From positions 1 through 30,169 of IMG/VR virus record IMGVR_UViG_3300037504_000138: a stretch of DNA of 30,169 nt, one strand, 5' to 3'. Each line of letters opens with the position of its first letter. Position 1 is the stretch's first letter. This document shows, in pieces, positions 1 through 30,169 of the stretch. The position numbers were made by a program, and so were the translations under genes. The DNA comes from a virus. The notes beneath the pieces are model-generated. The model worked only from the letters and a program-made list of their open reading frames with translations. It did not search any database and was not told the origin of the DNA.

Positions 1-2
1 AT

Positions 3-131
3 GCGTTTCTCAAGCTCGAGGAGCTACTGGTGCGTTACATCCGGGAGGGGTCGAGGCAATTGGAGCTCGCGTTTTCGGAGGAGGATGCGGTGGAAGGTAG
101 CGCGGCGCTGGCTCGGATTGCGGGGCGGTAG
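3..131 (+). CDS. 3' end of an unidentified gene (truncated by window edge)
   Basis: An open frame enters from the left edge and stops at TAG 129-131, directly before the ATG of the next gene. The visible 42 residues are acidic and helix-prone (contains KLEELLVRYIREG and LAFSEEDAVEG). The tight junction with the replication gene suggests the same operon. No domain is recognisable from this fragment. If the sequence is circular, the frame continues back only to the stop at 30124-30126 with no good start codon, so the real 5' end is more likely outside the window. Confidence 0.5.
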   Translation, partial: AFLKLEELLVRYIREGSRQLELAFSEEDAVEGSAALARIAGR

Positions 132-1133
132 ATGGCGCGTAAGAGAATGCTCGCGAATGGGATCTGGCACGACCGGAAATGCATCAGGCTGTCGAACGAA
201 GAGCTCCTCGTCTGGATAGGATGCATATCGCTCGCGGACGACGAGGGGATCTTCGAGGCTGACCCGCTCGCGCTCCACTACGAGCTCGCGAGGCGGACGA
301 TAACGCCGGACGACATGGAAGATATTCTCGCAGAACTCGACAAAGCAGGGTTGATCGTTCGCTACGGTGATTACGCGTTCATCCCAGCGTGGTTCAAGCA
401 CCAGAAGCTCAAGGGTCGATCTCCCCAGGAGACCAACCACCGACGGCCGCCTCGAGGCGTGCTTGAGAAGTATCCTGCCTATGTAAAAGAGTGGGAATTG
501 ACATTTTCGAAAGGGGATACCACCGCTGATTATCCATTCGACACCTGTGATCAGCACTGTGCAACCACTGCGCAAGAGGTGGACCAGGACTGTGCAATCG
601 ATGCACAAGCAATAGTCCCTAAGAGAAGGGAAGGGAAGGGAAGGGAAGAGAAGTCTAGTATTGCTGCCGAAAACGGCAGCCGTGGTGATGAGCCTGTGGA
701 TAACTCTGTGGATAACTCGGAAGCACACTCCGACCCGTTTGACGACCTCCCAGACCTGGAGCCAGAGGCCGAGCCGGAACCCAAGAAGCCGCCAAGCGAA
801 CACCAGCAGCTTGTCGATGCAGCCATGGCCCTGCACGAGCAGGCGACCGGGAGCAAGTACGCATTCAGCGGCGAGGACGGCAAGCACCTGCAGCAGGTCC
901 GGAAGAAGCTCGGCGTCGACGAGGCTATGACCAGGCTCCGGCGCTACTACACCGGCGAGTATTGGTTCACCGAAGACGGGCAGTACTCAATTCGGCAGTT
1001 TCACCGACACGTCAACGAGCTCGCCGCGAACGGCGCGAGAGCATCACCGACGCCGGAGGACCGAGCCGCCGCGCGTAAGGAATACCTCGCGCGGATGTAT
1101 CCCGAGCGTTACGGCCAGGAGGTGGCGACATGA
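132..1133 (+). CDS. Phage replication initiator (DnaD / lambda O-like replisome organiser)
   Basis: A 333-residue protein, probably the phage replication initiator or helicase-loading organiser. The N-terminal ~110 residues read like a winged-helix domain of this class (ANGIWHDRKCIRLSNEELLVWI, then a LADDEGIFEADPLALHYEL stretch and an aromatic FIPAWFKHQKLKGRSP segment). A low-complexity linker follows at roughly residues 135-225 with a KRREGKGREEKS run, typical of phage DnaD-like proteins, and then a helical C-terminal domain (about 220-333). The linker DNA carries origin-like elements (separate entry), as in lambda O. The start follows the upstream TAG directly, and the stop overlaps the next ATG (ATGA). 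Family assignment is by overall pattern and gene position, not by a decisive motif. Confidence 0.65.
   Translation: MARKRMLANGIWHDRKCIRLSNEELLVWIGCISLADDEGIFEADPLALHYELARRTITPDDMEDILAELDKAGLIVRYGDYAFIPAWFKHQKLKGRSPQETNHRRPPRGVLEKYPAYVKEWELTFSKGDTTADYPFDTCDQHCATTAQEVDQDCAIDAQAIVPKRREGKGREEKSSIAAENGSRGDEPVDNSVDNSEAHSDPFDDLPDLEPEAEPEPKKPPSEHQQLVDAAMALHEQATGSKYAFSGEDGKHLQQVRKKLGVDEAMTRLRRYYTGEYWFTEDGQYSIRQFHRHVNELAANGARASPTPEDRAAARKEYLARMYPERYGQEVAT
556..715 (+). other. Putative phage replication origin inside the initiator gene
   Basis: Seen in order: three direct repeats ACTG(T/C)GCAA at 556-564, 567-575 and 589-597, offset by 11 and 22 bp (helically phased, iteron-like); a 33-base all-purine run at 621-653; a perfect 7-bp hairpin GCTGCCG-AAAA-CGGCAGC at 663-680; and two exact TGTGGATAA sequences at 695-703 and 707-715. 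TGTGGATAA is the reverse complement of the DnaA box TTATCCACA. All lie in the linker-coding part of the initiator gene, the position of ori in lambda O. The origin role is inferred. Some of the repetition could instead reflect low-complexity protein sequence. Confidence 0.5.
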
Positions 1134-1585
1134 GTCCGGCTGAGTTTGTGCAGTGGGCCGAGAGCTATTTCACGAAGATCACAACCGCGATCGCTGCCGA
1201 GATCGAGGCGACCATCGAGACAGCACCGCCGGCAGCGCTTCGGGAGGTCAAGCACTGGCTGCAGGTCAACAAGTCCCCAGGGCAGTACGTCGGGGTGAAC
1301 ACGCTCTACGAGGCGGCGGGGGCTACCGGATCGTCGCTACGCACGTTTGAGGCTCGAGGGGGGTTCGACGTCCAGTGCGATATCTGCGGCTCGAAGTGGA
1401 GTTACCTGCAGGGTACTCGAGACGTTTGTCCGCACTGCGGGTTCGCTTACATCTGGACGTACAACAACGCACTGGCGGTGAGTCTCGGCAAGACCGAGAA
1501 CGCCGGATACGGTGAGAAGGTCGAGGCGGCGCGGCGGAAGTGGGAGGCGAAACTCGAGAAGCGCCCCGTCGGGTCCTCGGTGTGA
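1130..1585 (+). CDS. Zinc-ribbon protein of the replication module, function unknown
   Basis: A 151-residue protein whose ATG overlaps the stop of the initiator gene (ATGA), so it is probably translationally coupled. The middle holds a four-cysteine zinc ribbon: CDICGSKW near residues 84-91 and CPHCG near 102-106. The N-terminal third is helical (AEFVQWAESYFTKI, EIEATIETAPPAALREVKHWL) and the C-terminus is charged. Its place after an O-like gene would suit a helicase loader or replication accessory factor, but there is no Walker motif, so it is not a DnaC-type ATPase. A terminator follows at once, making this the last gene of the early operon. Function is not recognised. Confidence 0.7.
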   Translation: MSPAEFVQWAESYFTKITTAIAAEIEATIETAPPAALREVKHWLQVNKSPGQYVGVNTLYEAAGATGSSLRTFEARGGFDVQCDICGSKWSYLQGTRDVCPHCGFAYIWTYNNALAVSLGKTENAGYGEKVEAARRKWEAKLEKRPVGSSV

Positions 1586-1625
1586 CCGCACGGTTGGCCG
1601 CGCTTCCAGTGGTGCGGTGTTTTTT
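1585..1625 (+). terminator. Rho-independent terminator after the replication module
   Basis: A perfect 7-bp stem (ACCGCAC at 1585-1591 with GTGCGGT at 1612-1618) closes a 20-base loop that can pair further (TGG/CCA). Six T residues follow at 1620-1625. The stem begins at the stop codon of the zinc-ribbon gene and separates early from late genes. Confidence 0.65.
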
Positions 1626-1636
1626 CAGATCATGGC

Positions 1637-1666
1637 TTGACACCGCGACATGCGAGGCAGTAGGCT
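1637..1666 (+). promoter_or_regulatory. Candidate promoter for the sigma-like gene
   Basis: A perfect -35 hexamer TTGACA (1637-1642), an 18-base spacer and a weak -10 TAGGCT (1661-1666), placed 11 bases after the terminator and about 45 bases before ATG 1712. The predicted start near 1673 would exclude the upstream GTG at 1673. The -10 matches consensus at only three positions. Confidence 0.4.
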
Positions 1667-1711
1667 TGGGGCGTGGTAGTGCTGGTAGTCGTTTTAGCCA
1701 TGGCGGTCCTC

Positions 1712-2386
1712 ATGGGGTACCTTTTGGCTGAGTACACGCCCAACAAAAACACCAAGGCCGAACTGATGGAGTTGCAGGACTCGTACCTCGAGACCCGTGC
1801 TAACTCGACGCTCGCCGAAATGTGGACCCGGCTGTACGCGATGGCGCAGGGCCACGTTCGCCAGTGGATGCGCAAGGCCCGCCGGACACTCTCGGCACCC
1901 GACGTCGAGAACAAGGCGGCCGACGCTGCGAACTACATCATCGAGCAGTACCTCACGCGCCCCGACTTCCGTATCACCGACAGCTTCGACTCATACCTCA
2001 GGCTCCGCGTAATGGCCGAGCTCGCCTCCCCAAAGCGCAGGCTGCGCGACGCGAGCGAGATCCACCTCGAGGCCAAGGAGCTCGACGAGCTACCGGGTTG
2101 CGACCCCGATCCGTTCGAGCAGACAGTCGCCTACCAGGATGCGGTGCTCGAGGAAATCCGAGCCGTCATTGACGAGTTACTTGAAGACTCGCCAGATGCG
2201 TGCGAGTACCGACGCCTCGTCGACCTGTGGATAGGCGGATGGTCTCGGCAGGAGCTACGAACCGAGGCCGCCCGCTTGGAACTTGACTACGCCGAACACA
2301 TCGAGCATCGCAAAGCCATTCGGGAGTACGTAGCGACGGCACACAACTGCCAATACGATCACCAGTCCTCGGCCACAGCGTCCTGA
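1712..2386 (+). CDS. Sigma-factor-like putative late transcription regulator
   Basis: A 224-residue protein from ATG 1712. The middle (LSAPDVENKAADAANYIIEQ, then a TRPDFRITDSFDSYLRLRV stretch) has the pattern of a divergent sigma-70 region 2, as seen in small phage proteins encoded just before terminase genes. The C-terminal part (LWIGGWSRQELRTEAARLEL) could be a region-4-like helix-turn-helix. It stands alone between a terminator and the terminase operon, a usual place for a late-gene activator. Start choice: the frame is open to GTG 1673 and ATG 1700, which would add a hydrophobic VVLVVVLAMAVLM leader unlikely for a cytosolic regulator, and no start has a strong SD. Fold assignment is by eye. 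Action on the GTGACTATC elements downstream is inference. Confidence 0.5.
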   Translation: MGYLLAEYTPNKNTKAELMELQDSYLETRANSTLAEMWTRLYAMAQGHVRQWMRKARRTLSAPDVENKAADAANYIIEQYLTRPDFRITDSFDSYLRLRVMAELASPKRRLRDASEIHLEAKELDELPGCDPDPFEQTVAYQDAVLEEIRAVIDELLEDSPDACEYRRLVDLWIGGWSRQELRTEAARLELDYAEHIEHRKAIREYVATAHNCQYDHQSSATAS

Positions 2387-2397
2387 CTACTGTCCGT

Positions 2398-2418
2398 CGT
2401 GACTATCTACGGCGGAGG
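2398..2418 (+). promoter_or_regulatory. GTGACTATC element, copy 1 (before terminase)
   Basis: CGTGACTATC, then the six bases TACGGC, then GGAGG, which also serves as the SD for GTG 2424. First of six copies in the head region, in the gap between the sigma-like gene and the small terminase. See the finding on this element for its possible roles. Confidence 0.55.
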
Positions 2419-2423
2419 ACGCT

Positions 2424-2975
2424 GTGCCGAGCGACAATGACGACCGAACCGACTACCGGCGGCTGGTGACGAGGGGGCATCGATTCGAGATCGACGATCC
2501 GGATCGTGCCGAACAGATCGCCGAATCTGACACCACCTACACCGTTAAGCGCCTCCCTGCATGGGCGAGGCAAGCCATACACGACAAGATCCGCTATGCG
2601 CTCACCTACGGGGAGCTCTCGGTTCGATACCGCCGGAGCCCGACGCAGGTAGCGAAGTACTGTAACTGCGCCCTCGGCAGGTCCTTCTCCGAAGAGCTCT
2701 GTGAGATTATCAGTTCCGAGCTCAAGGACTCGATCGTCGCGCTTCAGTCCGCCGCGGTCGACGTCTTGCGCGACGTTCTCGCCCCGGACTCGACGTACCG
2801 CAAGAGCGAGCGAGTGAAGGTTGCGCTAAAGCTTCTCGAGCACGGAATCCTGCCGCCGCTGCAGAGCGAGGTCACGAACAACGCGGCGATCGTCGTACAA
2901 GTCAACCCCGACCTCATAGCGCCGCCGATGCGAGACGCCAATGCCAGTGACGAAAGCTCCACTGAGGCTGACTGA
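2424..2975 (+). CDS. terS: Terminase small subunit
   Basis: A 183-residue protein directly upstream of and overlapping the large terminase by 35 bases, the standard place for the small subunit that recognises phage DNA for packaging. A helix-turn-helix is visible near residues 55-75 (LTYGELSVRYRRSPTQVAKY), followed by helices suited to ring oligomerisation (SEELCEIISSELKDSIVALQ and onward) and an acidic tail ending STEAD. Starts at GTG 2424 with GGAGG five bases upstream. Small terminases diverge strongly, so the call rests on position, size and the HTH pattern. Confidence 0.75.
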   Translation: MPSDNDDRTDYRRLVTRGHRFEIDDPDRAEQIAESDTTYTVKRLPAWARQAIHDKIRYALTYGELSVRYRRSPTQVAKYCNCALGRSFSEELCEIISSELKDSIVALQSAAVDVLRDVLAPDSTYRKSERVKVALKLLEHGILPPLQSEVTNNAAIVVQVNPDLIAPPMRDANASDESSTEAD

Positions 2976-4188
2976 CAAGCAGCGGGAAATCGTTGCGGCA
3001 CTGAGACAGCCGAACCGATACACGCTCATCGTTGGAGGGGCGAGGAGTGGAAAGACCACCGGAATCATCGCGACGATGGTCGCCGATGCGTATCAGTTCC
3101 CCGGTTCCCGACAGCTCATCGCGCGGGAGAAGTTCAACCACGTGAAGGCGTCGATCTGGAACGAGACTTTGCCGTTCGTGCTTTCAGAGTACCCACGAGT
3201 GACATACACGAAGAACGAAACCGAGCTCACGCTGCGATTCACAAACGGCTCTCAGATCATCTGTAACGGCCTCGACGACGATCGGGTCGAGAAGATTCTC
3301 GGCACCGAATACTGCCGGATCTACCTCAACGAGTGCTCGCAGATAAAGTACAAGACGGTGAAAACCGTACTCACGAGGCTCGCTCAGAACATCCCTGGAC
3401 TGCCGAACAAGATTATCTACGACCTCAACCCCGTTGGACTAACCCACTGGACGTACCGGCTGTTCCTGCAGGGCGTGGATCCGATGGACCCCGAAGAGCC
3501 GATTGCGGACCACGAGCAGTACAACCACGTGTTCGCAAACCCTGCCGACAACGCCGAGCACCTTCCGCCTGAGTACCTCGCGCAGCTTGATGCGCTTCCG
3601 GAGTTTGAGCGACGGCGGTTTCTGCTCGGCGAATACCAGAAGCCGCCGGGCGCGGTGTTTTACAACTTCGACCGGTCCAAGCACGTGGTGCCTTTCGGAG
3701 AAGTGCCGCCGCTCGATGATTTCGACAAGTTCAGCGTCGGCGTCGACCTCGGAAACAACTCGGTCGCAATCCTCGTCGGTTGGATGGGCGAGCGAGCCTA
3801 TGCGCTCGACGAGATATACGAGCGTCGGGTCACCAATGCGACCATGAACGCGGTTATCACCGACAAATGGGGCGGGCTGGACTACTACGCATACATAGAC
3901 CACAACCACGGCGAGGCGGTGCTCGACGATTACGACAACTCCATGCTCGCGATCAAAGGCGCCGGAAGCGTCGAGCTTGGTATCAACGTGATCCTGCAGC
4001 TCATGGAGAGCGACAACTACCGAGTGAGCGAGCAGTGTACCAATCTCATCGCAGACATGGAGAGCTATCACCGCAACGAGGAGACCGGCCGGATCGTGGA
4101 GGAAGGGAACGAACACGGCAACGACGCGCAGCGCTACGCCATCTACACCGAGCTGAAATTGACCGGCGGGAGCGTGACACTGGTCTGA
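2941..4188 (+). CDS. terL: Terminase large subunit (ATPase-nuclease)
   Basis: A 415-residue DNA-packaging motor. The ATPase domain has Walker A GGARSGKT at residues 32-39 and a Walker B-like IYLNE at 127-131, with a YDLNPVG motif near 160. The RNase H-like nuclease has FSVGVDLGNNS (D269), YIDHN (D320) and GNDAQRYA (D395), the expected acidic triad. Length and motif order fit the PBSX/Terminase_6-type group. The start overlaps the small subunit gene with only a weak SD, so coupled translation is likely. The stop TGA lies within the second GTGACTATC-type element. The packaging type (cos or headful) cannot be told from this. Confidence 0.95.
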   Translation: MPVTKAPLRLTDKQREIVAALRQPNRYTLIVGGARSGKTTGIIATMVADAYQFPGSRQLIAREKFNHVKASIWNETLPFVLSEYPRVTYTKNETELTLRFTNGSQIICNGLDDDRVEKILGTEYCRIYLNECSQIKYKTVKTVLTRLAQNIPGLPNKIIYDLNPVGLTHWTYRLFLQGVDPMDPEEPIADHEQYNHVFANPADNAEHLPPEYLAQLDALPEFERRRFLLGEYQKPPGAVFYNFDRSKHVVPFGEVPPLDDFDKFSVGVDLGNNSVAILVGWMGERAYALDEIYERRVTNATMNAVITDKWGGLDYYAYIDHNHGEAVLDDYDNSMLAIKGAGSVELGINVILQLMESDNYRVSEQCTNLIADMESYHRNEETGRIVEEGNEHGNDAQRYAIYTELKLTGGSVTLV

Positions 4189-4202
4189 CTATCTACGGCG
4201 AG
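4186..4202 (+). promoter_or_regulatory. GTGACTATC element, copy 2 (before portal)
   Basis: TGACTATC, the six bases TACGGC (identical to copy 1), then GAG. The TGA is the terminase stop codon. The true SD (GAGGGG, 4217-4222) and GTG 4229 lie further down, as in copy 6. Confidence 0.55.
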
Positions 4203-4228
4203 AGCACGATACGGCAGAGGGGTAGAGC

Positions 4229-6298
4229 GTGGGACTTATGGACATCTTCGGGCGAAAGAACAGACAACTCGATGCGCTAAAGGCGGAGCTCGCCGATCTC
4301 CGCGAGAAGGCGGTCACCATGACCGACCCCGCAATCGTAAGCCTCATGAACTGGCAGACCTCCGGAGAGACGACGGAGCTGAAAGACGCCTACACGCAGA
4401 TCCCGACGATCTACGCGGCCGTCTCTGTAATAGCGCGTTCGCTCTCACAGGTGCCATACGAAATCCGTGACCGAAACGACGAGCCGGTGGCACGTGGCCC
4501 GGTCGTCGATCTTTTCGCCGACGTGAACCCATACCTGTCGAGCTTCCAACTGTGGGAGGGTATCGCGACGAGCCTCGAGCTTCGTGGCAATGCCTACCTC
4601 GTGAAAGACGAGCAGACTGTACGCGGTATTCCGGTTGCGCTATGGCTGGTGCATCCGGACGAAATGACGCTTGCCACAAACGGCCAGGGATATTTCGTCG
4701 GGTATTGGCGCACTAGGAACGGACGGAAGACGTTCCTCCAGCCGGATCAGGTCATCCACATTCGCTACTTCAACATTGGCCACGAGATCACCGGTCTCTC
4801 GCCGCTGGACGTGCTGAAGCTAACCGCCGAGAGTGAGTGGAACGCAATCCAGTACAACCGCCACTTTTTCCTGAACAATGCAGTTCCCAATATCGTTTAC
4901 CAGTTCCAGCGGCTCGGAAAGAACGAGCGCGCCCGCCTCGAGCAGGACATCATCGAAAGCCGCAAGGGTGTAGAGAACTCGCACTCAGCTATGATTGTAG
5001 AGGGTCAGAACGCGTCTGTGCAAAGCCTCGGGATATCGCAGAAGGATATGGAGTTTCTCGACGGCCGGAAGTTCAGCCAGGACGAGGTGTGCATGATCTA
5101 CGGCGTGCCGAAGTCGAAGCTCGGACTCTACGAGGAGTCGAACTACAACAACGCCAAGAATGCCGACCTCGCGTTTTGGAAGAACACCGTCATCCCAATG
5201 GGGCGGCTCATCGAAGACAAGATCGACACCGACCTCCTGCGGCCACTTGGATACCAGGGGCGGTTTAATTTCCAGGCGATCGATGTGCTCAACGAGGAGT
5301 TCCTCGACAAGATCGACGCTGCGGTCGCGCTCCTCGAACATGGCTTTACCCGCAATGAGGTAAACGAACGGCTCGGCCTCGGCTTCGAAGACGCGCCATG
5401 GGGCGACGAACCGATGACGCCGCCGAGTCAAAACCCGTTCGGGCTACGGTCCCCGGAGGGCTCAACGAAAGGTCCACCGGCACTGCCCATCGAGCAGCCG
5501 GAAGCGCAGCCTCCGGAGGGCTCGGAGGAGATAGCGAAACACGTGCTCGCGAAGCGGTGGAACGAGCTATCAGGCCCGATCCAGCCGGTCATAAGTCGGA
5601 CAGGGTCGGCGGTGCGAAAGTACTTCTACAAGATCGAGCAGAAGCTGTACCGACGCCTCGCGAAAAGCGCAGCCTCCGTCCGCACGAAAGACTGGGAGAA
5701 CGAGGTTGATGCGGTCGTGAACGAGATTGACCTTGACCGCCTGTTCGAGGATTCGACGATCAGGGAGGAGATGCGCCCATACTACGAGCAGGCGATGGAG
5801 CGCGGCATACAGACCGTCACGGGCGTCGCGTTCGACCTCGAACACCCCGAGGCGGTGCGCATCCTTGGCGAGGTCCTCGACCAGATCAGCGTCGTAAACG
5901 AGACCGCACGCGAGAAGGTACGCGACATCATCGGACGGTCTCTTCGCGAGTCGATCACCGACGGGCTGAGCGAGGAGGCGAAGGCGCGGAAGCTGACCTC
6001 TGATCTCGGCGAGAAGTTCCGCGAAATCAAGAGCTCGGCTCGCACGATCGCCAGGACCGAGGTACACAAGGCGTGGGGCACGGCCCGGTACGCGGCGGCG
6101 GAGGAAACACGCCCGAAGTACAAGCGCTGGATCTCCTCCCGCGACTCACGTGTTCGGGATTCTCACGAGCACCTGGACGGGAAAAAGGTCGCGTGGGATG
6201 CGGATTTCTCAAACGGCCTCAAGTTCCCCTCTGAGCCCGGCGGCGCGGCGAAAGAGGTTATAAACTGCCGCTGCACGTACGAGGTCCTCTACGAGTAA
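4229..6298 (+). CDS. Portal protein fused to Mu gpF/SPP1 gp7-like minor head protein
   Basis: A 689-residue fusion. Residues about 1-390 are an HK97-type portal (IPTIYAAVSVIARSLSQVPY; GITASLELRG-like and NAYLVKD segments; the GVPKSKLGLYEESNYNNA segment typical of the family), the ring through which DNA enters the capsid. A proline-rich linker (about 390-435) leads to a head-morphogenesis domain: ARTIARTEVHKAW near 602-614, SSRDSRVRDSHEHLDGK near 636-652, and the cysteine motif INCRCTYEV near the end, as in the Mu gpF/SPP1 gp7 family. These are usually two adjacent genes. Starts at GTG 4229 with a GAGGGG SD. One uninterrupted frame covers both halves. Confidence 0.9.
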   Translation: MGLMDIFGRKNRQLDALKAELADLREKAVTMTDPAIVSLMNWQTSGETTELKDAYTQIPTIYAAVSVIARSLSQVPYEIRDRNDEPVARGPVVDLFADVNPYLSSFQLWEGIATSLELRGNAYLVKDEQTVRGIPVALWLVHPDEMTLATNGQGYFVGYWRTRNGRKTFLQPDQVIHIRYFNIGHEITGLSPLDVLKLTAESEWNAIQYNRHFFLNNAVPNIVYQFQRLGKNERARLEQDIIESRKGVENSHSAMIVEGQNASVQSLGISQKDMEFLDGRKFSQDEVCMIYGVPKSKLGLYEESNYNNAKNADLAFWKNTVIPMGRLIEDKIDTDLLRPLGYQGRFNFQAIDVLNEEFLDKIDAAVALLEHGFTRNEVNERLGLGFEDAPWGDEPMTPPSQNPFGLRSPEGSTKGPPALPIEQPEAQPPEGSEEIAKHVLAKRWNELSGPIQPVISRTGSAVRKYFYKIEQKLYRRLAKSAASVRTKDWENEVDAVVNEIDLDRLFEDSTIREEMRPYYEQAMERGIQTVTGVAFDLEHPEAVRILGEVLDQISVVNETAREKVRDIIGRSLRESITDGLSEEAKARKLTSDLGEKFREIKSSARTIARTEVHKAWGTARYAAAEETRPKYKRWISSRDSRVRDSHEHLDGKKVAWDADFSNGLKFPSEPGGAAKEVINCRCTYEVLYE

Positions 6299-6319
6299 CG
6301 TGACTATCCACACTGAGGG
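6299..6319 (+). promoter_or_regulatory. GTGACTATC element, copy 3 (before prohead protease)
   Basis: CGTGACTATC, six bases CACACT, then GAGGG, which is the SD for GTG 6328. Lies in the 29-base gap after the portal gene. Confidence 0.55.
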
Positions 6320-6327
6320 ATAGCACG

Positions 6328-7047
6328 GTGCAAAAGAAGAAGCAGCTTGCAGCATTCGCGATAAAGAGCCGAGACGGGAAGAAGTACACAATCACCGCCT
6401 CTACGCCAGACGTAGACCGAGACGGCGAAGTGATTGTTCCCGCCGCGTTCAAAAACCTCGACGCCTACCTCGGGTCGAATCCGGTCATTCTGTGGGCGCA
6501 CAACTACGCCCACCCGCCCATTGGCCGGGCAACCGACGGCCGGATCACCGACGAGGCGCTCGAACTAGACATAGAGTTCGCGACTACGCCGTTCGCACGA
6601 GAGGTAAAGGGCCTCTATGACACGGGCTTCATGAACGCGTTCAGTGTCGGGTTCATTCCGAAGAACTACACTCACGACTCTGACGGGAACCTCGTTTTCA
6701 CCGAGGCGGACCTGCTCGAGGTATCGGCCGTGCCGGTCCCTGCGAATGCGTTCGCCACGATGCGCCGCCAAGCGAAGGGCAAAGGCCTCGAGCTTGGGCA
6801 CCTTACCAAGACATACGTCGAGGACGGAAACCTTATCTACGAGCTGTCGGCCGACGGTATCGCAGACTACATAACCGACGTGTCCACCCTCGGGGGACTC
6901 GCGCCCGAGGACATCAAGGGGCTGATTGAGCACCTCACCTCACTGCTTCCCGACAGTACGCCAGAGCCTGAAGGCGAATCGGTGGAAACCCCGGTCAAGC
7001 GCGAGCTCCGTGCTCTACTGGCTCACTACAAAACCACAAGAGGGTAA
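6328..7047 (+). CDS. HK97-family prohead maturation protease
   Basis: A 239-residue serine protease (family S78/U35 type) that cleaves scaffold and capsid delta domains during head maturation. Family hallmarks: an early TPDVDRDGEVIVPAAF segment (26-41), catalytic His in WAHNY (H58), catalytic Ser in MNAFSVGFIP (S106) and LLEVSAVPVPAN (E131), the usual third-site segment. The remaining ~90 residues form an acidic tail. Starts at GTG 6328 with GAGGG upstream. The capsid gene follows after three bases, so the two are surely co-expressed. Confidence 0.93.
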   Translation: MQKKKQLAAFAIKSRDGKKYTITASTPDVDRDGEVIVPAAFKNLDAYLGSNPVILWAHNYAHPPIGRATDGRITDEALELDIEFATTPFAREVKGLYDTGFMNAFSVGFIPKNYTHDSDGNLVFTEADLLEVSAVPVPANAFATMRRQAKGKGLELGHLTKTYVEDGNLIYELSADGIADYITDVSTLGGLAPEDIKGLIEHLTSLLPDSTPEPEGESVETPVKRELRALLAHYKTTRG

Positions 7048-7050
7048 GCC

Positions 7051-8337
7051 ATGGACCGCATAGAACTACTCGAGCAGCTCATCGAGAAAGAAACCGATGA
7101 GGCGAAACTGAAGGAACTCCGCGCCGAGCTCATCGCCGCGATCCGAGAGGACGAACGGCAGAAAGCGCAGGCGGAGGCAGACGAGAAGGCTGCCGATGAG
7201 GAGCGCACGGAAAAGGCCGCGCAGTCTCCGCATGGGCAGATCCCGGTTCAGCCGAAGATCGAAGTGACCGAGGCTGAGAAGTACAAGGGCGTCAATCTCA
7301 AGGCCGCTATCGGTGCCCTGCAGGACAACGCGAAGGTCCCGGCCGGCATGCGTCGCCTTGCGAAGGCCAACCGCGAACAGGCTGAGGAAGTCGCCAAGTA
7401 CGGCATCGACCTCCTGCAGAAAAGCGTGGTCGGAGACGCCCGGAAGCTCAAGGCGCTCACCGAGGGCGACGCCACCCAGGGCGCCGAGCTCGTGCCCGAG
7501 GAGCGCCGATCGGCAATCCTTGCCTATATGCGCGAGACCTCTGTCGCGCTGCAGTACGCGAACGTCGTGCCGATGACCTCCGACACTCTCGACATGCCGA
7601 AGGAAGACGGTTCGGTCAGCATGACCTACACCGACGAGGCATCCGAGGCTACGGAGACCTCCGCCGTGTTTGACGAGGTGACCCTCACCGCAAAGCGGCT
7701 CGATGGATACGTCGAAGTGACGAACGAGCTCCTGCAGGACAACGACCTCCCCGGAGGTATCGCAGGCCTGCTTACCGCGCAGTTCCTCGAGGCCGGAGCG
7801 AAAAAGATCGACTCCACGGTGTTCGTCGGAACCGGCAGCCCTGTATCGGGCGTCATGCTCTCTGCAGGCGACTCGGTCGTATTTGGCACCGACTCCACCG
7901 CGTTCAGCGAGCTCCTCGCATCCGACATCAGAAGCGCCGTTGCACAGATCCCGGCGAACCGCGACGACAACGCGCGGTGGTTCATGCACAAGACCGTGCT
8001 GTACAACCTTGTCTACAACCTCAAGGGCGACAACAACGAAGACATCTTCGTCGCGAACCACTACGACATGGCGCCGGGCCGCATCTGGGGCTATCCGGTG
8101 TCGCTTGTCACCCAGGCGCCGTCCGCCGCCGATAGCGGCGCGGATACCGGCTTTATCGTCTTCGGCGACCTGTCCGGGTTCATGATCGGCGAGCGCATCG
8201 GGAGCATGCAGCTTCTGCAGAATCCCTACGCCAAGATGACCAAGAACATCACGCAATTCATCGTCTTCCAGCGATGGGCCTTCGCGCACGCGCTGAACGG
8301 GTACTACACCCGGATCGTCACCGACGACGGCGTCTGA
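7051..8337 (+). CDS. HK97-fold major capsid protein
   Basis: A 428-residue coat protein. Residues about 1-60 form a charged coiled coil (LLEQLIEKETDEAKLKELRA and onward), the delta/scaffold domain expected to be removed by the neighbouring protease. The shell domain follows, with GAELVPEERRSAILAYMRE, a VVPMTSDTLDMPKEDG segment, LTAKRLDGYVEVTNELLQD and a terminal ITQFIVFQRWAFAHALN segment, all typical of HK97-fold capsids. The usual length and the place after the protease agree. The gene is closed by a strong terminator about 40 bases later, which may cap transcript levels for the genes beyond. Confidence 0.95.
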   Translation: MDRIELLEQLIEKETDEAKLKELRAELIAAIREDERQKAQAEADEKAADEERTEKAAQSPHGQIPVQPKIEVTEAEKYKGVNLKAAIGALQDNAKVPAGMRRLAKANREQAEEVAKYGIDLLQKSVVGDARKLKALTEGDATQGAELVPEERRSAILAYMRETSVALQYANVVPMTSDTLDMPKEDGSVSMTYTDEASEATETSAVFDEVTLTAKRLDGYVEVTNELLQDNDLPGGIAGLLTAQFLEAGAKKIDSTVFVGTGSPVSGVMLSAGDSVVFGTDSTAFSELLASDIRSAVAQIPANRDDNARWFMHKTVLYNLVYNLKGDNNEDIFVANHYDMAPGRIWGYPVSLVTQAPSAADSGADTGFIVFGDLSGFMIGERIGSMQLLQNPYAKMTKNITQFIVFQRWAFAHALNGYYTRIVTDDGV

Positions 8338-8378
8338 TCAGCAATTAGCGGGGTGTGCGTTCTCCTCGTTTCCCCGTT

Positions 8379-8410
8379 GGCCCGGTGGCTCACGCTGCCG
8401 GGCCGTTTTT
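8379..8410 (+). terminator. Strong rho-independent terminator after the capsid gene
   Basis: A perfect 7-bp GC stem GGCCCGG (8379-8385) / CCGGGCC (8398-8404) with a 12-base loop, followed by GTTTTT (8405-8410). It ends the protease-capsid unit. A GTGACTATC element begins seven bases after it. Confidence 0.85.
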
Positions 8411-8416
8411 GTCTGG

Positions 8417-8438
8417 CGTGACTATCTGCGATGAGGAG
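8417..8438 (+). promoter_or_regulatory. GTGACTATC element, copy 4 (before glycosyltransferase)
   Basis: CGTGACTATC, six bases TGCGAT, then GAGGAG, the SD for ATG 8445. Its place directly after a terminator is the best argument that the element starts transcription. Confidence 0.6.
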
Positions 8439-8444
8439 AACGAC

Positions 8445-9446
8445 ATGCTACGAGTATTTTGGGCGAGCGATCACGACGGGTGGAGCAATGCCAAGGGGTA
8501 CAGCGTCCACAACCGCATGATGCGCGAGCACACCGCTGCGCGAGACGACATCGAGCTCGCCGAATCCCCAGACGACGCAGACTGCATCATCGACATTACC
8601 ATCCCCACCAGTTTTGAGCGACTCAACGATAAACCGCATTTTCTATTCACGATGTACGAGATGGCCGAGCCGCCGCAGCGCTGGCGCGAAGGGGTCAACC
8701 TGGCGGATCACATCATCGTTCCGTGTAGCCATAACGTCAGTGTGTTCGAGCAAATCACCGGACTCCCGATCTCAGTGTGTCCGGAGGGCGTCGACCCAAA
8801 GATATACCAGTATGTGGAGCGGACATTTCCGCCGCCTGGAAAGCTCTTCAATTTCCTGTATGTCGGCGCACCGAATCCACGGAAAGGCTACGAGGTCGTG
8901 TGTCAGGCGTGGGACTGGGCGCACCGCTACTATCCCGACATGGTGCGAAACTCCCGGCTCATCCTCAAGACCACCAAGCAAGATGATCCGGTCGGCTTTG
9001 TAGACGACAAGTTCGGCGCGGTTATCGACACCCGCCGCATGAGCCTTGAGCAGCTCGTGCATCTGTACCACATAGCTCACGCGTTCGTGATCCCGTCGAT
9101 GGGCGAGGGCTGGGGCCTCACGCTCTGCGAGGCATGCGCTACTGGGCTCCCTGCTGTCTACACCCATTGGAGCGGCCCGGAAGATTTCATGGTCGAGGCG
9201 CACGCCTATCCTGTTTACTACCGCCTGGACGAGCACGCGGCCCTCGACAAGGACGGCGAGGTATACCACCGGGGCACGGTCGCGAAGGCGGACCCGGAGG
9301 AGACCGCCGAACTGATGTACGAGATATGGCGGCACTACGGCGAGGCGCTCGGAAAGGCGCAGAAGCAGAGCGACCGGATTCTTGAATCTTTCACGTGGGA
9401 TCGTGCGGCGGCCAGGCTGGCCGAGATCCTCAAGGAGAACGTATGA
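8445..9446 (+). CDS. GT-B fold glycosyltransferase (GT4-like)
   Basis: A 333-residue sugar transferase. The C-terminal half has the GT-B signature: FNFLYVGAPNPRKGYEVV, RLILKTTK, and then FVIPSMGEGWGLTLCEACAT, where E221 and E229 form the EX7E motif of retaining GT4-type enzymes. The N-terminal half is the shorter acceptor domain (FTMYEMAEPPQRW, ADHIIVPCSHN, CPEGVDP). Start: ATG 8445 has GAGGAG upstream; a longer in-frame ATG at 8355 lies inside the terminator and is rejected. The stop overlaps the methyltransferase start (ATGA). Donor and acceptor are unknown; decoration of capsid, tail or host surface glycan are options. Confidence 0.88.
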   Translation: MLRVFWASDHDGWSNAKGYSVHNRMMREHTAARDDIELAESPDDADCIIDITIPTSFERLNDKPHFLFTMYEMAEPPQRWREGVNLADHIIVPCSHNVSVFEQITGLPISVCPEGVDPKIYQYVERTFPPPGKLFNFLYVGAPNPRKGYEVVCQAWDWAHRYYPDMVRNSRLILKTTKQDDPVGFVDDKFGAVIDTRRMSLEQLVHLYHIAHAFVIPSMGEGWGLTLCEACATGLPAVYTHWSGPEDFMVEAHAYPVYYRLDEHAALDKDGEVYHRGTVAKADPEETAELMYEIWRHYGEALGKAQKQSDRILESFTWDRAAARLAEILKENV

Positions 9447-10006
9447 AGGCGTTGAATATTGGAAGCGGAACGCTCATACCCGAGGGGCGCGAGGTTACCA
9501 ACATCGACATCCGGCCGCAGGTGAGCCCGGACATTGTCTGGAATCTCGACCATTTCCCGTGGCCGGTCGCGGATGAGGCGTTCGACGAGGTGTACGCTCT
9601 TGACATCCTTGAGCACCTCGAGCACGTGTTTCCGGCGATGGAAGAAATCCACCGGGCGTTGAAACCAGACGGCATGCTCTATGTCCATACGACCTACTGG
9701 CGAAGCCGCAACTCCTTCAGTGATCCTACGCACCGCCATTTCTTCACCGAGGAGTCCTTCGACTACTTCGACGAGCGGACGCTGTTCGGAAAGAAATACG
9801 GGTGGTACTCGTACGCGCGGTTTTTTATCGAAAGCCGCTATATCGACGTGGGTGAACTTGTGCTGATAATGCGGAAGCTGCCGGCGGAACGACCTGCCGA
9901 TCACCGGTTCCCCCGAGACCTTCACTTCGCCGATGACGAGATCGCCGAGCTCGCTGAGAGGCTTCGGCCATACATGACTATCCAAAGCAAGGAGAACGAC
10001 GAATGA
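9443..10006 (+). CDS. SAM-dependent methyltransferase
   Basis: A 187-residue class I methyltransferase. The SAM-binding glycine loop is LNIGSGT (residues 4-10), the acidic end of strand 2 is NIDI (20-23), and DILEHLEHVFPAMEEIHRAL (54 onward) with LKPDGMLYVHTTYW is the usual post-motif region. SD AAGGAG lies six bases before ATG 9443, which overlaps the glycosyltransferase stop. Pairing with a glycosyltransferase suggests methylation of a sugar or of a glycosylated phage product rather than of DNA; no DNA-methylase catalytic motif (DPPY or PC) is seen. The end of the gene contains element copy 5. Confidence 0.88.
   Translation: MKALNIGSGTLIPEGREVTNIDIRPQVSPDIVWNLDHFPWPVADEAFDEVYALDILEHLEHVFPAMEEIHRALKPDGMLYVHTTYWRSRNSFSDPTHRHFFTEESFDYFDERTLFGKKYGWYSYARFFIESRYIDVGELVLIMRKLPAERPADHRFPRDLHFADDEIAELAERLRPYMTIQSKENDE
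9975..9994 (+). promoter_or_regulatory. GTGACTATC element, copy 5 (inside methyltransferase end)
   Basis: TGACTATC, six bases CAAAGC, then AAGGAG, the SD for ATG 10003. The weakest copy at its 5' edge (AT instead of GT) and the only one fully inside a coding region. The spacing to the SD is conserved. Confidence 0.4.
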
Positions 10007-10326
10007 GCGAAGTAGAAGACAGGTACGCCGAAATCAGGAAGCTCGCCAAGCAGTACGTCAAGAACGGGTTCGACATCGCGAAACTAGAGTTCCCCGACAA
10101 TCTTACGAAGGAACTGTTCTACCGCTTCCCGCTTTCGGTCGGCATGAACGGCACGATCGCGCACCTGCCGTACCGAGGTGGCGTAATGGACCAGCCGGAT
10201 CACGCAATACAGGTTTACCGCATCTTGCAGGAAGAAATCGCGCGTGCGGCGATCGCACAGCAGAACACTGCGCAGGCCGCGATGAGTAGCCAGTCGCAGA
10301 AGCCAAAGGGCACACGGAAGAAGTAA
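10003..10326 (+). CDS. Small head-region protein, function unknown
   Basis: A 107-residue protein, not recognised. It starts ATGA-overlapped with the methyltransferase, with AAGGAG upstream. The N-terminal half is mixed (YAEIRKLAKQYVKNGFDIAK, then FPLSVGMNGTIAHLPYRGG). The C-terminal third is a predicted helix (YRILQEEIARAAIAQQNTAQ) with a basic end (KPKGTRKK). Its place before the head-tail connector suggests a structural or assembly role, but nothing in the sequence specifies one. Confidence 0.7.
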   Translation: MSEVEDRYAEIRKLAKQYVKNGFDIAKLEFPDNLTKELFYRFPLSVGMNGTIAHLPYRGGVMDQPDHAIQVYRILQEEIARAAIAQQNTAQAAMSSQSQKPKGTRKK

Positions 10327-10329
10327 GGC

Positions 10330-10920
10330 ATGCCGGCACTCGACACGACGATCAGCTTGATCGACCTCGATGACGCTAAAGACTACCTCGATATTGAGTC
10401 AGACGACGCATGGAGGGACCAACGTGTGCAGGGGCTCATCAATGCGGCATCTGCGGCGATCAACAGCTATCTCGGCCATACCGTAAAACTGACCTCGCAC
10501 ACCGAGTATCTCAACGGAGCCGGTCGCACCATTATTATGGTACAGCACCGGCCGATCACCGAGGCATCGAACGACGTTGCGGTGTACCTCGATGCGACGC
10601 GAAACTTCGGCGCCGATACGGCAGTCGATCACGATGAAATTGGTATCGACGAGGGTGCAGGGATCATAGAGCTTCCGGCCGCCACACCGAAGGGCATCAA
10701 GACCGTCATGGTGACCTACGACGCCGGGTATCCGGCGGGGTCGATACCCGCAGACATCCAGGAGGCGTGCCGGATGATGGTGCGGTTCCTCGACAGTCGC
10801 CGTGACTCGATCGCTTCCGGCGTCTCATCGATCACCATCGGAGACGGGACGGCGACCTACTCGGAGGACGTACCGATACCCGAGGCGGTCCGCGCACTCC
10901 TGGACAACTACGACGGATGA
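10330..10920 (+). CDS. Head-tail connector (HK97 gp6-like adaptor)
   Basis: A 196-residue protein with the N-terminal pattern of gp6-like adaptors, which form a ring below the portal: SLIDLDDAKDYLDIESDDAW, then VQGLINAASAAINSYLGHTV. A beta-rich insert follows (GRTIIMVQHRPITEASNDVA; GIIELPAATPKGIKTVMVTY), and then a helical DIQEACRMMVRFLDSRRDS segment. Its order before a gp10-like gene agrees. The stop overlaps the next ATG (ATGA). Confidence 0.82.
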   Translation: MPALDTTISLIDLDDAKDYLDIESDDAWRDQRVQGLINAASAAINSYLGHTVKLTSHTEYLNGAGRTIIMVQHRPITEASNDVAVYLDATRNFGADTAVDHDEIGIDEGAGIIELPAATPKGIKTVMVTYDAGYPAGSIPADIQEACRMMVRFLDSRRDSIASGVSSITIGDGTATYSEDVPIPEAVRALLDNYDG

Positions 10921-11387
10921 GTATCGAGTACACGGTCGCAATAAAGGCCGATCGCACGATCAAGCTCCTCGAGCGCCTCGAGGACCACTTTCCGCGCATC
11001 GAGCGGTTGATCGTCTCACGGATCGCTGAGCGGGTCGTGTCGATCACGCAAGCGGAGAAACTGCGCGGCCAAGTGCTCAACCGCCAGTCCGGGGACCTCG
11101 CGGCGAGTATCCACTACCGGCTGCGCGGCAATGCGACGGCAGTGGTCGGGACCAACATGGTGTACGCGGCGATCCACGAGTTCGGCGGCACGATCCGCGC
11201 GAAGAACGCGGAGTTTCTCGCGTTCCGCCTCGACGGCGGGCGGTACGTGATGACCAAAGAGGTTCAGATACCGGCGCGGCCGTACCTCGGGCCAACGATG
11301 ACCGAGTACTTCGACAGCGGCAAAGCAAAGCGCCTTGTCGAGCTCACGCTGAAGGAGGAAATCGAGCGCCTTGAGCGGTCGGTGTAG
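10917..11387 (+). CDS. HK97 gp10 / virion morphogenesis-like tail completion protein
   Basis: A 156-residue protein. The core YAAIHEFGGTI followed by IPARPYLGPTM is the signature of the HK97 gp10/gpS-like family, which complete the head-tail joint or tail end. RQSGDLAASIHYRLRGN and AVVGTNMVYA are also typical. It overlaps the connector gene by four bases (ATGA) and precedes the tail terminator candidate, the standard siphovirus order. Confidence 0.88.
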   Translation: MSIEYTVAIKADRTIKLLERLEDHFPRIERLIVSRIAERVVSITQAEKLRGQVLNRQSGDLAASIHYRLRGNATAVVGTNMVYAAIHEFGGTIRAKNAEFLAFRLDGGRYVMTKEVQIPARPYLGPTMTEYFDSGKAKRLVELTLKEEIERLERSV

Positions 11388-11390
11388 AAT

Positions 11391-11852
11391 ATGCCATTAC
11401 TCGAAGATCCGCTTTTCGATCTCAAGACGTATTTCGACGAAAACCTCGCGACGTTCATCGCGGCCGTCAACGCGCAAGTGACCTCGAACAAGATAAGCGA
11501 CATGCGCGACATCGAGGTTGGTCGATTCACGGCGCTGCACGCATCGAGCTATCCGGTGATGAACATCATCCCCGGGCCATCCCCGATCGAGGCGCTCTCC
11601 CAAGGCTTCGACGAGTTGCGGATGGAACCGGCCATCTACATCGCAGACCGGGTCAGTGATTCGGAAGCCTCATACCTCAAGCTCCTGCGCTACGCAGATG
11701 CGGTACGCGATTCGCTCCTCGACGATACCACCGGGGGCGATGCGTTTGACTACATCACCGTAAGCGAGATCGCGCCGTATCCGTCGGATGCGAACAGCAT
11801 CGCGGTGGTAGTTATCCGATGCGAAACCCTCCTGCAGGTAAGCCGGTCCTAG
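11391..11852 (+). CDS. Putative tail terminator protein
   Basis: A 153-residue protein in the tail terminator slot, between the gp10-like gene and the tail tube gene. The N-terminal helix (LKTYFDENLATFIAAVNAQV) and alternating strands (YPVMNIIPGPSP; EPAIYIADRVSDSEASYLKL; SIAVVVIRCETLLQV) fit the small alpha/beta fold of gpU-like tail terminators, which stop tube growth. There is no diagnostic motif; the call is mainly positional. Confidence 0.6.
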   Translation: MPLLEDPLFDLKTYFDENLATFIAAVNAQVTSNKISDMRDIEVGRFTALHASSYPVMNIIPGPSPIEALSQGFDELRMEPAIYIADRVSDSEASYLKLLRYADAVRDSLLDDTTGGDAFDYITVSEIAPYPSDANSIAVVVIRCETLLQVSRS

Positions 11853-11857
11853 CCTCA

Positions 11858-11880
11858 CGTGACTATCTCCGGTGAGCGAG
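11858..11880 (+). promoter_or_regulatory. GTGACTATC element, copy 6 (before tail tube)
   Basis: CGTGACTATC, six bases TCCGGT, then GAGCGAG. As in copy 2, the true SD (GAGGGG at 11892-11897) and ATG 11907 lie about 30 bases further. Both long-spaced copies share GAGGGGTAG before the start. Confidence 0.55.
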
Positions 11881-11906
11881 ATCATGAATCCGAGGGGTAG
11901 GTCACA

Positions 11907-12890
11907 ATGGGTATAATCGGCGGTAACGACTCCAAGCTGCAGATCGGCATCCAGACCGATTGGTCGACTGCAGTCTCTCCGACGCTACAGCTTTCATTCA
12001 CGCAGGAAAGCTTACGCTACATCCCGAACTACATGAGCGAAGACGCGCTTGTCGGCAACAAGACGACCGGACGCATGGACCCCGCAGGAGTCAAGACCGA
12101 GGGGGATTTCACCGTACTCGTCAAACCGGATGAGATCGGCCTGCTTCTATCCTGGGCGCTGGGATCAGAGGCGGCAGCATCGGCGGTAGACGGATCGGCG
12201 GTCTATGACCACGCGTTCAGCCTCATCGCCGGCGGAACTTCCAACTCGCTCCCAAAAGCCACGCTCGTCGTAGACCGGAAGGTCGACACCTACGACTACG
12301 TCGGATTCAAGGTCAACACATTCCGCCTTGAGGCGAACGTCAACGATTACCTTCGGGCGACTTTCGGCGGACTCGGGTACGACGAGGTGAAAAACGTCGA
12401 GCTCGCATCCCTCACGCCGTCGAGTCTCAAGGCGCTTCAGTTCAAGCACGGGACGATCACCGTTGACGCCTCGGAGTACGCCGATATCACGAGTTTCTCG
12501 ATTGATCTCAGCAACAACCTTGAGGACGACCTGTACACCATGGGCTCCGGCGACAACATGGCGGAGATCGAGCCGCAGGCCCGGGAGGTAACCGCGTCCA
12601 TGGAGGTACTCTTTTCGAGCACCACCGAGAGTACCCGAGAGAACAAGTTCAAGGCCGGTGACTCGGTCGCGGTCGAGGCGACGTTTACCTCCGACGAGGA
12701 AGTCCTCACCGGGAAGTACTACACGCTCACAATCGATATGCCGCTTTTCTATATCACCGAGGCATCGCCGAGCATCAGCGGGCCAGAGCGTATCCGGATG
12801 ACGCTCGAGGGAACCGCGACCGAGGACGATTCAAACGAGGCGATCACAATCACGCTTCGAGACGGACAGGACACGAAGTACATCACATAG
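11907..12890 (+). CDS. Major tail tube protein
   Basis: A 327-residue protein of the phage tube type. N-terminal IIGGNDSKLQIGIQTDWSTA and SLRYIPNYMSEDALVGNKTT, then GVKTEGDFTVLVKPDEIGLL, are typical of Phage_tube-like tail proteins, with beta-rich sequence throughout. The position before the two chaperone frames and the tape measure is diagnostic. It is longer than minimal tube proteins (~200 residues), so a C-terminal surface domain is possible (from about residue 230). It has its own upstream element and good SD, as expected for a highly expressed virion protein. Confidence 0.85.
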   Translation: MGIIGGNDSKLQIGIQTDWSTAVSPTLQLSFTQESLRYIPNYMSEDALVGNKTTGRMDPAGVKTEGDFTVLVKPDEIGLLLSWALGSEAAASAVDGSAVYDHAFSLIAGGTSNSLPKATLVVDRKVDTYDYVGFKVNTFRLEANVNDYLRATFGGLGYDEVKNVELASLTPSSLKALQFKHGTITVDASEYADITSFSIDLSNNLEDDLYTMGSGDNMAEIEPQAREVTASMEVLFSSTTESTRENKFKAGDSVAVEATFTSDEEVLTGKYYTLTIDMPLFYITEASPSISGPERIRMTLEGTATEDDSNEAITITLRDGQDTKYIT

Positions 12891-12902
12891 AGGAGAACAC
12901 AG

Positions 12903-13277
12903 ATGGAACTCACCCTCGCCGAAAACGTGCTGATAGATAAGGTCACGATCGACCTCTCTGAGCACTTCCCCGAAGAGGACGCAAAGCAGTACATAAAGCT
13001 GCGCGCGATGAACGTCAAAGAGATGCTACCGTTCACGCGTCATCAAGCGGCGCTTGCCGGGGCGGACGCCGACCCGAATGCGGTGGAAGCGGTGACCGAG
13101 TATTTTATCCAGATACTGCCGAACCTGATCATCGAGCACTCGTTTACCGCAAGCGGACAACCCGCGCCGAACCAGGCAGTTGTCACGATGCTTTCGGGTA
13201 ATCAGGCGCTATTCATGCAGATTATGAGGACCTACGTCGCTGCGCAGCGTTTCGGCCAGGGGACGAGCACCGACTAA
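12903..13277 (+). CDS. Tail assembly chaperone, upstream frame (gpG-like)
   Basis: A 124-residue protein with SD GAGGAGA upstream of ATG 12903. It sits between tube and tape-measure genes, where siphoviruses encode the gpG/gpGT chaperone pair that holds the tape measure during tail assembly. Features: VTIDLSEHFPEEDAKQYIKL, and a helical C-terminal half (DPNAVEAVTEYFIQILPNLI). Frame -1 is open from 13202 across the stop to 13540, so a fraction of ribosomes probably shift into the next frame. Confidence 0.72.
   Translation: MELTLAENVLIDKVTIDLSEHFPEEDAKQYIKLRAMNVKEMLPFTRHQAALAGADADPNAVEAVTEYFIQILPNLIIEHSFTASGQPAPNQAVVTMLSGNQALFMQIMRTYVAAQRFGQGTSTD
13257..13262 (+). promoter_or_regulatory. Candidate -1 frameshift site
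   Basis: In the zero frame the codons are CAG GGG ACG. A ribosome with GGG in the P site can slip back one base and still pair with GGG. The -1 frame is closed before 13202 (TAA 13199-13201) and open to 13540, which limits the shift to 13202-13277. No canonical XXXYYYZ heptamer occurs in that interval. Confidence 0.4.
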
Positions 13278-13291
13278 GGCAAGTCTCCCGG

Positions 13292-13540
13292 TTGGTGTTC
13301 GGCGGCGGTCGGCGATTTCCGGAACGGGAGCTGGAGGAGGCATTCCAATGCTGGGCGTGGGCGTTCCCGGTCTTCATGGATTGCATCGATCGGGAGAAAG
13401 GCGACTGGTTGCATCTGCCGGCGCCGGGGTCGTTGTATGAGCAGCCACACATGCTCATGTCAGTCATGCGGGTGCTCAGGAGCGTGTTCGTCGAGGAGAT
13501 CCGCAAAGAGTGGGAGCGCAAAGCCAAGCAGGGCAGGTAA
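13292..13540 (+). CDS. Tail assembly chaperone, -1 frame extension (gpT-like)
   Basis: This frame is likely translated as a fusion to the upstream chaperone rather than alone. The first possible starts are TTG 13292 and GTG 13295 with no SD. The 82 residues include EREL-EEAFQCWAWAFPVFM and a helical HMLMSVMRVLRSVFVEEIRK segment, with a basic end. A -1 shift upstream would give a product of about 212 residues. Position directly before the tape measure is the typical place of gpT-type frames. Confidence 0.68.
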   Translation: MVFGGGRRFPERELEEAFQCWAWAFPVFMDCIDREKGDWLHLPAPGSLYEQPHMLMSVMRVLRSVFVEEIRKEWERKAKQGR

Positions 13541-13543
13541 TTA

Positions 13544-15757
13544 GTGGGCCGCTATGACGTAGAGTACGAGATACGGTCGAAAGACCGAACGAAAAAGGGC
13601 CTCAACGACGCGCAGAAGAACCTAAAAGGCTTCGGCAAAGAGACCTCGAAGCTCTCCAAGGGGATCGGCGATGCCTTCAAGGGCGCATTCGCTGCTACCG
13701 CTGTTATCGCGTCCCTCAAAGTAATCGGCAAGGCCGTCGCGCAGTTCGCGCGCGAGTCCATCGACGCATTCCAGAAGCAGGAACGCGCAGTCCTCAGACT
13801 GAACGCGGCGCTCAGAAACAATCCGTACAACAACGCGCAAATGTCTCGGAACCTGCAGGAGTACGCCTCTGCGCTGCAGCAGGTTTCGGTCTACGGTGAC
13901 GAGGTCACCCTGCAGCAGGCTTCCATGCTTGCGTCCATGGGGATGACCGAGACGCAGATCAAGGAAGTGCTTCGCGCGGCAACGAACCTCGCGAGCTCGG
14001 GCATGATCAGCCTTGAGTCCGCGACCCGTAACCTCGCAAAAACCTTCGGCGGTATGTCCGGCGAGCTCGGCGAGCTCATTCCCGATCTGCGCGATCTCAG
14101 CGAGGAGCAGCTTCGAAACGGCGATGCAGTCGACTTCGTTCTCGAGCGATACCAGGGGATGAACGAGGCGCTTCGGGAATCGTCGGAAGGAGTGCGTACC
14201 GCCTTTCAAAACGCTTTCGGCGATCTGAAGGAAACGCTCGGCGAAACGCTCTCGGCGTCTGTGGATCCGTTTCTCGAACGGCTTACCGAGGTACTCACCA
14301 CCATCAACGACACGCTTGAGGCGATGGACGAGTACAACCGGGTGGTGGCGAAGTTTGGTGAGGACTCAAACCGCGCTCGATTCCTGCGCGAGGGCCTCAT
14401 TCAGGGCCGGCCGGCGCCCGAAGGCCTTGACCTCGGTACCGGACCGCAAGGAAACGCCGCGCTTGATGAGTCGCTCCGCGTGCTTGGGCAAGGCGGCACG
14501 GATCAAGAGGTCGAGGAGCGCCAGCGCAAAGCGGCGGAAGCCGCCGCGATTGCAGCAAACCGCGAGCTCTACGCCAACCTAGCCAAAGCGTTCGACCCGG
14601 TGCGAGAGCTCCGCGACCAACTCGACACGGTCAACGAGCAGATTGGCAGTGCGCAGATGCTTCGGGCGCAGCCGGGCAATCGCGCCATATACGGCAGCCT
14701 CGACCGAATCCTCGAGACGCTCTACGACGAGCAAGACAACCTCGTCTCTCAGATACAAGCAATCCTGCGGCCTGCTCCCGGCGGGGCCGGGCCAATGGCC
14801 GCCACATCCTTCGGCATGGGTCCGGGCGGCAACTATGGCACCGGCCCGATCTGGGATATGTGGTCGAATGGTGCGGGCGGAGACCTGCGAGCAGCTCCGC
14901 AGCAAGGGCCGTCGGCATTCCAGCGATTGGCAGCCGGGGCGAATCAGTACGCGACCGGAGTCGGCGAGGCGATCGGCGGCGCGGCCGGTGTCGGCGGCAT
15001 GATGCAAGGCGGTCTCACCGGTAATGCGGCCGAGCTCTCAGAGGCAGTCGCGGCATTCGGCGCGCTCGGCCCCGCCGTCTGGGGTGTGCAGGAGGTTTTC
15101 GAGGGCCTCATGTCGGTACTCGACCCGATGCTCAACGCTGTGATCGACCCACTTGCAGAAATCCTACAGGGCATCGGTGAGACGCTCGGAAAGGCGCTGT
15201 TGCCGGTGCTCGAGGCCCTCGCGCCGATCATCGCAACCGTTGGCAACATCATCAACACGTTTCTCACGCCGGTGATCGCTCACCTCGCGCCGCTTTTCAA
15301 CGTCATCGCAACAGTCCTCGAGATCCTCGACCCGATTCTCAAAGCATTTGCCGTGGCACTGGAGATCGTCGCGGCACCTCTGAACTGGTTTGCCGACCTC
15401 CTCGAATGGGTCACCGATCAGATCCGAGTCACCGTGCAGAACATGGTGATATGGTTCGAGAACCTCTTTAGGCGGGCGGCAAAAGACGAGGATTATGTAG
15501 ACCGACCAGGCAAGTTCACCTCCGACGCGTTCAGCGGCCTTGGAAACAGGATTGCCGCGATCTGGAACGAAACCGGCGGCGATCCGGCCGGGGCGTTGGA
15601 CTCTCCTGATAATTCAGGACCGAATCGTGAGATGATCGGCCGCGACCTGACGCTCAACTTCTACAACCAAAACGTCGTAACCGGCGACGAGCAGATCCGA
15701 GATCTTGCTATCATCGTCCGAGACCAGATACTCGAGCTCGAAAGGTTGGGCGCGTAA
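13544..15757 (+). CDS. Tape measure protein
   Basis: A 737-residue protein that sets tail length and travels in the tube lumen. The N-terminal part is helical and charged (DRTKKGLNDAQKNLKGFGKE), with long alanine-rich helices (about 80-220) in a TMP-like pattern. Gly/Pro-rich sequence spans about 405-490. Hydrophobic helices (about 540-630) suit membrane insertion during DNA entry. Starts at GTG 13544. At roughly 0.15 nm per residue (general rule) the tail would be about 110 nm, though only the helical part may count. The stop TAA overlaps the next ATG by one base. This is short for a tape measure and no lytic domain is seen. Confidence 0.88.
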   Translation: MGRYDVEYEIRSKDRTKKGLNDAQKNLKGFGKETSKLSKGIGDAFKGAFAATAVIASLKVIGKAVAQFARESIDAFQKQERAVLRLNAALRNNPYNNAQMSRNLQEYASALQQVSVYGDEVTLQQASMLASMGMTETQIKEVLRAATNLASSGMISLESATRNLAKTFGGMSGELGELIPDLRDLSEEQLRNGDAVDFVLERYQGMNEALRESSEGVRTAFQNAFGDLKETLGETLSASVDPFLERLTEVLTTINDTLEAMDEYNRVVAKFGEDSNRARFLREGLIQGRPAPEGLDLGTGPQGNAALDESLRVLGQGGTDQEVEERQRKAAEAAAIAANRELYANLAKAFDPVRELRDQLDTVNEQIGSAQMLRAQPGNRAIYGSLDRILETLYDEQDNLVSQIQAILRPAPGGAGPMAATSFGMGPGGNYGTGPIWDMWSNGAGGDLRAAPQQGPSAFQRLAAGANQYATGVGEAIGGAAGVGGMMQGGLTGNAAELSEAVAAFGALGPAVWGVQEVFEGLMSVLDPMLNAVIDPLAEILQGIGETLGKALLPVLEALAPIIATVGNIINTFLTPVIAHLAPLFNVIATVLEILDPILKAFAVALEIVAAPLNWFADLLEWVTDQIRVTVQNMVIWFENLFRRAAKDEDYVDRPGKFTSDAFSGLGNRIAAIWNETGGDPAGALDSPDNSGPNREMIGRDLTLNFYNQNVVTGDEQIRDLAIIVRDQILELERLGA

Positions 15758-18700
15758 TGGCAACTTTCACCGTTCAGATCGACTTCGGAAGCGGGAACGT
15801 CGACATCACAGACGATGTGATCCACAAGAGCTTCGCCCGCCGCCGAAAGATTCATAACCGACTGCGACCGACAACCGATGAGTGTACATTTCTCCTGCAG
15901 GGCGACACCTCCGTTCTCTCGGACCTTCTCACGGCGCCGGACGACACGGTTGTAACCATTACGAAAGACAGCGCGGCCTACTTCAAAGGCTACCTCTCGC
16001 CACGCTTCCGCATCCCGATAAAGAGCGTGCGCAACCAGCCGATCCAGATCAAAGTCGAGGATTGGCTGCGCTATCGTCTCGACAAGGACGTCGAGGTAAA
16101 CGCACGCTACGCGACGCACAAGGTATGCGACACCACCACGACGTCGAACTCGCTCGTGCACAAGCTCCTCACCGAGGCGGGTTTTGCGGCGGGCGAGCTC
16201 AACATAACCACCGACATCGACAAGACCATCACCGACTACGTGCTGTTCTCAGAGAGCAACGCGCGGTACTGGGGGCTGCTCGAGCGGCTGCTATTCGAGT
16301 TCGGCTACACGTTCTACGCGGACGAAGAGGGCCGGTTTTGCCTGTTCGACTTATTTCCAGCGAGCACCACGACCACAAATAAGTTCCAGAACACGTCTAC
16401 GAAATCGGCTCGGAACATCATCGGCGAGGTCGAGGTCGGGCGCGTTGAGCAGCGATACGACGATTGCAGGGTCAGCTATCACCCCGTCGAGACGCTTACC
16501 GGAGTCAAGGTCTATGAAGACACGACCGGCGGAAGCGGCGACAGTCCGGCATCGATCCCGGTGGCAAACGGCGACTATTATCCCGAGGACGGAAACACCC
16601 GCGATATATACCAGCAGTACCGCCGCGACGAGGGCGAGGTCGTATCTGTATCGAACGTCTCAACGACCGTCGAGCCATCCTCAACGTTCACCGAGACGTT
16701 CACCAACTACTACGTTCAGGGAAAGCTCCTGCTCGAAAACGCGACGGGTTCACAGCAGACGATCACGCGACTCGAGATCTGGGGCGACGCTACGATCAGG
16801 ACCGATAGCGTCAACAAGGTCCGCGCTGAGGTAACCGCAGGCAGCGACCACGTCTATGAATACAACGCGTCATACCTCGAGGCTATCGCCGACGCTGAGT
16901 ACCTCGCGACCGGAATCGGTCGGTACTACAAGCACTCGGTCATCACGTATGACCTGCGATCACGTACCTCCTACGCGGTGGGCGCAATCGCGGACGTGGA
17001 CGAGGACCGAAACGGCATCGATCAGACCTGCATGATCATCGGGCGCGAGGATCGGGTGCAGATCGACGGGTCAACTGGCGAGCTCGAGGAGGTGCACACC
17101 TACCACCTCGAGGCGATCGAGGCGTTCGCCTCCACTACGCCGACAACGACCACCTCACAACCGACCGCGCCGGTCCGCGATCAGGTGGAAACGCGCCCGA
17201 CCTACACAGACCTGCAAGACGGCTACGACGCGGGCGGCGGCACGACGACGCCGACAACGCCGACCCTCGTCGCGGTCGGCGGCGTGAAGCAGACCAAGCT
17301 CGCGTGGACCAAGCAAAGCAACCTCACCAACTTCGAGCGCTACGAGATACAGGTCTCTGACGACAGCGGGAGCACCGCCTACAGCGTGGTCAACGGCCAG
17401 CAGGTCGGCTCAAGCGGCGGCACGACGGCGGTGTACTCCGAGGAGTACCTGCACCAGGACGTGCCGCTCAACGGGACGACCAACGCACCGCAGAACGTGA
17501 CGCTTGACTACCGAGTGCGGACGGTCAACAAAGCCGGAACACAGAGCGCGTGGAGCGCCTGGGCTACGGTGACGGTGCAGCGCGTTGAGCGCGGGCTGCT
17601 CGAAGAGGCTGCGATCAACACGGAGAAGCTGGCTGATCTCGCGATCGTCGAAGGCAAAATCTCGGATGATGCAGTCACGACCGCAAAACTGGTTGACGAT
17701 GCCATCTCGGCAGCGAAACTGGCAGCGGGCGCCATCAAAGCTCCGAACGAGGGGCTGGTGGCGCACTGGTCATTTGACGACGGCGCCGGGACGACCGCAA
17801 CCGATAACAGCGGCAACGGCAACGACGGGACGGTCAACGGCGCGACGTGGGTCGATGGCGTAGCAGGGAAGGCGCTGCGGTTCGACGGGGTGGATGATGA
17901 GGTGCAATTTAGCCTTGCAGTCAATCTGACTACCGAAGCGACTATGTGCGGATGGTTCTTTTGGGAATCTGGCACGGCATCGCTTCTTCGTGACAACACA
18001 TCATCCAATGGCTGGATACTTGCCTACAATAATTCAGGGACAATACATTACCGGGTCGGCGGGTCCGATTTTTCTACCGGGGAGACAGTCTCCGCATATC
18101 AAAATTCATGGCATCATTACTGCGCGGTTGTCGAGTCGGGCGGCGCAACGCGGTACTACATAGACGGGGCATTAGTATCAAGTGGGAGCAGTGCAGGCAG
18201 TACCGCAAGTGCTAACCCTTTTCATATCATGCGGAATGGCTCAGCTTCCTCCTACGTAAAAGGTGATTCTGACGACGTCCGCATCTACAACCGAGCGCTG
18301 ACACTCGCCGAGATTCGGTTTCTCTACAACAACCCGGGCGCTACGGGCTGGGTGATGGTCGACGCATCGCGCATCCAGACTGATGCTATCACGGGCGACA
18401 AAATACTCGATGACGCAATCACGCAGGCAAAAGTCGCAGCTGGTGCAATCGACACGACAGAGCTTGCTAACCTTGCTATCGAGGCGGCAAAACTCGCCAC
18501 AGATGCCGTCACGGAAACCAAGATCGCAGCGGGCGCAGTAGTAGCGGCCAAAATCGCAGCGGGCGCCATTGTCGCTGGGAAAATAGCGGCAGGAGCAGTC
18601 GATACCGATGAGCTCGCAGCCAACGCAATCACAGCAGCCAAGATCGCAGCGGGAACCATCACGGCGACCGAGATAGCCTCCAACGCCATCACCGCCGACA

Positions 18701-20385
18701 AAATCCTGGCCTCGGCAGTCACAACTGCCAAACTCGCAGCGGGCGCGGTCACAGCCAATGAAATAGCCGCGAACGTTATCACCGCCGCGAAAATAGCAGC
18801 CGACACGATCACCGCCGACGAGCTGGCGCTGGCGGAAAACTTCGTGTTCACCGGATCGGTCGGCAGCGAGACGGCTGCGAGTCCGAGCAATGGGGACACG
18901 CGGGCGTACTTCGGCAAGGACCCGGCGGGCGCGCAGGGCGCGAGCGACCCGCTTGAGTTGGCGATACGAGGGTACAACGGTCAAGAGTGGGAGTATCTCG
19001 CCCGGATCTACGCCAAGAGCGACGGCAAGAAAGCGGACGGGTTGGTGCTCGGGACGTTCAACGCTGCAGAAAAGCTTGGTAGCAAGTTTGGAAAGTTCTG
19101 GTATCAGGCGAACATCGGCGGCACAGAGCCGAATTACAGCGGGGCAGTCGCGTATGATGGTTCAGACATCATTGTGTTCGGGACCGACGGCGCTGACACC
19201 TATTACTCAAAATCGACCGATAAAGGACTGACGTGGAGCAACTGGGCACTGTGTAGTGCAACTGCTCCGAATACTTCAGTACGCCCAACGGACGCCGCCT
19301 CTCCGGCGGCCGGTGTATTCATAGCGACGCTCAGAGGACCTGGCGCTCCGTTGCTAAGGACGGCAAACGGAGGAACGTCGTTTTCGGTATTGCAGCCGCT
19401 TGGCGGGTCGTCCGCGGTGTTGCTGTGGGGCATCGCGGCCGGGGATACATACACTGTTGCGGTAGGCGCTGAAAATATCGCGGGAAGCCCTACAATTCTG
19501 TATTCCAGTGATGATGGAGCAACATGGAGTTCCGTGTCAACGACGACGTTCGGGTCAGACAGCGAGATCAAGGGCGTCGGATTTGGCAACGGGCGGTTCA
19601 TTGCCGTTGGAGATGACGGGGCGAACGCGCACGTTGCCTATGCGGACGAAACGAACATAACAAGTTGGACGGAGATCACCACGCACTCGTTTAGCGGCAC
19701 CGTTGAGGCGGCGGAGTACTCCGAGGGCGTGTGGAATCTGTGCGGCGACAACGGGGAAGCGGCATATTCCGAGGATGATGGGGCGACGTGGACCCACACA
19801 GACCCTGGAACCAGCGGGGACAATTTCACTGAGATGCTTGCGTTCGATCGTCAGGTCATCATACAAGACTTTAACGCTGGTCCGGTGCATAGGTCCGTCG
19901 ATAACGGGCGCACCTGGGAGCTGTTTGACTCAATGCCTGCGTACTTCGGCGACTTTGCAGTGATAGACAGCGAGCGAGTCATTGCGCCGATGTCGCTCGA
20001 TGGCCCTGTGTATATATCAGAATGGACCGAGGCAGGCGCCGGCATCATCGAGCGCGGGGAGTCGGGAAGCGGCAAGTACGTCAAGTTCTCCGACGGGACG
20101 ATGGTGTGCTGGGGGACGTTCGATTCTGGCGCGCTGTCAATCCAGAATGATAACATAGGCACGTACGGGATAAGCTACTACCAGTCAACTCCCAGTATCA
20201 CGTTCCCTGAATCTTTCTCCAGTTCGCCCGTTGTATCGCCCGGATCGTCCCGAAGCATTGCAAGTAGTCCGTTCTGGGTGTCCCCCGACACCGTGACCAC
20301 AACCAGCGCCCGTATGGTGGTGGCGGATAACGGCTCGTCTACACTAACGGACCTGGCATGGATAGCCATAGGACGGTGGCGATGA
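15757..20385 (+). CDS. Large modular tail tip / fibre and receptor-binding protein
   Basis: A 1542-residue mosaic. Residues 1-~470 look like a tail hub or baseplate domain (FTVQIDFGSGNVDITDDVI; GYLSPRFRIPIKSV; NARYWGLLERLLFEFGYTFY). About 500-610 resembles a fibronectin-III domain. A 12-residue repeat (AITADKIAAGA type) occurs at about 612-660 and 870-1030, split by a LamG/concanavalin-like lectin domain (about 666-862: LVAHWSFDDGAGTTATDNSG, WHHYCAVVESGG, YYIDG, DDVRIYNRALTLAEI). Four Asp-boxes of a sialidase-type beta-propeller follow (STDKGLTW ~1153, SSDDGATW ~1250, SEDDGATW ~1338, SVDNGRTW ~1380). The tip (GKYVKFSDGTMVCWG, final WIAIGRW) matches phage fibre ends. Likely trimeric; no catalytic sialidase claim is made. 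Confidence 0.85.
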   Translation: MATFTVQIDFGSGNVDITDDVIHKSFARRRKIHNRLRPTTDECTFLLQGDTSVLSDLLTAPDDTVVTITKDSAAYFKGYLSPRFRIPIKSVRNQPIQIKVEDWLRYRLDKDVEVNARYATHKVCDTTTTSNSLVHKLLTEAGFAAGELNITTDIDKTITDYVLFSESNARYWGLLERLLFEFGYTFYADEEGRFCLFDLFPASTTTTNKFQNTSTKSARNIIGEVEVGRVEQRYDDCRVSYHPVETLTGVKVYEDTTGGSGDSPASIPVANGDYYPEDGNTRDIYQQYRRDEGEVVSVSNVSTTVEPSSTFTETFTNYYVQGKLLLENATGSQQTITRLEIWGDATIRTDSVNKVRAEVTAGSDHVYEYNASYLEAIADAEYLATGIGRYYKHSVITYDLRSRTSYAVGAIADVDEDRNGIDQTCMIIGREDRVQIDGSTGELEEVHTYHLEAIEAFASTTPTTTTSQPTAPVRDQVETRPTYTDLQDGYDAGGGTTTPTTPTLVAVGGVKQTKLAWTKQSNLTNFERYEIQVSDDSGSTAYSVVNGQQVGSSGGTTAVYSEEYLHQDVPLNGTTNAPQNVTLDYRVRTVNKAGTQSAWSAWATVTVQRVERGLLEEAAINTEKLADLAIVEGKISDDAVTTAKLVDDAISAAKLAAGAIKAPNEGLVAHWSFDDGAGTTATDNSGNGNDGTVNGATWVDGVAGKALRFDGVDDEVQFSLAVNLTTEATMCGWFFWESGTASLLRDNTSSNGWILAYNNSGTIHYRVGGSDFSTGETVSAYQNSWHHYCAVVESGGATRYYIDGALVSSGSSAGSTASANPFHIMRNGSASSYVKGDSDDVRIYNRALTLAEIRFLYNNPGATGWVMVDASRIQTDAITGDKILDDAITQAKVAAGAIDTTELANLAIEAAKLATDAVTETKIAAGAVVAAKIAAGAIVAGKIAAGAVDTDELAANAITAAKIAAGTITATEIASNAITADKILASAVTTAKLAAGAVTANEIAANVITAAKIAADTITADELALAENFVFTGSVGSETAASPSNGDTRAYFGKDPAGAQGASDPLELAIRGYNGQEWEYLARIYAKSDGKKADGLVLGTFNAAEKLGSKFGKFWYQANIGGTEPNYSGAVAYDGSDIIVFGTDGADTYYSKSTDKGLTWSNWALCSATAPNTSVRPTDAASPAAGVFIATLRGPGAPLLRTANGGTSFSVLQPLGGSSAVLLWGIAAGDTYTVAVGAENIAGSPTILYSSDDGATWSSVSTTTFGSDSEIKGVGFGNGRFIAVGDDGANAHVAYADETNITSWTEITTHSFSGTVEAAEYSEGVWNLCGDNGEAAYSEDDGATWTHTDPGTSGDNFTEMLAFDRQVIIQDFNAGPVHRSVDNGRTWELFDSMPAYFGDFAVIDSERVIAPMSLDGPVYISEWTEAGAGIIERGESGSGKYVKFSDGTMVCWGTFDSGALSIQNDNIGTYGISYYQSTPSITFPESFSSSPVVSPGSSRSIASSPFWVSPDTVTTTSARMVVADNGSSTLTDLAWIAIGRWR
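18382..18822 (+). repeat. Coding array of AITADKIAAGA-type repeats
   Basis: About a dozen degenerate ~11-14-residue units such as VTETKIAAGAV, VVAAKIAAGAI, ITAAKIAAGTI and ITADKILASAV, in the fibre gene. The same unit type also occurs before the LamG insertion (17590-17745). Such repeats usually build a trimeric fibre shaft. Confidence 0.8.
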
Positions 20386-20720
20386 TCATACACTGGAAGC
20401 CATGCGGAGACCCGCGAGGCCAACACGAACGCGAGTACACCCAACCGACGCCGGACGTGGTGGGTATCGGTCCAGACGAGGTGGACCTGTCCGACCCGAA
20501 CACGGTCGAGTGGCCGCAGGACGTCATCCCGGAGGCGGTGAGCCGGTGGCTACTCCGTGCATGGCGAGACGGGAGCGGGACACTGCACGTCGAGCTGGTC
20601 GCGTTCTTCCGGGCGGCAGACCGGGGCGTATGGGAGCGGCGGCCTTTTCGCGGTACGGAGGGCGAGGACTACGGCACGAGGGGGAGCCTATCATGGCGCG
20701 ATTTCGACCCGAGGGCATAA
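20382..20720 (+). CDS. Small protein after the fibre gene, function unknown
   Basis: A 112-residue protein starting at ATG 20382, which overlaps the fibre stop (ATGA). A longer in-frame start at 20358 is less likely because it lies inside the fibre gene with no SD. It is acidic and tryptophan-rich (MIIHWKPCGDPRG, NTVEWPQDVIPEAVSRWLLR, SLSWRDFDPRA). It may be a virion accessory or fibre-assembly protein by position only. Confidence 0.6.
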   Translation: MIIHWKPCGDPRGQHEREYTQPTPDVVGIGPDEVDLSDPNTVEWPQDVIPEAVSRWLLRAWRDGSGTLHVELVAFFRAADRGVWERRPFRGTEGEDYGTRGSLSWRDFDPRA

Positions 20721-20953
20721 CACAGGCCGAGAGGCAGGCACGCGAGGCGGAGCAGGCGAGGCAGGAGCGCAATGCGGCTATCATCGCGCGGCTGCGGGCG
20801 AAGGGATACGAGTTCCGCGACGACCTGAACGTGCTGGCGCAGGCGGTGCGGTATCTGTACCAGCAGAGTGGTATCACCCCACCGCAACCGTTGGTGGAGT
20901 GGTGGCAGGCGTTCCAAGACGCAGAGGCCGAGGTTGATGGAGATAACGCATAA
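20693..20953 (+). CDS. Small charged helical protein, function unknown
   Basis: An 86-residue protein from ATG 20693, overlapping the previous gene by 28 bases, with a GGGGAG SD. A longer in-frame start at 20402 is a shadow. The N-terminal half is a highly charged helix (EGITQAERQAREAEQARQER); the C-terminal part (FRDDLNVLAQAVRYLYQQSG) ends acidic. The stop overlaps the next start (TAATG), placing it at the head of the lysis cluster. No family recognised. Confidence 0.65.
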   Translation: MARFRPEGITQAERQAREAEQARQERNAAIIARLRAKGYEFRDDLNVLAQAVRYLYQQSGITPPQPLVEWWQAFQDAEAEVDGDNA

Positions 20954-21261
20954 TGCCCGAGTTTACCGGCGACGACAGGCGCATCCTCTACGATCTACAC
21001 CGCACGGTCAACAACGGGCTCAAGGAGTCTGCGGTCGACACGCGGCAGATGGTACGAGCCAACACCGAGGCGATCGGGCGCATCGAGGAAGGCGTGCACG
21101 AGCTCGACCGCAAGCTCGAGATCTTCGTTCAAACCCGGGAACTGACCTGCCCGTGGAGCGCGAAGCGGAAGAATGACCGAAAGGTCCTGATCGGCGTATT
21201 TGTCGGGCCCGTACTGACCGGGGCGCTGATCACGATCGGTCAATGGCTCCTGGGAGGATGA
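20953..21261 (+). CDS. XhlA-like coiled-coil membrane protein (holin-associated)
   Basis: A 102-residue protein with a coiled-coil-like region (about 10-62: LYDLHRTVNNGLKESAV, IGRIEEGVHELDRKLEIFVQ) and one membrane segment near the C-terminus (VLIGVFVGPVLTGALITIG, about 78-97) after a basic KRKNDRK. This layout matches XhlA/hemolysin-type phage proteins, which act with holins in lysis. The amidase gene follows directly. XhlA membership is inferred from architecture. Confidence 0.65.
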   Translation: MPEFTGDDRRILYDLHRTVNNGLKESAVDTRQMVRANTEAIGRIEEGVHELDRKLEIFVQTRELTCPWSAKRKNDRKVLIGVFVGPVLTGALITIGQWLLGG

Positions 21262-21262
21262 T

Positions 21263-21793
21263 GTGAAACTGCGCACCGAGCTACTACCGGTCAACCGCTA
21301 CTCCCGTCCTGGTTACATCCGCTCCTCGGTTGCGCGGATCGTCTGGCACTGGACTGGCGCGGCAGGGCAGCGGAAAGAGACGACGGCGAGATATTTCGAG
21401 CTGATCGCGCGGCAAGAGCCGGACGACGGACAGCCGGACCGGTACGCGAGCTCGCACTACATCGTCGACGAGGCAGGCGTGTTGCAGGTTATACCCGACG
21501 AGGAGGTCGCCTACCACGCAGGGGCCGGGTGGTGGAATCTCAACTCGATCGGCATCGAGATTTGCCACCCGGACGCGAGCGGTCGGTTTCCGCTGACCAC
21601 GCTCGCGAACCTGCTCGAGATGTCGGCACGTCTCTGCGAGCAGTACGGCATCCGGCCACTGACGCAGATCGTGCGGCACCACGACGTGACCGGCAAGCTG
21701 TGCCCGCGGTGGTTTGTCGAGCATCCGGCGGACTACGAGGCCGCGCGGCGGATAGTAAGCGAAATGGTGACCTACGAGGTCACTGAGACATAG
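21263..21793 (+). CDS. Endolysin: N-acetylmuramoyl-L-alanine amidase (Amidase_2/PGRP type)
   Basis: A 176-residue amidase that cleaves peptidoglycan at lysis. Motifs: IVWHWTG (zinc ligand H29), SSHYIVDEAGVLQVIPDEEV, the AYHAGAGWWNLNSIGIEICH stretch, and IVRHHDVTGKLCPRWF (zinc ligands H139 or H140 and C147), the T7-lysozyme-like set. It has no signal peptide or cell-wall-binding domain, so it needs a holin. Starts at GTG 21263 one base after the upstream gene, with GGGAGGATG as SD. Followed by a stop-linked hairpin. Confidence 0.93.
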   Translation: MKLRTELLPVNRYSRPGYIRSSVARIVWHWTGAAGQRKETTARYFELIARQEPDDGQPDRYASSHYIVDEAGVLQVIPDEEVAYHAGAGWWNLNSIGIEICHPDASGRFPLTTLANLLEMSARLCEQYGIRPLTQIVRHHDVTGKLCPRWFVEHPADYEAARRIVSEMVTYEVTET

Positions 21794-21815
21794 ACCGGCC
21801 GTTGGCCGGAGCAAG
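21791..21815 (+). promoter_or_regulatory. Stop-linked hairpin element, copy 1
   Basis: Directly after the amidase stop (TAG 21791-21793): stem CCGGCC (21795-21800), loop GTT, stem GGCCGG (21804-21809), then AGCAAG. The same arrangement with a compensated pair occurs at 29895. No T-run, so it is not a simple terminator; the next ATG is 27 bases on. Confidence 0.5.
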
Positions 21816-21836
21816 AAACAACGAGAGAGGTGTGAA

Positions 21837-22040
21837 ATGTCTGACACGACGAAGAAGATCCTCGTCATCCTCCTGAACGTCATCGCGTCTGCGATACTCG
21901 CGTTCGCCGAGGTGTTTGGGTGGGGACTCGAGTGGTACGTACCAGTGACGATGATGCTTGTAATCATCCTCGACACGTGGGTGGGTATCCAATGGGTGCC
22001 GCCGAAAAAGCCGTCGAACGAGACGGGCGGATCGAGCTAG
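21837..22040 (+). CDS. Small two-segment membrane protein, holin candidate
   Basis: A 67-residue protein with SD GAGAGAGG before ATG 21837. Two hydrophobic segments: ILVILLNVIASAILAFAEVF (about 8-27) and YVPVTMMLVIILDTWVGIQW (about 34-53), with a polar tail (PPKKPSNETGGSS). The topology and the place directly after the endolysin suit a class II holin. No sequence family recognised. Confidence 0.65.
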   Translation: MSDTTKKILVILLNVIASAILAFAEVFGWGLEWYVPVTMMLVIILDTWVGIQWVPPKKPSNETGGSS

Positions 22041-22043
22041 CGT

Positions 22044-22451
22044 ATGGGCCTACTCAACCGCCTCATCGGTGGCTCGACTGCCGCCGGTGAGGTTATCGAT
22101 GCGGCGGGTGGCGCGGTAGAGCGTGCGGCAAACGCGATCCGGGGAGTGGATCCGGAGCTTGAGCGGCAGCTTGCGCAGGCGCAGGCCGATCTCGCCATGT
22201 CGCATGTGGAGCTCGCCAAACAGCAAGCGTCTCACGCGTCGTTTTTCGTCGCGGGGGCGCGGCCTGCGTTGCTGTGGGTCGGCGTGCTCGCGCTGGCGCT
22301 GCACTACATCGTCGGACCTGTCGCGATATGGCTCGGCGGATCCGGGCCGCAGATTGATGTAGCGGGGCTGTGGCCGATCATCTCGGGCACGCTCGGCATC
22401 GGACTATTGCGGACGGTCGAGAAATCACAAGGAACGCAAGGGAGGCACTGA
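22044..22451 (+). CDS. GTA-type 3TM holin-like protein
   Basis: A 135-residue protein. The N-terminal part is amphipathic with a coiled stretch (DPELERQLAQAQADLAMSHV). FFVAGARPALLWVGVLALAL followed by HYIVGPVAIWL and LWPIISGTLGIGLLRTVEK gives two to three membrane segments. The GARPALLWVG motif matches the 3TM holin family first defined in gene transfer agents (GTA_holin_3TM). It would release the amidase. The stop overlaps the next start (TGATG). Confidence 0.78.
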   Translation: MGLLNRLIGGSTAAGEVIDAAGGAVERAANAIRGVDPELERQLAQAQADLAMSHVELAKQQASHASFFVAGARPALLWVGVLALALHYIVGPVAIWLGGSGPQIDVAGLWPIISGTLGIGLLRTVEKSQGTQGRH

Positions 22452-22738
22452 TGGCAACATACTCAGAAGTGAAACAAGGGCTTGATGAAATATCCGCGCA
22501 GATTCGTGCAGTACAGACTCGCTACAACTCGGCGAAATCAAATATCGAAGCGGGGAGCGCGGCGCTTGGCGCAATTCCGACGAAATATGCAGATGTTATC
22601 GCTACGATAGACGGATACACGCCTACCGGAGCATTCGAGACGCTAAGCAAAGACGAAAAAGCCAAGCTGCAAGCGGAGTTTCAGGCACTCAAGTCTACTA
22701 TCGACGCGCTCATTGCAACGGCGGAGTTCTCCGCATGA
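22451..22738 (+). CDS. Small helical protein, function unknown
   Basis: A 95-residue protein from ATG 22451 with SD GGGAGG; a longer in-frame start at 22370 lies inside the holin gene. Predicted mostly helical (YSEVKQGLDEISAQIRAVQT and LSKDEKAKLQAEFQALKSTI), with no membrane segment. Base composition is visibly less GC-rich than neighbours (31 of 60 at 22501-22560), which marks the start of the accessory region. Stop overlaps next ATG (ATGA). Confidence 0.7.
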   Translation: MATYSEVKQGLDEISAQIRAVQTRYNSAKSNIEAGSAALGAIPTKYADVIATIDGYTPTGAFETLSKDEKAKLQAEFQALKSTIDALIATAEFSA

Positions 22739-23178
22739 GACGATTACTGATACTTGCGCTCCTGCTCGTCGCTACGATTGCGGTAAGCCAGCAGGTCTAC
22801 TACGAGTCTACTCCAACGCTCGAATGGGACGCGGTTACTACGGATACAGACGGCAACGCATTCCTACCTGGTGATACGGTCGAGTACGAGGTGCTCTCAT
22901 GGGATATGGCGCAGGGTGACATTACCCTACAACCTGTCGCCGCCCTCTCATCGCTCGGTACAACCACCGCACTATCGATGCAGCTATCCTTTCCGTATCG
23001 GAGTGAGTGGGCCGTAGCAGTACGGACTCAGCACACCGACGGTGGCGGCAATGTAACGCTGTCAGACCCGGCATATAGCGTAGTGGAGGTGGATACCGCT
23101 TCCGGCCCTTTCTGGTATACCCCGGTGTTGACTTGGATACCGCAGCGCCCAACGGGCTTGCGGGATTCGGGGATGTAG
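22735..23178 (+). CDS. Secreted protein with signal peptide, function unknown
   Basis: A 147-residue protein with a clear signal peptide (MRRLLILALLLVATIAVSQQ), cleaved near residues 18-21. There is no lipobox cysteine. The mature part is beta-rich and reads like one Ig/fibronectin-III-type domain (TPTLEWDAVTTDTDGNAF, then VEYEVLSWD, EWAVAVRTQHTDGGGNVTLS). A signal peptide is unusual for a virion protein, so export by the host is likely. It precedes a beta-helix gene and may be a partner of that product. Confidence 0.7.
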   Translation: MRRLLILALLLVATIAVSQQVYYESTPTLEWDAVTTDTDGNAFLPGDTVEYEVLSWDMAQGDITLQPVAALSSLGTTTALSMQLSFPYRSEWAVAVRTQHTDGGGNVTLSDPAYSVVEVDTASGPFWYTPVLTWIPQRPTGLRDSGM

Positions 23179-23189
23179 AGGAGCCAGAC

Positions 23190-25010
23190 GTGGCAGAAGT
23201 TGTCCGATACGTAGATCCTGACGCTACGGGCTCTGGCGACGGTACAAGTTGGACAGATGCCTACACATCACTCTCTGCGTGGGAAGCAGCAGAACAGACC
23301 GATCTAGTAGCCGATGGTGATTGGCACCATGTGTACTGCCGCAGCTCGGGCGGTACTGCGGATAGTACGGCTGTCGTTATAGATGGGTGGACTACCGGGC
23401 CGAGCAATTACATTCTAATCGAGGCAGCGAGCGGAGACGAAGCAGTAAAAACTGGTATTGATACCTCGCGCTATCGGCTTACTGCAGCCTCTGGGAATGC
23501 TATAGAAAATCGGATTGATGATCTGACTATCCGGGGGATACAATTTGACTGCGCTGCTCTTGGCATCTATGCATCGAAGTGGCAAAACACATCTGCGGAT
23601 GTGACAATTGATCAGTGTTACCTCAAAACCGGCTCGGCTGGTATTACTGGATACGGGTCGAGTGTAACCATAAATGTCGAATCTTCTATAATAGTTGGAG
23701 ACGCAGCACCGAATTACGGTATCCATGCACAGGATGGTACATGGAATATCTACAACTGTGTTGTATATGGATACGATCACGGGCTTTACGAGGGAGCGAG
23801 TGGCCCGACAATCACCATAGAAAACTGTGCATTATTTTCGAATAACGATGATATTGAATCGGCTAACGCATCTGTAGACTACTGTGCCTCCGACGACGGC
23901 GACGGCACAAATTCGGTTAGTCCGAGCGGCAGTTCCTGGGCGAATGAGTTTGAGGACGCGGCGAACGGTGACTTTACCCTCCTTACGGGCGGCAACCTCG
24001 AAAACGGCGGAACGACAATCACGGGAGGGCCATCGACTGATATTGATGGTGACTCGTGGGATGCCACGCCGAGCATCGGGGCAGATGAGTACGTAGCGAG
24101 CGGCGGCGGGACGACGGTAAGCGCCGACTTACTCAGCGCTTCCGGTGAACTCCTCGCGCCAACCGTCACTGGTGCCGCGGCCGTAAGCGCCGACTTGCTG
24201 ACAGGCTCTGCCGAGCTCCTCGCTCCGACAGTAGCGGCCGCCGCACTTGTTCCGGCGGACCTCCTGTCTGCGACCGCCGAGCTCCCCGCCCCGACGGTCG
24301 CAGGAGCCGCCGTTGTCCGGGCTGACTTGCTGAGCGCGACGGCGGAACTACCCGCGCCGACGGTCACCGGTGCTGCTACGGTATCCGCTAACCTTCTCAC
24401 AGCCGAGGGGGCATTGCTGGCGCCGACGGTGCAGACCTCCGCCGGAGTCACGACGGATCTACTGACGGCAACAGCCGATCTACTGGAGCCGACCGTATCA
24501 GGCGGCGCTATCGTCTCTGCCGATCTCCTGAGTGCGACCGGCGAACTACTCGCGCCCACGGTATCGGCTTTCTCCGGTACGGTTGTCGTCGCTGATCTGC
24601 TCGAGGCAACTGCGAGCCTCTTCGACCCGACGGTAAGCGGCGCGGCGACGGTCTCGGCCGACCTGCTCACTGCCGAGGCCACACTACTCGCGCCAAGCAC
24701 TGCGGCGGGGCTCACCGTAGCAGCGGATCTCCTTACCGCCGGGGCGACTCTGCTCGCGCCATCGGTCGCGCTGACGGCAACGTTTGCGACGGATCTCCTG
24801 CAAGCTGACGCGGAGCTACTCGCGCCGAGCCTCGTCTATCAGGGTGGAGTGAGTGCCGATCTACTCACCGCGACGGCTACGCTACTCGCGCCGACGCTTA
24901 TCATGGGCGACGTATACACCGAGCAAATCACCGGTACCTCGAGCATCCAGACCGCAATCACCGGTACCTCGAGCATCCAGACCGCAATCACGGGGGAGAG
25001 TAGCCTATGA
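23190..25010 (+). CDS. Beta-helix protein with twelve ADLL..LLAPTV repeats
   Basis: A 606-residue protein. Start: GTG 23190 has AGGAG six bases upstream; the longer TTG 23133 start lies inside the previous gene. Residues 1-~300 look like a right-handed parallel beta-helix of adhesin/pectate-lyase type (YVDPDATGSGDGTSWTDAYT; LTIRGIQFDCAALGIY; VTINVESSIIVGDA; WNIYNCVVYGYDHGLY). Residues ~310-574 hold twelve ~22-residue repeats (VSADLLSATAELLAPTV type), then a tail with a duplicated ITGTSSIQTA unit. Part of the beta-helix DNA is AT-rich (23 of 60 GC at 23641-23700). A virion adhesin or depolymerase-like fibre is plausible; no catalytic residues identified. The stop overlaps the next ATG. Confidence 0.8.
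   Translation: MAEVVRYVDPDATGSGDGTSWTDAYTSLSAWEAAEQTDLVADGDWHHVYCRSSGGTADSTAVVIDGWTTGPSNYILIEAASGDEAVKTGIDTSRYRLTAASGNAIENRIDDLTIRGIQFDCAALGIYASKWQNTSADVTIDQCYLKTGSAGITGYGSSVTINVESSIIVGDAAPNYGIHAQDGTWNIYNCVVYGYDHGLYEGASGPTITIENCALFSNNDDIESANASVDYCASDDGDGTNSVSPSGSSWANEFEDAANGDFTLLTGGNLENGGTTITGGPSTDIDGDSWDATPSIGADEYVASGGGTTVSADLLSASGELLAPTVTGAAAVSADLLTGSAELLAPTVAAAALVPADLLSATAELPAPTVAGAAVVRADLLSATAELPAPTVTGAATVSANLLTAEGALLAPTVQTSAGVTTDLLTATADLLEPTVSGGAIVSADLLSATGELLAPTVSAFSGTVVVADLLEATASLFDPTVSGAATVSADLLTAEATLLAPSTAAGLTVAADLLTAGATLLAPSVALTATFATDLLQADAELLAPSLVYQGGVSADLLTATATLLAPTLIMGDVYTEQITGTSSIQTAITGTSSIQTAITGESSL
24117..24912 (+). repeat. Twelve tandem 66-base coding repeats
   Basis: Twelve units of about 22 codons encoding (V)xADLLxAxAxLLAPTVxGAA. 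Leu-Leu pairs and the LAPT segment are conserved while linkers vary (21-24 residues). The DNA has diverged more than the protein, so the array is old and held by selection on the protein. Confidence 0.85.
24926..24991 (+). repeat. Perfect 30-base tandem duplication
   Basis: Two identical 30-base units at 24926-24955 and 24956-24985, then a partial third (AATCAC). In frame, encoding ITGTSSIQTA twice and then ITGESSL. Complete identity indicates a recent duplication. Confidence 0.95.
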
Positions 25011-25288
25011 TAAAGCTCAATCAGCCCGCCCAACTCGCGCTCACGGTGAGCAACATGGACGGGGCAACCGGCGCTACGGTCAAATACCGCACGCCAACCG
25101 GAACGGAAGGCGAGTGGACGACCGGCGTCGCGATCGATGCGGGAGAGGGTACCGTAACGTATGACATCCCGGCGGACACGCTCAATGAAACAGGCAAGTG
25201 GTTGTTCGTGCCGGTGGTTACGATAGCCGGCGGCAATACATATCCAGGATCGGCGCACGCCGAATTCGTACACAACACCTACTCGTAG
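25007..25288 (+). CDS. Small beta-rich protein (Ig-like), function unknown
   Basis: A 93-residue protein overlapping the repeat-protein stop (ATGA). Alternating strands (QPAQLALTVSNMDGATGATV, VTYDIPADTLNETGKWLFVP) fit a single Ig-like or jelly-roll domain such as those in phage tip or baseplate proteins. It has no signal peptide. Probably works with the beta-helix protein, given the coupling. Confidence 0.7.
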   Translation: MIKLNQPAQLALTVSNMDGATGATVKYRTPTGTEGEWTTGVAIDAGEGTVTYDIPADTLNETGKWLFVPVVTIAGGNTYPGSAHAEFVHNTYS

Positions 25289-25297
25289 GAGGATCTG

Positions 25298-25720
25298 ATG
25301 GCATCCATCATCTACAATCGCGGACTGCAAATAGTCCAGGAAGGCTCGGCCGATCTTGACGCCGACACGCTCAAGGTCATGCTGCTCACCAGCTCGTACA
25401 CGCCGGACAAGACGCACAACGTGCTCGCAGACGTTTCGACGAACGAGGTAACCGGCTCCGGTTACACCGCAGGCGGCGCGACGCTCGCAAACGTGAGCGT
25501 AACCGAGGATGACGTCAATGACCGGGTGACGTTTGACGCAGACGACGTGACGTGGACGAGCGCCACGATAACCGCGCGGTACGCTGTGATCTACGACGAC
25601 ACGCTCGCGAGCGACCCGCTGCTATTCTGCTTCGATTTCGTCTCGGACCAGTCGTCAAGCGGCGCCGACTTCACAATCCAGTGGAACGCGGACGGGATAT
25701 TCCGCGTCGCGCAGGCGTAA
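25298..25720 (+). CDS. Conserved phage structural-type protein, function unknown
   Basis: A 140-residue protein with SD AGGAGG before ATG 25298. Its pattern is of a kind seen in many phages: LKVMLLTSSYTPDKTHNVLA, then a VSTNEVTGSGYTAGGATLAN stretch, VTFDADDVTWTSATITARYA, and YDDTLASDPLLFCFDF. Probably a beta-sandwich virion or fibre-associated protein. No enzymatic motif. Family function is not known to me. Confidence 0.75.
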   Translation: MASIIYNRGLQIVQEGSADLDADTLKVMLLTSSYTPDKTHNVLADVSTNEVTGSGYTAGGATLANVSVTEDDVNDRVTFDADDVTWTSATITARYAVIYDDTLASDPLLFCFDFVSDQSSSGADFTIQWNADGIFRVAQA

Positions 25721-25751
25721 GCAAAGCCGCAGCGCGGCGTGAGGAGATACC

Positions 25752-25895
25752 ATGAGGCGGTCAATTATCTGCGAGCACGAGTGGTCGCCGGTGGCGCAAG
25801 GGTCGGTGCGCGTCGAGTTTCGGCCGATGCGGAGCAAAACCGATGGCTCGGTGGTAGAGCGCGTTGTCGAGCGCCGGAGGTCTATGGTCGCATGA
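25752..25895 (+). CDS. 47-residue protein, function unknown
   Basis: A short gene with a good SD (GAGGAGA, ten bases before ATG 25752) and a stop overlapping the next start (ATGA), which supports translation. The product is basic (MRRSIICEHEWSPVAQGSV, FRPMRSKTDGSVVERVVERR). It includes a Cys/His pair (CEH) but no full zinc site. Confidence 0.55.
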   Translation: MRRSIICEHEWSPVAQGSVRVEFRPMRSKTDGSVVERVVERRRSMVA

Positions 25896-26257
25896 ACAAT
25901 ACCGAGTTCCAACGGTTTCGCTCTGAGCTCAACTCGAGAGCGCTGAACGTCGCTGATGAGAAAGCCAAGGGCTACGCGCGGACGGACGACCGGCTTCACA
26001 ACTTCAAGTGCGGCGGTGAGAAGTTCGGCACGCACCCGCTGACGCAGCTCCTCACTCACGCGGACAAGCACTATGACACGCTCTGCGCCTACGCCCGGCT
26101 ACTCAACTCAGGTGCAAATATCGGTGAGGCGGACGGCGAGCTCTGCGGCTCGGAGACGATAGAGAGCAGGATCGTCGACCTGCGCAATTACTGCGACTTG
26201 GCGGCGGCGATCCTGCACGAGGAACGGGAACGGTTCGACAACGCCGATTGCACCTAA
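25892..26257 (+). CDS. Small helical protein, possibly nucleotide-modification/MazG-like
   Basis: A 121-residue protein from ATG 25892; the open frame extends upstream to 25739 but that part overlaps the coupled 47-residue gene. Segments ARTDDRLHNFKCGGEKFGTH, LTHADKHYDTLC and ETIESRIVDLRNYCDLAAAI recall small phage proteins with an RLHNFK ... KH ... DxxNY pattern (DUF1599/all-alpha NTP-pyrophosphatase-like). That link is by memory of pattern and weak. Last gene before attP. Confidence 0.65.
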   Translation: MNNTEFQRFRSELNSRALNVADEKAKGYARTDDRLHNFKCGGEKFGTHPLTQLLTHADKHYDTLCAYARLLNSGANIGEADGELCGSETIESRIVDLRNYCDLAAAILHEERERFDNADCT

Positions 26258-26308
26258 TTGGTGCAGCGCGGAAAACGCGAAAAACCACACGGTCCGCACC
26301 TATCTATT

Positions 26309-26331
26309 TTGAACAGATTTTGAACGAAATC
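26309..26331 (+). repeat. Left integrase arm-type site candidate (paired TTGAAC)
   Basis: TTGAAC at 26309-26314 and 26320-26325 (11-bp period), then one base and AAATC. Spacing is identical to the right-hand pair at 26534-26556, so the two flank the att core symmetrically in arrangement and as direct repeats. Confidence 0.6.
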
Positions 26332-26414
26332 TTGTAACGAGCTGCGGGATATACCCGTTTCCGGGCCTCCTGTAATGATTTACATCGGCAGAACACCGTC
26401 AGTCCGGTCTGGCA

Positions 26415-26460
26415 ACGGTTCGGGACCGTGAGGTCGGCGGTTCAAATCCGCCCAGCCCGA
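26415..26460 (+). other. attP core: 3' part of tRNA-Pro(CGG)
   Basis: Reads as the 3' half of a tRNA: most of an anticodon arm with loop TTCGGGA (anticodon CGG, G37 as usual for proline), variable loop, T arm GGCGG-TTCAAAT-CCGCC (26436-26452), and acceptor strand CAGCCCG plus discriminator A, with no encoded CCA. The matching 5' acceptor strand CGGGCTG is absent, and the first anticodon-stem pair is A/G, so this is not a complete tRNA gene. It would restore the host tRNA 3' end on integration. Confidence 0.8.
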
Positions 26461-26493
26461 TAGAGTAAGTAACGACAGAGCAACGAGTTAGAC

Positions 26494-26516
26494 AAAGCGG
26501 CCTCACGGTCGCTTTT
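26494..26516 (+). terminator. Terminator downstream of the att-site tRNA fragment
   Basis: AAAGCGGCC (26494-26502), loop TCAC, GGTCGCTTT (26507-26515) with one G-T pair, then T. A typical tRNA-operon terminator that the phage probably carries so that the rebuilt host tRNA gene still ends properly. It also protects the integrase from late read-through. Confidence 0.75.
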
Positions 26517-26533
26517 CTCGTTTGCGGGCCAGA

Positions 26534-26556
26534 TTGAACGAGGATTGAACCAAATC
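26534..26556 (+). repeat. Right integrase arm-type site candidate (paired TTGAAC)
   Basis: TTGAAC at 26534-26539 and 26545-26550, then one base and AAATC, the same layout as at 26309. The second TTGAAC doubles as the -35 of the integrase promoter, which would allow self-repression by the integrase. Confidence 0.6.
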
Positions 26557-26574
26557 CCTAGGGAAGCGTAGAAT
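26545..26574 (+). promoter_or_regulatory. Candidate integrase promoter
   Basis: -35 TTGAAC (26545-26550), 18-base spacer, -10 TAGAAT (26569-26574; five of six match). The predicted start near 26581 lies before SD GGAGA and ATG 26594, and excludes ATG 26573 as start codon. Confidence 0.5.
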
Positions 26575-26593
26575 GTCGGCTGGAGAATGCCAA

Positions 26594-27793
26594 ATGAACG
26601 CCCGAATCTATCGCCCGACCGTCAACGGCGTGAAGCGCTGGGGCTACTGGTACGTGGATGAGGATGGCAAGAAGCGCCAGCGGATCGCGAACCCGGAGAC
26701 CGGTGATGGCTTTCGCACGCGCTCGGATGTCGATGCGTACTTACGCGAGCTCGACGCGAGGGAGGATCGCGCGAGCGACATCACCGTCGAGCGAATCGCC
26801 TCGTGGATTTTCGAGGAGGGTTCGCCCTGGCTTGAGCGGCAGAAGCGGAGGCGAGACGGCAGGCCACTCGCCGATGCGACACTGGCCGAGTACCGGCGCC
26901 ACGTGAGAAGCTACATCCTGCCCCGGTGGGCCCGCGTGCCGTTTCGCGGCCTCCGCCCGCGCGAGGTCGAGGACTGGTTGTACTCGCTGGACTGCAGTAA
27001 CCGCTACCGTATCAACATCTGGCAGACGTTCCGGCGTATCCTGGACGAGGCTGTGCGGAAAGATATCATCGCGGCAGTCCCGCGCGTGGAGCTGCCGGAA
27101 AAGCGCGCAAAGAAGACGCGGCGCGTACTCACGCCGGCAGAGCTCAAAGTTCTCTTTCCCCGAAGGGCTTCCGATCTCCGGGCGCTGTGGACTGACCACC
27201 GGCGGGGCGAGCCGCGCCATGCATGGCTGACCTTCGCCGCGCTATCTGCCGCGATGTTTCTTTGTGGGCTCCGTCCCCAGGAGGCCCGCGCGATCCACAC
27301 CGACCAGCTCGCTCTTGATATGGCTACGCTCCTTGTAACCCGGCAGATGACCGCGGGCAATGAGGTCGTGGAGTACGTCAAGGGTGGCACCGCAGAAAGT
27401 CCACGCTACCGGTTCGCGCTTATTCCGGCGATGGGGCTCTGGATCTTCCAGGAGCTCGTGGAAACCGTGCGGCCGGTCGACTTGGTATTCGCCTTCAAGG
27501 GCCGCGCGATCCGGCGCGAGTACCTGCGAGAGCGCTTACTTCGCACCGCGCAGCGGGCCGGGCTCCCGAGCCTCGACGGGTTCGCGCCGTACTCAGGGCG
27601 TGCGACATACATCACGTGCGTCCGGCCGCTACTCGACCCGGCGATGCTCCGCGCGATGGTCGGGCACTCATCGGATTCGACGACCGACATCTACGACCGG
27701 GCGGACCTGCTGGCGCGGGCGAGGCAGGTGCAGGGGACGGTCACGGCGATAGACGCGGCGCTTAGTCTTGGAGAGTCAGCACCAGACCAATAG
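26594..27793 (+). CDS. int: Tyrosine-family integrase
   Basis: A 399-residue site-specific recombinase for integration into tRNA-Pro. The N-terminal part (RPTVNGVKRWGYWYVDEDGK) is an AP2-like arm-binding type domain, followed by a core-binding SAM-like region (about 70-170) and the catalytic domain: R227 in CGLRPQEA, R336 in PYSGRATY, H358 in MVGHSS and nucleophile Y367 in DIYDRAD. The usual HxxR histidine is a tyrosine here (Y333). Start ATG 26594 is chosen over 26573 for its GGAGA SD and promoter. Its 3' end overlaps the convergent lipoprotein gene by 32 bases. Confidence 0.93.
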   Translation: MNARIYRPTVNGVKRWGYWYVDEDGKKRQRIANPETGDGFRTRSDVDAYLRELDAREDRASDITVERIASWIFEEGSPWLERQKRRRDGRPLADATLAEYRRHVRSYILPRWARVPFRGLRPREVEDWLYSLDCSNRYRINIWQTFRRILDEAVRKDIIAAVPRVELPEKRAKKTRRVLTPAELKVLFPRRASDLRALWTDHRRGEPRHAWLTFAALSAAMFLCGLRPQEARAIHTDQLALDMATLLVTRQMTAGNEVVEYVKGGTAESPRYRFALIPAMGLWIFQELVETVRPVDLVFAFKGRAIRREYLRERLLRTAQRAGLPSLDGFAPYSGRATYITCVRPLLDPAMLRAMVGHSSDSTTDIYDRADLLARARQVQGTVTAIDAALSLGESAPDQ

Positions 27794-28109
27794 AGATGCC
27801 GGAGACGGGATCGAGCACCAATGTATCGTCGCGAAACTCGTAGAGCATTTCAACCACACCGCCATCCTCATAGGTCAGGGTCAATCGCTCGTCGGTGTAC
27901 GCGTAGGTGCCTGGGTCGCTGTAGGTCTCGCCGGTCCAGAAATCCTCGCCTTCCTCGACAAACGTCATGTCTGAGGCAAACGAGTACGAGATGGGGCCGA
28001 GCGCCTCACCGGTCCAGGTCCCGACGAACGGGTTGCCGAGCTCGAGCACGTTGCACCCGCTGAGCAATGCCACGAGTGCGAGCGCACCGATTATCAGCTT
28101 GCGTATCAT
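27762..28109 (-). CDS. Small lipoprotein (lipocalin-like), probable lysogenic conversion gene
   Basis: A 115-residue lipoprotein on the minus strand, in the same direction as the repressor and so likely expressed in lysogens. The signal peptide ends in lipobox LLSGC (C19 lipidated). The mature part begins NVLELGNPFVGTWTGEALGP, where GTW is a lipocalin-like start, then beta strands (ERLTLTYEDGGVVEMLYEFR; DTLVLDPVSGISIGLVL). SD GGAGGAAGG precedes ATG. A surface moron for superinfection exclusion or host fitness is inferred. Its 3' end overlaps int. Confidence 0.78.
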   Translation of the reverse strand: MIRKLIIGALALVALLSGCNVLELGNPFVGTWTGEALGPISYSFASDMTFVEEGEDFWTGETYSDPGTYAYTDERLTLTYEDGGVVEMLYEFRDDTLVLDPVSGISIGLVLTLQD

Positions 28110-28127
28110 ATACCTTCCTCCTCAGAT

Positions 28128-28178
28128 GTATCCTTTCGGATAATGTAGAACGCCCTACGGCGTTCCGATAATGTCGAA
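28128..28178 (-). promoter_or_regulatory. Repeat and hairpin cluster before the lipoprotein gene
   Basis: On the minus strand two ACATTATC copies are each followed by a GAA-containing stretch, flanking a perfect hairpin GAACGCC-loop-GGCGTTC (28148-28165). They lie between the repressor stop and the lipoprotein start. Could be operator sites or a leader structure; no clear -35/-10 pair was found. Confidence 0.35.
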
Positions 28179-28196
28179 CATGGGCGGCGCTTTCGC

Positions 28197-28655
28197 TCAT
28201 CCGGCTTGTTCCTCTCTCTGAACGTCCCGTCGACCCTGCAAATATCCGTAGACCATCGTGTCGACTTTCTCGAGCACTTCGTCGTCGAGATCCGCCAGCT
28301 TGCTAACCAGATCGCGCAACGGGCGACGGACGGATACACGATAGGCCACCGGGTCGTGGACGTCCCCAGGGGCAACCTTCGCCTCGATCGATTGCAGGCG
28401 CTCGATGATGCTCTGCGTATTCGTCTGGGTAACCTCGCCGATAGCGTCCTCTGGCTTATCGACGCCGCCAAAAAAGAAGCGGGGGTCCACCGAAAACTCC
28501 CGACATATCGTGTCGACTAGCTGGGCGCTCACCTGTCGCTCCCCTCGCTCGGTCATCGAGACATTGGACTTCGTCATCCCTACCCGGGCGCCGAATTGCT
28601 CGCCGCTCAAGCCGAGATGATTGCGCAGTGTACGTATCCGCGCGCCAAAATCCAC
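28197..28655 (-). CDS. CI-like lysogeny repressor (HTH_3)
   Basis: A 152-residue repressor. The N-terminal helix-turn-helix (RIRTLRNHLGLSGEQFGARV, then GMTKSNVSMTERGERQVSAQ) is of the XRE/HTH_3 type. The C-terminal ~80 residues are helical (SIIERLQSIEAKVAPGD; LVSKLADLDDEVLEKVDTMV) and lack an S24 peptidase domain, so it is not cleaved like lambda CI and induction must work otherwise. Starts at GTG 28655 with SD GGGAG. It is transcribed away from the early genes, with a palindrome in the spacer of its own promoter. Confidence 0.88.
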   Translation of the reverse strand: MDFGARIRTLRNHLGLSGEQFGARVGMTKSNVSMTERGERQVSAQLVDTICREFSVDPRFFFGGVDKPEDAIGEVTQTNTQSIIERLQSIEAKVAPGDVHDPVAYRVSVRRPLRDLVSKLADLDDEVLEKVDTMVYGYLQGRRDVQREEQAG

Positions 28656-28685
28656 ATGATCTCCCTATTCCCCGCTCCCACAACC

Positions 28686-28715
28686 ACAATAGTTCACAAT
28701 GTGTGAACATGTCAA
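28686..28715 (-). promoter_or_regulatory. Repressor promoter (leftward)
   Basis: On the minus strand: TTGACA (28715-28710), 18-base spacer, TATTGT (28691-28686; four of six match). The start would fall about 24 bases before GTG 28655. The operator palindrome fills the spacer. Confidence 0.6.
28692..28708. promoter_or_regulatory. Repressor operator palindrome
   Basis: GTTCACAATGTGTGAAC is a perfect 7-3-7 inverted repeat in the divergent switch region. It lies between the -35 and -10 of the repressor promoter, so binding would repress the repressor itself. The hexamer CACAAT recurs as direct repeats at 28685, 28695, 28722 and 28747. Confidence 0.7.
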
Positions 28716-28734
28716 CAAATCCACAATCTTTTTC

Positions 28735-28763
28735 TTGACAGCAGAACACAATCAGTGTACTCT
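28735..28763 (+). promoter_or_regulatory. Early rightward promoter
   Basis: Perfect -35 TTGACA (28735-28740), 17-base spacer, -10 TACTCT (28758-28763). Expected start near 28770, only one to three bases before ATG 28772. The imperfect repeat ACAC-AATCA-GTGT (28746-28758) in the spacer may be a second operator. Confidence 0.7.
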
Positions 28764-28771
28764 GAGCACAG

Positions 28772-28960
28772 ATGAAGACGACGAAGAGCACGAAACGTGA
28801 ACGAGTTCCGAGGCTATGGGCGGTTGTTCCGGAGGATCTGCACAAGGACGTGAAGCTCTACGCCGTTACGCACGGCATCACCATGCAGGAGTTCGTGGCG
28901 CAGGCTGTAGCGGAAAAGCTCGAGCGAGAACGCCGAGACGAGATCGGGGCGGTGCGATGA
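28772..28960 (+). CDS. Ribbon-helix-helix-like early regulator (Cro-position)
   Basis: A 62-residue protein, first gene of the early operon, where Cro-type regulators sit. A basic N-terminal arm (KTTKSTKRERVPRLW) leads to VPEDLHKDVKLYAVTHGITM and QEFVAQAVAEKLERERRDE, a CopG/Arc-like strand-helix-helix pattern. There is no SD, and the promoter would give an almost leaderless mRNA. The stop overlaps the next ATG (ATGA). Confidence 0.65.
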   Translation: MKTTKSTKRERVPRLWAVVPEDLHKDVKLYAVTHGITMQEFVAQAVAEKLERERRDEIGAVR

Positions 28961-29169
28961 CCGTAACTCCTTCGCTCACTCTCCTAACCATGAAGCAGCT
29001 CCTAATGCTTGATCTCTACGCCCAGGGCGAGAGCCTGAAAGAGATCGGTGCGGCGGTCGGACTCCCGGCGATGCGAGTCAGCTTCCACCTCGAGGCGATC
29101 CAGAATGTCGTCGGAGCCGAAACGCTCGACGAAGCGGTCGAGCTCTACAAGGAGTGGCGCAATGGGTAG
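28957..29169 (+). CDS. Small helix-turn-helix protein
   Basis: A 70-residue protein from ATG 28957, coupled to the upstream gene. The segment LYAQGESLKEIGAAVGLPAM, then RVSFHLEAIQNVVGAETLDE, is a LuxR/sigma-region-4-type helix-turn-helix, almost the whole protein. Probably a transcription regulator of early genes. A longer in-frame start at 28816 lies inside the previous gene and is rejected. Confidence 0.65.
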   Translation: MTVTPSLTLLTMKQLLMLDLYAQGESLKEIGAAVGLPAMRVSFHLEAIQNVVGAETLDEAVELYKEWRNG

Positions 29170-29491
29170 GTCGATGTACCAGGTTGAGCAGCCGACATCG
29201 GGCGAGACGGATCTCAGGCTCGATGAGCTGACCCAGGCGGTGTATGCGCTACGGGCTGAACAGGCGAAGCAGAGCAACACCCTGCGCGTGATCCTCGGAG
29301 TGCTTCAGCGGGTCGTCACTCACTCGAAGTTTCCGCAGACGTTGACGGTTTCCGAGACCGCTGAGGTCCTCGGGGTCTCTGAGTCGTGGATACGCCAGAA
29401 TCCGGGGAGACTCCCGAGGCCGGTGCTCGACAATCCGAAACGGTACTCGACCATGCAGATCGTAGAGATGGCGAGCGGAGGTGAGAGATGA
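29162..29491 (+). CDS. Excisionase/MerR-like HTH protein
   Basis: A 109-residue protein starting inside the previous gene by eight bases. The N-terminal half is a coiled helix (LDELTQAVYALRAEQAKQSN). The C-terminal half is a winged HTH of the HTH_17 kind (TLTVSETAEVLGVSESWIRQ, then a PGRLPRPVLDNPKRYSTMQI stretch). It could be the excisionase, although it is not next to int. The stop overlaps the next ATG. Confidence 0.7.
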   Translation: MGRSMYQVEQPTSGETDLRLDELTQAVYALRAEQAKQSNTLRVILGVLQRVVTHSKFPQTLTVSETAEVLGVSESWIRQNPGRLPRPVLDNPKRYSTMQIVEMASGGER

Positions 29492-29586
29492 CCATGATCG
29501 TCGTAATGGTGATCGCGCTGTGCGTCATGGGCGCGATCTCAGGGGTGATCGAGTACCGCCGGGCGCGGGACAGGAGGAGGCAATGA
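29488..29586 (+). CDS. 32-residue single-pass membrane peptide
   Basis: Starts at ATG 29488, overlapping the HTH gene stop (ATGA), with SD GGAGGTGAGA. It has a hydrophobic segment (MIVVMVIALCVMGAISGVI) followed by a strongly basic tail (EYRRARDRRRQ). The stop overlaps the next start. Good translation signals on both sides make this small gene likely real. Function unknown. Confidence 0.6.
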   Translation: MTMIVVMVIALCVMGAISGVIEYRRARDRRRQ

Positions 29587-29897
29587 TGGAGTTCTGGCTA
29601 ATCGCAGCGGCAATAGTCGCGGGAGTTCTCTACGCTGAGTTCCTGCGACATCGGTACTGGCGGCAGTACTGGTCCGATCGAGGCTTTCCGATGACTCGCA
29701 CGAGACGCGCTATGCGAGGTATGCGCGAGCAGCAACGGGTAGGGTTCCCTCCTTCTCCCTCCCGGCATCGTCCACGCTCCTTCTCGCCCGGTTCCTCGCG
29801 CCGGGCTTTCCTCATCCGCGCCATCTACAGGGGCACGAGGCTGAGGGGAGAGGCTGCGGCGCGAGAGGCGAGTTGGAAACACGAATACCGCAACTAG
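29583..29897 (+). CDS. Small membrane protein with basic tail
   Basis: A 104-residue protein from ATG 29583 (or ATG 29586) with SD GGAGGAGG. The N-terminal membrane helix is FWLIAAAIVAGVLYAEFL. The rest is very rich in arginine, serine and proline (SPSRHRPRSFSPGSSRRAFL). A second membrane peptide directly after another suggests a pair. The arginine-rich part could be poorly conserved. Followed by the second stop-linked hairpin. Confidence 0.55.
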   Translation: MMEFWLIAAAIVAGVLYAEFLRHRYWRQYWSDRGFPMTRTRRAMRGMREQQRVGFPPSPSRHRPRSFSPGSSRRAFLIRAIYRGTRLRGEAAAREASWKHEYRN

Positions 29898-29919
29898 CCC
29901 GGTCGTTGACCGGGAGCAA
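29895..29919 (+). promoter_or_regulatory. Stop-linked hairpin element, copy 2
   Basis: Directly after TAG 29895-29897: stem CCCGGTC (29898-29904), loop GTT, stem GACCGGG (29908-29914), then AGCAA. Relative to copy 1 the inner pair changes from C-G to T-A on both sides, a compensatory change that supports an RNA hairpin. Confidence 0.5.
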
Positions 29920-29940
29920 AACCAACCCATGGAGGACAGT

Positions 29941-30126
29941 ATGGCAGAGGCAACGGTACCGCAGACGCGGACGAGGATCAATCTCAAGAGTACCTCGAAG
30001 GGCGACGTTACTTTCGACGTCACCGCAGAGGCGCCGACCCCAGAAGAGGCGCAGGCAATGCTCGAAGAGGCGATCAACAAAGTCCGCGCGACGTGTGACC
30101 AGAAGGGCCTGCGGCTAGCAGGGTAA
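29941..30126 (+). CDS. Small early protein, function unknown
   Basis: A 61-residue protein from ATG 29941, with GGAGG at 29931-29935; an in-frame ATG at 29929 has no SD of its own. Strand-like first half (TRINLKSTSKGDVTFDVTAE) and a helix (APTPEEAQAMLEEAINKVRA), so a small alpha/beta fold. Such small early proteins are common ahead of recombination or replication genes. Not recognised. Confidence 0.6.
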   Translation: MAEATVPQTRTRINLKSTSKGDVTFDVTAEAPTPEEAQAMLEEAINKVRATCDQKGLRLAG

Positions 30127-30169
30127 CGACAGGGCAGGGGAGCGGGCGAGACCCGACCGGCTCCTCTGT

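Follow-up and report, generated by a model that had tools for sequence, protein, structure and literature searches.

A TGACTAT Box before the Late Genes of a Spirochaete Phage: Probable Late Promoters Paired with a Phage-Encoded Sigma-like Factor

Introduction

The window studied here, a 30,169-nucleotide stretch of viral DNA, carries six copies of a short box ahead of its head and tail genes, which we interpret, with a probability of roughly 0.85, as late promoters read by a phage-encoded sigma-like factor, the product of 1673–2386. The evidence base lacks transcript 5′ ends, binding and genetics, and that the protein binds RNA polymerase and the box, where exactly transcription begins and when, are inferences only. 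In the proposed mechanism, set in a temperate spirochaete siphophage, the box would be a −10-type element, TGACTAT(C/A), spanning roughly positions −13 to −7 relative to the transcription start and lacking a conserved −35, and its reader would be host RNA polymerase core with the sigma-like factor. Because the gene of this factor appears to have a host-type promoter, from which it would be expressed, the late head and tail blocks would have to wait for it and come on only after it has been made, with terminators such as 8378–8405 insulating these blocks.

Results

The initial annotation had placed GACTATC on the plus strand at 2401, 4187, 6302, 8420, 9976 and 11861, and all six sites were confirmed, with a start codon 23, 42, 26, 25, 27 and 46 nt downstream of copies 1–6, respectively. 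The block common to all six without mismatch is TGACTATC followed by a pyrimidine; the longer GTGACTATC is exact in only four of them (copy 2 has CTG, copy 5 ATG). Copy 1 (TGACTATC, 2400–2407, predicted +1 about 2414) would drive the terS-like gene 2424–2975 and terL; copy 2 (4186–4193, predicted +1 about 4200) overlaps the terL stop and would drive the portal gene 4229–6298; and copy 3 (6301–6308, predicted +1 about 6315) would serve the protease 6328–7047 and the major capsid gene 7051–8337. Copy 4 (8419–8426, predicted +1 about 8433) is assigned to the glycosyltransferase 8445–9446 and the methyltransferase 9395–10006, copy 5 (9975–9982, predicted +1 about 9989), which lies within the methyltransferase ORF, to 10003–10326, the head–tail adaptor 10330–10920 and the neck genes, and copy 6 (11860–11867, predicted +1 about 11874) to the tail protein 11907–12890 and the tail/lysis run behind it, all on the plus strand. 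Copy 5 breaks the annotated rule that each copy precedes the first gene of an uncoupled block, because ORF 9395–10006 overlaps the start of the 10003 gene by 4 nt. The count of six holds for start-linked sites; a seventh TGACTATC had been missed (23524–23531, plus strand, its GACTATC at 23525), which lies within gene 23133–25010 with no start behind it and is probably there by chance.

Counting bare GACTATC on both strands gives only weak evidence against chance, with 7 occurrences vs 3.5 ± 2 in dinucleotide shuffles and at least 7 in 8 of 100 shuffles. Enrichment is clearer for TGACTATC, found 7 times where none of 200 third-order Markov sequences had more than 3. Six of the seven copies have a start 16–50 nt downstream, a placement very unlikely to arise by chance (p about 1.5e-8), and in a PWM scan the six sites score 23–27 bits, the next best 11.7, with no intermediate copies. 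As annotated, the six sites share no −35: a column scan upstream finds none conserved, and the conserved columns are TGACTATCY and the downstream purines only. The purine block described six bases behind the box does sit at a fixed place in every copy, but it is a plausible Shine–Dalgarno sequence (SD) in copies 1, 3, 4 and 5 only; the true SD of copies 2 and 6 is found some 20–25 nt further downstream, yet the purine block (GAG) is still in place. A pyrimidine always precedes this block, and pyrimidine plus purine block at a fixed spot is as expected for a −1/+1 transcription start.

The strong intrinsic terminator reported before copy 4 is real (8378–8405, plus strand, 3′ of the capsid gene and directly upstream of the box; −24.1 kcal/mol), and terminators directly upstream of box copies are found in the window and in two relatives, G032 and G284. 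An intrinsic-terminator-like hairpin (1597–1618, plus strand) closes the early/replication block ahead of the sigma-like gene, and 3′ of it lies a candidate host sigma-70-type promoter for this gene (1637–1666, plus strand; TTGACA-N18-TAGGCT), proposed from its sequence alone. A second host-type promoter, TTGACA-N17-TACTCT, is found near 28735–28763.

What the initial annotation overlooked is the gene that best explains the box, the sigma-factor-like 1673–2386 (plus strand, 237 aa from GTG 1673, region-2-like at residues about 23–140), immediately upstream of box copy 1 and terS. Against NCBIfam its product matches TIGR02937 (sigma70-ECF) weakly, at E 0.0062 and 16 bits vs a curated cut-off of 42.9; Pfam gave no sigma match, the curated sequence criterion for sigma-70 region 2 not being met. 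PDB sequence searches returned no sigma match either, PHROGs gave no match to a sigma or gp55 family, neither PHROGs nor Pfam gave an informative match for the protein family, and in profile–profile alignment (hhalign) the family did not match host sigma factors significantly. A jackknife HMM, the family profile built without the window and G032 sequences, matches 1673–2386 at E 1.7e-21, with the next frame at 1.9. The AF2 model of the window's own protein is poor (pLDDT 47) and unusable, whereas a homologue is modeled at pLDDT >90 for residues about 20–120. With the homologue model, ranks 1–35 in VIA-align are all sigma region 2 (Z 9.5–6.2, first non-sigma chain 5.9), among them sigmaE region 2 in complex with −10 DNA as well as T4 gp55 (7d7c_F, Z 7.3). 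VIA-align Z values under about 13 can reflect a common arrangement of helical bundles, and Foldseek alone gave no E <0.5, its best sigma match having a probability of 0.85. With this caveat on helical folds, the predicted structure of the homologue is that of region 2, and on this modeled basis 1673–2386 belongs to a new family akin to sigma-factor region 2, its sequence match remaining below the curated cut-off. Most relatives stop soon after region 2 and have no region 4; the window protein has a C-terminal extension absent from most of them and, if it starts at GTG 1673, an unusual hydrophobic N-terminus.

The motif and the protein were searched for separately in 393 genomes. The sigma-like homologue was found in 8 of these, among them the spirochaete prophage G032 (E 4.8e-11), and all three genomes retrieved by motif are among the eight (hypergeometric 5.6e-6), G284 and G379 having come up in the motif search before the protein search gave them. 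In the relatives the sigma-like gene occupies the same place, before the terminase/portal genes. Looking for the box in related phages, as the initial annotation had suggested, was rewarded by TGACTAT repeats before late genes in spirochaete prophages and viral contigs with the sigma-like gene: prophage G032 has seven GACTATATAAG copies ahead of its structural genes, the repeats precede portal and other late genes in four prophages that only the protein search had revealed (G272, G291, G350 and G414) and in viral contigs L131–L135, and contig L136 has the TGACTATTACT form. Among the 7-mers near gene starts in this set TGACTAT ranks first; it precedes at least two genes in 9 of 10 phages and favors the late strand 72 to 10 (p 1e-12). 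Some of the relatives' start-linked boxes have come down together with homologous genes (portal), and these copies are accordingly not all independent. The box was found with the protein in every well-covered phage examined; G435, a 7.8 kb contig, has the homologue and a single TGACTAT. As far as sequence comparison goes, the pair recurs in at least nine other, divergent spirochaete prophages and related viral contigs. The carrier spirochaete siphophages range from 37 to 60% GC.

Elsewhere the searches were negative. Neither 50,697 phage records nor 72,556 plasmid records contain a match to the protein family, no near-identical relative of the window was found among phages, and an MCP-alignment scan of genome contigs gave none. 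Relatives of TerL, portal and MCP in IMG/VR are distant and without start-linked TGACTATC arrays. A scan of viral contigs for GTGACTATC-N6-SD-ATG gave 12 single-copy matches, by our estimate about the chance expectation, and was set aside; TGACTATATAAGCAG gave 43 matches in viral contigs, mostly single-copy.

The spacing between TGACTAT and the start codon in the relatives has two maxima, one at exactly 6 nt (9 sites) and one at 16–24 nt, with zero sites at 10–15. Genes of the 6-nt class lack an SD at usable distance and include large ones, such as that for the G284 tape measure (TGACTATATAAATATGGC), with a start that agrees with the MADDGQ of G379. Of 20 matches to the leaderless pattern TGACTATANNNGTATG, 18 fall in sigma-bearing genomes (four of the eight), with 2 in 36 other genomes. 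Such spacing without an SD implies that many late genes of the relatives would be transcribed as leaderless mRNAs, although no 5′ ends have been mapped.

The putative host can be read from an attP-like core (26420–26462, plus strand), the 3′ end of tRNA-Pro(CGG), beside the integrase. An exact 38-mer of this core occurs in four genome contigs, each of a Spirochaetales MAG, and ARAGORN calls tRNA-Pro there in three of them; since the core is thus an exact spirochaete tRNA-Pro 3′ end, it points to a host in Spirochaetales.

Discussion

The promoter reading that the initial annotation favored is strongly supported by comparison: spacing in relatives is leaderless, terminators abut the box, the box does not depend on an SD, and a sigma-region-2-like gene occurs along with it. 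It remains possible, if unlikely, that the boxes are promoters for host RNA polymerase with a host sigma factor, GACTAT serving as a degenerate −10, or with help from another phage activator, and that the 1673–2386 protein is not the reader. A-11 and T-7 of the −10 hexamer are indeed kept in GACTAT and the distance to the start fits, but there is no −35, the host-type promoters of the same phage look different, G and C are conserved at box positions that would be T and T/A in a sigma-70 −10, and start-linked box clusters occur where the sigma-like gene occurs; the annotated "poor host −10" is therefore not the best reading. We give still less credence to a translational or start-associated element acting in mRNA with the SD, like the start-associated sequences (SAS) of cluster K mycobacteriophages. 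The fixed box-to-SD distance in copies 1, 3, 4 and 5 speaks for it, the displaced SD of copies 2 and 6, the position of boxes directly 3′ of terminators and the many relatives' boxes 6 nt before ATG with no usable SD against it.

This leaderless spacing speaks against a ribosome-binding or RNA-processing element; the annotation had left an RNA-processing site or a translational operator standing. Nuclease cleavage just upstream of each block, for which a fixed sequence near starts would permit a cut 5′ of the SD, is the least credible of the readings weighed here, boxes that begin right after intrinsic terminators leaving little read-through RNA to cut. Very improbable too are operators bound asymmetrically by the phage repressor, like the stoperators of cluster A mycobacteriophages: an HTH repressor is encoded at 28197–28655 and the box is asymmetric, of single orientation and present in many copies in short gaps, but the immunity region (28.1–29.0 kb), where the repressor's own operators would be expected, has zero copies within two mismatches, the box position is fixed relative to start codons, and box clusters track the sigma-like gene.

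Late promoters paired with a phage sigma-like factor would matter on several counts. Spirochaete phages are scarcely studied, and we found no known late-gene control system for them; box and protein together make their late genes easy to locate and annotate. The protein would be a minimal phage sigma for structural work and, with its box, a possible orthogonal promoter/sigma pair for spirochaetes, for which genetic tools are few. The pair also makes it possible to test directly whether late transcription that relies on a −10 alone and on region 2 alone has evolved more than once.

Comparison with Known Systems

Prophages of the same phylum have been surveyed in Treponema (PMC11144348), in a main text that makes no mention of sigma factors, promoters or motifs. 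Cluster A stoperators are 13-mers present also at the repressor's operators (PMC9283540); they are likewise asymmetric, oriented and numerous in short intergenic spaces, unlike the window box in its absence from the immunity region. The SAS of cluster K contains the SD, lies 3–7 bp from the start and belongs to the non-structural genome half (PMC3203893); both are short and asymmetric and recur in a single orientation close ahead of gene starts, but the window box is separable from the SD (copies 2 and 6, and leaderless copies in relatives) and precedes structural genes. ECF sigma factors (TIGR02937) resemble the window protein through its weak profile match and the region 2 fold of the homologue's AF2 model, and differ in that most relatives have no region 4, the score is below the curated cut-off and the box comes without a −35.

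Closest is the T4 late system, in which an 8-bp −10-type box without conserved −35 drives structural genes through gp55, a small, diverged sigma with recognizable domain 2 (PMC2988020, PMC7892883). Shared are the −10-only box before structural genes, seen in the column scan and as the same box in relatives, and the fold match of the homologue model to gp55. Against this, the T4 box is TATAAATA and that of the window and relatives TGACTAT(A/C), no sequence similarity of the sigma-like protein to gp55 is detectable, the window and the prophages represent temperate siphophages of spirochaetes, and many of their genes appear leaderless, of which we found no description for T4. We consider it likely, with somewhat less assurance than the promoter reading itself, that temperate spirochaete siphophages carry an unrecognized family of small, essentially region-2 sigma factors with a dedicated TGACTAT late promoter and many leaderless late mRNAs, a T4-gp55-like arrangement outside the T4 family.

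Results

Six copies of the GACTATC element precede genes of the head region (2401, 4187, 6302, 8420, 9976 and 11861), all on the plus strand and 23–46 nt upstream of start codons, as the initial annotation had stated; a seventh, at 23525, lies within a gene. An enrichment over randomized sequence is found with the 8-mer TGACTATC (seven copies in the window versus at most three in 200 Markov sequences), whose restriction to one strand is remarkable, whereas the bare GACTATC count is not. Placement before starts has a p of about 1.5e-8, and a PWM scan of the window cleanly separates the six sites (23–27 bits) from everything else (11.7 at best). The conserved columns read TGACTATC, Y, four loose bases, Y and GAG; no conservation was found upstream of the element in the six sites, and thus no −35 is visible. 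The purine block is fixed in position but is not the Shine–Dalgarno (SD) sequence in every copy: the GAG of copies 2 and 6 is not an SD and yet keeps its place. A pyrimidine always precedes it, and the two together have the look expected of a −1/+1 start site 7 nt past GACTAT. A near-tandem repeat of CCTCGAGCATCCAGACCGCAATCACCGGTA occupies about 24940–25006, at the end of gene 23133–25010.

The phage carries genes for replication initiation (132–1133), terL (2941), portal (4229), protease (6328), major capsid (7051), glycosyltransferase (8445), methyltransferase (9395), head–tail adaptor (10330), tail protein (11907), tape measure (13544), fibre (15757), endolysin (21263), holin (22044), integrase (26573), adjoined by an attP-like tRNA-Pro(CGG) 3′ end (26420–26462), and, on the minus strand, an HTH repressor (28197–28655). 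The divergent immunity region (28655–28770) has a TTGACA-N17-TACTCT promoter and a palindrome, TTCACA-atg-TGTGAA, that is probably the repressor operator. Scanning 84,980 species genomes with the exact 38-mer of the tRNA 3′ end gave four contigs, all Spirochaetales MAGs, with tRNA-Pro(CGG) found by ARAGORN in three, and, among phage records, the Leptospira LE1 phages have the closest TerL. Judged from these matches, a spirochaete of the Spirochaetales is the most likely host.

Directly upstream of the first element lies gene 1673–2386, which has no useful match in PHROG or Pfam and a single one in NCBIfam (sigma70-ECF, E 0.0062), and whose sequence reads like sigma region 2. A search of 46 genomes from the order to which one of the 38-mer-matching MAGs belongs identified a homologue (E 4.8e-11) in a prophage of spirochaete genome G032, likewise just upstream of terminase/portal genes. 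The window capsid protein found no match in G032 in the same search, so the two phages have the sigma-like gene in common, not a detectable capsid relative. With the window and G032 sequences left out of the family HMM, the window gene is still detected at E 1.7e-21, against 1.9 for the next frame. By sequence score the family does not meet sigma-70 membership, which rests instead on predicted fold. The AF2 model of the homologue from viral contig L131, built from a seven-sequence alignment including the window, has four helices with pLDDT >90 over residues about 20–120. Foldseek alone was weak; VIA-align placed 35 sigma region-2 chains ahead of the first unrelated chain (Z 5.9), with ShbA at 9.5, the SigC Pribnow-box region at 9.2, sigmaE region 2 with −10 DNA at 8.7 and T4 gp55 at 7.3. 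Z values in this range call for caution with helical folds, and the unbroken run of one family in this model comparison is the stronger point.

Translation from GTG 1673 would give a hydrophobic N-terminal stretch (VVVLVVVLAMAVLMGYLLAEY, 1673–1750) absent from other homologues, and the true start may lie further in. Most homologues end after region 2, without the C-terminal extension of the window protein (residues about 147–237; 2113–2386), which reads like sigma region 4 but yields no confident model; if that reading holds, there could be a weak −35 that six sites are too few to reveal. At G032:C1 about 1804900–1805300 (L041), an HNH-endonuclease-like reading frame runs across the 3′ portion of the sigma-like ORF in a different frame, and the C-terminus of that ORF may be spurious.

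The G032 prophage has seven GACTATATAAG copies upstream of structural and later genes, two in tandem and one directly after a terminator; their core, TGACTAT, is also that of the window element. Of 393 Spirochaetota genomes searched for GACTATATAAGCAG, only G032, G284 and G379 had copies linked to starts; with an alignment of the window and G032 sigma-like proteins as query, eight genomes were recovered, these three included (hypergeometric 5.6e-6). TGACTAT repeats also lie upstream of portal and other late-strand genes in the prophages found by protein alone (in G272, G291, G350 and G414) and likewise in viral contigs L131–L135, which were also identified through the protein. Contig L136 (sigma-like protein 27% identical; 37% GC) has TGACTATTACT copies upstream of three genes. 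In this most distant relative a longer element, TGACTATTACTTTATAG, at 2896, 7340 and 8670, precedes genes; the bases following TGACTAT thus vary with phage group. With no word preselected, TGACTAT ranks first among 7-mers from −50 to +20 of gene starts in sigma-bearing phages, by phages (9 of 10) as well as by genes (32). It remains first by phage number in the six protein-only phages, where AT-rich start-codon words are higher in total genes. Across the whole set it falls on the late strand 72 times versus 10 on the other (p 1e-12). Minus-strand (opposite) TGACTATATAGGTATG/TGACTATATACGTAGAGG copies close to contig ends (G272:C2 1464, 1902 and 34973) may mark another late block or reflect wrapping of the prophage.

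Discussion

A promoter had been favoured from the outset, with an RNA processing site or translational operator left open. Spacing between TGACTAT and the start codon peaks sharply at exactly 6 nt (nine sites) and broadly at 16–24 nt, with no site at 10–15 nt; genes of the 6-nt class have no usably spaced SD. Homologues confirm the start codons of the tape measure (MADGKVEF in G284, MADDGQVKF in G379) and of a second gene (MEITCK in G272, MNITCK in G284). In one of these two phages the second gene has the 6-nt spacing; in the other it has an SD leader. Should transcription begin 7 nt past the T of TGACTAT, mRNAs of the 6-nt class would be leaderless. TGACTATANNNGTATG has 18 matches within four of the eight genomes that carry the sigma-like gene, versus 2 across another 36 from the phylum. 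Hairpins with T-runs immediately precede copies in the window and G032, and do so at two places in G284. Leaderless spacing, absence of a usably spaced SD from the 6-nt class and adjoining hairpins bear out the earlier preference, and the best reading of the sequence evidence is a promoter, not a ribosome-binding or processing element.

We propose that host polymerase core carrying the phage sigma-like factor would read TGACTAT(C/A) as a −10-type box. Polymerase binding and box recognition are here inferred, in the absence of expression data, from observed sequence, homology, fold similarity and co-occurrence. The box would lie about one helical turn upstream of the likewise inferred start, without −35 contact. 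Since the sigma-like gene stands behind a terminator (1597–1618) and a host-type promoter, TTGACA-N18-TAGGCT (1637–1666), late genes would switch on after the factor is made, a timing that is again inference. No description of such a system was found in the open-licence literature. In recognition of a −10-type box without −35 contact, the proposed system would resemble the late promoters of T4, an 8-bp box without −35 recognized by gp55 (PMC2988020, PMC7892883).
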